Made by a program: the position numbers and the translations under genes. A stretch of DNA of 64,000 nt from Oscillatoria salina IIICB1 (GTDB lineage Bacteria; Cyanobacteriota; Cyanobacteriia; Cyanobacteriales; SIO1D9): positions 1-64,000 of the forward strand of contig NZ_JAAHBQ010000038.1 in assembly GCF_020144665.1 (NCBI RefSeq), given 5' to 3'. The stretch's first letter is position 1. Each line of letters starts with the position of its first letter. Below, in pieces: positions 1 through 64,000 of the stretch. The notes beneath the pieces are model-generated. The model was not told the origin of the DNA, did not search any database, and saw nothing but the letters and a program-made list of their open reading frames with translations.

Positions 1-845
1 GATCGCAGCAGTGAAAAGAGGAGAAAAGAAAACACAGGTAAGTCGTTTTTTTAAAATTAGTCGCAACACGTTAGCTCTATGGCTAAAAAAAGAAAGAGAA
101 ACAGGAGACTATCAAGCCAGCCCACCTGTAAGAGTAGGAACTGAACCGAAAATTAAAGACCTAGAAAAATTTCGAGAATTTGCCAAAGAAAATAGTGGCA
201 AAACTCAAAAGCAAATGGCTCAATTATGGGGGTGTGGTGCGACGCAACAGAATATTAGTTATGCTTGCCGAAAACTGGGTATAAGCCGAAAAAAAAACTT
301 ATGGGTATCGGGAACGAGATGAAGAAAAAAGACGAGAATTTCTTCAAAAACTCGAAAAAATAGAGAAGAGCAGAAAAGTTTATGTAGATGAAGCAGGATT
401 TGATAATCGAGAGGATTACCCATATGGCTACAGCCCAATAGGGGAAAGATGTTATGCACTCAAATCAGGAAAAAAAAGAGAAAGAGTCAGTTGGCTATCA
501 GCATTAAAAGAAGGAAAATTATTGGCTCCTTTAACCTTTGATGGCTCATGTAATAGAGATTTATTTGAAGCCTGGTTAAAGAATTTTTTGCTGCCTGTGC
601 TAGAAACCGGAGACATTATTATTATTGATAATGCCAGCTTTCATAAAGGGGAATCTATTAAAGAACTTGTGGAAAGGGCTGGATGTGAAATTTGGTATCT
701 GCCTACCTATTCTCCCGATTTGAACAAGATTGAAAACTGGTGGGCTGTTTTAAAGACATGGATGAAACAGAGATTACACGAATTTCAAACCGTCAGAGAA
801 TGCGTGGATGCTGCCTTTAGGAATTGTCCTAACGTATGCGCGTAG
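1..845 (+). mobile_element. IS630-family insertion sequence, partial (left end outside window)
   Basis: The element is recognised from its transposase, whose reading frame is already open at base 1, so the left end lies outside the window. The right end cannot be placed exactly. The transposase stop codon at 843-845 overlaps the first codons of the next open frame, so the IS/host junction must lie very near 840-860. IS630 elements insert at TA dinucleotides, and several TA steps occur there. The terminal inverted repeats cannot be checked because only one end is visible. Confidence 0.75.
2..845 (+). CDS. IS630-family DDE transposase in two frames, 5' partial
   Basis: The enzyme would catalyse cut-and-paste transposition. 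The N-terminal part (open from base 2 to the stop ending at 322) is a helix-turn-helix DNA-binding region. The catalytic part lies in the +1 frame. The DDE residues are visible there: Asp codon 387-389 (YVDEAGF), Asp codon 627-629 (IIIDNASFHK) and Glu codon 732-734 (YSPDLNKIENWW). The frames meet at a run of nine A at 289-297. A one-base skip there, or transcripts with one A fewer, joins ISRKK to TYGYRERDEE without loss of conserved sequence. This suits programmed frameshifting or transcriptional slippage, as known for other two-frame IS elements, but a simple inactivating mutation is possible. The C-terminus (FRNCPNVCA) looks natural for the family. Confidence 0.8.
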
Positions 846-1678
846 CGCTATATCTCGATGGCATTGGTCAAGCTGAATCCGAATATTTCCCAACAGTAGC
901 CCAATTTATCTCTCATTTGGCTACCCATTTACCAGATAATATTCTGATTATTAAAGGTTTGATTACTTACTCGCCGATGAATCGTCCCTTGACAAAAGGC
1001 AGAGTTCTTTCTTTTTTTTGGCGTTTAGCAGATCGCTTACAAAGTTCTAAATCCACAGGCATTTTTGGGGCTTTAATTGCTGCCACAATTAATATTCGCA
1101 ATACTTTAATTGTTACTGTTTCTGCTGACCAACGCTACGGTCCAATTTATAATCAAGGAACAGCACAAGTAATGTATAACAGTTTAATTGCTCATGGCTA
1201 TCAATCTGGTAGTGGCGTACCAATTACTCTTCTAGGTTATAGTGGTGGCGGACAAATTGCTATGGGTACTGCACCTTATTTGAAACAAGCACTAGCTGCA
1301 CCAATTGAAGTTATTTCTATCTCCGGGGTCTTAAGTGGCAATATTAATATCTTAGAATTGGAGCATCTTTATCATCTGGTTGGCGAAAAAGATTTAGTTG
1401 AAAAGGAAGGAGCAATCTTTTTTCCACGACGCTGGCGGCTCTTTTTTTTATCCTATTGGAATAAAGCAAAACAACAAGGGAAAATTAGTTTTATTTCTTT
1501 AGGTGCTGTGGGTCATAATGGTGCTGGCGGTCCTTTCGATCCGAATCAATTTCTTCGTGATGGTCGCACTCATTTGCAGCAAACTGTGGAATTGGTTGCA
1601 GATATTATTCGAGGGCTACCTACTCGAAAAAAAAATACCGCCGTTAAAAAAAACGACAGTATTTCCAAAAAAAGGTGA
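836..1678 (+). CDS. alpha/beta-hydrolase-fold protein, probably 5'-truncated by the IS
   Basis: A 280-residue frame contains the nucleophile-elbow motif GYSGGG (about residues 134-139, ITLLGYSGGGQIAMG). It is followed by hydrolase-like strands and a late His (LGAVGHNGAGGPF) that could complete a Ser-Asp-His triad. The first codon lies inside the end of the IS630 transposase, there is no ribosome binding site, and the frame opens directly into conserved-looking sequence (VALYLDGIGQ). I infer that the true N-terminus was removed or displaced by the insertion. Substrate is unknown; esterase or lipase activity is only inferred from the fold. The Lys-rich tail (RKKNTAVKKNDSISKKR) ends just before a convergent gene. 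Confidence 0.55.
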   Translation: MRVALYLDGIGQAESEYFPTVAQFISHLATHLPDNILIIKGLITYSPMNRPLTKGRVLSFFWRLADRLQSSKSTGIFGALIAATINIRNTLIVTVSADQRYGPIYNQGTAQVMYNSLIAHGYQSGSGVPITLLGYSGGGQIAMGTAPYLKQALAAPIEVISISGVLSGNINILELEHLYHLVGEKDLVEKEGAIFFPRRWRLFFLSYWNKAKQQGKISFISLGAVGHNGAGGPFDPNQFLRDGRTHLQQTVELVADIIRGLPTRKKNTAVKKNDSISKKR

Positions 1679-1694
1679 ATGTATATACTTAAAT

Positions 1695-2306
1695 TTACCA
1701 AAGTGCGCGGATCGCCGGTTGAACTTGTTGGCGTTCCTCCCTTACTTCTCGCACTTGTTCAACTTCTTCTCGAACTTCAACTTGTTCTCGGACTTCAGGA
1801 ACAGTTGTTCTTTGTCTGACTCGGGTTTCTTCTTCAATTACTACTCGTTGGCGAACTGTACCTGTTTGCTGTTGTGTCTCAACTCTAGTTTCTGCCGCAC
1901 GAGTACGCATTCTCGCTTCTAGGGCTGCACTACTCGACTCGGAAACTCGCACCGCCGAACGTCCTGCGAGAGTTACTTCTTGGGCTGCATAAACCATCTC
2001 CCCGTCTTCTTCCATCCCTCGGACGCTAAAGGCTACATCCATTTCTCGTCTTAATCCTAGCTCGATCTGATCGAGTTTGGAAATTCTGATATCTTTTAGG
2101 TCGCCATCTTCGGTTCTTATCCGGACGATATTACCGACAATCTCTTCGATTTCGCCTTCAATTGTCATGGTTTCACCATTTTCCACTTGACTGATAAGCT
2201 GGTTGTCAGGGGTGGAAACATCGGGAAGAGCGATCGCTGCTTCTGTTGCTCCTAGAGAAAGGATCGCAGCTAATCCTACTTTGGCGATAATTTGACGTTT
2301 TAACAT
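1695..2306 (-). CDS. exported hypothetical protein with Glu/Arg/Val-rich tail
   Basis: The 203-residue protein begins with a Sec-type signal peptide (MLKRQIIAKVGLAAILSLGATEAAIA). A small domain at about residues 45-115 looks beta-rich (MTIEGEIEEIVGNIVRIRTEDGDLKDIRI) and could be an OB-like fold. The C-terminal 80 residues are a highly charged low-complexity stretch alternating Val, Glu, Arg and Gln (REQVEVREEVEQVREVREER), likely helical or coiled coil. I do not recognise a named family. It is convergent with the hydrolase gene, with only 16 bases between stops. It probably acts in the periplasm or envelope. Confidence 0.6.
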   Translation of the reverse strand: MLKRQIIAKVGLAAILSLGATEAAIALPDVSTPDNQLISQVENGETMTIEGEIEEIVGNIVRIRTEDGDLKDIRISKLDQIELGLRREMDVAFSVRGMEEDGEMVYAAQEVTLAGRSAVRVSESSSAALEARMRTRAAETRVETQQQTGTVRQRVVIEEETRVRQRTTVPEVREQVEVREEVEQVREVREERQQVQPAIRALW

Positions 2307-2574
2307 CCGTTCGCTACCTCACATCTACAATTTTTCCAGACGCAATCGCTCGTTTAAAAGATTCACGCGATCGCGTCTTATCCTTAATCTAAATTACCAG
2401 AACTAATTTTACTCGACTCTGTTGGTAATTTAACTTCGGATTGATATAGCATAATCTATAAAAGTCAATAGTTTATTTTTAGCTTGAGCTTTGACTGCGA
2501 ACATCTACCTTAAGAGAGGAGTCTAAAATCTTAGTTGAAGCTAAAAATTTCCTGAGAACTTAAAAACGATCGAA

Positions 2575-3204
2575 ATGGTAACAGATAAAGGCAAGTTTAA
2601 GAATTTTCTGCGGCTTTGTTGTCATGCAGCTATACCGTTAATTTTTTTCCCACCGCAGGTAGAAGCATCAGCCATAAATTCTAACGGCGATCTTGCTACC
2701 AACAATATCCTACCTGCAATCCAAATACCAGAGACAAACATACCCGAATTACCACCTCTAGGTGAAGCGGATGAATATCTTCCTCGAGAAGAAAATTTTT
2801 CTGAACCTGTTTCTGTTGTTACTCGTTTAGTCATTAAATTAGGATCGCGTCGTGTTTATGTTTATCAAGGTAAAAATGAACTTGTCAGCTATCCAATCGC
2901 GATCGGTAGGGCTGGCTGGGAAACTCCTACAGGTAGTTTTCAAGTAATGCAAAAAATGCGCGATCCGGTTTGGGAACATCCTTTAACAGGTGAGTTAGTT
3001 CCTCCCGGACCAAATAATCCTTTAGGCGATCGCTGGATCGGTTTTTGGACAGATGGAACTAATTATATTGGCTTTCATGGTACTCCTGACGAACAACTCG
3101 TCGGACAAGCAGTTTCTCACGGCTGCATCCGTATGTTTAACCAAGATGTTCGGGCTTTATTTGAAAAGGTAACTGTCGGAACTCCGGTTATTGTCGAACC
3201 TTAA
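2575..3204 (+). CDS. L,D-transpeptidase (YkuD family), exported
   Basis: This 209-residue enzyme is likely to form 3-3 peptidoglycan cross-links or attach proteins to the wall in the periplasm. The YkuD catalytic block is clear: a His at residue 168 (GFHGT), then the SHGCIRM signature with catalytic Cys at residue 184. The beginning of the domain (VTRLVIKLGSRRVYVYQGKNELVSYPIAIG) and the substrate-loop region (TPTGSFQVMQK) are also typical. Residues 1-33 form a hydrophobic export signal (LCCHAAIPLIFFPPQVEASA). No LysM or other wall-binding domain is present. It is a single gene separated by about 60 bases from the sulfur-carrier gene downstream. Confidence 0.9.
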   Translation: MVTDKGKFKNFLRLCCHAAIPLIFFPPQVEASAINSNGDLATNNILPAIQIPETNIPELPPLGEADEYLPREENFSEPVSVVTRLVIKLGSRRVYVYQGKNELVSYPIAIGRAGWETPTGSFQVMQKMRDPVWEHPLTGELVPPGPNNPLGDRWIGFWTDGTNYIGFHGTPDEQLVGQAVSHGCIRMFNQDVRALFEKVTVGTPVIVEP

Positions 3205-3266
3205 TTTAGTTACCAATTATCTGCTTTTATTAGTCATCAGTTCCTCATCCCAAATTTTAATTTCCC

Positions 3267-3524
3267 ATGACTAAACCTATTGAAATTACAGTTAAACTTT
3301 TTGCTGTTTACCAGGAAGTTTATAAGGTTCCAGAATTGAACTTACAATTTCCTCCTCAAACACCAGTTTCTACTGTTTTAGATCGTTTGCTATCCGAACA
3401 TCCCGAACTCGAAAAATGGCGCGATCTAACTCGTTTTGGCATTAATTTACAATTTGTTGAACCAGATCGACTTTTACAAGAGGGGGATGAAGTTGTTTTG
3501 ATTCCTCCGGTTAGCGGTGGCTGA
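3267..3524 (+). CDS. moaD: MoaD/ThiS-family sulfur carrier, MoaD-like
   Basis: This is an 85-residue ubiquitin-fold sulfur carrier ending in the C-terminal Gly-Gly that is adenylated and thiocarboxylated in the family (VVLIPPVSGG). It opens with ITVKLFAVYQEVY and has the middle segment LLSEHPELEKW, both typical of the small subunit of molybdopterin synthase. No other molybdenum cofactor gene is nearby. Its neighbour is threonine synthase, followed by a second carrier, so a role in sulfur transfer for amino acid synthesis cannot be excluded. The gene symbol is given by family resemblance only. Confidence 0.75.
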   Translation: MTKPIEITVKLFAVYQEVYKVPELNLQFPPQTPVSTVLDRLLSEHPELEKWRDLTRFGINLQFVEPDRLLQEGDEVVLIPPVSGG

Positions 3525-3527
3525 TTT

Positions 3528-3544
3528 TCACGTAGCCGCATTTA
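3528..3544 (+). repeat. dispersed 17-bp repeat, copy 1
   Basis: The sequence TCACGTAGCCGCATTTA occurs here and identically at 6113-6129. A 12-base inverted partial copy (TAAATGCGGCTA) lies at 42977-42988. All copies are in short intergenic spacers next to other small repeats, typical of dispersed cyanobacterial repeats. Confidence 0.7.
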
Positions 3545-3547
3545 ATT

Positions 3548-3574
3548 GTAGAGACGTTGCATTTTAGTCTCTAC
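3548..3574. repeat. hairpin, 8-bp arms
   Basis: GTAGAGAC at 3548-3555 pairs perfectly with GTCTCTAC at 3567-3574 across an 11-base loop. It lies just after the first sulfur-carrier gene. There is no T run after it, so it is more likely a dispersed hairpin repeat than a classical terminator. Confidence 0.6.
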
Positions 3575-3596
3575 ATCAGTTAAGAGTATCTCGTCT

Positions 3597-3638
3597 CCCA
3601 GTCCCCAATCCCCAATCCCCAGTCCCCAATCCCCAGTC
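3597..3638. repeat. heptanucleotide tandem repeat (CCCAGTC/CCCAATC), six units
   Basis: Six contiguous 7-base units alternate between CCCAGTC and CCCAATC without interruption. Short tandemly repeated repetitive sequences of this sort are characteristic of filamentous cyanobacteria. Related arrays are at 6176-6203 and near 45015-45035, and an inverted version lies inside the efflux-pump gene at about 46283-46325. Confidence 0.9.
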
Positions 3639-3648
3639 CTCAACTAAT

Positions 3649-3667
3649 CCCGACAAAAAAAGTCGGG
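3649..3667 (+). promoter_or_regulatory. hairpin upstream of thrC
   Basis: CCCGAC at 3649-3654 pairs with GTCGGG at 3662-3667 across an A7 loop, 70 bases before the preferred thrC start. A T6 run follows 15 bases later (GGCTTTTTTGTC). It could end transcripts from the sulfur-carrier gene or act in the thrC leader. No known riboswitch class was recognised. Confidence 0.4.
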
Positions 3668-3737
3668 TATGATTGACTGGCTTTTTTGTCTGTGTTACTA
3701 TCAGGCGACGAGAGATGGAAAAAGAGAGAAAACTAAG

Positions 3738-5042
3738 ATGACCCAGGCAATTGAAACCAAGAAAATCAAGACTACAGCCAACTTCGACAAGTTAATCTGT
3801 AAAGAATGCGGCGCAGAATACGAACCAAAGGCATTGCACGTCTGTGAGTTTTGTTTTGGTCCGTTGGAAGTAAGCTATAACTATGATGCGATTCGCACTC
3901 AGGTTTCTCGCGAAAGTATTGCTAAAGGACCAAATTCGATTTGGCGCTATCGCGATTTCTTACCTGTAGCCAGCGATAATTTCATCGATGTCGGTACGGG
4001 AATGACACCATTGGTGAAGTCGAACCGCTTGGCAAGACGCTTGGGGCTAAAAAATCTTTATATTAAAAATGATGCCGTAAATATGCCTACCCTGAGCTTT
4101 AAAGATCGGGTGGTATCCGTGGCTTTGAGTCGCGCTAGAGAATTAGGTTTTTCGACAGTTTCCTGCGCTAGTACGGGTAACTTAGCTAATTCTACCGCCG
4201 CGATCGCCGCTCACGCAGGTCTAGAATGTTGCGTGTTTATTCCTGCTGACTTGGAAGCTGGCAAAGTTCTCGGTACGCTAATTTATAATCCTACAGTTAT
4301 GGCAGTTAAAGGCAACTACGACCAAGTTAATCGCCTTTGCTGTGAAGTCGCCAATACACATGGTTGGGGATTTGTCAACATTAATTTACGTCCTTATTAT
4401 TCCGAAGGATCGAAAACATTAGGCTTTGAAGTCGCCGAACAACTCGGTTGGAAACTACCCGATCGCGTCGTCGTTCCCATCGCTTCAGGATCGCAATACA
4501 CGAAAATATATAAAGGCTTCCAAGAACTAATTAAAGTTGGTTTAGTCGAAGACAAAGAAGTTCGTTTCAGTGGCGCACAAGCAGAAGGTTGTTCCCCCGT
4601 CGCCCAAGCATACCAAGAAGAAAGAGACTTCGTCACCCCAGTTAAGCCGAATACGATCGCCAAATCAATCGCGATCGGCAACCCAGCCGACGGTGTTTAC
4701 GCCTTAGAAATAGCCAGAAAAACAAACGGTCAAATTGAATCCGTCACCGATGCCGAAATCGTCGAAGGAATGAAACTTTTAGCCGAAACCGAAGGTATTT
4801 TCACCGAAACCGCAGGGGGAACCACGATCGCCGTGCTGAAAAAACTTGCCGAAGCAGGTAAAATCGATCCCGACGAAACCACCGTTGCTTACATCACCGG
4901 AAACGGACTGAAAACCCAAGAAGCAGTCCAAGGTTACATCGGCGAACCCCTGACAATCGATGCTCAATTAGATAGCTTCGAGCGAGCTTGGGAACGGGCG
5001 CAAACCCTCGAACGCCTAGAATGGCAACAAGTGTTAATCTAG
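3738..5042 (+). CDS. thrC: threonine synthase
   Basis: The enzyme converts O-phosphohomoserine to L-threonine with pyridoxal phosphate in the cytosol. The 434-residue product begins with a zinc-ribbon-like segment (CKECG...CEFCFG, about residues 18-40), common in this subgroup. The PLP-binding lysine is in LSFKDRVVS, and the phosphate-binding loop follows as ASTGNLANS. The late segment GGTTIAVLKKLAEAG and the ITGNG motif also fit. I chose ATG 3738 (MTQAIETKK) because the 23 residues encoded upstream from 3669 overlap the hairpin leader and do not look like protein. A sulfur-carrier gene follows 64 bases downstream. Confidence 0.93.
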   Translation: MTQAIETKKIKTTANFDKLICKECGAEYEPKALHVCEFCFGPLEVSYNYDAIRTQVSRESIAKGPNSIWRYRDFLPVASDNFIDVGTGMTPLVKSNRLARRLGLKNLYIKNDAVNMPTLSFKDRVVSVALSRARELGFSTVSCASTGNLANSTAAIAAHAGLECCVFIPADLEAGKVLGTLIYNPTVMAVKGNYDQVNRLCCEVANTHGWGFVNINLRPYYSEGSKTLGFEVAEQLGWKLPDRVVVPIASGSQYTKIYKGFQELIKVGLVEDKEVRFSGAQAEGCSPVAQAYQEERDFVTPVKPNTIAKSIAIGNPADGVYALEIARKTNGQIESVTDAEIVEGMKLLAETEGIFTETAGGTTIAVLKKLAEAGKIDPDETTVAYITGNGLKTQEAVQGYIGEPLTIDAQLDSFERAWERAQTLERLEWQQVLI

Positions 5043-5106
5043 TAAATTGTTTGCTTGACAACTTCAAAAACTATAATCTTTTAATTCACGAAGAGAGCGA
5101 TCGTCT

Positions 5107-5382
5107 ATGGCTGTTAAAGTATTAATTCCCACCGCGTTGCAAAAATTCACCGAAAATCAAGCAGTAATCGAAGCTACAGGTACTAATGTAGCCGAATTAC
5201 TCGACGCTTTAGAAACAAGTTGTCCCGGTTTCAAAGGACGACTGCGCGACGAAAGCGGACAACCGCGCCGCTTTTTGAACTTATACGTCAATAGTGAAGA
5301 TATTCGCTTTCTCGACGGAACCAAAACCCAACTTAATGACGGCGACGAAGTTAGCATCGTTCCTGCGGTAGCTGGTGGTTGA
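5107..5382 (+). CDS. MoaD/ThiS-family sulfur carrier, CysO-like
   Basis: This is a 91-residue ubiquitin-fold carrier ending in Gly-Gly ([10 protein letters not shown]). The block [18 protein letters not shown] followed by [11 protein letters not shown] matches the CysO-type branch, whose C-terminal thiocarboxylate donates sulfur for cysteine synthesis in actinobacteria. It starts 64 bases after thrC, is co-oriented with it and probably co-transcribed. This suggests a sulfur-relay link to the homoserine/threonine or cysteine/homocysteine branch. The partner synthase is not in the window. It differs clearly from the other carrier at 3267. Confidence 0.8.
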
Positions 5383-5394
5383 AAAGGAAAAGTA

Positions 5395-5414
5395 GGGTGG
5401 GCAACAGCCCACTC
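5395..5414. repeat. hairpin repeat GTGGGC-AACA-GCCCAC
   Basis: GTGGGC at 5397-5402 and GCCCAC at 5407-5412 form a perfect 6-bp stem with a 4-base loop, extended by imperfect pairing on both sides. This GGGTGGGC...GCCCAC type of palindrome is widespread between cyanobacterial genes. It sits 15 bases after the sulfur-carrier stop and may also protect or end the thrC transcript. Confidence 0.65.
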
Positions 5415-5553
5415 TGCTTAACTTTGGGTAAAATAGGATATTCTAGTTGCACTCTAGAAGTGTCAAGCGTCGCAAATCAATCAATTGAATTACTTGAAAG
5501 TAATATTTCTCAACGGCTAAAACAACGCAACTACAAACCTATCGTTATTAAAA

Positions 5554-6072
5554 ATGGCAGAAGAGAACAACCAGAACCAAGAAAAAGAGCAAAATAATCA
5601 ACAGCAAGCTGACGAAAAAACAGCGAAAGCTCAAGCTGCTAAAGAAAAGAAAGCTGCTGCTGCGAAAGCGAAAGCGAAAGCGAAAAAAGAAAAGCCTCCT
5701 GCACCAGAAGATAAACCTTTTCCTCAGTTTATCGAAGAAGAGTATAAACCCGCCCTGAAAGAGGCACTTGCTCAACAAGGTATCGAAGATATCGAACTAA
5801 CTTTTACTAAAGATAAACTGCCGATTGTCGGAGCTGGTAACGATGAATGCTGGCAAGTTATTGGCAATTGGCAAAATGGAAAACGACAGTTTAATGTTTA
5901 TTTCCTGGAAGAAGATATCAAAGGACAAAAAGCATTTTCTTGGGCGGTTAACGGTCGTAAACCCAGCACAATCGAATCGTTTATGATTGACGAACGTCGG
6001 ATAAATTTAGACTTGTTAGTTTTTTATACTTTGCAACGCTTAAACGGTCAAAAGTGGCTCGTAAGAAATTAA
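5554..6072 (+). CDS. DUF2996 family protein
   Basis: The 172-residue protein has a low-complexity N-terminus rich in Gln, Glu, Lys and Ala (about residues 1-50, including alternating AKAKAKAK). A conserved domain follows from about residue 55 (EDKPFPQFIEEEYKPALKEAL). The segments ECWQVIGNW, QFNVYFLEEDIKGQKAF, KPSTIESFMIDER and QRLNGQKWLV match the DUF2996 family of cyanobacteria and plastids as I recall it. The molecular function is unknown. There is no signal peptide or membrane segment, so it is probably cytosolic or thylakoid-associated. Confidence 0.85.
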   Translation: MAEENNQNQEKEQNNQQQADEKTAKAQAAKEKKAAAAKAKAKAKKEKPPAPEDKPFPQFIEEEYKPALKEALAQQGIEDIELTFTKDKLPIVGAGNDECWQVIGNWQNGKRQFNVYFLEEDIKGQKAFSWAVNGRKPSTIESFMIDERRINLDLLVFYTLQRLNGQKWLVRN

Positions 6073-6112
6073 TTTTTGCTCCATCGGGGACAAGTTTTTC
6101 AGTTACCAGTTA

Positions 6113-6129
6113 TCACGTAGCCGCATTTA
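6113..6129 (+). repeat. dispersed 17-bp repeat, copy 2
   Basis: Identical to the copy at 3528-3544. Both lie at the start of spacers that also contain CCCAATC heptamer arrays, so the two repeat types may travel or accumulate together. Confidence 0.7.
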
Positions 6130-6175
6130 CCAGTTGATACTTTAATTCTTCCTTGTCTTCCCCCTCTTCCCCATC

Positions 6176-6203
6176 CCCAATCCCCAATCCCCAATCCCCA
6201 ATC
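6176..6203. repeat. heptanucleotide tandem repeat (CCCAATC), four units
   Basis: Four exact units of CCCAATC occur here. The array touches the stop codon of the TM2-domain gene on the opposite strand, whose last codon position is 6202. Confidence 0.9.
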
Positions 6204-6750
6204 ACAGTTCTAAAAAGTTATAAATCACTACGCCATTAAGCGGATGATTTTCTATCCCAACATAACCCTTTGTGACCATTTCATTTAAAGCTGCTTCTAC
6301 TTGTTCAAAGCTAACTTCGGTATCGATAACTGCTTGCGTAACAGAAATTTTACCTCCGCGTACTTGAGCAGCTTTTGCCAACTCGATCATTAGTTGTTCT
6401 TTCGGTATATCCTGTTGAATAGGAGATTGTACTGGTGGTTGGTATTGATTGGTTGGTGAATATAGACTCGCACTGACCGCTTGATTGTATAAAGGTACGC
6501 CATTAGGTGCTAAACCCAGTCGGTTTCTGATTTTTAGGTTGTGTTCGTTGACCATGTTGGGAATCAAGACAAAATCAATAAATTGTCCGACTCCAAATAA
6601 ACCCCAAGTACACATCCACAAAAATCCGGAGGCAAGTTTTTTGTTATATAAGCGGTGGAGTCCTCCGAGTCCAAAAAACCAACCTAGCCAAAATAAATAG
6701 CTGGTGCCAATATCGTTCATTTGTCGCTTTGATAGTAGAGAAAACTTCAC
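6202..6750 (-). CDS. TM2-domain membrane protein with C-terminal helical domain
   Basis: The 182-residue protein carries a TM2 domain at about residues 13-75: two hydrophobic helices joined by a short turn (SYLFWLGWFFGLGGLHRLYNKK and WMCTWGLFGVGQFIDFVLIPNMV). After a Pro/Gln-rich linker (about residues 95-115), residues 118-182 form a small domain (VRGGKISVTQAVIDTEVSFEQVEAALNEMVTKGYVGI) that looks like a winged helix. The fusion suggests a membrane-anchored sensor or adaptor, but the function is not known. It is a single gene, divergent from acsF. Confidence 0.75.
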   Translation of the reverse strand: MKFSLLSKRQMNDIGTSYLFWLGWFFGLGGLHRLYNKKLASGFLWMCTWGLFGVGQFIDFVLIPNMVNEHNLKIRNRLGLAPNGVPLYNQAVSASLYSPTNQYQPPVQSPIQQDIPKEQLMIELAKAAQVRGGKISVTQAVIDTEVSFEQVEAALNEMVTKGYVGIENHPLNGVVIYNFLEL

Positions 6751-6990
6751 TGTTGTCGGTTGCTACTCTTTAACCTTAGCTTGTTTCTCTGAAAGTTGAA
6801 CTAATCGCTTAATGTTACAGAATTTTACTAAAGCGTTGTAACTCTTAACGAAAACAGGTTTAATTACTACTTTAGAGATTGGTAGACTTAAACCGAGCCG
6901 AGGAATAAGCAACGAGGAGATTGGCTAAAGCAAATTGGTCGCGCCAAATCGCCAGCACGAAGATAAAAAACCAGAAGGAAGCAAAAAGAT

Positions 6991-8067
6991 ATGGTAAATA
7001 CGCTTAAAAAACCAGATTTTGAAGAAATTCGACCGGGGATTAAAGCCCCAACTAAGGATACATTACTGACACCGAGGTTTTATACGACTGATTTCGATGA
7101 GATGGCGAAGATGGATATCTCGCCGAATGAAGATGAGTTGATGGCGATTTTAGAAGAGTTTCGCGCTGATTATAATCGCTATCATTTTGTCCGGGATGAG
7201 GAGTTTAATCAATCTTGGGATTGTATTGATGGCGAAACTCGTCGCTTGTTTATTGAGTTTTTGGAGCGTTCTTGTACGGCGGAGTTTTCTGGTTTTCTAC
7301 TGTATAAGGAGTTGGGACGGCGGTTGAAGGAGAAAAATCCTCCTTTGGCTGAGTGTTTTACGCTGATGTCGCGAGATGAAGCGCGTCACGCTGGTTTTTT
7401 GAATAAAGCGATGGCAGATTTCGATCTGTCGTTGGATTTGGGATTTTTAACCAAAAATAAGAAATATACCTTTTTTAAGCCGAAGTTTATCTTTTACGCT
7501 ACTTATCTGTCGGAGAAGATTGGTTATTGGCGTTATATCACGATTTATCGCCATTTGGAAAAGCATCCAGAAGACCGCGTTTATCCGATTTTCCGCTTCT
7601 TTGAAAATTGGTGTCAGGATGAAAATCGCCACGGTGACTTTTTTGATGCGATTATGCGATCGCAGCCGGAAATTTTACGGGATTGGAAAGCGAAGTTGTG
7701 GTGTCGTTTCTTCTTGCTGTCGGTGTTCGTGACGATGTATCTTAACGATATTCAGCGTTATGGGTTCTATGCGGCAATTGGTTTGGATGCTCGTAGCTAC
7801 GATAAGGAAGTGATTGAGAAGACAAATGATACCGCAGGACGAGTTTTCCCGGTGATTTTGGATGTGCATAATCCGGAATTTTACGATCGCCTGGAAGTTT
7901 GTGTCAAAAATAACGAGCAGCTACGCGCGATCGCTGATTCTCAAACACCGAAATTCTGGCAGTTGTTCCGTAAGTTACCTTACTACGTCTCAAATGGCTG
8001 GCAATTCTTGCGTTTGTATTTGATGAAGCCGATTGATGCTACTGCTACTCACGGTGTCGTACGGTGA
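6991..8067 (+). CDS. acsF: Mg-protoporphyrin IX monomethyl ester (oxidative) cyclase
   Basis: AcsF forms the isocyclic ring of protochlorophyllide in chlorophyll synthesis, using O2 and a di-iron centre. The 358-residue product has the usual length and family sequence from the start ([24 protein letters not shown]). Likely metal ligands are seen in [16 protein letters not shown], in DEARHAGF (ExxH) and in DENRHGDFF. The 240-base spacer upstream is long enough for a regulated promoter, but I could not assign a site. The stop codon directly abuts a TnpB-derived fragment, so the last few codons (ATHGVVR) may have been affected by that insertion. Confidence 0.95.
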
Positions 8068-8206
8068 CATCCTCTTCGTATTGACATTCAGGACAAGAAT
8101 GTACTCTATCTGAGTGTTCTTTCCTCACCGTGATTCCACAGTTAGGACAAGTTTGAGAAGTTCCTTTGTGGTTTACTTCTCCCACAAATACCCCTCTCCT
8201 GTTAAA
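8048..8206 (-). pseudogene. TnpB C-terminal fragment (IS200/IS605-type remnant)
   Basis: On the minus strand this stretch encodes RRGVFVGEVNHKGTSQTCPNCG, then [14 protein letters not shown]. That is the four-cysteine zinc ribbon at the end of IS200/IS605 TnpB proteins (CPNCG...CPEC). The upstream RuvC-like catalytic region of TnpB is absent, and no terminal ends are recognisable. The minus-strand frame stays open to 8404, but the part beyond 8206 is unrelated and overlaps the ketosynthase gene. The fragment overlaps the last codons of acsF. Confidence 0.7.
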
Positions 8207-8243
8207 TTTTTTCACGTCTGGGCTTGAGTGGTTTAAAGTAAAA

Positions 8244-8272
8244 GCGGTTCTGTTTTTGACGGAACCGTTTTT
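8244..8272 (+). terminator. intrinsic terminator
   Basis: CGGTTC at 8245-8250 pairs with GAACCG at 8262-8267 and is followed at once by a T run (TTTTTT). It lies between acsF and the ketosynthase-like gene, so the latter probably has its own promoter or relies on read-through. Confidence 0.8.
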
Positions 8273-8302
8273 TGTGCTTGACTTTTTAGCAGATTCGTGG
8301 TA

Positions 8303-9457
8303 ATGAAAAAAGTTACCCTCAATGAGATGGATGAAAAGATAGTCGCAGTTGTCGGTATGGGTATGGTAACAGCCTTGGGGAACAACATCTCTCACACTTG
8401 GCAACGGTTACTGCTTGGGGAAACAGGTATTAGTTTGCAGCAGCCTTTCCCAGAGTTACCCAAGCTACCTTTAGCGACAGTTACGCCTCGTCCAACATCG
8501 CCTCTGGTATTGTTAGAACAGGCGCTAGAGATGGCTTTAGCTGATGCAGGTTACAAAACCCCCTTAGAAAATTGCGGTGTTGTAATTGGCTCAAGTCGCT
8601 CTCAGCAAGGACTTTGGGAAAAATGGGCGGCGGGAAATTATTTAGAAAGAGAATTTCCTTGGTTGTCAAGCTTACCTCAGATGTTAGCCATAGAAGTAGC
8701 AAAGAAATTAGGGGTAACAGGATTAGTTAGTAGTCCAAATGCAGCTTGTGCCACAAGTCACTGGGCGATCGCTCAAGCTGTAGAATGGTTACAAACCCAA
8801 AAATGTCAGCGAGTCATTCTTGGTGCGGTTGAGTCTTGTATTTCCCCTTTAAATATTGCAGGTTTCGCTAAACTCGGCGCATTAGCAAAAACCAAAGCAT
8901 CTCCTTTCGACAAACAACGAGAAGGGATGGTATTAGGAGAAGGTGCGGCGGTATTAGTTTTAGAATTGCAACCAATAGCTCATTTTCGCCAAAGCAAAAC
9001 TTATGGGCGTATTTTAGGCTTCGGTTTGAGTAACGACGCTTATCATCGTACCGCCTTAGACCCAGATTACCAAACTGCCGCCACAGCAATTAAAAATTGT
9101 TTGCAGCGTAGTCAGATAGCCACCGAGCAAGTAAGCTTTATTCATACTCACGGCACAGGTACTCGACTCAACGACCAGAGAGAAGCTAACTTAATTAAAG
9201 CAGTGTTTCCTAACCACACCTTTATTATCTCAACCAAAGGAGCAACTGGTCATACCCTCGGCGCTTCCGGGATGCTTGGTACAGTTTTCTCATTATTAAC
9301 TTTACAACAACAAATCTTACCTCCTTGTGTTGGCTTGGAAAAACCAGAGTATAATTTAAACTTTGTGCGAGAAGCCCAAACTGCATCCCTAGAAACAGCA
9401 CTTTGTTTAAGTTTTGGTTTTGGCGGACAAAATGCAGTTATAGCTTTCGGAAATTAA
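8303..9457 (+). CDS. stand-alone beta-ketoacyl synthase (FabF/KS-like)
   Basis: The 384-residue thiolase-fold enzyme has the ketosynthase triad: Cys in NAACATSHWAIAQ, His in HTHGTGTRLND and His in KGATGHTLGASGMLG. These residues suggest decarboxylating Claisen condensation. It is shorter and more divergent than housekeeping FabF (about 415 residues), and the active-site neighbourhood differs from the usual TACAT. No acyl carrier protein or reductase is adjacent. It could be an accessory FabF or act in a specialised lipid pathway. I prefer ATG 8303 to the GTG at 8297; ATG 8327 is another option. It is followed 17 bases later by an exported protein gene. Confidence 0.8.
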   Translation: MKKVTLNEMDEKIVAVVGMGMVTALGNNISHTWQRLLLGETGISLQQPFPELPKLPLATVTPRPTSPLVLLEQALEMALADAGYKTPLENCGVVIGSSRSQQGLWEKWAAGNYLEREFPWLSSLPQMLAIEVAKKLGVTGLVSSPNAACATSHWAIAQAVEWLQTQKCQRVILGAVESCISPLNIAGFAKLGALAKTKASPFDKQREGMVLGEGAAVLVLELQPIAHFRQSKTYGRILGFGLSNDAYHRTALDPDYQTAATAIKNCLQRSQIATEQVSFIHTHGTGTRLNDQREANLIKAVFPNHTFIISTKGATGHTLGASGMLGTVFSLLTLQQQILPPCVGLEKPEYNLNFVREAQTASLETALCLSFGFGGQNAVIAFGN

Positions 9458-9474
9458 AAGTTAAACTATTTTTT

Positions 9475-10158
9475 ATGCGCTTAATTAATTTTACTTGTAA
9501 TTTATTAGTATTTGGGCTAACTGCAACCATCGCTGCTCCCGCTTTGAGTCAAACCCCAGCCGAACAACTAGAATTAGACCCAGAAATAATCGAAAATAGT
9601 CCCGTTTTACAGCGTTGGCTAGAAGAAGTTCCCAACGTTTTAGAAGATATTGAAAACGACCCCAGTTTTCGCACCAGAGTCCGTTTTGGTTACTCTCAAT
9701 TTCCTTCAACTGACGAAGCAGGAGGATTTATTGTTGGTGTCGAAGATATATTTCTTGGTCGCACTAATTTTACACTCAGTGGCGATTATCAAGCTAGTTT
9801 CAACGGTGAAAGAGAAAGTTATGGCGCCGATTTAAATTATTATCTCCTTCCCTTGGGTAGTTATGTCAATCTTGCACCAGTCGCTGGTTATCGCTACATC
9901 GAAAGCGAAAATTATTCCACAGATGGTGTTAATCTTGGCGCAAAATTACAGTTAGCTTTATCTCGTACTGGTGCAGCAGACATTGTTTTCAATCAAACTT
10001 TTATTTCTCCCGGAAGCAGAGACGAAGTAGGTATAACATCCATTTCAGTTAGCTATGCTGTAACTCGCAATTTGCGGCTATCTGCCGATCTTGAAAAACA
10101 CAATTCTCGTGAAGAAAAAGATAGTCGAGTCGGTATTGTTTTTGAGTGGATGCCTTGA
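9475..10158 (+). CDS. exported outer-membrane-type beta protein, unknown function
   Basis: The 227-residue product starts with a signal peptide (MRLINFTCNLLVFGLTATIAAPALSQ). After a short acidic helical region, alternating beta strands run to the end (TRVRFGYSQFPS, NFTLSGDYQASF, YGADLNYYLLPLGSYVNLAPVAGYRYI, RNLRLSADLEKHNS, VGIVFEWMP). The pattern suggests a small beta barrel or beta-rich surface protein. ATG 9475 is chosen because it begins the signal peptide; the frame is open further upstream inside the ketosynthase gene. It is probably co-transcribed with that gene. I do not recognise a named family. Confidence 0.65.
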   Translation: MRLINFTCNLLVFGLTATIAAPALSQTPAEQLELDPEIIENSPVLQRWLEEVPNVLEDIENDPSFRTRVRFGYSQFPSTDEAGGFIVGVEDIFLGRTNFTLSGDYQASFNGERESYGADLNYYLLPLGSYVNLAPVAGYRYIESENYSTDGVNLGAKLQLALSRTGAADIVFNQTFISPGSRDEVGITSISVSYAVTRNLRLSADLEKHNSREEKDSRVGIVFEWMP

Positions 10159-10835
10159 GGAGAAAGTCTTGCTTAGCTTATTGGAATTAGCCTCGACAAT
10201 AACTTGAATTAAGGACGTCGTTCTGTTCTGTTTAGTTCTTAGTCTTTTGAGCAGAAGGGCAATGACACTGTATTGAAGAAAACATCAAGGGCATATAGCA
10301 GCGAACAGTAAACGATAGCAAGGTTTTCCGAAAATGAGGATCTCAACAGCCAACTCGTTCTCTGCTATAGCAAGAGCTTACCGCTACTTAGCATTTCATC
10401 AAGATTATCATTATTAATCAGTTTCCTGATACAAGGGTTGATTGTCCACTACCAGTCTTGCTTTCAACCCGCTTGTCACCCCCCTTTCAAGGAAACTCCC
10501 AATTTTCACCTCATTGTAAATATTTATGAAGATTTCGGAAACTTGGCATAAAACTCAATGCTTTTTTCCGAAACCTAATTGTCAAGGGTCATCACACTAG
10601 GAGGAAAACACTTACCACCAAAAGCCTTTATTTCTAGTTAATAAACCCTAGCTTTAAATAGCTATATAAATTTTTTAATAAGAACGTCTTTTGAATAGCA
10701 AGCTATTTGTTTATTCGCTCGACGAACAACTTTTTCTTGTTAAAAAATAGCCAAATAATCTTTATTGAATCTTTAAAAAAACACCCAGAAAAAGCGATTA
10801 AAATTACAGATAAAGCAAATAACTTCAGTATAAAC
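10159..10835. other. intergenic stretch, no gene recognised
   Basis: No convincing reading frame, RNA gene or strong inverted repeat was found. The right half is AT-rich (for example around 10640-10700), as expected for the promoter and leader of the giant protein gene that follows. Confidence 0.5.
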
Positions 10836-13800
10836 ATGGAAGAACCGCAGCACTTTCTCCAGGAATCTACCAATTATCTAGGAAATAACTTAGATAACAC
10901 CTTATTAAGCAATAGCTTTCCGCACCAGCCTTTAGAACCAAATAGCAATAGCATTGGTTCTACCGAAACTTATTCCCTAAGCGAACACAATTTAGAATCT
11001 CTGCAAGTAGAAGATAACTCTACAAACCCACTTTTTCCCCAAAAACAGATAGAAATTTACTCACCAACAAATGAAATTTACCGTAACGACTACTTACTTG
11101 GTAATAGCGAAGGAGTAAATACCAAAACTATTACCAACGGTTTAAAAGCAGAATATTACAATAATATCGATTTCACCGATCCTGTCCTAACTCGCATCGA
11201 TGAAACAGTTAACTTTAATTGGAGAAAAAAATCACCAGATCGAGCAATAGAATCTGATACTTTTAGCGTGCGTTGGACAGGACAAATCGAAGCCCCAACA
11301 ACCGAAAATTATACTTTTTATCTCACTTCAGATGATGGCGTAAGATTGTGGATAAACGATCGATTAATTATTAACAATTGGACAGACCATGCACCAACAG
11401 AAAACTCAGGGAGCATCCAGCTTGAAGCTGGAGAAAAATACGACATTCGACTAGATTACTATGAAAATCAAGGCGGTGCAGTTAATAGGCTATCATGGTC
11501 AAGCCCTTCAACCGAGAAAGAAATTATTCCCACAGAAAGACTCTTTTCTAGTTTAGCAGAACCAATAGCGCCAGGAGAAGGTGCTGGCTTAATAGCCGAA
11601 TACTTTGATAACTCAAACTTCAGCAATCCTGTCCTTACCAGAACAGACGAAACAATTGACTTTAACTGGAAATATGGTTCTCCCGATGACAAGATTAAAA
11701 CCGATACTTTTAGCGTACGCTGGAAAGGAAAAATCCAACCACGCTACGACGAAACTTATACTTTTTATACCAACTCAGACGACGGTGTGAGACTGTGGGT
11801 AAATGGAGAATTACTTATCGATAATTGGACAGTTCACCCAACCACAGAAGACCATAGTAAAATCACCTTAGAAGCTGGAAAATTATACGACCTTAAACTT
11901 GAATATTACGAACATCAAGGCGGCTCAAATATTCAACTATTGTGGTCGAGTGCATCACAAATCAAAGAAATTATTCCTACCTCTCAGCTTTATCCAATCG
12001 TACCAGAACCACCAGAACGAGGTAAAGGAACAGGTTTACAAGCCGAATATTTTGACAACTCAGATTTTACTGATTTAGCATTAACTCGGATCGATCCCAC
12101 AGTAGATTTTGACTGGGGTTTGGACTCTCCAGATGAAACTATCGAACGCCAAACTTATAGCGTGCGTTGGACAGGAAAAGTACAACCACTTTATAGCGAC
12201 TACTATACATTTTCCACCTTCGCTGATGATGGAGTCCGTTTGACAGTAAATGGTGAATTATTAATTAATGATTGGACAATTCATCCTACCCAAGAAAACA
12301 ATGGTGAGATTTGGTTAGAAGCAGGAAGATTGTACGATCTAGAGTTAGAATACTATGAAAATTGGGGACGATCCGACGTTCAGCTTTTATGGTCGAGTGA
12401 ACTGCAAGATCGAGAGATAATTCCCACATCTCAACTGTATCCAGTGGGACCAGGATCGTTATCAGATTCATTGCTTTTACTAGCTTATGAAATTTATAAT
12501 CCCCAGGAAGAAGTAGAATTTTTTGCGAAAATTTTCGATACTGATGGTGTCAGCGATCTAGCAGCAGTAGACTTGTGGTTGCAAAAAGATTTTACTGAGT
12601 GGATTGAATTAGAAGACGTTACTGAATTTAGTCCTGATAGTAATAATCCAAATGCAACTAGATTTACTTACGATCTACCAGAATTAGAACCAGGACGCTA
12701 TCAGTTATTTGCAACCGTTTACAACCAAGCAAATCAACCCCAAGAAACTTTAATTGAGACTTTCACAGTTCTCTCACTTCCAGAAGAAGTAGAATTAAGC
12801 GATCGCGTCAAAGTAGCCATCGAAAGATCCGCTAACTTAGATAACTACGACCCCGAAGCATTAGCAGCAACTACAGAATGGGTAGTTAGCGTCCAATCTG
12901 GACTATCTGCAACCGAATTAGCTACTAGTTTCTCAGCCTCGAATTTAGGTGAAACCGGACATATTCCTAATACCTACATTTGGGAATTTCCTTCAGATAT
13001 CGATCCTTTTGCAATAGCTGATAAATTAGCTTCAGTAGCAGGGGTAGAATTTGCTTACCCTTTAGTTGAATTCCCTGTCAATTGGAATGCACCAATGAAT
13101 GAACCATACGTCGCTAATCAAAGACAGTGGCATTTATATAATGCTAAAGTTACTGATGCGTGGCAAAATCATCAAGTAACAGGTAAAGATGTAATTATTG
13201 GTGTTGTTGATGATGGTTTCGGAATCGAAGATCCACAGCAAAACCTATACAACCATTGGGATTTCGATAACTATCGACCGGATTTGAGTTATGATTTTGA
13301 CGAGGAAGATGAGTATCCTTCACCAATTCTGAAGAATACCATTAACTTCAAAAATGTAGCAGATTCCCTTTTAGATATTGAGTCAAATATTTTGGATTTT
13401 TCTCCAAGCTTTTTGTCCGGGTTTATTCAAGATTTAACTCTGAATATAGATATTCAGCATAATGCAGTAGGAGACTTAGAATTTTATCTCGTAAGTCCAC
13501 TTTTACAAGGAGAAATAAACCCGAAAGAGTTTCAAGTGAGAAATATAGGTAATGAGCAATTATCTCTACAAATCAACGAATTTAATGGTCGGAAAGCAGA
13601 CGGGATTTGGCAGTTAAAAGTTATAGATAATCAACCGGGAGACGATCGCTCGGGAATTATTGAACATTTATCCCTGGATTTTACTACTATCAATTTACAC
13701 GGTACAGCCGTTGCGGGAGTAGCCGCAGCTAATGGAAATAATAATCGAGGTGGAAGTGGAGTTGCTCCAGATGCACAATTTGCTGGTATCCGAATGGGTG

Positions 13801-16800
13801 CTGACGGAGTTTCAGAAATTGAAATTACTAATGCTCTTAAACACCACAATCAGGAAATTGATATTTACAACAATAGTTGGGGATTAGGATTTTTTGATAT
13901 TTTGCCCGGTACTGAATTTATCTTCGATCGAGTGATAGATATTGGGAGAAATGGACTAGGTAATATCTATGTGTTTGCGGGAGGAAATGGAGGTAATCTA
14001 GACGGTTTAGAAAATCGTGGTAATGTTAACTATAACAGTCATGCCAACTCTCGTCACACGATCGCTGTTGCCGCGATCGACCGTCAAGGTCGTCAAGCTG
14101 TTTATAGCGAAAGAGGAGCGCCACTCTTAGTTTCTGCTTATTCTCAAGGAAAAAAAGGCGACATCGGTATTACCACAACTCACTTAAATCAAGAAGGTTA
14201 TACTGACGATTTTGGAGGTACTTCCGCATCTGCACCCCAGGTTTCGGGTATAGTTGCACTGATGTTGTCAGCTAATCCCCAACTGAGTTGGCGAGATGTG
14301 CAGCATATATTGGTAGAAACTGCACAGAAAAACGATCCACAAGACGAAGAATGGCAGCAAAATGGAGCCGGACGCTGGATCAATCATAAATATGGTTTTG
14401 GTGCAGTGGATGCAGCCGCCGCAGTGGAATTAGCCCAAAATTGGCAACCTATTCGTCAGGAAGTTTCGATTAATGAATATATGCCAGTAGGTGAACACAT
14501 ACCCGCCGCTCCCGAAAATGAGGAGGATAATCTTCAGCCAATAACTTCAACAATTGAGATTGAAAACTCAGAAGAAAATTTGATGGTTGAATGGGTAGAA
14601 GTTGTTTTTAATAGCAATCATCGCTATTTAGGTGAGTTAGAAATTGTCCTCGAACATACTTACACTAACTCGGAGGGAGAAACGATAACTACCGAATCTA
14701 TTTTGGCTGAACCACACTTAAATAACGAAAAATATGGAGGAGACAAGCATAACGAATATCTTTGGACATTCACTTCTGCGCGTCACTGGGGCGAATCTTC
14801 CGAAGGCGAATGGTCGTTGCGAGTAACGGATACTATTTATCGTAATGATACTGAAAATAGAGATCATGCTCGCCGAAAATTTAATTATTGGACTGATTGG
14901 AAGCTGAATATTTACGGTACGACAGAAAACACTCCTCCAGAAATAGATTCTATTGCGACAATGGCTGTTGCTACTGAAAATGAACCTTTTACCATTACTT
15001 ACGCTGATTTATTAGCTGCTTCTGATGCTACTGATGCAGATGGAGATGCGATTGTTTTCCAAATAGAAGAGACAATTTCTGGTACTTTGCTCAAAAATGG
15101 TAATCCGGTTGACGCTGGAGAAACTACTCTAGCTGAAGGTGAAGAAATTGTGTGGATACCTGATACGGCTGGAGACGCAATTGAAGCTTTCACCGTTAAA
15201 GCTTTTGATGGAATTAATTACTCGCTCGATACAGCTACTACCTTTATCGAGACAATTTCCAAATCAAATATTTGGAATTATACGATCGATCCTACCTACG
15301 ATAGTATTGCTGGTGATGGCAACGGTAATCTTGATGTTGGTGAGACAATTTATGAAATTTACGGGATGGGAATGAGTGAAGATGAGGATAGTGTTTGGGT
15401 AGCGATTAATACTAATTTGCCAATTACGGGAAGAGAAACCGGACCCATACTTAATGATTTTACAATTAGCAATGGTAATATCGGTTGGGGCGATTTATTC
15501 TTTGATTTCTCTGGGTTAGGAGATTTCCAACAAGCTAACGGTGAATTATTTGGAATTCGCTTTGCTGGTACTAATGATTCTCAAGTAGGTAGTACCGGAG
15601 TTTATAGTAACGTTACAGCAGTTAGTGTGGTTCCCGATAACGCAGGTTGGTCAAATTTCTGGAATCATAATGCTAAAGTTCAAGAAGTCACTGAACAACC
15701 AGCAATGCACGGGGAATTAGCTTGGAATGATGATTATTATCGTGCTTTTAGTAGCGAACAAGGTTCTTGGGATCGACCAGAAAGTTTAGTTCCTAATATA
15801 ATTCAATCCGGAACAAAAATAGGCGATATTGAGTTGTTAGACTCTTTCCAATTAACCGAAGCTGGTTTCAATTTGAGTCAATTACCAGCAACAGGTAATC
15901 TTACATTTGGCTTTAAGTTTGACAAATCTTTGTTACCTGGAGGCGAATTTATTGCAACCTTAATTAGTGAATGTAATAATGACGCGATCGCATTCCAGGG
16001 AGAAATGAGTATTCCTACTAATCGCTGGAATGCTAGTTTCCTCAACATCGATGATAATCTTCAAGATCCTCTCACCTATGACTTTAGCAACCCAGTTGCA
16101 ACTCTCGATCTTGGAGAACAAGGAGAAAATGGCAAAATTGAGCTTGTTAACGACTGGGGGATAGCTAGTCCCGATCCTGCGGTTCAAAATGATTATTTTG
16201 CGATGGATGCTTGGACTCGCACCAATTTTGAGGCTGACAAACTCTACAAAATTACGACTAAATCCGATGACGGTACGTGGTTTAGGTTACAGAATACCGA
16301 GACAGGGGAATGGATTGATAATTTAGTCGATGGTAACGATGGTGGAGATTGGATTCCAGAGAAATTTGGCGATCGCACAATTCTCTTCAAGGTTCCTGAA
16401 TCTGGTGAGTACGATTTCCACCTTCTCTATCACGAACAAGCTGGTAATGCGAAAGTCGATTTCAATCTCGAAGAAGTAACTTTCTTCACCGAACCAGTTG
16501 AAGAAAGGGAAGAATGGACAGCTAACTTTTTCTGGTTCGATCGTCAGTTAGGAAATACACCCCCAGCAGATTTTCAAGCAACTTTAGGAGGAATAACTGA
16601 TGAAATTGGCGTAGTAAATCTGGGTGCTAATACTCGTAGTGATTCTTACGAAGGCATTTATTTCGATTGGCAAACCAATTCTCCTAACAACGATTTGCGT
16701 CTCCCAGATAACAACTTTATTATTGATGCTTCAACTGATGCTTATTTCCAAGCTGGAAGAATCTATAAAACTCAGGTACAAGGTGATGATGGTTTCCAAT

Positions 16801-17684
16801 TACTTGCTCAAAATCAAGATAGCAAGGAATGGGTTTATATTACTCCGGAAAAACAATGGCAACAAGCTTATGGAGATGCGGAATTTATTCAGTTTACTGT
16901 ACCGGAAAGTGGCTGGTATGATTTCCACTTCTACTATTACGAAGAACGGGGTAATGCTATCTTTGACTTAGCTTGGAAACCAGAAGACTTTAGTGGGAAT
17001 GTAATTGCTACCGATGGCGCTAATGTACGTCCCGATCCTAGCACTGAAAACCCACCAGTTGCTACCTTAAATTATGGCACAAGTTTATCTTTCGATAATT
17101 TGATAGAAGGTGAGTTTGTTGACTATACCGGAGATCCACAAATAGGAATAGCAAGCTCAATTTGGTATCGTATTGAAGGAACAGATAACTGGATTTCATC
17201 AACACTTATTGGCGAAACTTCCAGACAACCAAGTGGAGTTGTAACTGCAACTGTTAATCGAGTAAAAAGCATAGATGACTTTGATGGTGGAAGTAATCTT
17301 CCTGATTTCTTTTCCGAACTAACTATTAATGGCGATCTTTGGACAAGTCTTGTGGAAAGAAACGAAGACGATATTAGTCTTAATTGGCAGTCGGAGCAAG
17401 AGGTAGCCAAGATAACTGACAATAAAGTTCCAATTACAATTAAAATCAAGGAGGAAGATGTGATTGATATAGGTATTGAGGAATTTACTATCAATACAGA
17501 TGTTGATATTAACCCGGCTTCTGGTATTAAGGAGATTAACCTCAACTTAGACTTATTAACGGGTGAAATTAGCGGTTCTGGAATTAACGCGATCGCCGGA
17601 GAACAAATTCATCTTATCGGTGCGGGGGATAGCGATCGCGCTGAGATTTGGTTCACTATCGACTGGAAACCTAACTTTAGTTGA
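10836..17684 (+). CDS. giant multidomain protein: PA14 repeats, subtilisin-like protease, P domains
   Basis: From ATG 10836 the product has about 2,282 residues; a TTG at 10707 would add 43 residues but lacks a ribosome binding site. Three PA14-like domains begin near residues 101, 250 and 399 (GLKAEYYNN, GLIAEYFDNSNF, GLQAEYFDNSDF), each with DDGVRLW/DDGVRLT motifs. An Ig-like segment and a pro-domain-like segment follow. The S8 catalytic residues are Asp792 (GVVDDG), His955 (HGTAVAGV) and Ser1130 (GGTSASAP). A proprotein-convertase P-like domain lies between Asp and His, and a second P-like domain follows the protease. Later come a cadherin-like segment and two more PA14-like domains near residues 1730 and 1893. 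No signal peptide is evident, so type I or another non-Sec export is possible. It probably acts at the cell surface or outside the cell. Confidence 0.85.
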   Translation: MEEPQHFLQESTNYLGNNLDNTLLSNSFPHQPLEPNSNSIGSTETYSLSEHNLESLQVEDNSTNPLFPQKQIEIYSPTNEIYRNDYLLGNSEGVNTKTITNGLKAEYYNNIDFTDPVLTRIDETVNFNWRKKSPDRAIESDTFSVRWTGQIEAPTTENYTFYLTSDDGVRLWINDRLIINNWTDHAPTENSGSIQLEAGEKYDIRLDYYENQGGAVNRLSWSSPSTEKEIIPTERLFSSLAEPIAPGEGAGLIAEYFDNSNFSNPVLTRTDETIDFNWKYGSPDDKIKTDTFSVRWKGKIQPRYDETYTFYTNSDDGVRLWVNGELLIDNWTVHPTTEDHSKITLEAGKLYDLKLEYYEHQGGSNIQLLWSSASQIKEIIPTSQLYPIVPEPPERGKGTGLQAEYFDNSDFTDLALTRIDPTVDFDWGLDSPDETIERQTYSVRWTGKVQPLYSDYYTFSTFADDGVRLTVNGELLINDWTIHPTQENNGEIWLEAGRLYDLELEYYENWGRSDVQLLWSSELQDREIIPTSQLYPVGPGSLSDSLLLLAYEIYNPQEEVEFFAKIFDTDGVSDLAAVDLWLQKDFTEWIELEDVTEFSPDSNNPNATRFTYDLPELEPGRYQLFATVYNQANQPQETLIETFTVLSLPEEVELSDRVKVAIERSANLDNYDPEALAATTEWVVSVQSGLSATELATSFSASNLGETGHIPNTYIWEFPSDIDPFAIADKLASVAGVEFAYPLVEFPVNWNAPMNEPYVANQRQWHLYNAKVTDAWQNHQVTGKDVIIGVVDDGFGIEDPQQNLYNHWDFDNYRPDLSYDFDEEDEYPSPILKNTINFKNVADSLLDIESNILDFSPSFLSGFIQDLTLNIDIQHNAVGDLEFYLVSPLLQGEINPKEFQVRNIGNEQLSLQINEFNGRKADGIWQLKVIDNQPGDDRSGIIEHLSLDFTTINLHGTAVAGVAAANGNNNRGGSGVAPDAQFAGIRMGADGVSEIEITNALKHHNQEIDIYNNSWGLGFFDILPGTEFIFDRVIDIGRNGLGNIYVFAGGNGGNLDGLENRGNVNYNSHANSRHTIAVAAIDRQGRQAVYSERGAPLLVSAYSQGKKGDIGITTTHLNQEGYTDDFGGTSASAPQVSGIVALMLSANPQLSWRDVQHILVETAQKNDPQDEEWQQNGAGRWINHKYGFGAVDAAAAVELAQNWQPIRQEVSINEYMPVGEHIPAAPENEEDNLQPITSTIEIENSEENLMVEWVEVVFNSNHRYLGELEIVLEHTYTNSEGETITTESILAEPHLNNEKYGGDKHNEYLWTFTSARHWGESSEGEWSLRVTDTIYRNDTENRDHARRKFNYWTDWKLNIYGTTENTPPEIDSIATMAVATENEPFTITYADLLAASDATDADGDAIVFQIEETISGTLLKNGNPVDAGETTLAEGEEIVWIPDTAGDAIEAFTVKAFDGINYSLDTATTFIETISKSNIWNYTIDPTYDSIAGDGNGNLDVGETIYEIYGMGMSEDEDSVWVAINTNLPITGRETGPILNDFTISNGNIGWGDLFFDFSGLGDFQQANGELFGIRFAGTNDSQVGSTGVYSNVTAVSVVPDNAGWSNFWNHNAKVQEVTEQPAMHGELAWNDDYYRAFSSEQGSWDRPESLVPNIIQSGTKIGDIELLDSFQLTEAGFNLSQLPATGNLTFGFKFDKSLLPGGEFIATLISECNNDAIAFQGEMSIPTNRWNASFLNIDDNLQDPLTYDFSNPVATLDLGEQGENGKIELVNDWGIASPDPAVQNDYFAMDAWTRTNFEADKLYKITTKSDDGTWFRLQNTETGEWIDNLVDGNDGGDWIPEKFGDRTILFKVPESGEYDFHLLYHEQAGNAKVDFNLEEVTFFTEPVEEREEWTANFFWFDRQLGNTPPADFQATLGGITDEIGVVNLGANTRSDSYEGIYFDWQTNSPNNDLRLPDNNFIIDASTDAYFQAGRIYKTQVQGDDGFQLLAQNQDSKEWVYITPEKQWQQAYGDAEFIQFTVPESGWYDFHFYYYEERGNAIFDLAWKPEDFSGNVIATDGANVRPDPSTENPPVATLNYGTSLSFDNLIEGEFVDYTGDPQIGIASSIWYRIEGTDNWISSTLIGETSRQPSGVVTATVNRVKSIDDFDGGSNLPDFFSELTINGDLWTSLVERNEDDISLNWQSEQEVAKITDNKVPITIKIKEEDVIDIGIEEFTINTDVDINPASGIKEINLNLDLLTGEISGSGINAIAGEQIHLIGAGDSDRAEIWFTIDWKPNFS

Positions 17685-17760
17685 GGTTAGCGATCGAGAA
17701 AAGATTTCGCACTTAAAGTTAAAGTGGCAGTTTGATTAAATCCTCAGATAGGCGCACGAT

Positions 17761-18432
17761 ATGGTAAGACAATTACAATCTCAAACTTCAACAAAAGTCA
17801 TCTATCCCGATAGTGACGGTCAACCAATGGCAGATAATACTGTTAAATTTCGCTGGATTGTCATTATCAAAGAAAACCTTGAATTACTGTTTGCTGACGA
17901 TCCGAATGTTTTTATTGCTGGAGATTTGTTGTGGTATCCCGTAGAAGGAGACAACACAATTCGCAAAGCGCCAGATGTCATGGTAGTTTTTGGTAGACCA
18001 AAAATAGACCGAGGTTCTTACCAACAGTGGTTAGAAAATAATCTTGCTCCGCAAGTAGTGTTTGAAATTCTTTCTCCTAGTAATAGGTTGACCGAAATGG
18101 CGCAAAAACTAGAATTTTATGACCGCTACGGGGTCGAAGAATACTATCTCTACGATCCCGAAAAAGTAGACTTAAGCGTTTGGCTGCGTCAGCGCGATCG
18201 CCTCAGTACAATTTCGTCTCCGGCTGGTTGGACGAGTCCCAGATTGGGAATTCGCTTTGAACTCACCGCAGACGAACTAGAGATTTTTACTCCTACCGGA
18301 GAGCGATTTCTCAGCTACGTGCAACTAGCGCAGTTAAGGAAACAAGCCGAACAGCGAGCCGAACAAGCCGAATCGCGCATAAGAAAGCTAGAAGCACGGT
18401 TACGGGAATTAGGAGTCGATCCGGAACGGTAG
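17761..18432 (+). CDS. Uma2-family (DUF820) putative endonuclease
   Basis: The 223-residue protein fits the Uma2/DUF820 family, a PD-(D/E)xK nuclease fold very abundant in cyanobacteria. Visible features are the Asp of APDVMVVFG, the Glu of PQVVFEILSPSNR and the following KLEFYDRYGVEEYYLYDP segment. Residues about 185-223 form a charged coiled coil (LRKQAEQRAEQAESRIRKLEARL). The biological role of the family is not established. It starts 76 bases after the giant protease gene, and there is no clear functional link to it. Confidence 0.85.
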   Translation: MVRQLQSQTSTKVIYPDSDGQPMADNTVKFRWIVIIKENLELLFADDPNVFIAGDLLWYPVEGDNTIRKAPDVMVVFGRPKIDRGSYQQWLENNLAPQVVFEILSPSNRLTEMAQKLEFYDRYGVEEYYLYDPEKVDLSVWLRQRDRLSTISSPAGWTSPRLGIRFELTADELEIFTPTGERFLSYVQLAQLRKQAEQRAEQAESRIRKLEARLRELGVDPER

Positions 18433-18535
18433 TGAATTTCTGCCCAAAATTAAGTTTTGTAACAAATAAGACTTTCACGCATAAAAATAGCTTTTCTGCA
18501 CAAGAGATCTAAATAGTAACCCAGGAGATTGCAAA

Positions 18536-19165
18536 ATGGTTAGTTGGTCTATCGAAGAATCGGATTATCAAGGTACGACAGGTTGGAGTTTTGATACTTC
18601 TAGCAGTGGATATCTGCAAATTCAGCCGAATGGTGGTGGCTCTGAACCTACTGCTGTACCTTTTCTCTGGTGGAATGCTAGAAGAAGTAATTATGTCCAC
18701 GGATTCAACTGGTGGGAAGATTACGACTTTGGTACAGTCCAGAATTCCACGAATTCTTTACTAGAAAATTCACGTTTTATCAAGTTTGAATCTGATGAAG
18801 TTCCTGATGAAATCTACTATTTAGTTCTACCCGATCTCGATACCGATTTCTTTATTAATTTGGCTAGTGAATCGCTCGATATAGACAGCTACGATCCTAG
18901 TTACGAAAGCGGATTTTTTGATAATATTCTTAGCCGCGAGTATAGCTTAAATGTCGAATACTCACAACCACAACTAGAAATTACCGATTTCTGTCAAACT
19001 ATTCAATGTCAGGTAACACCCTTACCTCCCGATCCGACTAATACTACTGTTCCCGAACCTAGTTCTACTTTTAGTATCTTAGGATTAGCGGCTATCTTCT
19101 TCGTAATAATTATCAAGCGCAGTTTATTACCAAAGCGGAGTAAAATCTTTTCTAGTCAGCGATAA
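18536..19165 (+). CDS. PEP-CTERM-like protein without an evident signal peptide
   Basis: The 209-residue product ends with a tripartite sorting signal typical of PEP-CTERM proteins: a Pro-Glu-Pro motif (VPEPSSTFS), a hydrophobic helix (ILGLAAIFFVIII) and a basic tail (KRSLLPKRSK). The N-terminus (MVSWSIEESDYQGTTGW) is acidic and soluble, not a signal peptide. An AGGAG ribosome binding site at 18523-18527 supports this start, and an in-frame stop at 18488 rules out a longer form. Either the family member lost its leader or export is unusual. The mature part is Asp/Ser-rich and not recognised. Confidence 0.65.
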   Translation: MVSWSIEESDYQGTTGWSFDTSSSGYLQIQPNGGGSEPTAVPFLWWNARRSNYVHGFNWWEDYDFGTVQNSTNSLLENSRFIKFESDEVPDEIYYLVLPDLDTDFFINLASESLDIDSYDPSYESGFFDNILSREYSLNVEYSQPQLEITDFCQTIQCQVTPLPPDPTNTTVPEPSSTFSILGLAAIFFVIIIKRSLLPKRSKIFSSQR

Positions 19166-19199
19166 CAATCAACACTAGAAAGTTCGGGAGAGTATAATC

Positions 19200-22100
19200 A
19201 TGAAATGGATAAATAAGAAGTGCTTTTTGTTACCATTTGCTTTATTTTTACTTCCAGAAGTAGTAACAGCGCAAATTGTTCCAGATAATACTCTCCCAAA
19301 TAATTCAATTGTCACTCCCAATGGTAACACAATTACGATTGACGGCGGGACAGAATTAAATAGTAATTTATTTCACAGTTTTACTCAATTCTCGCTGCCC
19401 ACTAATGTCGAAACTTTCTTCAATAATTCGCCACAAATTAGCAATATTTTCAGTCGAATAACAGGTGCATCAATTTCTGAAATTGACGGAATTATATCTG
19501 CTAATGGCACAGCAAATCTCTTTTTAATCAACCCCAATGGAATTATATTCGGTCCCAATGCTCAACTTAATTTAGGTGGTTCTTTCTTGGCTACAACTGC
19601 TGAAAGTGTCGTTTTTGCTGATGGAACAGAATTTAGCGCGACTAATCCTAATAGTTCGGTTCAACTAACAATTAGTGTCCCAATTGGACTACAATTTGGA
19701 CAAACACCAGGTAATATTGTTAATCAATCTCAAGCTACTTTATTAATACCACAACCACCCAGTCCTATTCCACAATCGCCCATAGAAAGACCCGTCGGTT
19801 TGCAAGTTGCTCCGGAAAAAACTTTAGCACTAATTGGCGGTAATGTTATTATGCCAGGAGGTATTCTAACTGCTTTTGGTGGCGATACTGCACTGGGAGG
19901 ACGAGTAGAAATTGGTAGTGTTAATAATGAAGGTTTTGTCAGTTTAACACCAGTAGTAGATGGTTGGGAATTAGGTTACGAAGCAGTAGAAACATTTGGC
20001 AATATCGATCTTTTTGCACGTAGTGTAATTTTTGCAGGTGGTGCTGGTGGCGGCAATATTAGTTTGCATGGTGGAAATATTAATGTTAGCCAAGGTTCCC
20101 GACTAATTTTAAATACTTTAGGGGATATTAACGGTGGCGATATTATCGTTAATGCTACTGACTCAGTACAACTAATAGGCGGCGATCCTAATCGACTGAC
20201 AGGTTTGAGTATGGAAACTCGCGGCACAGGTGCAAGCGGGAATTTAACCATAAATACCACAAGATTGATAATGGAAGAGGGAGCGCAAGCATCTACTGCT
20301 ACTTTTAGTACAGGTAATGGTGGAAATATAATTGTTAATGCTTCTGAATTAGTTCAGCTTAGTGGTATAGAAATATCCGGTGAGCCTGGTGGCATCTTAT
20401 CAGGAACAGTTGGTTTAGCAAAAGGCGGTGATATTAGCGTAAATAGCGATCGCTTAATTGTTGAAAATGAAGCTGGATTATCAACTTTAACCGATCCTAG
20501 CAGATTAGTCGATGGACAAAATATAACATTTGACTCTATTGTTGATAATTTTACAGAATATAATCAACCCGCAGGCAATTTAACAATAGAAACAAGAGAA
20601 CTAATCGTCCGCGAACAAGCGCAAATCCAAACTTCTACTTTCGGTGCTGGTGATGCAGGTAATTTATTAATTCAGGCTAAAGATTTTGTAGAAGTAATTA
20701 ATGGTGGGATTTTTGCTCAGGTTGAGTTTGTCGAATTAGATGGGGAACTTTTACAAGCAACAGGAGAAAGTGGAGATTTAACTGTTGAAACCTCAAGATT
20801 AAGATTATTAGAGGGAGGACAAATTACAACTTCTACTTTTGGTGTAGGAAATGCGGGAAATTTATCTATTTTTGCTACAGAATTAATTGAAGCAATAGGT
20901 GGAGAAGAAAATCCAAGCGGTTTATTTACACAAGTTAATACTGCAATATCTAAAGATGAACGCGAATTTGCTACTACCGGAAATGGAGGTAATCTCATTA
21001 TCGAAACTCTGAATTTAAGAGTTTTATCAGGAGCGCAAATTTCCGTCGGTACTGATAGCATTGGTTCAGGAGGAAATGCTAATATTACAGCAGACACGGT
21101 TGAAATAACTGGATTTTTCCCTACTGTTCCAGAAGCAGATTTTAGTGCTATTACTGCGGTTACGGTAGGAGAGGGAGAGGCAGGAAATTTAACAATAAAT
21201 TCTGAGCAGGTTAGGGTACAGGATGGAGGGCAAATTACAACTTCGACTCGCGGTACAGGAAATAGCGGAACTTTATTTATTAATGCAACAGAGTTTGTCG
21301 AGGTTAGCGGTATTGGGATTGCACCTAATCTTACTTTACCCAGTAGGATTTCTGCTCGCACTGAAGGTGTAGGAAATGCAGGTGAAATAACTATTGATAC
21401 TCCAAAACTTTTGTTAGAAAATGGAGGTGAAATTGCTGCTTCTACTACAATTCCAGAAGATACTAACTTTGAAAATACAGTCTTTGGAGATGGCGGACGT
21501 TTACTAATTAATGCTAGTAATTTTGTTGAAGTAACTGGTATTAATGAAACTTTCCCTAGCCGGATTTCTACTCGTACTACGACAAACGGCGATGCAGGCG
21601 ATTTAACTATTAATAGTCCAAGGATTTCTGTAGCAGATGGAGGTGAAATTTCTGCCTTTACTACTAATGCAGGCAATGGAGGAATTTTATCTATCTTTGC
21701 AGAAGATTTGCTTGAAGTAACGGGAAGAAATAGTAGTATTTCTGCTAGTTCGGATGGTAGTGGTGATGCAGGTAATTTACTAATCAATTCCCAAAAAACA
21801 AATGTTTTTAATGGAGGAGAAATCTCGGCTTCTACTAGCAATACTGGTGATGCAGGGAGGTTATCTATTGACACTTCTCAGTTAACCGTGAATGGCTTTA
21901 ATAGCAGCGTATCTACTCGGACTACAGGTGCAGGAAATGCCGGAAATGTAACTATTGATTCACTTCAGGTACAGGTGGAGTCTGGAGGTGAAATTAGTGC
22001 TACCACTTTGAGTGAGGGAAATGGCGGTAGTTTGTCGATTGATGCGGAAGATTTAGTGGAAGTAACGGGAATAAATAGTATAGTTTCTGTTAGTTCAGAA

Positions 22101-24596
22101 GGGAGGGGTAAGGCGGGAGAATTAACTATTAATAGTGAAATAGTTGGGGTACGAGAAGCAGGTGAGATTACTGCTTCTACTACTAATTCTGGAGATGGGG
22201 GAAATTTATTTATCAACGCGGAAGAATTGACAATTAATGGCAGAGATAGTAATATTTCTGCTAGTTCTAGTGGTAGTGGTAATGCGGGTGATTTGAGGTT
22301 ATCAGGATCTCGCATTTCACTCACTAACGAAGCACAAGTGAATGTCAGTGGCGAAGGTTCCGGTGCGGCTGGTAATATATCTATTAATGCACCAAATCTT
22401 ACCCTGGATAGAGGTGCGAGTCTCCGGGCTGAAACTCGCGCTGGTGAAGGTAATATTGAAATTAACTCTGACGATCTCCGTTTGCTTCGTAATAGCAGCA
22501 TTATTAGTGATGCACAGGGTACGGCAATTGGCGGTAATATTACTATTACTACTCAGACTTTAACTGCAATTGAAAATAGCGATATTTCTGCAAATGCTGA
22601 AGAAAGTTTTGGCGGTCGGGTGATAATTAATGCAGAGGGAATTTTTGGGACGGAATTCCGCGAAGCACAAACTATTGCTAGCGATATTACTGCTACTTCG
22701 GAATTGGGACCTCAATTTAGCGGTATTGTCGAAATTAATACACCCGAAATCGATCCTACTTCTGGTTTAGTTGAATTAGAAGATGAAATTGTCGATATTG
22801 CTAGTTTAATTGACCAAAATATTTGTCGCGTAAGTGAAGGTAGTCAATTAATAATTCCTGGTAGTGGTGGTTTACCTCCTTCTCCGAATCAACTTATCGA
22901 ACCCACAAATATTTTTGATGATTTGGGGGATGATGAAACGAAACAATTAAATAACCGAGAAATCGTTCCAGCCCAAGGATGGTTAATTAATTCTGAGGGT
23001 AAAATTGAATTAACTGCTCGTCCGATCGAAATAGCTTCTAATAATTGCCAAAACTTGACAAAAAGCAACTTTTCTGATTCGGAAATGATTGTCTCTCAAA
23101 ATTCAATTCCCGACTCAATTACTGTAGCTCGGTTTCAGTTTGAAGGCAATAGTGTTTTCAGCGACGAAGAGTTAGCAAATGTTACGGAAGAATTTCTGAA
23201 TCGGCGACTAAGCTTAGGAGAATTACAAGCAGTAAGTTCGGCGATTACCGAATTATACGTCAATAACAAATATATTACTTCTGGTGCTTATATTAAACCA
23301 CAAACTATTGAAAATGGAGTAGTTGTAGTCCAAGTTTTAGAAGGAAAATTAACTGAAATAAAGGTCAAAACCGACGGAAGATTAAACTCGAATTATATCA
23401 GCAGTCGAATCAGACGCACTACAGGAGGCTTAGTTAATCAAGAGCAACTTTTAGAAGGCTTACAATTGTTAGTTTTGGATGAGTTGATTGAAGAAGTAAA
23501 AGCAGAATTATTACCAGATGTCCAGCCGGGAACGAATGTTTTAGAAATCGAGATTAAAGAAGCAAACCCTTGGGATTTAAACGTAGTAGCAAATAACGGG
23601 CGATCGCCAGCCGTGGGAAGTTTCCGAAGAGGGGGGGGATTGAGTTATAATAACTTGTTAGGAATCGGCGATCGCGTCGCACTCAGCTACGGAAACACTG
23701 ATGGTAGCGATGAATTCCAAGCTAGTTATACTGTACCTTTAAATGGTCGTAACTCAACCCTATCTTTTCGCTACGCAGAAAGCAGTAATCGAGTAATTGA
23801 AGAACCTTTCAATCAAGTAGACATTGCCGCAGACTCTCGCAGTTACGAACTGAGTTATCGCGATCCAATTATTCTCACACCGCGCCAAGAATTAGCTTTA
23901 GGACTAACTTTTTCCCGTCAGGAAAGTCAAAGTTCAATTTTAGGTGTAGATTTCCCTCTTTCCCCAGGTGCGAATGCAAACGGAGAAACCAAAATTTCAG
24001 CGTTGCGCTTTTTTCAAGTATGGACAAAACAAGGAGAAAATAATATCATAGGTTTGCGATCGGAGTTCAATTTCGGTGTAGATTGGTTCGGTGCTACTGA
24101 GAATAATGATGCGCCAGATAGTAACTTTTTTGCTTGGCGAGGACAAGCCCAGTGGGTAAGGCAACTAGGCAATGAAAATACTATATTATTAACACGAGGA
24201 AATGTCCAATTAGCTGCCCAAGAATTGCTAGGATTAGAAAGATTTGGTTTAGGTGGTTTAGGAAGTGTGCGTGGTTATCGCCAAGATGCTTTACTAACAG
24301 ATAATGGTGCATTTGGTTCGTTAGAAATTTGGCTACCTGTAGGTATAATTCCCGAAAATTGGGGAGTTTTGCAACTGACACCTTTTCTGGATATGGGTGC
24401 AGCTTGGAATAGCAACAGCGATGTTAATATTGATAACAATTTTTTAGTTTCCACCGGAATAGGTTTACAATTGCGACTGAGAAATAACTTGACACTACGC
24501 CTAGACTACGGTATTCCTTTAGTGGATATCGATTCCAGAGACAGAACGTGGCAAGAAAACGGTTTGTATTTCTCAGTTACCTCAAGTCCTTTCTGA
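19200..24596 (+). CDS. fused TpsA-TpsB: haemagglutinin-type exoprotein with its own FhaC/ShlB-like transporter
   Basis: One uninterrupted frame encodes 1,798 residues. After a signal peptide (residues 1-24, ending VVTAQ) comes a TPS/haemagglutination-activity domain (about 25-165; NPNGIIFGPNAQLNLGGSFLAT). Some 1,000 residues of beta-helix repeats follow, built on GNAGNLTIN and GGQITTST-like units. From about residue 1307 the sequence changes to a POTRA domain (ITVARFQFEGNSVFSDEEL). It ends in an FhaC/ShlB-type barrel (NPWDLNVVANNGRSP to the C-terminal Phe). In ordinary two-partner secretion these are two proteins. Here the exoprotein and its outer-membrane transporter are one chain. The CHAT gene downstream overlaps its 3' end by 49 bases. 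Confidence 0.88.
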   Translation: MKWINKKCFLLPFALFLLPEVVTAQIVPDNTLPNNSIVTPNGNTITIDGGTELNSNLFHSFTQFSLPTNVETFFNNSPQISNIFSRITGASISEIDGIISANGTANLFLINPNGIIFGPNAQLNLGGSFLATTAESVVFADGTEFSATNPNSSVQLTISVPIGLQFGQTPGNIVNQSQATLLIPQPPSPIPQSPIERPVGLQVAPEKTLALIGGNVIMPGGILTAFGGDTALGGRVEIGSVNNEGFVSLTPVVDGWELGYEAVETFGNIDLFARSVIFAGGAGGGNISLHGGNINVSQGSRLILNTLGDINGGDIIVNATDSVQLIGGDPNRLTGLSMETRGTGASGNLTINTTRLIMEEGAQASTATFSTGNGGNIIVNASELVQLSGIEISGEPGGILSGTVGLAKGGDISVNSDRLIVENEAGLSTLTDPSRLVDGQNITFDSIVDNFTEYNQPAGNLTIETRELIVREQAQIQTSTFGAGDAGNLLIQAKDFVEVINGGIFAQVEFVELDGELLQATGESGDLTVETSRLRLLEGGQITTSTFGVGNAGNLSIFATELIEAIGGEENPSGLFTQVNTAISKDEREFATTGNGGNLIIETLNLRVLSGAQISVGTDSIGSGGNANITADTVEITGFFPTVPEADFSAITAVTVGEGEAGNLTINSEQVRVQDGGQITTSTRGTGNSGTLFINATEFVEVSGIGIAPNLTLPSRISARTEGVGNAGEITIDTPKLLLENGGEIAASTTIPEDTNFENTVFGDGGRLLINASNFVEVTGINETFPSRISTRTTTNGDAGDLTINSPRISVADGGEISAFTTNAGNGGILSIFAEDLLEVTGRNSSISASSDGSGDAGNLLINSQKTNVFNGGEISASTSNTGDAGRLSIDTSQLTVNGFNSSVSTRTTGAGNAGNVTIDSLQVQVESGGEISATTLSEGNGGSLSIDAEDLVEVTGINSIVSVSSEGRGKAGELTINSEIVGVREAGEITASTTNSGDGGNLFINAEELTINGRDSNISASSSGSGNAGDLRLSGSRISLTNEAQVNVSGEGSGAAGNISINAPNLTLDRGASLRAETRAGEGNIEINSDDLRLLRNSSIISDAQGTAIGGNITITTQTLTAIENSDISANAEESFGGRVIINAEGIFGTEFREAQTIASDITATSELGPQFSGIVEINTPEIDPTSGLVELEDEIVDIASLIDQNICRVSEGSQLIIPGSGGLPPSPNQLIEPTNIFDDLGDDETKQLNNREIVPAQGWLINSEGKIELTARPIEIASNNCQNLTKSNFSDSEMIVSQNSIPDSITVARFQFEGNSVFSDEELANVTEEFLNRRLSLGELQAVSSAITELYVNNKYITSGAYIKPQTIENGVVVVQVLEGKLTEIKVKTDGRLNSNYISSRIRRTTGGLVNQEQLLEGLQLLVLDELIEEVKAELLPDVQPGTNVLEIEIKEANPWDLNVVANNGRSPAVGSFRRGGGLSYNNLLGIGDRVALSYGNTDGSDEFQASYTVPLNGRNSTLSFRYAESSNRVIEEPFNQVDIAADSRSYELSYRDPIILTPRQELALGLTFSRQESQSSILGVDFPLSPGANANGETKISALRFFQVWTKQGENNIIGLRSEFNFGVDWFGATENNDAPDSNFFAWRGQAQWVRQLGNENTILLTRGNVQLAAQELLGLERFGLGGLGSVRGYRQDALLTDNGAFGSLEIWLPVGIIPENWGVLQLTPFLDMGAAWNSNSDVNIDNNFLVSTGIGLQLRLRNNLTLRLDYGIPLVDIDSRDRTWQENGLYFSVTSSPF

Positions 24597-27427
24597 GACA
24601 AAGTTTCAGCTTAGTTTTGGTAGCTATTCTGGGGTTTAGTTTCAGCCTCAGCCTACATAATTTGCAACCGCTACAGGCAACTCCACCAACGTCTGTCTCA
24701 AGCAGCCTGTGTCATTCCCAAGCGCAAGCAACTAACTTAATCCAATTAGGTAAACAAAGCTATCAAATGGGGCGTTTTGCCGATGCTGTGAATTGTTGGC
24801 AACAGGCGCTAACAGCATATTCTGACGATTTTGTCAAGCAAGCACAGATATCCAGTCAATTGTCCTTAGCGTATCAGCAAATGGGGCAATGGAAAGAAGC
24901 AGAAGAGGCGATCGGGTCTATTCTTCCTCTACTTGACAGCTTACCAGAACGAACTCGCGCCCAAGTATTAAACACCCAAGGACGTTTATTATTAGCAACA
25001 GGAAAAGCCGGAGAAGCCTTTGAAACTTGGCAAGAAGCCGAAAAATTATATGAAGAAAGCGATAACCAAAAAGGCGTAATTGGCAGCCAAATTAATCAAG
25101 TGACAGCCTTGCAAACATTAGGGCGATATCGTCAAGCTTTAAAGCAGCTAAAAAATTTGCAAGAAACACTCGAAACTCAACCAGATAATCTCCTCAAAGC
25201 ACGAGCATATCTAAGTTTAGGAAACGCTTTGCAAGCAATAGGGGATTTAGAAAATTCTTACTGTAGTTTAGAAAAAAGTTTGGCAATTACTCAAACAAAA
25301 ATTTTACCATCTTATCAAACTCTTCAAGGAAAAGTTCTTCTCAGCTTAGGTAATACCGCTCAAGCCCTTGGCAAAAAATTGCAACAAGATCGAGGAAATC
25401 TAAGCGAGGGTAATTTTCAAAATATAACTAAAAAGCTTGAATTAGTAGAAAACTGTCAAACTAATGAGCCATCTTTATCTTTATCGGGAAACTCAATTTT
25501 GAAGTCTTATCAAGAAGCTGAGAGACTTTATCGCCAACTAATCAAGCAAACATCTACGGATATTACTACTAAAATTCAGGCACAAATTAATTTATTAATT
25601 TTATATTCAGTAATAGATAAATACTTACAAGCAACTAATAGAACCTCAGATGATATTCGGCAATCAATCATTGAATTATTACCTCAAATAAAAGATAATT
25701 TTCAGTATTTACCAATTAACAGAAATTCAATCTTCTCCCAAATTAATTTTAGCCAAACTACGATTCAACTTAAAAAAAACAAGCCTTACCTAGCTGATAG
25801 TGAGCTTATTTCCTGGGATGAAATAGAAAATATTTTGACAAAAGCGAATGAAGATGCTGTAATTCTTCAAGACCAATATGCAGAAGCTTATACTTTGGGG
25901 TATCTTGGTATGCTGTATGTGAAACTTGACAAGTTAGAACAAGCCAGAGAATTTACAGAAAAAGCTTTAATCAAAGCTGAAGCTATTCAGGCTTTAGAAA
26001 TCATTTATCAGTGGCAAGCACAGCTAGGAAACATAGCTAAAATTAAGTCTCCAAGAGATAATAATAAAGCAATTAAATATTATAGTGCCGCCGTCGAAAC
26101 ACTGAACAAATTGCGCGAACAAAATTTAGTTGGCATTGACTTCGATTTGGAAAATTTTAATGCTAACTTACAATTTTATTTTCGGGAAAATGTTGAACCA
26201 ATTTATCGAGAATTAATTAATTTACTGTTACCATTTCAAGAGAATGTTAGTCAAGAAAGACTTAAAGAAGCTCTTTGGGTAATGGACTCACTGCAATTAG
26301 CTGAAATTGAAAACTTTATTGAATGTCAAGTACAACCAGTAGCCAATAAGTTAGAAATAGAAGAACTAGAAGAAGTTTTCAGTAAGTTTGATGCGACTAA
26401 TGCGGCGCTGATTTATCCAATTATTTTGGGTGAGAGAATAGAAGTTATTATTTACCTACCTCAGCAAGGTATTTTAAGGTATTCTCATTTAATAAATAAA
26501 GAAAAAGCTGAAGAGACAATTGAACAATTACGCAAGAATTTGTTTGATAAAACTCAACCTAATCCAGAAACCTATATCTTACCTAATGCTCAAAAGATTT
26601 ATCAATGGTTGCTAGCAGATGCGGAAGAAGAAATAGCCAAAAGTCAAATCAAAACTTTAGTATTTGTCTTAGAAGATTCTTTGCGAAATATACCAATTGC
26701 TGCTCTCCATGATAGTGGGCAATATCTAATCCAGAAAGGGTACGGAATAGTATTACTTCCTAGTTTAAGACTGTTAGAAACTGACCCTTTAGAGCGAAAC
26801 GAATTAACTGCTTTAGCTGCCGGATTAACTGAACCGCGTAACGGTTTTTCTCCATTACCTTATGTGGAAAATGAATTAAGCGGAATTAAAGAGGTTTTAA
26901 AAGATACCGAGCAACCCTTACTCAATCAAGAATTTACTGAGAAAAATCTCCATAATCAACTGAAAAACTCTTCTCAGGCTATAGTTCATTTAGCTACTCA
27001 TGGAAAGTTTCACTCTAACCCAGAAGAAACATTTATTTTAACTGGCAATAATAAAATCAAGGTAAAAGAATTAGATGAATTTCTCAGAAGTCAAACTCGC
27101 ACTAGAAAAGAAAAAATTGAACTATTTGTTCTCAGTGCTTGTGAAACTGCTCAAGGTAATAAACGAGCAGCTTTGGGACTTGCTGGAGTAGCTGTTAAAA
27201 CAGGAGCAAAAACTACTTTGGCAACGCTGTGGCAAGTTGCCGATGAATCTACAGCTATGTTAATGATTGAGTTCTATAAAAAGTTAGTTAGTGAAGAGGA
27301 GGTAAGTATTGCAGAAGCACTCCGCAGCGTTCAGCAAATTTGGTTAGAAAATGAGAATAAGGATGGCAATGATTGGTCACATCCTTATTATTGGTCTCCA
27401 TTTGTTTTAGTCGGTAACTGGCAATAA
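24548..27427 (+). CDS. exported TPR-CHAT protein (caspase-like)
   Basis: The 959-residue product begins at a GTG inside the end of the TPS gene, so translation is probably coupled. An export signal is seen at about residues 15-43 (LRQSFSLVLVAILGFSFSLSL). TPR-like repeats span about 60-500 (NLIQLGKQSYQMGRFADAVNCWQQAL and later copies). The C-terminal CHAT domain starts near 640. Its predicted catalytic dyad is His818 (VHLATHGKFH) and Cys865 (LFVLSACETAQG), and the domain ends with the HPYYWSPFVLVGNW signature. CHAT domains are caspase-fold proteases. The position suggests it processes or regulates the overlapping exoprotein, but that is inference. Confidence 0.9.
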   Translation: MARKRFVFLSYLKSFLRQSFSLVLVAILGFSFSLSLHNLQPLQATPPTSVSSSLCHSQAQATNLIQLGKQSYQMGRFADAVNCWQQALTAYSDDFVKQAQISSQLSLAYQQMGQWKEAEEAIGSILPLLDSLPERTRAQVLNTQGRLLLATGKAGEAFETWQEAEKLYEESDNQKGVIGSQINQVTALQTLGRYRQALKQLKNLQETLETQPDNLLKARAYLSLGNALQAIGDLENSYCSLEKSLAITQTKILPSYQTLQGKVLLSLGNTAQALGKKLQQDRGNLSEGNFQNITKKLELVENCQTNEPSLSLSGNSILKSYQEAERLYRQLIKQTSTDITTKIQAQINLLILYSVIDKYLQATNRTSDDIRQSIIELLPQIKDNFQYLPINRNSIFSQINFSQTTIQLKKNKPYLADSELISWDEIENILTKANEDAVILQDQYAEAYTLGYLGMLYVKLDKLEQAREFTEKALIKAEAIQALEIIYQWQAQLGNIAKIKSPRDNNKAIKYYSAAVETLNKLREQNLVGIDFDLENFNANLQFYFRENVEPIYRELINLLLPFQENVSQERLKEALWVMDSLQLAEIENFIECQVQPVANKLEIEELEEVFSKFDATNAALIYPIILGERIEVIIYLPQQGILRYSHLINKEKAEETIEQLRKNLFDKTQPNPETYILPNAQKIYQWLLADAEEEIAKSQIKTLVFVLEDSLRNIPIAALHDSGQYLIQKGYGIVLLPSLRLLETDPLERNELTALAAGLTEPRNGFSPLPYVENELSGIKEVLKDTEQPLLNQEFTEKNLHNQLKNSSQAIVHLATHGKFHSNPEETFILTGNNKIKVKELDEFLRSQTRTRKEKIELFVLSACETAQGNKRAALGLAGVAVKTGAKTTLATLWQVADESTAMLMIEFYKKLVSEEEVSIAEALRSVQQIWLENENKDGNDWSHPYYWSPFVLVGNWQ

Positions 27428-27442
27428 ATTTGGGTTGATAGT

Positions 27443-28093
27443 TTACTGAGGTTTAAATCTAACAGTAACTTTGTCTTCAATTGGGTCTGAACTACCGATC
27501 GCCTCAACTTTAACAGTATAAGCAAATTCAGTTTGTAAAGACTCTTCTTCTTGAGGATAATCAAGCTGAATTTGAGAAGCATCTACTTGTTGTACTTGTC
27601 TTTGCCAGTTAACACCAGGTCCTTCGATGCTAACGATGTAGGCGATCGCGCCATCTACTCGCTCCCACCTTATTGGCGGTCGCGGATTTTCTGTCTCGCC
27701 GATAGGACTAACAATCACTTCTCCAGAGCGAATGATAACATCGTTGTTTGATAATACGGTACGACATAAAGGAGTAATACTCTTAAATTGCCGAGAAATA
27801 ATTTCTCTTTCTCTAGAATCTTGGTTGCAGTAAATTCTAACTTCTCCTGATAATCGTTGTACTCTATCCCTGTGACAAAGCCTTTCACCGTCAGCAATAT
27901 TGCGAACTGATTCGTTATAGCGATCGAGTAAAGCTTGACCACCTGGGGAAATTTCGATCCTCGCTACTGGATCGCAACTTTCACCTTTTGTTTGTGCTGC
28001 TACCTGCCGAAGTTGCAGTTTACCGAGAGTTACCCAATTTCCGGTAACTAAAGTTAAACATAAAACTACTGAAATTGATACTCTAGTTTTCAT
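27443..28093 (-). CDS. exported hypothetical protein with Fn3-like C-terminus
   Basis: I start the gene at ATG 28093 (MKTRVSISVVLCLTLVTG), which begins a signal peptide and overlaps the stop of the preceding CHAT gene as ATGA, a sign of translational coupling. The 216-residue product has three or four Cys in the middle part (CDPVARIEIS, ERLCHRD, IYCNQDS, TPLCRTV). A C-terminal beta-rich segment resembles a fibronectin type III fold (PPIRWERVDGAIAYIVSIEGPGVNW...FAYTVKVEAIG). The function is unknown. It is the last gene of the sigma-like/DUF1822/CHAT operon and converges on the exported CHAT gene with 15 bases between stops. Confidence 0.7.
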   Translation of the reverse strand: MKTRVSISVVLCLTLVTGNWVTLGKLQLRQVAAQTKGESCDPVARIEISPGGQALLDRYNESVRNIADGERLCHRDRVQRLSGEVRIYCNQDSREREIISRQFKSITPLCRTVLSNNDVIIRSGEVIVSPIGETENPRPPIRWERVDGAIAYIVSIEGPGVNWQRQVQQVDASQIQLDYPQEEESLQTEFAYTVKVEAIGSSDPIEDKVTVRFKPQ

Positions 28094-29961
28094 CGCCGAT
28101 TGTCTACCGTTTCTAATCGTTCTTCTGCTGTTTGAAGCCATGATTTTTCCTCTGGAGATTTCGGATCTGTAAGTCGTCTACATAGATCCCAATTATCGAG
28201 TTCTTTTTGGTATTTTTTTTGCGCTTTTTTTACTTGTGCTAGTAAACAGTAAGGAGAACCTTCCTCTTCTTCTTTCATCAAAGACTTTGCTTTTTCTAAA
28301 TAAGGTTCTGCTTCTTCATATTTTTCTTGTTCTACTAACGACCAGCCTAAATTTTTATATGCAACAAATTTTATTTCATCATTGTCAGCACGCGATTCTA
28401 CTATACGAATAATTATATTTTCTGCTTTTTGAGGATCTCCATACAAAATCTCCCAACGAGCTAAGTTATTGCAACCTTCAATTAAGCCACCTTCACAAGC
28501 TATATTGTATTTCTCGCCAGCTTTGTATGGTTGATTCATATCTTCGTCATATCTTCCTTTATTGCTATTAGCTTTTGAGTGTTTTGGATTAAGTTTTAGG
28601 GCTTGATTAAACTCCTGTACGGCAAGCTCTTTTTTATCCAATTGATAATATCTGACACCACGACGATTGTGAATATCAGCCCTTAAATTGTTAAAAGTAA
28701 AAATCAGCTTTTGAAAAGTAGATGGCAAAATTAGTCCCAATAACAAAAATCCTACTATGGCTAGTTGATACTGTTTTATGTAACTTGGTAAACCGTGGTT
28801 GGTACTTTCATTAACATCAATTTCTTTACACTCTTGATAAATGTTACCATTATCATTATTTGTTAAGTCATCTTTTTTCTCAGTTTGATTCGCAATCACA
28901 TGACCTAAAAATGACCTCCAGGTGGGCATTTCTGTAGCGGGGTTGTGGCAAATTAGTGGTAGCATACTGGCACAGAAATATTTATCTTCTATTTCGCGCA
29001 ATCTTTCTCTGGCTTCGCGGACTGAGGCGGATAAGGTTTTATCTTTAATGGCGAAGGCTTTGAGAAAATATTCGAGGAATCTTTGGGCGACGATATCTAG
29101 AACTGGTTCTCGCATGACGATGGTTGCTGGAAGCTGTAATTCCATTAATTCTCTACCTAGTCCGATGCCGTCGCAGGAGTTGAAAATAGCGAGTTGTAAG
29201 CCGTTTTTAATCGCGTTTTCTAGACCGTGTTTGAGTTCTTCGATGGTTAGTTTTTCTTGGGGATTAATTTGAAATTCTCCAGGGATTTCCCCTCCTTCGC
29301 TAAAACTATGTCCGGCAAAAAAGAGGATATCCCATTCTTGTTCCCAAAGTTCCTTTCTCACTTCTGTTTTGCGTGGTTGTAGCAGTGACTGAATGTAAGC
29401 GTGGGGAAGTTCCTTTTGCAGTAAAAGCAAATCTGATTTGACATCAATATTAGTGCTATCTCCCAGAATGACTAAGATTTTTACTTCGTCTTTGGGTTTA
29501 ATCTTTCTTACTTGGGGAAGTTTTTCGTATTGGGAAGCACTGAGAATCACTTCTATTTTCTTGTCGTCTAAAACGTCCCAGAGATGCCAAGGAATGCGCC
29601 AAAACCAAACATCATCTGTTTGCATAATAATCTCTTTTTGCTCGTTTTGGTGACTCAATGCTATGATTTTATCTCGCAGAGGACGAAATTCTGGTTCGGC
29701 TGAGTTTAGCCAGGTGTTGATACTATCTTTTAAGTCACTATTGGAATAGTTAGTTACTTGCACCGGGATGGGTTTTATCGTACGAAAACGATGAGTTCCC
29801 GGACGAGTATGATAATTTAACTGCCAAGTTTTGTAATCTTGGGGGAGGTTGGGTGCTGCGGGTAAAGTTCCTTCTATTTCGAGATTTTCTCCTTGACGTA
29901 AAATAATCGGAAAACCTTGTTCAAAATCACCGCTAACTACTTTTATGGCTAATTTATTCAT
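28090..29961 (-). CDS. CHAT-domain protein with transmembrane helix and TPRs
   Basis: In this 623-residue protein the CHAT domain is N-terminal. The predicted dyad is His218 (ILFFAGHSFSEGG) and Cys263 (LAIFNSCDGIGLG). A segment near 345-390 links it to a single membrane helix (YQLAIVGFLLLGLILPSTF, about residue 400). TPR-like repeats follow (VQEFNQALKLNPKHSKANSNKG, NLGWSLVEQEKYEEAEPYLEKAKSL). The domain order is the reverse of the exported CHAT protein across the convergent junction. The topology suggests a membrane-anchored cytosolic protease with TPRs on the other side, although no signal peptide is present. It is 29 bases downstream of the DUF1822 gene. Confidence 0.88.
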   Translation of the reverse strand: MNKLAIKVVSGDFEQGFPIILRQGENLEIEGTLPAAPNLPQDYKTWQLNYHTRPGTHRFRTIKPIPVQVTNYSNSDLKDSINTWLNSAEPEFRPLRDKIIALSHQNEQKEIIMQTDDVWFWRIPWHLWDVLDDKKIEVILSASQYEKLPQVRKIKPKDEVKILVILGDSTNIDVKSDLLLLQKELPHAYIQSLLQPRKTEVRKELWEQEWDILFFAGHSFSEGGEIPGEFQINPQEKLTIEELKHGLENAIKNGLQLAIFNSCDGIGLGRELMELQLPATIVMREPVLDIVAQRFLEYFLKAFAIKDKTLSASVREARERLREIEDKYFCASMLPLICHNPATEMPTWRSFLGHVIANQTEKKDDLTNNDNGNIYQECKEIDVNESTNHGLPSYIKQYQLAIVGFLLLGLILPSTFQKLIFTFNNLRADIHNRRGVRYYQLDKKELAVQEFNQALKLNPKHSKANSNKGRYDEDMNQPYKAGEKYNIACEGGLIEGCNNLARWEILYGDPQKAENIIIRIVESRADNDEIKFVAYKNLGWSLVEQEKYEEAEPYLEKAKSLMKEEEEGSPYCLLAQVKKAQKKYQKELDNWDLCRRLTDPKSPEEKSWLQTAEERLETVDNRR

Positions 29962-29990
29962 CAGTGCTTCCTCGTCACTATTTTGAGAAA

Positions 29991-31427
29991 TTATAAGTTA
30001 AACTCTTGGCTAAAGCTAGTTTCTCCTAAGATTAGTTTAACAATGAAACGATCGCCAGGTTCGCCGCTAAGTTCTAGTTGCATCCAGTTATCCTGTTCTC
30101 TGGATTCGGTTTTTAATAAGGCTTCTTTTTTTTCGTTTAGTAGAGACATTTCTAAATTGGGTGGTAGGTGAGTTTTTCCTGTGGGACGAACTTGCAAATG
30201 AACGTTAGTTTCTTGGCTATTTTCAGGTACGATAGTAACTATTAAGGCTACATGACTCTCACCAAATTGCATTCCTAGGTCAATTATTTTTCCCCGTCTG
30301 ACACCAGCTAATTTATGATTTGGGTCAATTTTACCTAAACTTACGGCTGCTTGACGACGCAGTTCGCGATCGCTGCTACTATCGACTAGATTAGTTAGCG
30401 CAAATATTGCTTCTTGACTCCCTATTCCTATACGACCTAATAAATCTGCAATTTGCAATTTTGTCAATTTATCTCGACTATTTTCTAATAGTTCAATCAA
30501 TGTCGGAACGGCTTTTAAGGTTGCCTCTTGTCGAAAGTTAGTTACACCAACTAACTCTATGGCTAAATTAGTTTCTTGCATCTGGAATGTTTCAATTATT
30601 TCCTCTACTGTTTGCCAACCAGTTTCAAATTGAGCTTTGAACCAGTTTCGTAAGTTAATTGCTTTGTGCATTAATTCTTCTTTTTCGGCTTTTCTTAAGC
30701 GTAGTTTATACAACTCATGTCGCCATGTTTCATTAGCAAGTAAGGCTCCCCATTTGACAAAATCTACTTGTAGTCGTGGTATTTCCACTTCTGGTTCGCT
30801 CAAGCGATCTAATAAAGATTCTACTTGATTTAAACTGGGTAACTCCGCGACGGATAATTTTCTACTCGCAACAATTTTTCTGGCTACAAATAACATTGTC
30901 AGATCTTCGATTAGTTCTTCTTTAGCCAGTGAATAATACCGTAAGCTAGGATTATAAACTGCTTTTTTCTTCAGTTCTCGATGGGTGGTATATCCCAAAA
31001 TTTGCATCCAAGAATCTTCTTCGTCTGCTTCTAAATTCAGTTGGACTGCTAGGTAATAATCTGCTTCCCATCCGGGAATATCAATCCATTCTTGGGGAAT
31101 ACAAAAAGTTGAAAAATCGTCAGTTTCAAAAGGTATTAAGACTATTTTTGTTTCTCCCCATTGGATTGCACTACCCGTTACTAATTCCCAACAAGTTGGT
31201 AAGTTGACTTCTGGAAGCCACGATTTTACTTGTTCGCCTAATTCCTGAAACCAACTAATAATTGTATCTAAACAAAGGCGATTGCAATAACCATTCCAGA
31301 GTGCAGCATTATTCGAGTAAAAACTATGCTCTAGCCAAGCTGTGTCTATAGTTTTGTCAGTTACTGTTAAAAAGATTTTTTCTGATTGATTTATTTTAAG
31401 TTCGTTAGTATTAGTCATTTGGAACAC
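29991..31427 (-). CDS. DUF1822 family protein with HEAT-like repeats
   Basis: The N-terminal 220 residues match DUF1822 as I recall it (WNGYCNRLCLDTIISWFQE, FCIPQEWIDIPGWEADYYLAVQLNLEADEEDSWMQILGYTTHRELK). Residues about 300-370 contain HEAT-like helices (TKLQIADLLGRIGIGSQEAIFALTNLV and RELRRQAAVSLGKIDPNH). The C-terminal 110 residues are a beta-rich module (IIDLGMQFGESHVALIVTIVPE). In cyanobacteria DUF1822 genes are often next to sigma-like and CHAT genes, as here. The function is not known. A start at Met4 (31418) is also possible. Only 4 bases separate it from the sigma-like gene. Confidence 0.8.
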   Translation of the reverse strand: MFQMTNTNELKINQSEKIFLTVTDKTIDTAWLEHSFYSNNAALWNGYCNRLCLDTIISWFQELGEQVKSWLPEVNLPTCWELVTGSAIQWGETKIVLIPFETDDFSTFCIPQEWIDIPGWEADYYLAVQLNLEADEEDSWMQILGYTTHRELKKKAVYNPSLRYYSLAKEELIEDLTMLFVARKIVASRKLSVAELPSLNQVESLLDRLSEPEVEIPRLQVDFVKWGALLANETWRHELYKLRLRKAEKEELMHKAINLRNWFKAQFETGWQTVEEIIETFQMQETNLAIELVGVTNFRQEATLKAVPTLIELLENSRDKLTKLQIADLLGRIGIGSQEAIFALTNLVDSSSDRELRRQAAVSLGKIDPNHKLAGVRRGKIIDLGMQFGESHVALIVTIVPENSQETNVHLQVRPTGKTHLPPNLEMSLLNEKKEALLKTESREQDNWMQLELSGEPGDRFIVKLILGETSFSQEFNL

Positions 31428-31431
31428 TCCT

Positions 31432-32853
31432 TCACTGAGTTAATTTTTTACATTCGACAGTTTCTTTAGCCCAATTTGTAACTACTAAATTCACTTTTTG
31501 GTCTATTTTTATCAACTTAGGTTCTAAATCAAGATCGATCTTGAAATTTGAAACGAACCACTTATTTAGCTCAAACCGCAATATTTGCTCGAATTTTTCT
31601 CTGGTTTTGGTATCTGGATCTACCGTGATGAGAATTGTACTATATAGCCAGTAATTGCAGATTTCTTTTAACAAATTGTCAATTTCTTTTTTCAAGTACT
31701 TTTTATTGTTTTTGAGAAATTCTTGAAAGTAAGGCTGTTTTTCTAATTGCTCTTCTCCTTCACTTAAATCTAAGTTTTCTCTGAGGGCTTCTGGTATGGA
31801 TACAACAATTTTTAGGATAATTTTGAGCCGAAAGTTATCTAAGAAACGGCTAATAGTTGATTGGTCAATTGGTAGTTGATTGGCGGTGAGTAAGTTAGCC
31901 GTCAATTGCTGCTTGAGATTTAAACCGTAGTTAAGCAGGAAGATTGTCCAGTGAGGAATCTTGGCTTTGCCGATGGTAGCTCTAGGATTAGTTTGAAAGG
32001 CATCGGCTTCGACTTTTCTTAATTCGCTTTCAAGCACAGACAAAACTTTTTCCTGCTCTTGTTTGGCGACAAAAATTTCTACTTCTACATTGGTTTGTTC
32101 GTCCACAGCTCGATCGATTGGTTTTGTTTTAGTTAGGTAGAGGCTTTCTTCAGTTTGAGAACAATTAAAAGAGATAGTGGTAATTAGGTTGGTTTTGCCA
32201 ATTTCTTGGTCTATCCATTTACTTATATTACGCTGACAAATTATTTTTATGTACTCTTTGGTAGAAATTTTTGGTTGAAAATTGTGTAAGTCTTTGGCAA
32301 TTCGCTCTAAATTGTGAAAGGTTTCTCCTCCATGCTGAAAAAAATCTTCCCAATCCCAGATAGGTAAGGTTTCCCATTGGTGAATGTTGCTATAAAAATA
32401 GCGACAAGATTTTCTGGTTGTCCAAAAGCAAACTTCTTGATAATAAGCCCAAAGATGTTTTCTGGCTATTTCTCTTTCTGGGGTAAATTTCGCTGAATCT
32501 CGCACGATTCCCAGGAAGTAAACTAGCCAAGCTTTTTCATCGCGATCGGGATATAATTTAAGTAAGGTTTTGAAGTTTTTTTCTAGTTCATAATCAGTTA
32601 CCCATAGAGACATTTGACGAAGATTTAAGGGCGAAAACATTAAGAAATTTGAAAATTTGTCGATAATGTTTTTGCGGCGTGATGGCGGAGAGGGAATTTG
32701 ATTTTCGATGCCAAAATTATACATTCTCAATTGCTCCTGAAGCGATCGCCAATTTTGATTTAGTCTCGGTAATGTCCCTGCGACTTGGTAAATGCTTTTC
32801 GTCTGAAATGTACGTGGTAGTTCAGTTTGACAGCGATTAACATTTGTTTTCAC
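31432..32853 (-). CDS. divergent sigma-70-like protein
   Basis: The 473-residue protein resembles the atypical sigma-70-like proteins found next to DUF1822 and CHAT genes in cyanobacteria. The region LWVTDYELEKNFKTLLKLYPDRDEKAWLVYFLGIV...HLWAYYQEVCFWTTRK corresponds to their conserved N-terminal block. Near residues 330-360 is a helix-turn-helix-like segment (LTANQLPIDQSTISRFLDNF) like a region-4 recognition helix. Classical core-binding region 2 motifs are poorly conserved, so it may not bind RNA polymerase in the usual way. As the first gene of a four-gene operon it may be the regulator. The call rests on remembered family resemblance and needs a profile search. Confidence 0.55.
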   Translation of the reverse strand: MKTNVNRCQTELPRTFQTKSIYQVAGTLPRLNQNWRSLQEQLRMYNFGIENQIPSPPSRRKNIIDKFSNFLMFSPLNLRQMSLWVTDYELEKNFKTLLKLYPDRDEKAWLVYFLGIVRDSAKFTPEREIARKHLWAYYQEVCFWTTRKSCRYFYSNIHQWETLPIWDWEDFFQHGGETFHNLERIAKDLHNFQPKISTKEYIKIICQRNISKWIDQEIGKTNLITTISFNCSQTEESLYLTKTKPIDRAVDEQTNVEVEIFVAKQEQEKVLSVLESELRKVEADAFQTNPRATIGKAKIPHWTIFLLNYGLNLKQQLTANLLTANQLPIDQSTISRFLDNFRLKIILKIVVSIPEALRENLDLSEGEEQLEKQPYFQEFLKNNKKYLKKEIDNLLKEICNYWLYSTILITVDPDTKTREKFEQILRFELNKWFVSNFKIDLDLEPKLIKIDQKVNLVVTNWAKETVECKKLTQ

Positions 32854-33090
32854 CCGATAGATGCACGTCAGTGAAGTCCAAGTGCGATCGCTCCGTACGA
32901 TCGCTGACTCCTATTTACTTCTCTGTTCCCCACCCTCGGTTCTTATGCAAGGTGGTCTTTTTTGTAATAATTCTTTACATTATCTGCGGATTTTGCTTAA
33001 TATATTGACAAATATTAGTTACTGTGCATAAAATCGCTCTCTTTTTACAGAGAACTAGATAAGAGCAGTTAAAAATTCTAGGAGTTCAAG

Positions 33091-33312
33091 ATGAACTTGA
33101 GAGCGATGAAGGAAGAAGTAAAATTATTTTCTACACCGATCGTGGCGATAGTAGAGGTGGCGATCGCGCCTTCTCATTCTGGACGCGTTAAGTGCATGGG
33201 TACTTATTGGCCTGCCCGACTTTACCACAACGACTGTAACCTAACCCTAGAACCCAACCAAAAAGTTCAAGTTGTCGGGATCGCCAATATCACCCTGCTG
33301 GTAGTTCGGTGA
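33091..33312 (+). CDS. small NfeD-like OB-fold protein
   Basis: This is a 73-residue product with a good ribosome binding site (AGGAG about 8 bases before the ATG). The sequence SGRVKCMGTYWPARLYHNDCNLTLEPNQKVQVVGIANITLLV matches the C-terminal OB-fold of NfeD-type proteins, in which G-V/A-x(3)-G-x-W-x-A is followed by G-x-x-V-x-V-V. The membrane and protease portions of full NfeD are absent; such short versions are common in cyanobacteria. The role is unknown. Confidence 0.75.
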   Translation: MNLRAMKEEVKLFSTPIVAIVEVAIAPSHSGRVKCMGTYWPARLYHNDCNLTLEPNQKVQVVGIANITLLVVR

Positions 33313-33351
33313 AAGTGACAAAAATTAAGCAATCCCCTGTAAAGTCACAAG

Positions 33352-33382
33352 CCTACACTCACCCGTTTCGGGTGAGTGTAGG
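33352..33382. terminator. strong bidirectional hairpin
   Basis: CCTACACTCACCCG (33352-33365) and CGGGTGAGTGTAGG (33369-33382) form a perfect 14-bp stem with a TTT loop. It lies exactly between the convergent NfeD-like and old yellow enzyme genes and could end transcription from both sides. There is no long T run, so the mechanism may rest on the stem itself. Confidence 0.75.
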
Positions 33383-33386
33383 TAGT

Positions 33387-34508
33387 TCACTTAGTTACGC
33401 CTTGCTGCTGTTGATAAGTAGGAAAATCAATATATCCTTCGCGATCGAAAGAATACCAAACTTTCATCTCAGCATCAGGGTTTAAGGGCAAATTATGAGC
33501 AAAACGGGCGACTAAATCGGGATTGCTAATCAAAGGTCTTCCAAAGGCAATTAAATCGGCTTTACCTTCTCGAATTGCTGCTTCTGCACTTTCTTGAGTG
33601 TAGCCGCAATTTCCCATCAAAGTACCTTGAAATACTTGCCGAAATTCAGTCAAAGTCATCGGTTCGCCTAACTCATGAAAGCCAAATGCTAAACCATCGA
33701 TAACGTGCAAATAAGCTAAATCGTAGTCATTTAACTGTTGGGCTACATAAAGAAAAGTTTCTCGAAAATCCGGCGAACCCATATCATTATAATTACCGTT
33801 AGGCGAAAGTCGAATTCCGACTCGATTTGCCGACCAAACGGTAAGAATTGCTTCGACAACTTCTTGAAGAAAACGATAGCGATTTGCTAAACTGCCCCCA
33901 TAGCGATCGCTACGGTGATTGGTTTTGCTTTGCAGAAATTCATCGATTAAATAACCATTGGCGCTATGTATCTCGACACCGTCAAATCCCGCCATTTGCG
34001 CCAATTCCGCCGCCCGACGATAATCTGCGACAATTCTCGGAATCTCTTCAGTTTCTAACGCTCTCGGCGTTTCATAAGGTTGTTTCCCTTGAGGTGTGTG
34101 CGCCATACTTCCCTCAATTTTAATCGCCGAAGGAGCAACAGGGAGTTGATTATTTTCCTGATAGCTGCTATGAGAAGCTCGTCCAGTATGCCAAAGTTGC
34201 AGAAAAATCGGCGTTCCTTCTTCATGTACCGCGTCAACAACTTGTTTCCAAGCTTCTGCTTGTTCGGTGGTGTAAATACCAGGACTATGTTGCCAACCAT
34301 AACCCTGTATGGAGATTTCCGTCGCTTCGGTAATAATTAAGCCAGTGGAGGCACGCTGGCGATAATATTCAGCCATCAACGCATTTGGTATGTGTTTCTC
34401 TCCTGCACGAGAGCGAGTCATCGGAGCCATGACGACTCGGTTTTTCAGGGTAATTCCTGATAAGTCAAAGGGACTCAGAAGTTGAGGTGAGCTAGTTTCA
34501 GTCGTCAT
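33387..34508 (-). CDS. old yellow enzyme family FMN-dependent ene-reductase
   Basis: The 373-residue protein fits the OYE/NemA family, which reduces activated C=C bonds (enones, nitro-compounds, maleimides) with NAD(P)H. Typical elements are SPFDLSGITLKNRVVMAPMTRSRA at the start, the active-site region FLQLWHTGRASH, the GFDGVEIHSANGYLIDEFLQSKTNHRSDRYGGS block, and the FMN phosphate region GNCGYT...LIAFGRPLISNPDLV. It is cytosolic and a single gene. The natural substrate cannot be read from the sequence. Confidence 0.92.
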   Translation of the reverse strand: MTTETSSPQLLSPFDLSGITLKNRVVMAPMTRSRAGEKHIPNALMAEYYRQRASTGLIITEATEISIQGYGWQHSPGIYTTEQAEAWKQVVDAVHEEGTPIFLQLWHTGRASHSSYQENNQLPVAPSAIKIEGSMAHTPQGKQPYETPRALETEEIPRIVADYRRAAELAQMAGFDGVEIHSANGYLIDEFLQSKTNHRSDRYGGSLANRYRFLQEVVEAILTVWSANRVGIRLSPNGNYNDMGSPDFRETFLYVAQQLNDYDLAYLHVIDGLAFGFHELGEPMTLTEFRQVFQGTLMGNCGYTQESAEAAIREGKADLIAFGRPLISNPDLVARFAHNLPLNPDAEMKVWYSFDREGYIDFPTYQQQQGVTK

Positions 34509-34622
34509 TTGCTTTGTAAATATTTCTTTACAAACGGTATTTTAGCGTACCGTAAGGTCGGCGTAGCGATCGCGTCTCGTTTTTCATCACCCTCAGCAAA
34601 ACTATAATTTCCCCGATAACTT

Positions 34623-36392
34623 TTAAGCATCAAATTGTCGGGCATAAAACTTGGCATAACGACCATTTTGTGCTAATAATTCTTCGTGGGTTCCAGATTC
34701 CACAATTTGACCTTTTTCTAATACGAGAATGCGATCGGCATGGCGAACTGTAGCGAGGCGATGGGCGATAATAAATACAGTGCGATCGCGCATAATTCTT
34801 TCTAAAGCTTGTTGTACTAATGCTTCTGATTCTGAGTCTAAAGCTGAGGTAGCTTCATCAAGAATCAAAATTCTCGGATTATTAAAAACAGCCCGCGCGA
34901 TCGCAATTCGTTGTTGTTGTCCTCCTGATAAGTTTACTCCTCTTTCGCCCACGTAGGTGTAGTAACCTTGAGGAAATTGGCTGATAAATTGATGCGCGTT
35001 AGCAATTTTAGCTGCTGATTCGATATCTTTGAGGTTATAGTTATTATGACCGAAGGCAATATTTTCGGCGATCGTACCCGAAAATAAGACAGTTTGTTGG
35101 GGAACAATCCCAATTTGACGACGCAAACTTGACAACGTAACTTCGCTTATTCCTATGCCGTCGATGAGGATTTCTCCTCCTTGAGTATCGTAAAAGCGAG
35201 GTAATAAATTAACTAAGGTGGTTTTCCCTGCACCCGATGCACCAACTAAGGCGATCGTTTCTCCTGGTTGAGCGAGTAAACTAATCTTATTTAAGACTAA
35301 ATTTGTCTCTCGGTCTAGATTTTTTTGATAAGCGAAATTTACCTGACGATATTCTACTCTTCCCGTAACAGCCGGAAGCAATTTTGCTTCGGTTTTTTCG
35401 ATTACACTTGGTTGCAATCTTAAAAGTTCAAAAATTCGGTCTACGGATGCTTCTCCTTGTTTGAATTCGTTGTAATTACTGGTAATATGAGAAATTGGAT
35501 CGATTAATAAAGCTATCCCGGCAACATAACTGAGAAATTCGCTACCTGTAAGATTTCCTTGGGAAATTTGCCAAGCACCAAGAAAACAAACTAAAATTAC
35601 ACTCATTGCTTCTAAGAAACCGACAACGACAAATTGAATTGCTTTCAAGTTTTCTGCTAAATATTTTGCCCGTCGATTTTGTTCGGCTTCCTGGATAAAA
35701 CGCTGAATTTCATACTCTTCTGCGGCGAAAGCTTGAACTAAGCGAATTCCGCTCAAGACTTCGGTTAATAAGGATGATAAATTTGAGATTCGGTTGGAAG
35801 CGCGGCGCGAAAATTTTAATAACTGTTCCCCGAAAATGCCGATTAGGATTGCCATTAAGGGGACAATAATTAACACGGCTACGGTTAATTGCCAGTTGAG
35901 ATAAAACATATATCCCAAGACAACAATTAACTGCAAAATGCAGGGGATAAAATCGTGAAATAGTTTATTGACGACTTCGCCAATGCGATCGATATCTTCT
36001 GTTAAACGGTAGGAAAGATCGCCGGTTTTTGCTGTTTCAAAATAGTCGAGACTTAGCCTTTGTAGATGAGTGTAAACCACTGTGCGTAAATTGAGGGCGA
36101 TATGTAAAGCAGCTTTCGCCATGAGCGCATCTTGTCCGTACTGTACCGTACCGCGAACGAAAAAAACGATCGCCGCGACAACTGCAATTTGCGCGATCGC
36201 TTTTACGTCTCCCTCAGCGATATATTCCCCTACTCGCCCCACTAACCACGCTAAAATGGGCCAAAAGACAGTAAAGGCTAAAGTGCAAGTCAAGGCTTGC
36301 GCGATCGTCTTGCTTTGCGGACGAATAAATGGTATCAGTTGCCAGTAATTAGAGCGTGTTTTCAAGCTGCTATTTCCCGAACTATCTTGCAA
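34623..36392 (-). CDS. ABC exporter, fused permease-ATPase (MsbA/half-transporter type)
   Basis: The 589-residue half-transporter has an N-terminal six-helix membrane domain (about residues 25-320) and a C-terminal nucleotide-binding domain. Walker A is GASGAGKTT, the signature is LSGGQQQR and Walker B is ILILDEATSALD; the H-loop is IIAHRLAT. It should act as a homodimer in the inner membrane, exporting a lipid, peptide or drug; the substrate cannot be assigned. It stands alone, 114 bases upstream of the OYE gene in the same orientation. Confidence 0.93.
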   Translation of the reverse strand: MQDSSGNSSLKTRSNYWQLIPFIRPQSKTIAQALTCTLAFTVFWPILAWLVGRVGEYIAEGDVKAIAQIAVVAAIVFFVRGTVQYGQDALMAKAALHIALNLRTVVYTHLQRLSLDYFETAKTGDLSYRLTEDIDRIGEVVNKLFHDFIPCILQLIVVLGYMFYLNWQLTVAVLIIVPLMAILIGIFGEQLLKFSRRASNRISNLSSLLTEVLSGIRLVQAFAAEEYEIQRFIQEAEQNRRAKYLAENLKAIQFVVVGFLEAMSVILVCFLGAWQISQGNLTGSEFLSYVAGIALLIDPISHITSNYNEFKQGEASVDRIFELLRLQPSVIEKTEAKLLPAVTGRVEYRQVNFAYQKNLDRETNLVLNKISLLAQPGETIALVGASGAGKTTLVNLLPRFYDTQGGEILIDGIGISEVTLSSLRRQIGIVPQQTVLFSGTIAENIAFGHNNYNLKDIESAAKIANAHQFISQFPQGYYTYVGERGVNLSGGQQQRIAIARAVFNNPRILILDEATSALDSESEALVQQALERIMRDRTVFIIAHRLATVRHADRILVLEKGQIVESGTHEELLAQNGRYAKFYARQFDA

Positions 36393-36682
36393 TCTCTGAC
36401 TTTATCATTAACTATCCTTGTTCCGCAGTCTTAATTGTGCCCAATATTACTTAGGGAGGATGCCCTCACCTCAAAATTGGAAAATTTCTTTTCAGCTTTC
36501 ATTTTTTAGCTAATTGTTAACGGCTAACAACTAATCGCTGTCAAGAGGACTTGATTTTACTGCTTCTCCCGTGATATTATTACTATATCTTCTCTCTAAA
36601 AATTATAAAGCAAATCAGCAAAAATTTCTAGTCAATGTGATAATTTATTAGCAAATTTGTCCCTGTAATCAAGAGAAAAAAA

Positions 36683-37054
36683 ATGACCGAAGCAACCAAC
36701 GTTTTAGGCGGAAAATTAGAAACTTGTTGCACTTCTCCGATGACTGGATTTTATCGAGATGGGAAATGCAACACCGGAGCAGGTGACATGGGCGCTCATA
36801 TAGTTTGCGCTCAAGTCACCGAAGAATTTCTCACCTTTACAAAAAATAGAGGAAACGACTTAAGTACACCCATGCCAATGTATAATTTTCCTGGATTAAA
36901 ACCAGGCGATCGCTGGTGTTTATGTGCCTCGCGTTGGCAAGAAGCCCTCGAAGCTGGTGTTGCGCCACCAGTAGTTTTAGCGGCAACTCATGCCTCAGCT
37001 TTAGAATACGTTTCTTTAGGCAAACTTAAACAACACGCTGTGGAAAATGTGTAA
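36683..37054 (+). CDS. DUF2237 family protein
   Basis: The 123-residue protein matches DUF2237: NVLGGKLETCCTSPMTGFYRDGKCNTG, then GAHIVCAQVTEEFLTFTKNRGNDLSTPMP and PGDRWCLCASRWQEAL...PPVVLAATHASALEYV. Six conserved-looking Cys are visible, including a CC pair and a WCLC pair. The function of the family is not established. The 290-base spacer upstream is AT-rich; I see no specific element in it. Confidence 0.9.
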   Translation: MTEATNVLGGKLETCCTSPMTGFYRDGKCNTGAGDMGAHIVCAQVTEEFLTFTKNRGNDLSTPMPMYNFPGLKPGDRWCLCASRWQEALEAGVAPPVVLAATHASALEYVSLGKLKQHAVENV

Positions 37055-37084
37055 ATTTATATTTAGTTAAAATTAGGAGCGATC

Positions 37085-37483
37085 GTGGCTGAAAAACAAA
37101 TCAATATTTCTCTGCCTGACTCACTTTATCAAGCTTTGAATACTTATCAAAAACAACAAAATCTTGACTCTCCCAGCCAAGCAGCCATCGAGATTTTGCT
37201 GCATTTTTTCCTTCTGGAAAGTAAAACTCAACCCTACGCTACCAAAGAGCAGTTAAAAAATTTAGAAAATAAATTTAACCGTTTGAGCAACCAAGTAAGC
37301 CAACTAAATAAAAGCTATAGTCAGCTAATTTTAAGCCAAAAAACTCAATTACTTTCTCTAAGTGAGAGCGAAAAAAAAGTGCAGCCAGAGTCAATAAATT
37401 TTCCCGATCCTAACTGGGATGATGAAATAGAAGACGAACCAGACGAAATTCTCTATGACTTTCTTCTGCCCGATGACAAGTAG
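37085..37483 (+). CDS. ribbon-helix-helix-like protein with coiled coil
   Basis: A 132-residue product starts at GTG 37085. Its first 50 residues (QINISLPDSLYQALNTYQKQQNLDSPSQAAIEILLHFFL) have the strand-helix-helix pattern of RHH/CopG-type DNA-binding domains. A coiled coil follows (LKNLENKFNRLSNQVSQLNKSYSQLI), and an acidic tail ends the protein (DPNWDDEIEDEPDEILYDFLLPDD). It might be a small transcription regulator or antitoxin-like protein; no toxin gene is adjacent. It is 30 bases downstream of the DUF2237 gene. Confidence 0.6.
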   Translation: MAEKQINISLPDSLYQALNTYQKQQNLDSPSQAAIEILLHFFLLESKTQPYATKEQLKNLENKFNRLSNQVSQLNKSYSQLILSQKTQLLSLSESEKKVQPESINFPDPNWDDEIEDEPDEILYDFLLPDDK

Positions 37484-37680
37484 TTTACTTGCGAGCAGTA
37501 GGAGGGGCTATTTAAAGTTAAAATTAAAGATATTTCTTTAGTCCCACTACCAGAGTTTGGGGATAAGTCAGAAATGGCAAAAAGTTTGACGAATGCGATC
37601 GCCGACTTAAATCTACGAATTAGATCGGCAACGAATGGTATTATTGACCTGAGCCTCATTTTTCCTTTAATTACTGGAAA

Positions 37681-38784
37681 TTACCAGCCAGCCATTTCTA
37701 CCAACTCAACGCAAACCTCATTAAGCTTTTCTCTATTGACGTAACTTGGCAAATCCGTTGACACTTCTTGTAATTCATTAAACAAATTATCAGCCAATTC
37801 TTTAACTTCCTGGTAAGCAACATCACCTTGTCTAATTGTCAGCAAATAATCAGCATCGCCGACTTTTTTCCGATTAACATTAATTACCCCATCTCTCAAA
37901 ACTTCGATCCCCATTTTAAGCAAGCGAATGCAATGGGACATATGTTTGGCATCGTAGCCACACTTTCGTTCTAACTCTTGCCGTTCGGGATGTCTACGCT
38001 TCCGCCACTGACAATAAGCCTCCCACTCCCGCAGCGATCGCCGATAGGCTTGGGAAACGTGCAACAAACGAATAAAATCGTCAGTCGAGCGCGTATATTC
38101 TTGTACTTTTGGCAATACTTCTTCTGGTAAATTATGTTGTTTCAGTAAACCTTTATAATCAATTTTTTCCAGTAACAAGATCCGCAATTCTTCCGCAGCA
38201 TCCAAATATTCAATGCAATCCCTGACCAACATATAAAGAAACTCTAGAAAAGCATTCATCTCGCTTTTTGTCAAGGGTTTATAATCATCTTCATTCAAAC
38301 CAAAATCTTGCGGCACTGGCTTACATTCCGGCGGATTAAGTAACCACTTCCGGTGACTTTCTACCTTTTTAATTTGCGCGTAAGCATAACCAGCAAACGA
38401 ACCTCTGACTTTCTGCGATAAGAAATCTTCGCGATAGTCAATTAACCTTTCGCCAAGGGGGGTAAGATATAAATAAAACTCTGGATCTAACCACAAAATT
38501 TCTAAAATATTCGGATTATTATTACCGATTAGAGTTAGAAACTTTCTTAACTCATAAGCAACACAATCTTGAACCTTATCTAAAAAAGGAAACAGACCAC
38601 TTCCCGCTTCACTCTGCCAACCAGCATCTTTTTGTTCGATAGTTTTAAAACCCAAATAATACTCTTTCGGTGCGATAAATATTCCTTTGTAATCGCGGTC
38701 AGAAGTAGGCGTAGCCGTACCGTATGCCTGACTGCCTACCAAAGCGAGTAAAATCATTCTCGGCTCGATTTCTTTTCGGTGCAT
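37681..38784 (-). CDS. RlaP/YcgL-like nucleotidyltransferase
   Basis: The 367-residue protein has the DNA-polymerase-beta-type nucleotidyltransferase motif near its start: LVGSQAYGTATPTSDRDYKGIF, in which GS...SDRD provides the metal-binding Asp pair. The rest is largely helical (YAQIKKVESHRKWLLNPPE, KCGYDAKHMSHCIRLLKMGIEVLRDG). This corresponds to the RlaP-type family found near RNA-repair genes in other bacteria. No RNA ligase or Hen1 gene is close here. It is divergent from the peptide-binding lipoprotein gene, with about 140 bases between the preferred starts. Confidence 0.75.
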   Translation of the reverse strand: MHRKEIEPRMILLALVGSQAYGTATPTSDRDYKGIFIAPKEYYLGFKTIEQKDAGWQSEAGSGLFPFLDKVQDCVAYELRKFLTLIGNNNPNILEILWLDPEFYLYLTPLGERLIDYREDFLSQKVRGSFAGYAYAQIKKVESHRKWLLNPPECKPVPQDFGLNEDDYKPLTKSEMNAFLEFLYMLVRDCIEYLDAAEELRILLLEKIDYKGLLKQHNLPEEVLPKVQEYTRSTDDFIRLLHVSQAYRRSLREWEAYCQWRKRRHPERQELERKCGYDAKHMSHCIRLLKMGIEVLRDGVINVNRKKVGDADYLLTIRQGDVAYQEVKELADNLFNELQEVSTDLPSYVNREKLNEVCVELVEMAGW

Positions 38785-38923
38785 CAGCCCTCCTAAAACT
38801 TTTCTGTATTATTAATGTAACATGAAAACTGCCAAAAGCCAATTTGTAATTTTTCGGTCAATCCCCACAATAGGCGCAGTAATTTGTAGCATGAGAAAAG
38901 TGAACCGAATAAAATCCCGAACC

Positions 38924-40753
38924 ATGATCGAGATATTTGCAAATTTTTGGCGATCGCTACGCCGACATTGTGGCACGCGGTTACATCAACTAATCGCCCT
39001 AGGGCTACTCAGCTTCTTCCTAGTCACAGGCTGTAGCCTCCAAGAATTTAGAACCGAAGCCGCACAAGTCTCGCAATTAGTATTCGTTAGCCCCAGCGAT
39101 CCTGCCACCTTTAACGCACCCTTAAACACCTCCGCTTACAGCATCTTTGGCTTTATCAACGAAGGCTTAATCACCCAAAACGGACTTACTGCCGAATTAG
39201 AACCCGGATTAGCCGAATCTTGGGAAATTTCCGACGACAATCTCAGCATTACTTTTACCCTACGGGAAAACTTAAAATGGTCCGATGGCGAACCTTTAAC
39301 TGCTGATGATATCGTCTTTTCCTACAACGATGTTTACCTCAACGAAAAAGTCCCAACGGGAATTAAAGACATTCTGCGTATTGGTAGCGAAGGTAAATTT
39401 CCTACAGTGAAAAAAATCGACGACAGGCAAGTACAATTTACCGTCCCCGAACCTTTTGCACCTTTTTTAAGATACGCAGGCGGAATCTCAATTTTACCTA
39501 AACACGCCCTAGAAGAAGCAGTGCAAACCACTGAAAAAGACGGAGATTTAAAGTTTCTTTCCACTTGGGGAACCGACACAGATCCAACTAAAATTGTCGG
39601 TGCAGGACCTTACAGAATGATTGAATATGTTCCCTCCCAGCGCGTAGTTTTTGAGCGTAATCCCTACTACTGGCGCCAAGATGAACAAGGAAATCAACAA
39701 CCATATATCGAGCGAATTGTTTTACAAATTATCGAATCTGACGACAACCAATTAATCGCTTTTCGCTCAGGAGAATTAGATAGTTTAGACGTTAAAGCCG
39801 AGCAATTTCGCTTGCTAAAGCGAGAAGAAGATCGAGGCAAATATAGCATTTACAACGGCGGACCAGAATCAACAACCAGATTTATCAGTTTCAACCTAAA
39901 TAAAGCTCTAGATGCTAATGGAGAACCATTTGTAGACCCAATTAAATCTCAATGGTTCAATACATTAGCTTTTCGCCAAGCAGTAGCTTATGCGATCGAT
40001 CGCCAGCGCATGATTGACTACATTTATCGCGGTTTAGGAACCTTTCAAAATTCGCCAGTTAACCTGAAAAGTCCTTTTTATCTTTCCGAAGCAGAAGGAT
40101 TAAAGGTTTATAACTATAATCCTGAAAAGGCAAAAGAATTACTGGTGAATGCTGGCTTTAAGTATGACTATCGAGACGAGTTATACGATGCCGAAGGTAA
40201 TCGAGTTAGATTGACTTTGTTAGTTAAATCTGAGGAAAAATCACGAGTAGATACAGCAGTTCAAATTCAACAAGACTTGAAAAAAATTGGCATCCGCGCT
40301 GACTTGCAAGTTGTTAATTTTAACACCGTCATTCAAAGGCTTCAAAGTCGCAATTGGGAAGCTTATGTTGGTGCATTTGGTGGCGGCGGTGTCGAACCTC
40401 ATAGCGGTTATAATATCTGGTATAGTCGCGGTTCTCTCCATCAATTTAATCAAGCCCCACAACCAGGAGAACAAGGAATTACAGGCTGGGAAGCATCCGA
40501 TTGGGAGTTAGAAATCGATCGTTTATTCCAGGAAGGTGTGCGCGAATTAGACGAAAGCAAGCGCAAAGAAATTTATGGAGAATTTCAGCAAATTGTCGCC
40601 GAACAACTGCCATTCTTTTATTTAGTTAATGCACTTTCTTTTGAAGCAGTGCGCGATCGCATTCAAAATGTGAAATACTCATCACTAGGAGGAGCTTTCT
40701 GGAACCTCTACGAACAAAAAGTAGATGATTCGGTGAGACAATTGAACCGATAA
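38924..40753 (+). CDS. ABC transporter peptide-binding lipoprotein (SBP family 5)
   Basis: This is a solute-binding protein for oligopeptides or similar ligands, anchored to the outer face of the inner membrane. From ATG 38924 it has 609 residues, with a lipoprotein signal ending in LVTGC at about residue 36. The family block SDGEPLTADDIVFSYNDVY is clear, as are ESWEISDDNLSITFTLRENLKW and FRQAVAYAIDRQRMIDYIYRG. The frame is open back to an ATG at 38822, but the extra residues precede the signal peptide and look non-coding. No permease or ATPase gene is adjacent, so it probably works with components encoded elsewhere. Confidence 0.92.
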   Translation: MIEIFANFWRSLRRHCGTRLHQLIALGLLSFFLVTGCSLQEFRTEAAQVSQLVFVSPSDPATFNAPLNTSAYSIFGFINEGLITQNGLTAELEPGLAESWEISDDNLSITFTLRENLKWSDGEPLTADDIVFSYNDVYLNEKVPTGIKDILRIGSEGKFPTVKKIDDRQVQFTVPEPFAPFLRYAGGISILPKHALEEAVQTTEKDGDLKFLSTWGTDTDPTKIVGAGPYRMIEYVPSQRVVFERNPYYWRQDEQGNQQPYIERIVLQIIESDDNQLIAFRSGELDSLDVKAEQFRLLKREEDRGKYSIYNGGPESTTRFISFNLNKALDANGEPFVDPIKSQWFNTLAFRQAVAYAIDRQRMIDYIYRGLGTFQNSPVNLKSPFYLSEAEGLKVYNYNPEKAKELLVNAGFKYDYRDELYDAEGNRVRLTLLVKSEEKSRVDTAVQIQQDLKKIGIRADLQVVNFNTVIQRLQSRNWEAYVGAFGGGGVEPHSGYNIWYSRGSLHQFNQAPQPGEQGITGWEASDWELEIDRLFQEGVRELDESKRKEIYGEFQQIVAEQLPFFYLVNALSFEAVRDRIQNVKYSSLGGAFWNLYEQKVDDSVRQLNR

Positions 40754-40768
40754 AGCTTAAAATATTCT

Positions 40769-40794
40769 TAGGAGTGCAAAGTTTTGTACTCCTA
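40769..40794 (+). terminator. hairpin after the peptide-binding lipoprotein gene
   Basis: TAGGAGTGCAA and TTGTACTCCTA pair with one G-T wobble around an AGTT loop, 15 bases after the stop codon. No T run follows, so termination is plausible but not certain. Confidence 0.5.
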
Positions 40795-40819
40795 CTCACT
40801 AGCAAAGATAAAATAAAAA

Positions 40820-41017
40820 ATGGTTAGCCATGATTTTTGGTTTACTGAAACTAAAAAGGGTAAAATTAAAATTAATAGGATTACTATTTATCAAGATTTG
40901 TCCTCAGAAATAGTAAATAAGCTAGAGCAAAATTTATCTGTTAGTGAAATTATTGCTTGGTTGAGAAGTATCTCCAGAGAAAATTTTAGGAATGCTACTC
41001 TTACAAATTTTTTCTGA
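40820..41017 (+). CDS. small hypothetical protein
   Basis: A 65-residue frame starts at ATG 40820 (MVSHDFWFTETKKGKIKINRITIYQDLSSEIVNKL in order, then LSVSEIIAWLRSIS). The amino acid composition is plausible, and the RITIYQ...LSVSEIIAWL pattern faintly recalls DUF433-type small proteins. It ends abruptly (NFF) and may be a decayed gene. No strong ribosome binding site is seen. Confidence 0.3.
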   Translation: MVSHDFWFTETKKGKIKINRITIYQDLSSEIVNKLEQNLSVSEIIAWLRSISRENFRNATLTNFF

Positions 41018-41390
41018 AAGTATTTCCCTGAGATAGTTTTACTCAGTTGTTTGGGTGATGGTTTCTTATTTATACGTCCCCGATCGCGTTTGGTAATTGT
41101 ATGAAGGTTTAACTATTCTTCCCTCAGAAAGCGAATTAATTTGGATAAGTTATTTACTATTTCTAAAGATTGTCGTTTGGATTGGCAATTACTGTCTAGA
41201 GTTAGCACAATTTATCGTTTGTTATGTTGGGAAATTTTTGACAACAACTAATAGATTTTTACAAAATATCTTAAATAGTAAACTTTATTAGATCTTAGTA
41301 TCTATTTTCAGGCAATCAAATCTTACCGATATTACTTGTAAATTTATATAAAATGCCTCTAGCAAGTTATCAACTCTCTCTTTCATTTTT
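41018..41390. other. intergenic stretch before the tandem repeats
   Basis: AT-rich sequence. One open frame of 64 codons (41097-41291, +) encodes a hydrophobic peptide (WISYLLFLKIVVWIGNYCLELAQFIVCYVG), but it has no ribosome binding site and no recognised relative, so I do not call it a gene. Confidence 0.4.
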
Positions 41391-41967
41391 GGTGGTTTGT
41401 CGCGATTTTTTCGGATAGTAATTGTTGGCGATTATACTTGATTTGGGGGACTAAAGTCCCCAAGCTAATTTAATGGTTGTTATTTGGGGTGGTTTGTCGC
41501 GATTTTTTCGGATAGTAATTGTTGGCGATTATACTTGATTTGGGGGACTAAAGTCCCCACTACAAGCTAATTTAATGGTTGTTATTTTTGGTGGTTTGGC
41601 GCGATTTTTTCGGATAGTAATTGTTGAATATTAGGCTTGATTTGGGGGACTAAAGTCCCCAAGCTAATTTGATGGTTGTTATTTGGGGTGGTTTGTCGCG
41701 ATTTTTTCGGATAGTAATTGTTGAATATTAGGCTTGATTTGGGGACTAAAGTCCCCAAGCTAATTTGATGGTTGTTATTTGGGGCGGTTTGTCGCGATTT
41801 TTTCGGATAGTAATTGTTGAATATTAGACTTGATTTGGGGACTAAAGTCCCCAAGCTAATTTAATGGTTGTTATTTGGGGCGGTTTGTCGCGATTTTTTC
41901 GGATAGTAATTGTTGGCGATTATACTTGATTGGGGGACTAAAGTCCCCAAGCTAATTTAATGGTTGA
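41391..41967. repeat. tandem array of six ~97-bp units, each with a GGGGACT/AGTCCCC palindrome
   Basis: Units begin at about 41391, 41488, 41590, 41687, 41783 and 41879, giving periods of 97, 102, 97, 96 and 96 bases. Each starts with GGTTTGTCGCGATTTTTTCG, continues with GATAGTAATTGTTG, and contains the inverted pair GGGGACT-AA-AGTCCCC followed by AAGCTAATTTAATGGTTG. The middle of the unit occurs in two versions, GGCGATTATACTTGA (units 1, 2, 6) and AATATTAGGCTTGA or one-base variants (units 3-5). This suggests unit-level duplication. The last unit runs into the 3' end of the DUF3386 gene and supplies its stop codon. There are no unique spacers. Confidence 0.92.
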
Positions 41968-42725
41968 ATGTCATTAATTCTAATTGAGGTATCGGCTGTT
42001 GGTTTTGCTTCCGGGTTGTCTTTTTCGGCGTAGCGAATTGTACGATTAGTTAAGAGGTAATAACGACCTATTTTTTCGTGAAAATCGCGCACATCTTCTC
42101 TTTCTAATATTTCTCCGGTGTTAGCATCGCGGAAAATTGTTTGAAAATGAGTAACTAAATAACCTTCGGGATTTTTAGCTGTACCAAGGGTATCTACGGT
42201 GACAGCAATGTCGCCAAGTTTGCGATTAACTTGGGTAATAATATTATCTTTTACTTGATAATAGGAATTCATTTTGTCTCCTATTTCGACAATTGTAGCT
42301 GCTCCGGATGGTTCGGTTTCTGCTAGTTGGAAGGTATCATTTTCGTGGGCTTTTGCGAAGGGAATCCGGCGGCGATGAATTATTTCCATGCGGATTTGAT
42401 TGGTAATTAATTCGCGTAAATTTTCGTTATCGATATTGATTACTTCTACTTCTAAATCTGGCGAAATGCGAACAATTCCTTGGTCTAATATTCCCTCGTG
42501 ATTAATAGATACTTCCCCAGAAAATCCCGGAAATTTTTTATCCCAAGTGTAGCGATTTTCGTAGGCTGTGCGAAACAATTCTTCCGCAGATGCGGCATAA
42601 GCTATACTAGGTTTGGCGATGATGAAACTAGCGATCGCGAAAATTAAACTAATACTGAAACACAGCCACTGCTTGATTTTTATTTTACCAGTTTTGTGTA
42701 GTTTTCTTGTTTGATTTAATGGCAT
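41952..42725 (-). CDS. DUF3386 family exported protein
   Basis: The 257-residue protein starts with a signal peptide (WLCFSISLIFAIASFIIAKPSIAYA, cleavage near residue 45). The mature region matches DUF3386 as I recall it (SAEELFRTAYENRYTWDKKFPGFSGEVSINHEG; later GYLVTHFQTIFRDANTGEILEREDVRDFHEKIGRYYLLTNRTIRY). The function is unknown; a periplasmic or lumenal location is likely. The final codons (QPLN and stop) are encoded by the last unit of the adjacent tandem repeat array, so the natural C-terminus may have been altered by the repeat. Confidence 0.85.
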   Translation of the reverse strand: MPLNQTRKLHKTGKIKIKQWLCFSISLIFAIASFIIAKPSIAYAASAEELFRTAYENRYTWDKKFPGFSGEVSINHEGILDQGIVRISPDLEVEVINIDNENLRELITNQIRMEIIHRRRIPFAKAHENDTFQLAETEPSGAATIVEIGDKMNSYYQVKDNIITQVNRKLGDIAVTVDTLGTAKNPEGYLVTHFQTIFRDANTGEILEREDVRDFHEKIGRYYLLTNRTIRYAEKDNPEAKPTADTSIRINDIQPLN

Positions 42726-42896
42726 AATTGTCTATTGCGCTTAAAATTACTTAGATTAATTATATTTCTAAATCGCGATCGCCTACAACTAGACGATAAG
42801 TGATTTGAGTTTATCTATCTTTAGGTAGTTGTTTGGGCTAGACGATCTGTTAAGGGAAATCTTGATGATTACACATAATTGAAAAACATGGAAATC

Positions 42897-42921
42897 AAGA
42901 CGTAGCAATGCTACGTCTCTA
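42897..42921. repeat. hairpin repeat GACGTAGCA-A-TGCTACGTC
   Basis: GACGTAGCA (42899-42907) and TGCTACGTC (42909-42917) form a near-perfect palindrome followed by TCTAC. This GACGTAGC...GCTACGTCTCTAC type is a familiar dispersed palindrome of cyanobacterial intergenic regions. Confidence 0.75.
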
Positions 42922-42994
42922 CATAGAGCTATATTTTAGCTTTTTAAATTGAAGAAAAACTAGTGACTGGTAACTGTAAATGCGGCTAAGTAAA

Positions 42995-43672
42995 TTAAGC
43001 AAGACAAGCTGCTAAATCTTCATCGGGGGTAGTAATTGCTTGCAGGTGATATTGTTCTGAGAGTAACTTAAAGACATTGGGTGAAATAAAAGCTGGTAAA
43101 GTGGGACCCAAACGGATATTTTGAATTCCTAGATAGAGAAGTGTTAGCAAAATTGCGACTGCTTTTTGTTCGTACCAAGAGAGAATCATCGAGAGGGGTA
43201 ATTGATTGACATCAACATCAAAAGCATTAGCTAAAGCGAGGGCAATTTGAATAGCAGAATAAGCATCATTACATTGTCCCACATCCATTAAGCGAGGTAT
43301 ACCGCCAATGTCTCCTAACTGCTTATCAAAAAAGCGGAATTTGCCACAAGCAAGAGTTAAAACTACGCAATCTTTGGGTACTTTTTCGACAAAATCGCTG
43401 TAATAATTGCGTACAGATTTCGCACCATCGCAACCACCAACGAGGAAGAAATGACGAATATTACCTTGTTTAACTGCATTAATCACTTCATCAGCTACAC
43501 TGAGAACAGCATTACGCGCAAATCCTGTCATGACAGTGCGACAGTCGCCAGTTTCAGTAAATCCAGGCATTGCTAAAGCTAGGTCAACGATCGCGCTAAA
43601 ATCATCGTTATCGAGATGGGTTAATCCCGGATAATCCACAGGACCGAGAGTAAAGACGCGATCGCTGTATGA
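42995..43672 (-). pseudogene. hcp: 5'-truncated hybrid cluster protein (hydroxylamine reductase) remnant
   Basis: The encoded sequence is the C-terminal ~225 residues of an Hcp/prismane protein, normally about 550 residues. Homologous sequence reaches upstream of the GTG at 43639 ([12 protein letters not shown]) and then ends in an open but unrelated stretch, with a stop at 43730. Hybrid-cluster ligand regions are present ([40 protein letters not shown]). The whole N-terminal part, with the [4Fe-4S] cysteines and helical domain, is missing. The product would not be a working reductase. The deletion is clean, and there is no transposase next to the break. Confidence 0.85.
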
Positions 43673-43787
43673 TTTATTTACTAGATCGAGAAGGTTTAAA
43701 AATTTTAGCCACAGGTAAATAAATGCAAGCTACACATCATCAACTTGTAGAGACTGAAAACCAATAATAATCGCGAACAACACAGGT

Positions 43788-44501
43788 TTAACAGCATGAA
43801 TTTAACTCAATTTGATTAACCGCCACTTGCTGTAAAATTTTTAAACCTCGGAGGGAACCGCGAATTAAACGGGCTGCGGCTAAAGGTTGTCGGAGAAAGC
43901 TTGTTGCTAAAGGAAAAGCGCGTAATTTACCTGACTCAGTAATCGCTGAAGTCAGGTTAGGTAAATCATAAAGCGTATCATCGCTAACTACTCGAATAAT
44001 TGCAGTTGCTACTTGTTTACTTTTCCAAGCTGATAAAACGGCAAATCCTTCCATATCAACCACATCAGCTTGATAGAGGTTTCCCAAACGTAGTTTTTCC
44101 TTCGCAGTACAAATCGGGATTTCCGTACTCAATCCAGTTACCAGCGCAGCGCGAGATGCCAAAGATCGGTAAACTTGGTTAGAGAGAACGCGATCGCACA
44201 AAATTTCTTCACCGTTGCTTGCTTGAATACAGCTTTTATAAACGACAACATCGCCAACTCGATAGCGAGACGATAAACTCCCACACAAACCCATCAGTAA
44301 GACTTTCTGCGGTGGTTGCTGCCATTTTTTTAACTCTCTACTGACAGCCTGAAAACCAATAGGAATCGGTAACACCACAGGTTTGCTAGAGTTAATTTGG
44401 CTTAGTCCGCGACTGACAGCCTGCCATTCTGCTCCTTGAGGAACTAAAATCGCATCTAGGGCTAAAGGCAAACTCTGTTCGTCGTTAAAATTCAAACTCA
44501 T
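43788..44501 (-). CDS. nucleoside phosphorylase-superfamily protein
   Basis: The 237-residue protein (from ATG 44501, MSLNFNDEQ) resembles the PNP/MTA-SAH nucleosidase superfamily. LLMGLCGSLSSRYRVGDVVVYKS corresponds to the phosphate/ribose-binding glycine loop, and VVDMEGFAVLSAWKSKQVATAIIRVVSDD to the conserved MEG block with the late acidic residue. It is shorter than PNP and may be one of the hopanoid-linked HpnG-like members, but no hopanoid genes are nearby. A GTG at 44519 would start one base before the divergent gene and is less likely. Confidence 0.75.
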   Translation of the reverse strand: MSLNFNDEQSLPLALDAILVPQGAEWQAVSRGLSQINSSKPVVLPIPIGFQAVSRELKKWQQPPQKVLLMGLCGSLSSRYRVGDVVVYKSCIQASNGEEILCDRVLSNQVYRSLASRAALVTGLSTEIPICTAKEKLRLGNLYQADVVDMEGFAVLSAWKSKQVATAIIRVVSDDTLYDLPNLTSAITESGKLRAFPLATSFLRQPLAAARLIRGSLRGLKILQQVAVNQIELNSCC

Positions 44502-44519
44502 ACCCGCAAAGGATACCAC

Positions 44520-44864
44520 ATGAAAACCACAACTCTTAAATTACTCGCGATCGCCACTTGTTTACCGATCTTATCGGCTGCGAGTTTACCCGTAGCTAAT
44601 GCACAAACACCACAACAAAATACTCGCAACCGCTATCCCCAAGAATTAGTCAATAATTACACCAGAACTTGTTTAGCCAATTCTGTTGACTCTGGCTTAA
44701 CCGAACGACAGGCACAAATTTTATGTAATTGTACCCTAAGAGAGTTCCAAAACCGTTATACTCTCGAACAGTTTAGCGAGATCATGCAGCAAGCGCGTGG
44801 TGGTGCAATTCCGCAAGCAGTCACAGAAATTGGTTTATCTTGTGCGGAAGAGTTGATTAACTAG
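44520..44864 (+). CDS. small exported Cys-containing protein
   Basis: The 114-residue product has a signal peptide (MKTTTLKLLAIATCLPILSAASLPVANAQ). The mature part has four Cys (RTCLAN, QILCNCTLREF, GLSCAEEL) likely forming two disulfides, in a helical domain (GLTERQAQILCNCTLREFQNRYTLEQFSEIMQQA). I do not recognise a named family. It is probably periplasmic. It is divergent from the phosphorylase-like gene with almost no spacer, so the two probably share a compact promoter region. Confidence 0.7.
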   Translation: MKTTTLKLLAIATCLPILSAASLPVANAQTPQQNTRNRYPQELVNNYTRTCLANSVDSGLTERQAQILCNCTLREFQNRYTLEQFSEIMQQARGGAIPQAVTEIGLSCAEELIN

Positions 44865-44881
44865 GTTTTTGGGGACTGGGT

Positions 44882-45035
44882 TCAGTGAACAGTGAACAGT
44901 TAGCAGTGAACAGTTAGCAGTGAACAGTTTATCTTCCAATTCTCCCCAATTTCCCAGTCCTCAGTCCCTACTGATAATTGATAACTGATAACTGATAACT
45001 GAAAACTGAAAACTCCCTAATCCCCAATCCCCAAT
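44882..45035. repeat. cluster of short tandem repeats
   Basis: The spacer before the efflux-pump gene is almost entirely simple repeats. There are units of GTGAACAGTTAGCA (about 44886-44930), then TAACTGA/TAACTGATAACTG units (about 44971-45013), then CCCAATC-like heptamers (about 45017-45035). These are the same classes as the arrays near 3.6 and 6.2 kb. No clear promoter can be read through them. Confidence 0.85.
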
Positions 45036-45040
45036 CCCCT

Positions 45041-47773
45041 ATGTTACGCGATCGCTTAAATATCTCCCGGTTAGCAATTAAATATTCTTGGTTGACTATC
45101 TGCTTTTGGCTGGCTATAACTATGGCTGGGCTTTTGGCTTTTAGTTCGCTGAAGTATGCTTTATTTCCAGATATTACTTTTCCGGTAGTTGTGGTAAATG
45201 CGACTGCGGATTTTTCGACGGCTGGGGAAACTGAGAATCAGCTTACTATCCCGATTGAAAAACAACTTCAGTCTTTGTCAAGGTTAGACGATATTCGCTC
45301 GTCAACTTATCCCGGTAGAGCAGTTGTTAATGTATCTTTTACAGTGGGGACGAATATCGAGTCGTCGGTTAAGCAAGTAAAAACGGCTTTAGAAAACGTA
45401 GAGTTACCAGCCACAGCCAGTTTTGAAGTAATTCCGGTTAACTTGAACCAATCAGCCGCAGTTAGTTATGCGATCGCGTCTACTAGTTTTGATTTGAATC
45501 AGTTAACGGAAATTACCGAAACCGCCATTATTCCTGAAATTACTAATTTACCTGGTGTCTTACGAATCGATTTGTTGGGAAATGGTACCCACTCGGAAAC
45601 TACGGAATTGGAATCTCCAGCTACTTTGGTTCGTTTTAATGGCGAAAATGCTCTAGCTTTCCAAGTGATTAAAGAAAGTGAAGCTAATACTTTGGAAGTA
45701 GTGAATCGAGTTGAAGAGATAGTCGCCAATTTACAAGCAGAATTACCAGAAGTAGAATTAACTTTAGCCGCTACCCAAGCAGATTATATTCGCGAAGCAA
45801 CTCAAGCAACGATTGATGCTTTAATTTTAGCAATAGTTCTCGCTGTTGTAGTGATTTTCGTCTTTTTGCGAAATTGGCAAGCGACGCTAATTACAGCTTT
45901 AGCAATACCTGTTTCTTTGCTAGGAACTTTTATTGTCATGGCGATCGCCGGATTTAATCTCGAAACAATTACACTGTTGGCATTAGCCTTAGTAATTGGG
46001 ATTATCGTCGATGACGCGATCGTTGATGTGGAAAATATTATGCGTCACATTGAAGCGGGAGAAACGCCAAAACAAGCAGCAATTTCTGCTACTAAGGAAA
46101 TTGGTTTAACTGTTTCTGCTTCGACACTAACAATTGTCGCCGTATTTCTCCCGGTAGCTTTGATGGGGGGAACAATCGGACAATTTTTTAAGCCTTTTGG
46201 TTTAACAGTTTCCGCCGCAGTTTTGTTTTCTTTATCAGTTGCGCGAACTTTATCCCCCGTATTAGCAGTTTACTGGCTGAAAGGGACTGGCGATCGGGAA
46301 TTGGGGACTGGGAATCGGGAATCAAAAGACAAGTTTAATTATTTTGAACGAAATTATCAGAACTTACTACAATGGTCGCTGAATCATCGTCAAATTGTCG
46401 TGGCGATCGCGGTTTGCAGTTTGATCGCGGGAGTAGCTTTAATTCCTTTAATTCCCAAAGGATTTATCCCGAAACTCGATCGCGGTGAATTCAATATTGT
46501 TTATACCACTGCTTTACCTCAATTATCAGGAGGTGCGAATGAAAATGTTAGTAAAGAGGAAGAAAATATCAATCTTCAATCTAACTCAGTTGTCAACGAA
46601 GAAACCGAATTTACAAATCAAGACACAGGAGATTCATTATTTGGTGAAGGTGCATTTGACTGGTTAGTAGATATCGCCAAATCGCCAACCAAAGTCTTAT
46701 TAACTCGCACCCGAAAAGTAGGCGAACAACTCGAAGAAATAGTCCTAAACTTAGCAGAAGTAGAATCAGTTTATACAGTTGTCGGTGTTCGTGGCGAACC
46801 GAATCGAGGTAGATTGTATGTAAAATTAAAACGCGATCGCACTAACTCAACTACCGAAATTCAAGCCCAACTTCGCACCAGTTTACCTCAACTCAAAAAC
46901 GTTACTACCAGCATTGAAGATATCCAATTTATCGAACTTGAAAGTACCAAACCTTTACAAGTAGCTTTTCTGGGAAATAATCACCAACAATTGCAAGAAA
47001 TCGCCCAAGAAGTTAAAACCAAACTGGAAGAAATCCCCGGATTTGCAGATATAACCGCTTCGGGCGAAGATGATAACCAAGGAATCGAACGGCTGAATAA
47101 CCAACCAGTTGCTTACTTAACAGCAAACCTCAACGAAAACCTAGCATTAGGAAAAGCCACAGATGAGGTAGTAGCGAGATCCAAACCAATTTTACCTGCT
47201 AATGTCATTTTAGACCTCAAAGGCGACTCGGGTCTCAGCAATCATGTCCTGAAAAACTTTACAGGTACAATAACTTTAGCAGTAATTTGTATGCTTGGTT
47301 TACTGCTATTACTCTTCGGCAGATTACTAGAACCAATTGTCGTTGCTTTATCACTTCCCCTCTCAATTGTTGGTGCAATGTTAGCACTTTTGCTAACTCA
47401 AAGCGACTTTGGCATGATTTCTTTAATTGGCTTAATTTTTCTCATCGGTTTACTTGACAAAAACGCACTTTTACTGATGGATTATGCCAATCAATTAAGA
47501 CAACAAGGCTTAAATCGTACCGAAGCAATTCTCAAAACTGGAACCGTACGTTTGCGACCAATTTTAATGACTACCGCCTCAACAATTTTAGGAATGCTTC
47601 CCCTAGCAGTAGGCATAGGTGCAGGAGCAGAATTACGTCAGCCAATGGCGGTAGCAATTATTGGTGGTTTAGTTACTTCTACCTTACTGAGTTTAATTGT
47701 TGTTCCAGTCCTGTATACTTTGCTTGAAGACTTAGGGAAATTTAGAACCACAGATAAAAATCACCTTGGCTAA
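45041..47773 (+). CDS. RND-family efflux pump, inner-membrane subunit
   Basis: The 910-residue protein is an RND permease (AcrB/HAE type), driven by the proton gradient. It has the two-fold repeat of membrane bundles: ILAIVLAVVVIFVFLRNWQATLITALAIPVSLLGTFIVMAIAGF with GIIVDDAIVDVENIMRH in the first half, and GLIFLIGLLDKNALLLMDYANQLRQQG in the second. It is shorter than the usual 1,020-1,050 residues because the second porter region is reduced. The segment GTGDRELGTGNRES at about residues 414-427 is encoded by an inverted heptamer repeat. No membrane-fusion partner or outer-membrane channel gene is adjacent. Confidence 0.9.
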   Translation: MLRDRLNISRLAIKYSWLTICFWLAITMAGLLAFSSLKYALFPDITFPVVVVNATADFSTAGETENQLTIPIEKQLQSLSRLDDIRSSTYPGRAVVNVSFTVGTNIESSVKQVKTALENVELPATASFEVIPVNLNQSAAVSYAIASTSFDLNQLTEITETAIIPEITNLPGVLRIDLLGNGTHSETTELESPATLVRFNGENALAFQVIKESEANTLEVVNRVEEIVANLQAELPEVELTLAATQADYIREATQATIDALILAIVLAVVVIFVFLRNWQATLITALAIPVSLLGTFIVMAIAGFNLETITLLALALVIGIIVDDAIVDVENIMRHIEAGETPKQAAISATKEIGLTVSASTLTIVAVFLPVALMGGTIGQFFKPFGLTVSAAVLFSLSVARTLSPVLAVYWLKGTGDRELGTGNRESKDKFNYFERNYQNLLQWSLNHRQIVVAIAVCSLIAGVALIPLIPKGFIPKLDRGEFNIVYTTALPQLSGGANENVSKEEENINLQSNSVVNEETEFTNQDTGDSLFGEGAFDWLVDIAKSPTKVLLTRTRKVGEQLEEIVLNLAEVESVYTVVGVRGEPNRGRLYVKLKRDRTNSTTEIQAQLRTSLPQLKNVTTSIEDIQFIELESTKPLQVAFLGNNHQQLQEIAQEVKTKLEEIPGFADITASGEDDNQGIERLNNQPVAYLTANLNENLALGKATDEVVARSKPILPANVILDLKGDSGLSNHVLKNFTGTITLAVICMLGLLLLLFGRLLEPIVVALSLPLSIVGAMLALLLTQSDFGMISLIGLIFLIGLLDKNALLLMDYANQLRQQGLNRTEAILKTGTVRLRPILMTTASTILGMLPLAVGIGAGAELRQPMAVAIIGGLVTSTLLSLIVVPVLYTLLEDLGKFRTTDKNHLG
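46283..46325. repeat. heptamer-type repeat inside the RND pump coding region
   Basis: GGGACTGGCGATCGGGAATT followed by GGGGACTGGGAATCGGGAATC is the reverse complement type of the CCCAGTC/CCCAATC heptamers. It keeps the frame open and encodes a Gly/Asp/Arg/Glu linker between membrane helix 6 and the cytoplasmic helix. Confidence 0.75.
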
Positions 47774-47868
47774 ATTTCAACCCATGTTGCGCGCGTCAAT
47801 ATGAAGTACAAAGATTACCAAAAGTTAGATAGGATTAATGACGTAAATTTTGAAGTTTACATCATCTC

Positions 47869-49281
47869 TCAAAACAAGGAAGCATCGCGGTAGGATTTGT
47901 TTGTTTCCTGAAAGTTCCGTTGACGTAAAAGCTTTGCTGATAGTGTCTGATAATTTTTTTCTTCCTCTATGCTGTCTAAGTCCCGATAAAAAAACTTTTT
48001 CTCCTCAAAAGCTGGCATTAACTCTGTTAACCAGGTTGACTTATGGTCATATTTAGCAAAAAAGGGTCGCTTACACCAATCACTATTACGAGCCTGCAAA
48101 AACGAAAGCACAAATACCTTTTGATTATAAATCTCAGCTATACCGTCAATAACTACTTTTCCAGGCAAAGCCGACATCACCGGTCCTCGAACAGTTCTGC
48201 TAAGTCCAGACACTTTCTGAAGAGCCCCCTGAAATATTTCCCAAGCCAGAACTAGTGGAATCTCAAAATATGTTTTCGCTCCTGTTTGTCGCTCCACAAA
48301 CATATAGTAGGGAATACAGCCTAGGCGAACTTGTGTTTTCCACATTCTGATCCAAACTTCTTTCGCATCATTAATATGACGTACTAAAGGACTTTGAGTT
48401 CGGATTTGCGCCCCTGTACCACGAATACGCCGTATAGCCTCTTGTGCGATCGGAGTTTCGAGTTCCCGCCAGTGGCTATAATGACCCATAACAGCCAAAT
48501 GTTTTCCCGCCTTGACTACCTTCTCAAATAGAAGCAGAACTTCATCGGCATCCGGGTCTGTAACAAATCGATAAGGCCAGTAACCTAGCGATTTAGTGCC
48601 AATACGAATCGTCTGAATATGCTCAAATCCCGGACCGAGTAATGGCTCAATATATAGAGCAAGCTGCCAAGCCTTCATCGTCATCGGATCGCCACCAGTA
48701 AGGAGAATATCTGCGATCTCTTGATGTTGCTGTATATATTCTTGGAAGCGACCTGACTCACGAGTAGCAAACTTCCAGTCATCCACACCAACAAACTGTG
48801 GCCAGCGAAAACAGAAAGTGCAGTAGGCATGACAGGTTTGAGCAGCCGTAGGGAAAATCAAAACAGTTTCCGCGTACTTATGTTGCAAGCCTGCTACAGG
48901 TTTTGAGTCAAGCATCGGGACATTATACTCTTTCTGTCCCGATGGGTGAGGATTGAGACGACGACGAATTTCGTTAGCAGTTTCTCGGATTGCTTCTTTC
49001 GGCGCACCCTGCTCAAGCAGTTTAACCATTTGGTTAAAGTCTTCAGGATACAGCATATCCTGATGTGGGAAGGTTAAGCGAAAAATAGGATCGTCAGGAA
49101 CAGCGTCCCAATCAATCAGTTCCTCTACCACATAGTTATTAGTTCTGAAGGGAAGAACTTGAGCAACTGTTTTCATTGCCCTTATTTCGGTCTCTGAAAA
49201 CATCGATTTAATTTGGGGTAAATGATCGATGTTTCTCTCGTTATAAAAGCAAATTTTTTTCGTAAGACTATGTTTATTCAT
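47869..49281 (-). CDS. radical SAM enzyme, lysine 2,3-aminomutase (KamA) family
   Basis: This 470-residue enzyme is predicted to move an amino group from C2 to C3 of an alpha-amino acid, using [4Fe-4S]/SAM and PLP. The radical SAM motif is CHAYCTFC (CX3CX2C, about residues 149-156), followed by FRWPQF. Next come the SAM-binding GGDP (DILLTGGDPMTM) and IRIGTKSLGYWPYRF. A lysine in a family-like position (SALPGKVVIDG) may bind PLP. The C-terminal ~70 residues are an extension. It lies at the downstream end of the PKS/NRPS cluster in the same orientation. The A domain of that cluster looks suited to a beta-amino acid, so I infer a role in precursor supply. A role in EF-P lysylation is less likely in this context. 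Confidence 0.85.
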   Translation of the reverse strand: MNKHSLTKKICFYNERNIDHLPQIKSMFSETEIRAMKTVAQVLPFRTNNYVVEELIDWDAVPDDPIFRLTFPHQDMLYPEDFNQMVKLLEQGAPKEAIRETANEIRRRLNPHPSGQKEYNVPMLDSKPVAGLQHKYAETVLIFPTAAQTCHAYCTFCFRWPQFVGVDDWKFATRESGRFQEYIQQHQEIADILLTGGDPMTMKAWQLALYIEPLLGPGFEHIQTIRIGTKSLGYWPYRFVTDPDADEVLLLFEKVVKAGKHLAVMGHYSHWRELETPIAQEAIRRIRGTGAQIRTQSPLVRHINDAKEVWIRMWKTQVRLGCIPYYMFVERQTGAKTYFEIPLVLAWEIFQGALQKVSGLSRTVRGPVMSALPGKVVIDGIAEIYNQKVFVLSFLQARNSDWCKRPFFAKYDHKSTWLTELMPAFEEKKFFYRDLDSIEEEKNYQTLSAKLLRQRNFQETNKSYRDASLF

Positions 49282-49457
49282 AATTGGTTAGTTGTTTTCT
49301 CTGTCTTGCGTTCATTTTCGGGTCTTAAAGAAAGCGTGAAAGTCAGGAGTTATCATCCGCTATACACAACTGCCATGCAAAATTGCAAAGATAGCGCTAA
49401 GGATTTTTGTGAATATTTAGACTCCAGGTTGTTCCCTCGTTTCCGAGACTTAGGAAA

Positions 49458-51875
49458 TCAAGAATATGGTTTAGTTGGGAGCAAGTCTAACCGTAAAGAA
49501 TTAGACAAGTTGGTAAGATCTAAAGTTTGCTCCAGGTAATTTCCCTGAAGCCAAGTTTGAACGCGATCGCGATAATAGGGACTCAAAGGATGACCTGCTT
49601 GACCTGGACTCAAAATTGCCCAGCTACGATCGGGGGTAGACAAGTCAGCAACAAATCGCCAAGTAGCAGCAATGATGACGGGGAAGTCCGGTTTAGTTCG
49701 ATCGCTTGATTGTTTGTTGATGCTAGAAGAGCCACCACCGATAGCGAAGGAACTAGTATTGAACAAAAGATCTAAAGGTTTCACAACCCCTAAAGGATGA
49801 GTAAAAGTAACAGTATGCAACTCTCCCCATTTCCAATCAGCGATCGCTGAACCGAGTCGCTTTTGCAGATGTTCTAACGTAGTATCAAAACTACGCTCAG
49901 CCACTCCAGTCAGACCATCAGCAGGAAATATGGAGGCAACTTGTCCGCGACTGGCTTGAAGAATAAGGCGATCTGTAATCCCCTCAGCAGTAAGAAACAT
50001 TCTCTCCCACAGGTTCGTACCAATAACCGGAACTAATAGCTCCTTCTGAAACTCCCGATACCAGGTTTGCCAAATTGCAGTAGCTGCACTGTCAGCGCGA
50101 GCCACAAAGTCCCAATTGGACAGAATCTCGATCGCCTGCTGCTGAACAGGCGTGGCTGCTGATTCCAAAGACGACAGCAAAATGGGGAGCAAATTCGCAG
50201 CCTGTAAGTCTGTAAAGTCATTTTGGAGAGCCTGCATATCTTCGACACGCCAATTTTCCGCAGTCTCTAGTTGCGAGACAATGCGCTGCTGTCGGTAGGG
50301 AGGAGCCCAGACAGAAGTAATGAAGTACGGATACCCATCATCTATAACCTTGTTATTTGCAGTAGCAATAAACCCAGCTTGGGGATTAACTACTTCTGGA
50401 AGCTCATCAAAGGGAATGAAACCCTCCCATTCGTACTCATCAGTCCATCCTGGCACGGGTAGCGTGCCATTTCCTTGACGACGAATGGGAATTTCACCAT
50501 TCCCCCGGTAAGCGATCGTGCCGTCAACGCTAGCAAAAACAAAGTTCTGGGCGGGAGCTTGGAACAGGCGCAGGCTAGAGCGAAACTCTTGCCAATTGCG
50601 GGCATAGTTCCAGCCGAGTATGGCAGGAATCTCAGTGGTTGGCTTATGCCCAGTCCACTTTAGCGCTAGCATGACATCCAGTGGTTCCTTAACCTCTGTA
50701 GACAGGGGAGTAATAATCGGACCATGCCGCGTCACCAGGACTTCATGAAGGATAGGCTCTGACCTGCCTTTGACGTAGATCGGCTCTACCAAAACCTGCG
50801 CGGGTTCATAACTACCTTGATAGAGAAATTCCTTCGGGTTGTCGGGATTGGGTCTTTCAATGTACAAATCCTGAACATCTGGCTCGAGGTTGGTTAAGCC
50901 CCAAGCAATCTCCTGGTTGCGTCCCACAACAATCCCAGGCATACCTGCAAATGTGACTCCCATCACATTCAATTCTTCACCTGGCAAAACTAAATGGCTT
51001 TGATACCAAATCGCTGGAGTCTGGATGTAAAGATGAGGATCGTTCGCTAGCAAAGGTAAGCCAGTGGCAGTGTGCTCCCCAGCCAACACCCAATTATTGC
51101 TACCCAAATTGAGATTAGGTAGTGGAGCAGTAGCCAGCAGCTCTTCTAATGGAGGATGATATTGGCTGACATAGCGCATGATTGTCGGGGCATCTGCTGG
51201 ATATTCTGCCAGTAGTTCTGAGGCTTGCTCAGCCCCAATGCGTTGAGTTACCTGGTAGCGCCAAACTTCATCTGACCAGTTGGTTCCTAAGTTGTACGCC
51301 ATGAGCTTAGGAATGCAGATCGAGTCGATAATCGACCAAGGCTCTGGCTCATATCTCAACAGCGTGAATTCTGGGGGCAGTCGTAGTTCGCGCTTAGCTT
51401 GCTCGATCCAGGCATTTACCCCTTCAGTGTAAGCTTCCAAGATCTCCACAATATCCTGGGGATAAGCAGCTAATGATTCTTCTGATGCCCGCCGTAACAT
51501 CAAGTCGCGGAAGAAGCGATCGGTTTCAATGGTTTCAGAACCAAAAATTTCGCTCAACTGACCTGATGCCGCTCTACGGCTGAGATCCATCTGAAAGAGG
51601 CGATCTGTGGCTGTGATGTATCCTTGAGCAAAATAGAGATCGTGGCGGTTGTCGGCAACGATGTGGGGAACTCCCGAAGTGTCACGGTAGACTGTCACCG
51701 GAGCTTGAATGCCAGCGACGGTTAGAGTTCCTGAAACTGGGGGCAGAGAGCGACGCAAGTACAAGTAACCGCACCCAATTATTCCCGCCGTTAGCACAAA
51801 CACCATTAGCAGTCCGTAGATTAGCAGCCGTCTGAGTAGACGACTCCAAGAAGATGTCTTTATTAGTTTGAACAT
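49458..51875 (-). CDS. penicillin-acylase-family Ntn amidohydrolase, membrane-anchored or periplasmic
   Basis: The 805-residue protein has an N-terminal membrane segment (LLIYGLLMVFVLTAGIIGCGYLYL). The alpha-chain region follows (TVYRDTSGVPHIVADNRHDLYFAQGYITATDRLFQMDLSRR). The autoprocessing site is NLGSNNWVLAG with nucleophile Ser at about residue 258, and the beta chain continues with GLPLLANDPHL. The family cleaves N-acyl amide bonds; PvdQ in Pseudomonas does this on a pyoverdine precursor in the periplasm. Location in this biosynthetic cluster suggests a maturation, prodrug-activation or self-resistance step. The substrate is unknown. It is co-oriented with the halogenase gene, 57 bases downstream of it. 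Confidence 0.9.
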   Translation of the reverse strand: MFKLIKTSSWSRLLRRLLIYGLLMVFVLTAGIIGCGYLYLRRSLPPVSGTLTVAGIQAPVTVYRDTSGVPHIVADNRHDLYFAQGYITATDRLFQMDLSRRAASGQLSEIFGSETIETDRFFRDLMLRRASEESLAAYPQDIVEILEAYTEGVNAWIEQAKRELRLPPEFTLLRYEPEPWSIIDSICIPKLMAYNLGTNWSDEVWRYQVTQRIGAEQASELLAEYPADAPTIMRYVSQYHPPLEELLATAPLPNLNLGSNNWVLAGEHTATGLPLLANDPHLYIQTPAIWYQSHLVLPGEELNVMGVTFAGMPGIVVGRNQEIAWGLTNLEPDVQDLYIERPNPDNPKEFLYQGSYEPAQVLVEPIYVKGRSEPILHEVLVTRHGPIITPLSTEVKEPLDVMLALKWTGHKPTTEIPAILGWNYARNWQEFRSSLRLFQAPAQNFVFASVDGTIAYRGNGEIPIRRQGNGTLPVPGWTDEYEWEGFIPFDELPEVVNPQAGFIATANNKVIDDGYPYFITSVWAPPYRQQRIVSQLETAENWRVEDMQALQNDFTDLQAANLLPILLSSLESAATPVQQQAIEILSNWDFVARADSAATAIWQTWYREFQKELLVPVIGTNLWERMFLTAEGITDRLILQASRGQVASIFPADGLTGVAERSFDTTLEHLQKRLGSAIADWKWGELHTVTFTHPLGVVKPLDLLFNTSSFAIGGGSSSINKQSSDRTKPDFPVIIAATWRFVADLSTPDRSWAILSPGQAGHPLSPYYRDRVQTWLQGNYLEQTLDLTNLSNSLRLDLLPTKPYS

Positions 51876-51932
51876 AATACCGTTTCACTTCAGGAGATGA
51901 TCTAAAAGTTAATTAAGGGAAAAATTTTCGCC

Positions 51933-53534
51933 TTACCTTTTTGCCACTTCTTTTAACAATTGATATGTCTTCATTGGTTTGAAACCTTCATAGTATTGTT
52001 TGACTTCAGGAGAGGATTTAAAATTTAACCAATGTACGAATTCCAGCATTGCCCACCATCGGGTTTGGAAAGACCGTTTAGATAAAGAAAACTTGAGACC
52101 TTCAGGTAATAGATTAACTTGCTCCAAAAGGTTTTCTAGATTTTTTTGGGCGGCTTCTGGAGATAAAGTTCCTTTTTCTACTTGTTCTATTTCCTTAACC
52201 GCCTGTTTCAGGAAATAATTTACCTCTTTTATGTTGCCAAATTGATCGATTTTCAAGAAAGCTTCTCGATCTCCTTCTTTAAACTTTAGACGAGCAATCG
52301 CTAACTCAAAGAAACTGACGAATTCGGGAATTTGCCAAACTCCGTGCCAAGTTTTCCAAAGTTCAAAATCCTTAAAAGATATCAAAGCTCCGTAAACTAA
52401 TTCATCGTTAAGATCGAGCAGGCGAGAATAAATTTCATTTAATTCTTCAAAGCGACTTTCAGAGAAATCGTTGTCTTTTACAGCTTCCAATATCAATTGG
52501 GCTACGTGTTTAACGCAATCGCAAGTTGAAGCGAGTCCTCTAGAGAATAAAGGATCGACAAAGCCGTAGGAATGATGAAGTAGACAATACCTGTCTCCAA
52601 CGCATTTTTTAGAGGAATACTGTAGCCTATCTGTTGAAATCCATTCTCTCACCGATTTAGCATTTTTGAATTGCTCGTAAATACTTGGATATTGAGATAT
52701 GAATTCAAAAAATTCTTGCTCTGGTGGAATATCTGTTTTGGGAAACCGTCGAGAATCTAACTGCAAACCGACACTACAAAGAGGATTTGTCGAGTTTTTA
52801 TGGTTGTTAAACGGTATTACCCACATCCACCCTCCATCAAATAGATGATGGAGTGTTCCTTCATGAAAATTACCGGGCATCCCATGTACTTTTTGAGAAT
52901 GAACGCAGGCTTCAAACTGTGACACGTCTAGCATATGCGTAAACAAAGTACGTGTATGAGTTTTCAGATGCGTTGGTTTTTCTCGCAAGTCAAATTTTTT
53001 AGCCAGTACGGAAGAGTATCCGCTTGCATCTACAACATACAGACCTGAAAATTTTTCTCCTTTTTCACTAGCGATGAAAACATCCTTGCCATTTGAATCA
53101 AACTCAATATCTGAGATTTGGCAATTTTGTTTGACGACAGCGCCATAATGGATAGCAAGATGTAGCAGATAGCTATCCAAGTCTTGACGGAAAAAATGAA
53201 GTTCTGCGCCATCTAAGTTAGCTTGTGTTATCTGATCTTTTTGCTGTTCCTGCCCTAAATGATGGTAGGCAAAGGAAACATTCTTTTTAACACCACAACT
53301 GCGTTCGAGTTTTTGCCCAATAACACCAGGATGTAATTCAGGTATATCAAATAGATCTGAAATTCCAGCTATAGCCTGAGTGGTGTAAGGAATGGTCGAT
53401 TCACCGATAGTAAATTTCGGGTGAGAGCCTTTATCAATAATCAGAACTTTGACTTTATTTTTGGCTAAAATAGTACCCAATATCGTACCAGCCATGCCAG
53501 AGCCTAAGATGATAACTTGGTATTTTTCCTGCAT
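51933..53534 (-). CDS. flavin-dependent halogenase-like FAD oxidoreductase
   Basis: The 533-residue protein has the FAD-binding GSGMAG near the start (GxGxxG) and GESTIP. It has the halogenase marker WMWVIP (WxWxIP, about residues 237-242) and FVDPLFSRG (about 325-333), matching the FxxPxxSxG pattern of flavin-dependent halogenases. A lysine in CGVKKNVSF lies where the catalytic Lys is expected, but the alignment is by eye. It should use FADH2, O2 and halide to chlorinate or brominate a phenol, indole or carrier-bound substrate. A related monooxygenase that has lost halogenation is the main alternative. No flavin reductase gene is adjacent. Confidence 0.8.
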   Translation of the reverse strand: MQEKYQVIILGSGMAGTILGTILAKNKVKVLIIDKGSHPKFTIGESTIPYTTQAIAGISDLFDIPELHPGVIGQKLERSCGVKKNVSFAYHHLGQEQQKDQITQANLDGAELHFFRQDLDSYLLHLAIHYGAVVKQNCQISDIEFDSNGKDVFIASEKGEKFSGLYVVDASGYSSVLAKKFDLREKPTHLKTHTRTLFTHMLDVSQFEACVHSQKVHGMPGNFHEGTLHHLFDGGWMWVIPFNNHKNSTNPLCSVGLQLDSRRFPKTDIPPEQEFFEFISQYPSIYEQFKNAKSVREWISTDRLQYSSKKCVGDRYCLLHHSYGFVDPLFSRGLASTCDCVKHVAQLILEAVKDNDFSESRFEELNEIYSRLLDLNDELVYGALISFKDFELWKTWHGVWQIPEFVSFFELAIARLKFKEGDREAFLKIDQFGNIKEVNYFLKQAVKEIEQVEKGTLSPEAAQKNLENLLEQVNLLPEGLKFSLSKRSFQTRWWAMLEFVHWLNFKSSPEVKQYYEGFKPMKTYQLLKEVAKR

Positions 53535-53744
53535 ATTTGTCTACCTCAAACAATATTTTTCAACTAACAATTGTTGAGCATGAAGTTCCATTTGATTCTG
53601 TGTATCCTTTTCTTGCCATAGTTAGCTCCACTTCATGCCATTTTTCATTTTTCTGGATAACACAGTTCTCTTTTTTTCTACCTCTTGCTAAAGCTAAAAA
53701 GATTTTGTAGTGCCTTCCGGAGCGGAGCCTACACTTTTTCATAT
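53535..53744. other. spacer between NRPS and halogenase genes
   Basis: A 62-codon open frame on the minus strand (53560-53748) starts at TTG or at an ATG three codons in, and overlaps the NRPS stop. It encodes a basic peptide with no recognised family and is not MbtH-like. A GC-rich palindromic segment (TTCCGGAGCGGAGCC, near 53715) resembles dispersed cyanobacterial repeats. I do not call a gene. Confidence 0.4.
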
Positions 53745-56700
53745 TCAAGATTTTTGTTGATTAGTAAATACCTCATCAAGACAGATTTTTAACTGTTGTC
53801 CTAGTTCTTGAATATGCGGTTCGGCGAACATTGAAAAATGATTGCCTGGAACTTCAATAACCTTGATTGGTTGTTCGGAATATTTACTCCAACCTAAAAA
53901 TGGATCGTCGCTATACAACTCTGCACTTTGGAAATCGTGAGGAATTTCTTCTCGAGCGCGGAACAGAGTAATTTCATTGGTATAAACCTGCAAAACATAA
54001 TCTCGCATGGCTTGAACATGAGCTTTGAAAAGCTGGTAATAACGAAAATGTTGCTGAATTTCTGTGTTGCTGACGATGTTCGCTTTCTTCATCAAAAGAT
54101 TGAATTGTTCCTCTGGTGTTAGATGGGAAATTTCGTTATAGGAAACTGACAAATCGATGCCGAACAAATATTTAAGTGCTTCAGCAGAACGAATTATAAA
54201 TTTAGCATCATCATCTTTTGTCGGCTGAGGTTTAGTTTCTGGAATTATAGCATCAAATACTGCAAGCAAAGCTATTTTTTCTCCCTGCCGTTGCAGTTGT
54301 TGTGCCATCTCAAAAGCAATCAAACCACCGTAACACCAACCTGCCAAAAGATACGGACCTTTGGGTTGTACCGCCCGAATTTCTTCAATGTAATGAGTTG
54401 CTGTTTCCTCTACAGAAATAATCTCAGGTTCCTGTTGGATAGGACTCTGTTCTAAGGCATAAAATGGTTGTTCTGCATCGAGTTTACTGGCTAAGTTTGG
54501 GTAGGTGATGATATTTCCTCCGGCTGGATGTACGCAGAATAAAGGAATCCTTGAACCGGAAGACCGAATTGGCACTAAAGGAGAATCCGAATTTGAACCA
54601 ATTTGTTGCTGGAGAACCTTAGCTAGGTTTTCAATTGTTGCGCCTTGAAAAAGAATAGAAAGAGGAAGTTTCTGCCCAAACCGCTCGTTAATTTGAGCTA
54701 TTAAACGTGCAGCTAAAAGAGAGTGACCTCCCAATTCAAAGAAATCGTCCGTGACTCCAATTGAGCTGATATTCAGAAGATTTTCCCAAATCTGTACCAG
54801 AGCAAATTCCCAAGTATCCCGAGGAGGAACGAAGGATTCAGTAGAGTTAGCTCGGATAAGATCTTTAGTTGGAAGCGATCGCTTGTCTACTTTTCCACTT
54901 GGTGTGAGGGGGAAGGCATCCAAGACGGCGAAGGCAGAAGGCACCATATAGTCCGGCAGATTCTTGCGTAGGTAGCTGCGCAGTTTTGGCACTATATTGT
55001 CTGCATCTGTAACCACATAAGCGATGAGACGCCGCTCTCCGCGATCGTCTTCACGAGCAATGACAGCAGTCTCTTTAACATCAGGATGTTTAGCGATCGC
55101 TGCTTCAATTTCACCCAGTTCGATCCGGAAGCCGCGAATTTTTACGCGATCGTCGCCGCGACCTAAATATTCCAAATTACCGTCGTTCCGATAACGCACT
55201 AAGTCGCCAGTTTTGTAAAGCTTAGTTCCTGGTAAAAAGGGGTTATCGAGAAAATGTTTCTGGTTTAATTCTGGTCTATGCAAATAACTCCTCGCTAAGG
55301 GAACACCGCCAATGTATAATTCCCCAAATACTCCGATCGGAGTTGGTTGTTGATGACGATCCAAGACATAAACTTGCGTATTATCTATCGGACGACCGAT
55401 GAAAACGCTGTTAGCTTTTTCCGGTAAGCAACTGGTGTCGTAGCAAATCACATTGGCAGAGACTTCAGATAAACCGTAAAAGTTGAGCAGTTTTGCTGAC
55501 GGCATTAATTGACGGAAAGTTTGTGTTAAGTCGAGAGCAAGCGGTTCTCCACTGGTAATCCAAATTTTCAGCTTCGATAACTTCTTGGTTAGATCGCGGT
55601 AAGTATCTAACATTACCCCCAACAATGAGGGGACAAGCATGATTCGCGTAACCTGGTGGCGAGCAAGGGTTTCGATGAAAAGTCGGGTGTCTTTAACAAT
55701 GGCATCGGGAATAATTACGGCTTGAAGTCCCTGAAGTAAGGGACCAAAAATCTCCCAGATTGAGTCTCCAAAACTAATAGCGGTTTTATGACAACAAATT
55801 TCCACTCCTTGGGGAGGGTAAGTTTTCCACATCCAGTTTAAGCCATTGACCGTACCTCGATGGGTGCCGAGAACGCCTTTGGGAGTTCCAGTTGAGCCAG
55901 AGGTATAGAGTACATAAGCAAGATTATCGGCACTGGATTTACTGACAGGGTTTTCCTGGCATTCTCGAGCGATTGAATCTTGGCAAGTATCCAGGCAAAC
56001 AGTTTTAGCTGTGCTTTCCCCTTCGAGAGATTCTGAGAGTTTTTCTAATATTTCCTGTTTAGTTAATAGCACCGATGCTTGGGAATCAGAAAGCATGAAA
56101 GCAAGGCGACTGCTTGGATAGTTGGGGTCGAGGGGAATGTATGCACCGCCAGCTTTGAAAATCGCCAGCACCCCGACGACCATTTCCACCGAGCGTTCTA
56201 GGCAAATAGCGACTAGGGTTTCGGTTGTGACTCCTAACTTTTGCAAGTAATGGGCGAGCTGATTTGCTTTCTGGTTGAGCTGGCGATAGGTAATCTGTTC
56301 CGCTCCATCAATTAAAGCTAAGGCATCAGGGGATTTTTCGACTTGCTGCTCGAATAATTGATGGAGAGAGGCATTCTCTGGATAATCTTGGTGAGTATCA
56401 TTCCACTCCACTAATAGTTGCTCTCGCTCTTTAGCTGTCAATATTGGTAATTCAGAGATGTGCTGATTGGGGTCGGCAACAATGCTCGACAAGAGAGTTT
56501 GGAAATTACCACTCCAGCGAGCAATCGTTGCTGAATCAAACAGATCGGTGTTGTACTCCCAAAAGCCCGTTAATCCTTGCTCGGATTCAGCGATCGACAC
56601 GGAAAGATCGAGCATGGCTGTGCCGCTATCGATCTCCAAAGTCCGTAAGGTTAAACCAGCAACCTCTCGAACTGGTATGGGGGCATTTTGTAGCACAAAC

Positions 56701-57857
56701 ATCACCTGAAATAGAGGATTAAAGCGATCGTCTCGTTTAGGTTGTAATTCCTCTACCAATTTCTCGAAAGGTAAATCCTGATTTGCATAAGAGTCAAGAG
56801 TTACCTCTCGTACCCGACTTAGAAGAGTGCGAAAACTCGGATTGCCACTGAGATCGGTACGCATCACCAAAGTATTGACAAAAAAGCCCAGTATCCCTTC
56901 GAGTTCGGGTCGATTGCGGTTAGCAATGGGAGAACCGATCGGGATGTCTTCTTGCTCTGTATAGCGATAAAGCAATGTATTAAAGGCTGCTAGCAAAATC
57001 ATGTATAAAGATACTTCTTCTTGCTGGCTTAATTTATTAAGTGCCTCTGTCAAAGTTTTGGGGAACCTAAAGTATTGCTTTGCACCATTAAAAGTGGCAA
57101 CAGCAGGTCGCGGACGATCCGCAGGCAACCGCAATACGGGTAGTTCGCCCCCTAATTGTTGCTTCCAGTAATTTAGTTGGGTTTCGATCTGTTCCCCTGG
57201 CAAATTTTCCTGTTGCCAAACAGCAAAGTCTGGGTAATGAATGGGAAGTTCGGGTAGGGGTGAAGGTTGACCTGTGGAGAAAGCAGCATATAGCGTTGCT
57301 AATTCCTTTAGGAATACACCTATAGACCATCCATCCGAAACAATGTGGTGCATAGTCAACAGGAAAATATGCTCTTTTTCACTGATGCGCAGTAAAGTTG
57401 CTCGTACCAGGGGTCCTTGAGTTAAGTCGAAAGGTTTTTTAGCTTCGGAAGTTGCTAGTAAGTGAACTTCTCTTTCCCAGTCTTGACCCGATAAATGTTC
57501 GAGGTTGACTTTCGCTAACTCCCAAGATAATTCAGGCGCGATCGCTTGCATTGGCTGCCCATCTACGATCGCAAAAGTCGTGCGCCAACCTTCGTGACGT
57601 CTCAGAATTTCGTTAAGACTTTGCTGGAGAGCTGTCACATTGAGCGTCCCCTTTAAATGAAGGGCACAGGGAATATTATAGAAGGGACTCCCGTTGTAAA
57701 GCTGGTCGATGAACCACAGCCTCTGTTGGGAAGAAGACAAGGGAACAAAGTCGGAGTCTGGACGTTTGGGAATTGTCTGAGCTTTAAATTTACCTCCCTT
57801 CCATTTTTCCAGAAGGGCTTTTTTGGCTGGGGATAAATTAGAGGATTTTTTGTTCAT
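53745..57857 (-). CDS. non-ribosomal peptide synthetase, one module C-A-PCP-TE
   Basis: The 1,370-residue protein adds one building block and releases the product. It has a short N-terminal docking-like segment (LSPAKKALLEKWKGG). The condensation domain carries HHIVSDGWS (about residue 169). The adenylation domain has YTSGSTGTPKG (about 648) and NFYGLSE. The carrier has DDFFELGGHSLLAARL (Ser about 1043), and a thioesterase domain ends the protein. Reading the ten specificity positions by eye gives GDWMISFANK. The usual Asp235 is replaced by Gly with Asp at 236, as in beta-alanine-type codes such as VDWVISLADK. The thioesterase elbow is GWCYGG (about 1171), with Cys where Ser is usual. There is no epimerase or methyltransferase. 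Confidence 0.93.
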   Translation of the reverse strand: MNKKSSNLSPAKKALLEKWKGGKFKAQTIPKRPDSDFVPLSSSQQRLWFIDQLYNGSPFYNIPCALHLKGTLNVTALQQSLNEILRRHEGWRTTFAIVDGQPMQAIAPELSWELAKVNLEHLSGQDWEREVHLLATSEAKKPFDLTQGPLVRATLLRISEKEHIFLLTMHHIVSDGWSIGVFLKELATLYAAFSTGQPSPLPELPIHYPDFAVWQQENLPGEQIETQLNYWKQQLGGELPVLRLPADRPRPAVATFNGAKQYFRFPKTLTEALNKLSQQEEVSLYMILLAAFNTLLYRYTEQEDIPIGSPIANRNRPELEGILGFFVNTLVMRTDLSGNPSFRTLLSRVREVTLDSYANQDLPFEKLVEELQPKRDDRFNPLFQVMFVLQNAPIPVREVAGLTLRTLEIDSGTAMLDLSVSIAESEQGLTGFWEYNTDLFDSATIARWSGNFQTLLSSIVADPNQHISELPILTAKEREQLLVEWNDTHQDYPENASLHQLFEQQVEKSPDALALIDGAEQITYRQLNQKANQLAHYLQKLGVTTETLVAICLERSVEMVVGVLAIFKAGGAYIPLDPNYPSSRLAFMLSDSQASVLLTKQEILEKLSESLEGESTAKTVCLDTCQDSIARECQENPVSKSSADNLAYVLYTSGSTGTPKGVLGTHRGTVNGLNWMWKTYPPQGVEICCHKTAISFGDSIWEIFGPLLQGLQAVIIPDAIVKDTRLFIETLARHQVTRIMLVPSLLGVMLDTYRDLTKKLSKLKIWITSGEPLALDLTQTFRQLMPSAKLLNFYGLSEVSANVICYDTSCLPEKANSVFIGRPIDNTQVYVLDRHQQPTPIGVFGELYIGGVPLARSYLHRPELNQKHFLDNPFLPGTKLYKTGDLVRYRNDGNLEYLGRGDDRVKIRGFRIELGEIEAAIAKHPDVKETAVIAREDDRGERRLIAYVVTDADNIVPKLRSYLRKNLPDYMVPSAFAVLDAFPLTPSGKVDKRSLPTKDLIRANSTESFVPPRDTWEFALVQIWENLLNISSIGVTDDFFELGGHSLLAARLIAQINERFGQKLPLSILFQGATIENLAKVLQQQIGSNSDSPLVPIRSSGSRIPLFCVHPAGGNIITYPNLASKLDAEQPFYALEQSPIQQEPEIISVEETATHYIEEIRAVQPKGPYLLAGWCYGGLIAFEMAQQLQRQGEKIALLAVFDAIIPETKPQPTKDDDAKFIIRSAEALKYLFGIDLSVSYNEISHLTPEEQFNLLMKKANIVSNTEIQQHFRYYQLFKAHVQAMRDYVLQVYTNEITLFRAREEIPHDFQSAELYSDDPFLGWSKYSEQPIKVIEVPGNHFSMFAEPHIQELGQQLKICLDEVFTNQQKS

Positions 57858-57943
57858 GTTTCTTTGATAATTGCTAGTTGTAGATTGCTCTACTTATCCG
57901 TAAACCTGTTTGAGTTCGTTTACTTAAATCACTTGACTATTAA

Positions 57944-60900
57944 CTAATTAGCTAAAAAAAGTTCGACTTCCTCCTCAGATAATTCTTCTATTTTTTCCAG
58001 GAGAAGTTCGTCAACTATTTCTGCCTGATTTGCTACCGTTGATGCCTGAAGTAAAAGCTCGCGCATTGGTAAATCCACTGGGAAGGTTGCTCGCAACCGG
58101 GAAACCATTTGGATGGCGATGACGGAGTCTCCCCCTAACTCAAAAAAGTTGTCATAAATACCAACTTGCTCAATGCCGAGGACTTCTTGCCAAATTTGGG
58201 CAATTTGTTTTTCTAGCTCGTTAGTCGGAGCCACATAAGAATTATTGAGATTCGGTCTGGAGTAGCTTGAAGGCGAATCTGTTTGACTGGAAGATTTTGA
58301 CTTTAGTTTCGGGTCGAGTTTAAAAGCAAGATCCCTTCTTGGTTTTAGCGCCACTGTGGAAACAATAACCTGAGTCATCTCACCCAGAGATAAAATCCGT
58401 TTAAATACCTCTATGCTTTCTGTTGGGGCGATCGCGGTTAATTCCGCTCCTGCGGCTTCTTGTTCTTTGGTTATATTTAATTGCAATCTGTCCCAATTTA
58501 CGGTCAGCCAAGGCGAGGAATGAGTTTGATTGTGTCTGTAAGCCAAAGCATCCATGAACAGGCTGACTGCCGAATAAACAGCTAAGCCAAATCCCCCTAA
58601 AACGGAAGATAATGAAGATAGGATGAGATAAAAATCTAACTGCCGCTCTTGCAATACTTTTTCTAAAACAACAATCCCCCGACATTTAGAGTCAAGTATT
58701 TGTTCTAACTCAGTTTTGCCGATTTCTTGAATCGAGGAAAACAAATTTTCGCTTTTATTCCCAGGTGAATAGATAACCCCGTGAATTTGACCAATGTTCT
58801 CAGGGGCAAGGCTCTGGTGCATTTGTTCGTAATCATTAATATCCGCCGAAACGACCAAAACTTCTGCCCCCAGTTTCTCCAATCCTTGCAAGGTGCAGAT
58901 CTTACGACTAACCTCATCTTGGCGATCGCTTTTTTCTAGCCATTGGGCGTATTCTTCTTGGTCAGGGAAAGCAGAATCCTCGATGAATATTAGTTTGGCT
59001 TGCACGGTTTGGGCAAGATATTCTGCCAAGACAACTCCCATACCTTCTAGTCCGCCAGCGATCAGGTAAACTCCCTGTTTTCTTAGGGGTGTTTTTTCAG
59101 CGACTGCGGACTCTAGACGCACTGGCTCAAATGTTTGTACCCAGCGAGAGCGATCGCGGTAAGCTACAACTTCATTAGTTGACAATGTGGTTAATTCGCC
59201 CAAAAGTTGGTCTAGGAGTTTTTCTTCTTGCCAAGTCCCCGACTGGGGAAGAACTACATCAATATTCCGGCAGGCGATCTGGGGATATTCTTGGGGAATT
59301 ACCTTAGACAGTCCTAACACCGTTGCTCGATCTGGATCGAGCGTCTCTTTGCCGTTGACTGCCTGGATTTGATTCGATACCACCCAGAGTTGAAGGCGCT
59401 CTGTAATCTTCTGCTTGCCCAGGCTCTGCACTAAAAACAGCAAACTATAGAATTCTCGATACTTATCCATTTGGCGATCGCCTGGAGCGATCGCACTCCA
59501 TAAATAAGCAATCTTTTGAGGAGTTTTACCTAAAGCAATCAGTTCTTTGAGTAAGGCATCATAGTCATCGCGGTTTTGGGGATTTATGCCATAGACATCC
59601 TCACTGAATTTGGTAAATTGTTCTGCTACCTTCACGCTAATGACATCTTGACCCCTATTTTCTAGTCTGTTCGCTAACTGGGAACCCACCCCAAGCCCAT
59701 CGACGAACACGAGCCATTGCTCGTCCCCAGACTCTTCCTGAGACGAAAAGGTTGCATTAGGTATCAAAGAGCGTTTCCATGAAGGGATGTAGAACCAATC
59801 TGCAATATCCTGTTTTTTATCTAATCTTACTGGTTGACTACTTGAAGACAATGATGGCAACTTCGCCTCAACCCAATAACGCTGGCGCTCAAAGGGATAG
59901 GTGGGCAAGGGAATGCGATGACGTTGCTCGTTTTGAAAAAATGCCGACCAATCTAGCTTTACTCCCAACAGCCACAGTTGCCCTAATGTTTTCAATAAAA
60001 ACGCTTCATCCGAGCCTGATTCTTGGGGATGGCGCAGGGAAGTTAACACTACCTGTTCGGGTTTCTTCTCAGGATGAGTTCTGGCTAATTTACTCAACGT
60101 CCGACCCGGTCCTACTTCCAGCAGAATTTGAGACGCTTGTTGGCACAACTGTTGCAAGTTGTCCGCAAAGCGCACTGTCCCGCGCAGATGAGAAACCCAA
60201 TAGCTCGCCGATGTTGCCTCTTCTGCTTTAATCCAGGTGCCCGTGAGATTGGACAAGTAGGGGATTTGTGGCGGCTTGAGCCTGAGTTGTTTGACTTGCT
60301 GTGCAAACAACTCCATCATCGGCGCCATCATCTGGGAATGAAAGGCATGGGAGGTATGTAAGCGGCGGCAAGCCACTCCCTCACCAGCCAATTGTTTCTC
60401 GAGTAACTCAATCGCATCCGTCGGACCAGAAACTACGCACGAGGATGGACCGTTAATCGCTGCCAGAGACAGTTCCTTGCCCAGTCTGGGTTGTAATTCC
60501 CCTTCCCCAAGGGACACTGCCACCATGCTTCCCTGGGGCAATTGCTGCATCAATTGACCTCGTGCTGCCACCAGCGCCAAGGCATCTGCCAACGAGAACA
60601 CCCCAGCGAGCGTCGCCGCCACATATTCTCCGATACTGTGACCGACCATCGCCGCCGGACGCACCCCCCATGCCATCCACAACTGAGCCAGAGCATACTC
60701 AATCACAAACAGTGCTGGTTGAGTAATCGCCGTCTGTTGTAGTTGCTCGCTCGCCTTCGCGATGTCTTCTGAGCCTGGGAAAAGCAGCTCGCGCAGTTCC
60801 ACTCCCAGGAGAGGTTTGAGCATCAAGGAACACAAATCCACCTGTTCGCGAAATATCTGCTCCACCTCATAGAGTTCTGCTGCCATCTGAACGTACTGCG

Positions 60901-62530
60901 CCCCCTGTCCGGAAAACAGAAACACCACCGGACGATGACCGGGCGGTTGATAGTTCGTGAAAACCCTTTGTGGCTCTTGGTTTTCCAAGATTTTTCCCAC
61001 CTCTTCCCCCTCTCGAGAGAGTACGAACCGCCGATAGTCGAAAGCCCGGCGCCCCACCTGAAGCGTGTAAGCCAGATCTGCCAGCTTCAGCTCCGGATGC
61101 CGTTGCCAGTGAGCCGCCAAATTAGCCGTTGCCGTCTCCAGAGCCGAGCTAGTTTTGGCTGAGAGCAGCAGTAACTGCCAGGGGCGAGATTGCCCCGAAG
61201 GCTGCCTGGTGGGCGCTTCTTCCAGGACGACATGAGCGTTAGTTCCACCAAAACCAAAAGAACTGACGCCAGCACGGCGGGGGATTCCATTAGTTTTCCA
61301 TTCTTCAAGCTTGGTATTAACGTAGAAGGGACTATTGTCGAAGTCAATTTCTGGATTTGGTTGTTGAAAGTGCAGGCTGGGAGGAATCTTTTGGTGTTTG
61401 AGCGCCAAGATTGTTTTGATCAAACCAGTGACACCAGAAGCTGAATTAAGATGACCGACATTAGTTTTCACCGAACCAATCGCGCAAAAGTTCTTCTTCT
61501 GGGTACTCGCATCAAATACCTTCTTCAGTGCGCTAATTTCAATCGGATCTCCCAGAGCTGTGCCAGTTCCATGAGCTTCTATGTAGGTAATTGTTTCCGG
61601 CTCAACCCCAGCAATAACCTGAGCTTCAGCAATTACTTTTGCTTGACCAACTACACTTGGGGCAGTGAAACCCACTTTTCCTGAGCCATCATTATTGATG
61701 GCTGAACCTTTGATCGTTGCGTAAATGCAGTCCCCATCAGCTAAGGCATCCTTTAGTCTCTTGAGTACGACAATGCCTACCCCATTACCCATAATGGTAC
61801 CCTTTGCTTGAGCATCAAAGGCTCGGCAGTGACCATCGGGAGAAGTAATCCCTTCATTTTGATACCAATAACCTGTCTTATGTGGAACTGTTATCGTAAT
61901 GCCACCCGCCAAAGCAAGATCGCACTCATAGTTCAGCAATCCTCGGCAAGCCAAGTGAACAGCTACTAATGAAGTAGAGCAAGCTGTATTGACGTTGATG
62001 CTCGGACCTTTGAGATTCAACTTGTAGGAGACTCGCGTCCCGACATAGTCCTTGTCATTTCCCACAAAAATTTGCATTTGCGTACTCAGCAAGTCGATCG
62101 GGTTATAGCTCGAATTCAGATTGCTATGAAAGTAAGTACTCAGGTTGCTCCCAGCATAAACACCCGTCCAAATTTTGTCCCCTCCTGGGTTATAACCGGC
62201 ATTTTCCAGTGCTTCCCAGGCACACTCTAGGAAAAGACGGTGTTGCGGGTCCATGATTTCAGCTTCTCTGGGGGAAATATCAAAGAAGGAAGCGTCAAAC
62301 ATCTCGATGTCTGAGAGTACCGACCCCGCTTTGACATAGTTGGGGTCGCGTAGCCAAGCTGGGTCTACACCTGAAGCCGTCATTTCTTCATCGGTGTAGA
62401 AAGAAATCGACTCTTGTCCATCGCACAGATTCTGCCAAAACTGATCGACACTTTTGGCTCCTGGAAAGCGACCGACCATACCGATTACAGCTATGCCTTT
62501 CACAGAATTGTTTAATTCTCGGTTATTCAC
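57944..62530 (-). CDS. type I polyketide synthase, KS-AT-KR-ACP
   Basis: From GTG 62530 the product has 1,528 residues; GGAGG at 62538-62542 supports this start, which overlaps the upstream stop by 8 bases. The KS has Cys in NTACSTSLVAVH (about 180), with EAHGTGT and NVGHLNSASG. The AT has FLFSGQGAQYVQM, GHSIGEYVAA and HAFH, which predicts malonyl-CoA. There is no DH or ER. The KR core is recognisable (LDFYLILSSLSSVLGGFGLAVYSA) but has GGLEGMG instead of GGxGxxG and YSAVS instead of YxxxN, so activity is doubtful. The ACP is NFFELGGDSVIAIQMV. The C-terminus (LLLEKIEELSEEEVELFL) looks like a docking helix for the NRPS. Confidence 0.93.
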   Translation of the reverse strand: MNNRELNNSVKGIAVIGMVGRFPGAKSVDQFWQNLCDGQESISFYTDEEMTASGVDPAWLRDPNYVKAGSVLSDIEMFDASFFDISPREAEIMDPQHRLFLECAWEALENAGYNPGGDKIWTGVYAGSNLSTYFHSNLNSSYNPIDLLSTQMQIFVGNDKDYVGTRVSYKLNLKGPSINVNTACSTSLVAVHLACRGLLNYECDLALAGGITITVPHKTGYWYQNEGITSPDGHCRAFDAQAKGTIMGNGVGIVVLKRLKDALADGDCIYATIKGSAINNDGSGKVGFTAPSVVGQAKVIAEAQVIAGVEPETITYIEAHGTGTALGDPIEISALKKVFDASTQKKNFCAIGSVKTNVGHLNSASGVTGLIKTILALKHQKIPPSLHFQQPNPEIDFDNSPFYVNTKLEEWKTNGIPRRAGVSSFGFGGTNAHVVLEEAPTRQPSGQSRPWQLLLLSAKTSSALETATANLAAHWQRHPELKLADLAYTLQVGRRAFDYRRFVLSREGEEVGKILENQEPQRVFTNYQPPGHRPVVFLFSGQGAQYVQMAAELYEVEQIFREQVDLCSLMLKPLLGVELRELLFPGSEDIAKASEQLQQTAITQPALFVIEYALAQLWMAWGVRPAAMVGHSIGEYVAATLAGVFSLADALALVAARGQLMQQLPQGSMVAVSLGEGELQPRLGKELSLAAINGPSSCVVSGPTDAIELLEKQLAGEGVACRRLHTSHAFHSQMMAPMMELFAQQVKQLRLKPPQIPYLSNLTGTWIKAEEATSASYWVSHLRGTVRFADNLQQLCQQASQILLEVGPGRTLSKLARTHPEKKPEQVVLTSLRHPQESGSDEAFLLKTLGQLWLLGVKLDWSAFFQNEQRHRIPLPTYPFERQRYWVEAKLPSLSSSSQPVRLDKKQDIADWFYIPSWKRSLIPNATFSSQEESGDEQWLVFVDGLGVGSQLANRLENRGQDVISVKVAEQFTKFSEDVYGINPQNRDDYDALLKELIALGKTPQKIAYLWSAIAPGDRQMDKYREFYSLLFLVQSLGKQKITERLQLWVVSNQIQAVNGKETLDPDRATVLGLSKVIPQEYPQIACRNIDVVLPQSGTWQEEKLLDQLLGELTTLSTNEVVAYRDRSRWVQTFEPVRLESAVAEKTPLRKQGVYLIAGGLEGMGVVLAEYLAQTVQAKLIFIEDSAFPDQEEYAQWLEKSDRQDEVSRKICTLQGLEKLGAEVLVVSADINDYEQMHQSLAPENIGQIHGVIYSPGNKSENLFSSIQEIGKTELEQILDSKCRGIVVLEKVLQERQLDFYLILSSLSSVLGGFGLAVYSAVSLFMDALAYRHNQTHSSPWLTVNWDRLQLNITKEQEAAGAELTAIAPTESIEVFKRILSLGEMTQVIVSTVALKPRRDLAFKLDPKLKSKSSSQTDSPSSYSRPNLNNSYVAPTNELEKQIAQIWQEVLGIEQVGIYDNFFELGGDSVIAIQMVSRLRATFPVDLPMRELLLQASTVANQAEIVDELLLEKIEELSEEEVELFLAN

Positions 62531-64000
62531 GCGCTTTCCTCCTTTTTTCAATCAGTTGTGCTTCTTCTTCCATAGCTTCTTGCAGCCTATTGGCGCGTTC
62601 ATTGACTTGCTGAAATGCTAGTTCTTCAACCTGTTCTCCACTGAGATATTCTGCCAAAGCACTTATGGTCGGATACTCAAATGCTTCCGCTATGGAGAAT
62701 TCTTTGTTTAAAGTTTTTTGCAGTTTGCTGCGAACTTGGACTATGAGAAGTGAATCTCCACCTAATTCAAAGAAGTTGTCATGAATACCTACTTCCTTAA
62801 TTCCGAGAACCTCTTGCCAGACTTTAGCAATCTGTTGCTCAATCTCATTTTTGGGAGCAATATATTCATTATTAAGTTGAGGTCTTGAGTGTGTCGGTTG
62901 TATCGTTTGGGAGAGGTTAGCCTTCTCGAAGCTTGACAGTAAATTGGGTTGACTATAAGTTTGGTGATGTTCGCGCCAAGTAAATAAATCACTGGGACAG
63001 ATCAAAACCTGTGGCATTGTACTCCCCAGTATTCGGCTAAAAACCTCAATGGTTTCTGATGTTGATAACCAATCTTCTCTAAAAGAGTCACTTGGTAATT
63101 GGTTGGTGGGTACGGTTTCTTTTTGAAAATTAACTGGGGAAGGGGTGGAAGACACAGAAGGTGAGGAGAGAGGAAAAGTCATCTTCTCTTTTGCTTCTGG
63201 AGTTACTATCTCTTCGGAAACCATCAGCTTTCTTAGAGCTTCTGGATCTTGCTGCGATACCACGATCTTACCGATATGCTTCCCTTGAGCCATATATTCA
63301 AAGGCATCAGCCACTTCTGTAATTGGAAATACTCGAAGAGGAAGTGGGAAAAAATTTCCTTCTTTGAAGACTTTTACGACTTCGCGAGTCAAGGAAATAT
63401 GGTTAAAGCGTTCTATATTGGGGTGGATAGCGGAGAAAGTTAAGTTTTTCTCAAATGGTCTTAGATCCAATTTGCTGTTATTGAGGATATCCCTCTGACC
63501 AATTTCGAGAAAGCGTCCATAGGGTGCCAAAACTGAAAGGCTTTTAGAGAGGAATTCCCCTCCTAATGAATTCAAAACTACATCCACACCCCTGCCATCG
63601 GTGCGTCTCATCACTTCATCGGCAAAATCCAGCGTCCGGGAATTCATGACGTGCTTAATGCCCTTGGAGTGCAAAAATTCCCGTTTTTCAGGGGTACCGG
63701 CGGTGGCGAAAATTTCTGCTCCTACCCATTGAGCTATTTGCACCGCAGCCATCCCCACACCACCTGCGGCTGAATGAATCAGAACGCTCTCCCCTTGGGA
63801 AAGCCTGCCCACTTTGATCAGGGAATAGTAAGCTGTGGAAAAGGCGATCGGAATTGTTGTTGCTTCCTCTAAACTAAGATGTTCCGGTTTTGGTGCTACG
63901 AACTTAGCGGGAGTTGTGATAAATCGGCTAAAGCAGGAAGAACCAAGGGCAATAACTTCATCTCCGAGTTGAAAATCTTCAACGCCTTTCCCTAATGCGA
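62523..64000 (-). CDS. type I polyketide synthase, C-terminal part: ER-(KR relic linker)-ACP, partial
   Basis: The frame is open to the right edge, so the N-terminal domains are outside the window. The visible part starts in an enoylreductase (LGDEVIALGSS, ESVLIHSAAGGVGMAAVQIA, RGVDVVLNSLGGEFLSKSL, ending GKIVVSQQDPEAL). A catalytic KR should follow, but there is only a ~60-residue Ser/Pro-rich linker. Then comes sequence typical of the end of a KR and the KR-ACP linker (TSETIEVFSRILGSTMPQVL...HSRPQLNNEYIAPKNEIEQQIA). The ACP is HDNFFELGGDSLLIVQV. The C-terminal helix (NERANRLQEAMEEEAQLIEKRRKARE) is a docking candidate. Confidence 0.9.
   Translation of the reverse strand, partial: ALGKGVEDFQLGDEVIALGSSCFSRFITTPAKFVAPKPEHLSLEEATTIPIAFSTAYYSLIKVGRLSQGESVLIHSAAGGVGMAAVQIAQWVGAEIFATAGTPEKREFLHSKGIKHVMNSRTLDFADEVMRRTDGRGVDVVLNSLGGEFLSKSLSVLAPYGRFLEIGQRDILNNSKLDLRPFEKNLTFSAIHPNIERFNHISLTREVVKVFKEGNFFPLPLRVFPITEVADAFEYMAQGKHIGKIVVSQQDPEALRKLMVSEEIVTPEAKEKMTFPLSSPSVSSTPSPVNFQKETVPTNQLPSDSFREDWLSTSETIEVFSRILGSTMPQVLICPSDLFTWREHHQTYSQPNLLSSFEKANLSQTIQPTHSRPQLNNEYIAPKNEIEQQIAKVWQEVLGIKEVGIHDNFFELGGDSLLIVQVRSKLQKTLNKEFSIAEAFEYPTISALAEYLSGEQVEELAFQQVNERANRLQEAMEEEAQLIEKRRKARE
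62538..62542 (-). promoter_or_regulatory. ribosome binding site for the downstream PKS gene
   Basis: GGAGG on the minus strand lies 7 bases before the GTG at 62530, inside the last codons of the upstream PKS. It decides the start over the earlier TTG at 62551 and indicates translational coupling. Confidence 0.7.

Follow-up and report, generated by a model that had tools for sequence, protein, structure and literature searches.

A conserved cyanobacterial operon that couples a divergent sigma-70 relative to DUF1822 and a CHAT protease, and its possible role as a surface-signal-to-promoter switch

Our analysis of a four-gene operon of Oscillatoria salina IIICB1, located within a 64,000-nucleotide stretch of contig NZ_JAAHBQ010000038.1 (hereafter the window), gives about even chances to the reading that we find likeliest, that the operon is a surface-signal-to-promoter switch, in which a CHAT protease cuts a DUF1822 protein and so frees a sigma factor. 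DUF1822, as its dedicated partner, would keep the sigma factor inactive; the CHAT protein would be a membrane receptor, with a caspase-type protease in its cytoplasmic N-terminal part and a C-terminal part (TPR in the window, CHASE2 in most relatives) that may sense an envelope signal; and the exported fourth protein (putatively Fn3-like in the window, DUF928 with CHASE2 receptors) probably joins in that sensing. Upon such a signal the CHAT protein would become active and cut DUF1822, and the freed sigma factor would transcribe its own operon in O. salina IIICB1, and probably also some envelope or secreted products.

The four genes lie on the minus strand and encode a sigma-like protein of the family that we call SIG (31432-32853, 473 aa), a DUF1822 protein that is a putative dedicated sigma inhibitor (29991-31427, 478 aa; PF08852, E 4e-74), a CHAT-TM-TPR protein (28090-29961, 623 aa) and an exported protein (27443-28141). 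Gaps of 4 and 29 bases separate the first three genes, and the CHAT and exported-protein frames overlap by 4 bases if the latter starts at residue 17 (position 28093), or by 52 if it starts at its first ATG; the start at residue 17, directly before the signal peptide, is the likelier. With that start, the coordinates agree with the tight packing originally predicted (gaps of 4 and 29, a 4-base overlap). They agree too with the predicted convergence of the operon on a fusion-CHAT pair: 15 bases separate it from a plus-strand TPR-CHAT gene (24548-27427; PF12770, E 3e-54), upstream of which sits, on the same strand, a TPS exoprotein fused to its own ShlB transporter (19200-24596; PF05860, POTRA_2 and ShlB in a single ORF).

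The original prediction named a lack of neighbourhood conservation as one of its refutations, and on this point it stands. By a search seeded with six closer DUF1822 sequences, we found that the operon neighbourhood recurs in about 140 cyanobacterial loci, and chance arrangement is therefore ruled out. In 133 of 140 loci the sigma gene directly precedes DUF1822, with a median gap of 15 nt; a caspase-like CHAT gene comes next after DUF1822 in 97 of 131, and the catalytic dyad of CHAT is kept in 109/109 relatives. A convergent TPR-CHAT gene, as in the window, is present in 28/97 loci, and TPS or ShlB genes are near 27/97.

By profile and by model, the first protein of the operon is a real, divergent sigma-70 relative, as had been proposed. 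The SIG family profile matches FliA best in the PDB (9e-10), together with SigA and SigF (both 3e-6). The window protein itself matches NCBIfam sigma70-ECF below cut-off (E 4.9e-5) and matches no Pfam model, including that for region 2; another family member, L091, is above the NCBIfam cut-off at 86 bits, and the III-E sigma model hits 10 of the 58 upstream sigma genes. A region 4 helix-turn-helix was found at aa 303-344 (31822-31947, minus strand) with a local sigma-4 profile (c-E 1.9e-10), which detects it in 102/102 SIG family members; in 41 of them a second copy follows some 90 aa later, one that this profile does not find in the window protein. Foldseek with the AF2 model gave no significant match, and sigma factors emerged only after VIA re-alignment of the Foldseek candidates, when they alone aligned within the top 50 (best Z 8.3), with sigma domains 2 and 4 aligned together with the window model and region 2 falling at about aa 50-220 (32194-32706, minus strand; the alignment range against sigma-S, sigma-A and sigma-B). 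Because Foldseek was insignificant and VIA re-alignment alone gave sigma factors, the claim of a sigma fold rests mainly on the profile matches. We consider it very improbable that the window protein is a decoy, or a DNA-binding regulator derived from a sigma factor but no longer acting as one: the below-cut-off scores, the lack of a Pfam region 2 match and the undetected second helix-turn-helix would fit this, but the model still aligns with domains 2 and 4 together and the sigma-4 match is strong.

Upstream of the SIG genes of many relatives stands a bipartite motif of fixed spacing, TGCATAAA-N15-CC(A/G)ATAAG, which takes the form TGCATAAA-N15-CCAATAAG in the promoters of L100 and L115. A PWM score of at least 16 is reached at 29/101 SIG genes versus 11/710 control genes, and one of at least 20 gives 34 matches versus 0 in reversed sequence (training sites included). 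In sequence the motif resembles the sigma-28 consensus, TAAAGTTT-n11-GCCGATAA (PMC2859248), a likeness that accompanies FliA as the best PDB match of SIG; and since it precedes the sigma gene in relatives, it suggests autoregulation. Its absence upstream of the window sigma gene (score 3.3) and its lack of clear enrichment in the window's own genome (30 matches against 17 in controls, and 31 against 28) count against the switch, and the lack in the genome would also fit a decoy. Nor is there, in a crude test, a significant enrichment of secreted products among the other motif-bearing genes (9/27, p 0.18), which likewise counts against the switch, although some motif-bearing genes do encode exported proteins, TPS, DUF928 and RTX-like ones among them.

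DUF1822 is almost certainly the dedicated partner of the SIG sigma factor, because the two are adjacent in nearly all loci, because in the reverse count 24 of 25 SIG genes adjoin or are fused to DUF1822 (a fusion in one case), and because of the fusion itself: in L257, SIG and the DUF1822 C-terminus form one ORF, which argues for a direct functional link. The length classes of the two proteins also pair (long-long 100, short-short 25, mixed 7). The AF2 model of DUF1822 (pLDDT 86.8) has HEAT-like repeats at aa 300-370 followed by an Ig-like beta-sandwich at aa 376-478 (29994-30302, minus strand). Profile and fold searches of the PDB gave only unrelated Ig-like or HEAT-like matches and no Csx30 or anti-sigma fold, though a distant kinship may escape such searches. 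That neither Csx30 nor any known anti-sigma factor shows up as a relative speaks against the switch, and so do the sigma-DUF1822 pairs, about one in four, that lack an adjacent CHAT gene. Such pairs would fit a reading that we think unlikely, in which CHAT cuts another substrate (the exported partner, the convergent TPR-CHAT protein, the TPS exoprotein or itself) and DUF1822 controls the sigma factor by direct binding of a ligand or partner, with no proteolysis. In L262 an ECF gene is followed by a GAF-GAF-DUF1822 gene, so that DUF1822 can itself carry a sensor; this speaks for the switch in that DUF1822 again stands beside a sigma gene, but it also suggests non-proteolytic sensing. However, the CHAT gene comes directly after DUF1822 in most loci, and CHAT substrates are commonly encoded beside the protease (PMC9729208).

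The putative receptor protease of the window matches PF12770 (E 3e-14), has TPR matches above the Pfam cut-off and one TM segment predicted from hydropathy (aa 394-423; 28693-28782, minus strand), and its catalytic dyad is intact, with His218 in FAGHS (29308-29310) and Cys263 in NSCDG (29173-29175), both on the minus strand. A conserved N-terminal segment stands before CHAT, and the C-termini vary among relatives (CHASE2, periplasmic-binding, STAND NTPases, TPR, pentapeptide, WD40). Because a CHAT gene is next in 97/131 loci versus a near-constant sigma-DUF1822 pair, CHAT is, on neighbourhood counts, almost certainly an exchangeable input to that pair.

This variability of STAND NTPase, WD40, pentapeptide and CHASE2 modules is like that of conflict systems, NB-ARC NTPases are fused to the DUF1822 C-terminus in some proteins, and a conflict role was proposed for such neighbourhoods by Kaur et al. 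2021 (PMC8195603). We thus see a low but real probability that CHAT is an effector which kills or cripples the cell upon invaders or damage, with sigma/DUF1822 only tuning expression of the system and DUF1822 an adaptor rather than a CHAT substrate. The commonest receptor, CHASE2 with an exported DUF928 partner, points instead to envelope sensing; linkage to TPS/ShlB exoprotein genes is conserved, some sigma-DUF1822 pairs exist without CHAT, and PADLOC matches none of the four operon proteins, its sole match being a generic TPR in the neighbouring TPR-CHAT protein.

Receptor and fourth gene are matched in type across relatives: DUF928 follows CHASE2-type CHAT receptors in 46/63 cases versus 0/35 behind other receptors, and 12 of 18 fourth-position proteins scanned for PF06051 match it. 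The window combines a CHAT-TM-TPR receptor with an exported protein, in the position of the relatives' DUF928, which has a hydrophobic segment at residues 21-39 and matches no Pfam family, including DUF928 (PF06051). No database match backs the label ‘Fn3-like’ originally given to the window protein, and we retain it as putative for the C-terminal part. Its W..V.G...Y pattern recurs only in the fourth gene of L084, which also lies beside a CHAT-TM-TPR gene.

Widening the switch reading, we tentatively suggest, with considerable doubt, a large cyanobacterial family of swappable membrane receptor-proteases in which an extracytoplasmic sensor, CHASE2 plus DUF928 or TPR plus an Fn3-like protein, would directly activate the cytoplasmic caspase-type domain; DUF1822 would be a new class of anti-sigma factor that is cut; and the sigma factor so released, in many cases one with region 4 in tandem, would read sigma-28-like promoters. 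If true, environmental bacteria would have a one-protein route from surface signal to promoter through a caspase-like protease, without CRISPR, and there would be a function for three orphan families, DUF1822, DUF928 and the SIG sigma factors, each present in several copies in many filamentous cyanobacteria. Direct tests of the switch idea can start from the predicted promoter, the sigma-DUF1822 fusion and the matching of CHASE2 with DUF928.

RseA and RsiW are anti-sigma factors that themselves span the membrane and are cut by site-1 and site-2 proteases (compare PMC10028731). The proposed switch is like them in that an envelope signal would reach a sigma factor via a protease; it differs in that DUF1822 has no predicted TM segment and the protease would be the receptor. 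HetF of filamentous cyanobacteria is likewise a CHAT-type cysteine protease, and the window CHAT protein has a weak NCBIfam HetF match at aa 183-265; HetF differs in being a divisome and heterocyst protein (PMC8406250).

The statement in the original prediction that no such system had been described does not hold, as both Kaur et al. 2021 (eLife, PMC8195603) and the experimental CASP/Craspase work (PMC10028731) precede it. One paragraph of Kaur et al. concerns ECF sigma and DUF1822 genes beside genes for EACC2-caspase-domain proteins; the window shares with these the ECF-type sigma and DUF1822 genes beside a caspase-domain gene, and the variable C-terminal sensor/effector module (CHASE2, repeats, STAND). 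In the proteins of Kaur et al. a constant alpha+beta domain, EACC2, stands N-terminal to the caspase domain, and the conserved N-terminal segment before CHAT may be its counterpart. Kaur et al. give no mechanism of sigma control, and the passages concerned have nothing on the promoter motif, DUF928, the sigma-DUF1822 fusion, the long tandem-region-4 sigma or the convergent TPR-CHAT/TPS locus.

In the type III-E CASP/Craspase system (Cas7-11, Csx29, Csx30, CASP-sigma), Csx29 (TPR-CHAT) cuts Csx30, and the CASP-sigma so freed autoregulates its own locus (PMC10028731). A CRISPR link suggested by this parallel was rejected for the operon locus: a scan of the large ORFs of the window turned up no Cas domain, and positions 15000-36500 show no CRISPR-like repeat. 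The CASP input is RNA, whereas that of the operon would be a putative membrane receptor; neither Cas7-11 nor a CRISPR array was found at the window locus, and profile and fold searches show no kinship of DUF1822 to Csx30. In both, however, a CHAT protease, a sigma factor and a sigma partner are encoded together, and the autoregulation of the CASP locus has its likeness in that predicted for the operon.

The original prediction had described four tightly packed genes, encoding a sigma-like protein (31432-32853), a DUF1822 protein (29991-31427), a CHAT-TM-TPR protein (28090-29961) and an exported protein (27443-28141); the ORF coordinates, all on the minus strand, bear this out, and the observation of the operon is sound. 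DUF1822, CHAT and TPR have clear Pfam matches; the sigma-like protein's match to the NCBIfam sigma70-ECF model stays under the cut-off, and nothing in Pfam or NCBIfam matches the fourth protein. Its relatives place this genome among the cyanobacteria, and nine DUF1822 matches occur in it.

The survey of DUF1822 gene neighbourhoods, named beforehand as a check, was run on 80 loci from across the cyanobacteria and on 60 of the same order, seven of which belong to the genome of the window. With the window added, 140 loci could be tallied; the same species may recur in both sets, so that counts are not fully independent. A sigma gene lies directly upstream of DUF1822 in 133/140, and a CHAT gene follows DUF1822 in 97 of the 131 loci with enough sequence. 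DUF928 is next after CHAT in 47/97. In the window the operon converges, as had been proposed, on a plus-strand TPR-CHAT gene (24548-27427) and the TPS-ShlB gene preceding it; a TPR-CHAT gene is convergent with the operon in 28/97 loci and TPS or ShlB genes are nearby in 27/97, making this convergent arrangement a recurrent locus. The window's TPS exoprotein is fused to its own ShlB/FhaC transporter in one 1798-aa ORF (19200-24596); in several relatives these are two separate genes. Elsewhere in the window are a 2325-aa protein combining PA14 domains, a subtilase and a proprotein-convertase P domain (10707-17684), and an NRPS/PKS hybrid cluster with halogenase-like and penicillin-amidase-like genes (49458-63812).

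The suggestion that the first protein is a divergent sigma-70-like protein gains from its family, SIG (102 members from the gathered loci, each at least 380 aa), whose profile matches FliA (9e-10), SigF and SigA in the PDB; the sigma70-ECF score of one member, L091, is 86 bits (cut-off 42.9 bits). A sigma-4-like HTH is present in 102/102 members (residues 303-344 in the window protein), and at least 41 of the 102 carry a second about 90 residues downstream (e.g. L091:7290-8948), an unusual tandem of region 4 HTHs. For the window protein, a Foldseek search with its AF2 model (mean pLDDT 81) gave no significant match; when the candidates were re-aligned, the best 50 were all sigma factors or sigma-bound complexes, covering residues 50-220 and about 300-355, with a best Z of 8.3; a Z near 8 by itself would be weak for a helical protein.

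Because the loci had been chosen by DUF1822, the reverse question was also asked: by comparison of coordinates in 24 genomes, 24 of 25 SIG genes adjoin or are fused to DUF1822 (one weak HTH-only match excluded). The one exception is G017:C30:10831-12192 (genome:contig), which lacks a DUF1822 match in its vicinity. In one locus a single 638-aa ORF (L257:1062-2978, minus strand) joins a complete, long SIG to the C-terminal domain of DUF1822; in another (L262:611-3393, minus strand) a GAF-GAF-DUF1822 gene comes after a short ECF gene, DUF1822 here bringing a small-molecule sensor of its own. In L258, L259 and L260 the DUF1822 C-terminal domain ends HTH/STAND (NB-ARC) NTPase proteins. Lengths also pair: long SIG with long DUF1822 in 100 cases, short ECF with short DUF1822 in 25, mixed in 7. 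Adjacency, fusion, the GAF- and STAND-DUF1822 proteins and length pairing together indicate, at the level of sequence, that DUF1822 is the dedicated partner of the sigma factor and CHAT an input added on.

In the CHAT proteins the catalytic His218 and Cys263 are invariant (109 sequences), and the C-terminal modules are diverse (CHASE2, periplasmic-binding protein, STAND, TPR, pentapeptide, WD40); five relatives of the window's CHAT-TM-TPR type are present in the set (L077, L084, L092, L094, L105). DUF928 comes after 46/63 CHASE2-type receptors versus 0/35 of other types (Fisher 5e-14, shared descent ignored). The predicted Fn3-like character of the fourth protein stands as a pattern in common with the fourth gene of L084, both beside CHAT-TM-TPR and with no other instance among short exported proteins beside CHAT genes in the set; it does not extend to a family match for the window protein. 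The two proteins are weakly similar (single-comparison E 0.016); against Pfam fn3 that of L084 scores no better than E 0.09. We read receptor type and exported fourth protein as a matched pair.

In many relatives SIG genes are preceded by a predicted promoter motif, CATAA-N16-CCAATAA, whose spacing is 16 in 17/18 exact cases. A matrix built from these sites scores at least 16 in 29/101 SIG upstream regions versus 11/710 other genes, and at least 20 at 34 places in 2.3 Mb of loci versus 0 in reversed sequence, both counts including the training sites; an independent pattern search across the order (149 genomes) yielded 24 matches versus 3 in the control, mostly with CCGATAAG. The motif resembles the sigma-28 consensus, TAAAGTTT-n11-GCCGATAA (PMC2859248), and we infer that SIG itself recognises it. 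Other genes 3' of the motif encode DUF928 (L155), CHAT (L212, L219), a TPS exoprotein (L209), an RTX-like protein (L211), peptide export (L143, L148) and small exported proteins; a crude test found no significant enrichment of exported proteins among motif-bearing genes. Strong copies at L143:351 and L148:346 and 14134 precede HlyD/ABC peptide-export genes by about 89 nt, and another strong copy, in L109, lies upstream of a gene for a double-glycine-leader peptide. The motif was not found upstream of the window's own sigma gene and shows no clear excess in its genome; thus autoregulation of the operon in this organism would be only an analogy.

The original prediction knew of no description of such a system; the core sigma/DUF1822/caspase neighbourhood is, however, already in the literature. 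Kaur et al. 2021 (PMC8195603) place ECF sigma and DUF1822 next to caspase proteins whose N-terminus is constant and whose C-terminus varies, and suggest autopeptidase activation with transcriptional output. The idea of a signalling chain is a reasonable one, with more support than could be known at first reading; its cleavage step we hypothesise. In CASP, experiments showed that a TPR-CHAT protease can cut the inhibitor of a sigma factor and so relieve the inhibition (PMC10028731). The NCBIfam type III-E CRISPR-associated sigma model matches 10/58 sigma genes upstream of DUF1822 (best E 5e-8), and common ancestry of these genes with CASP-sigma is possible. We rejected the window operon as a CASP system because neither Cas7-11, in the ORFs scanned, nor a CRISPR repeat, in the scanned part of the window, was seen. 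The operon instead fits as a variant of the systems outlined by Kaur et al., and by analogy most likely works like CASP.
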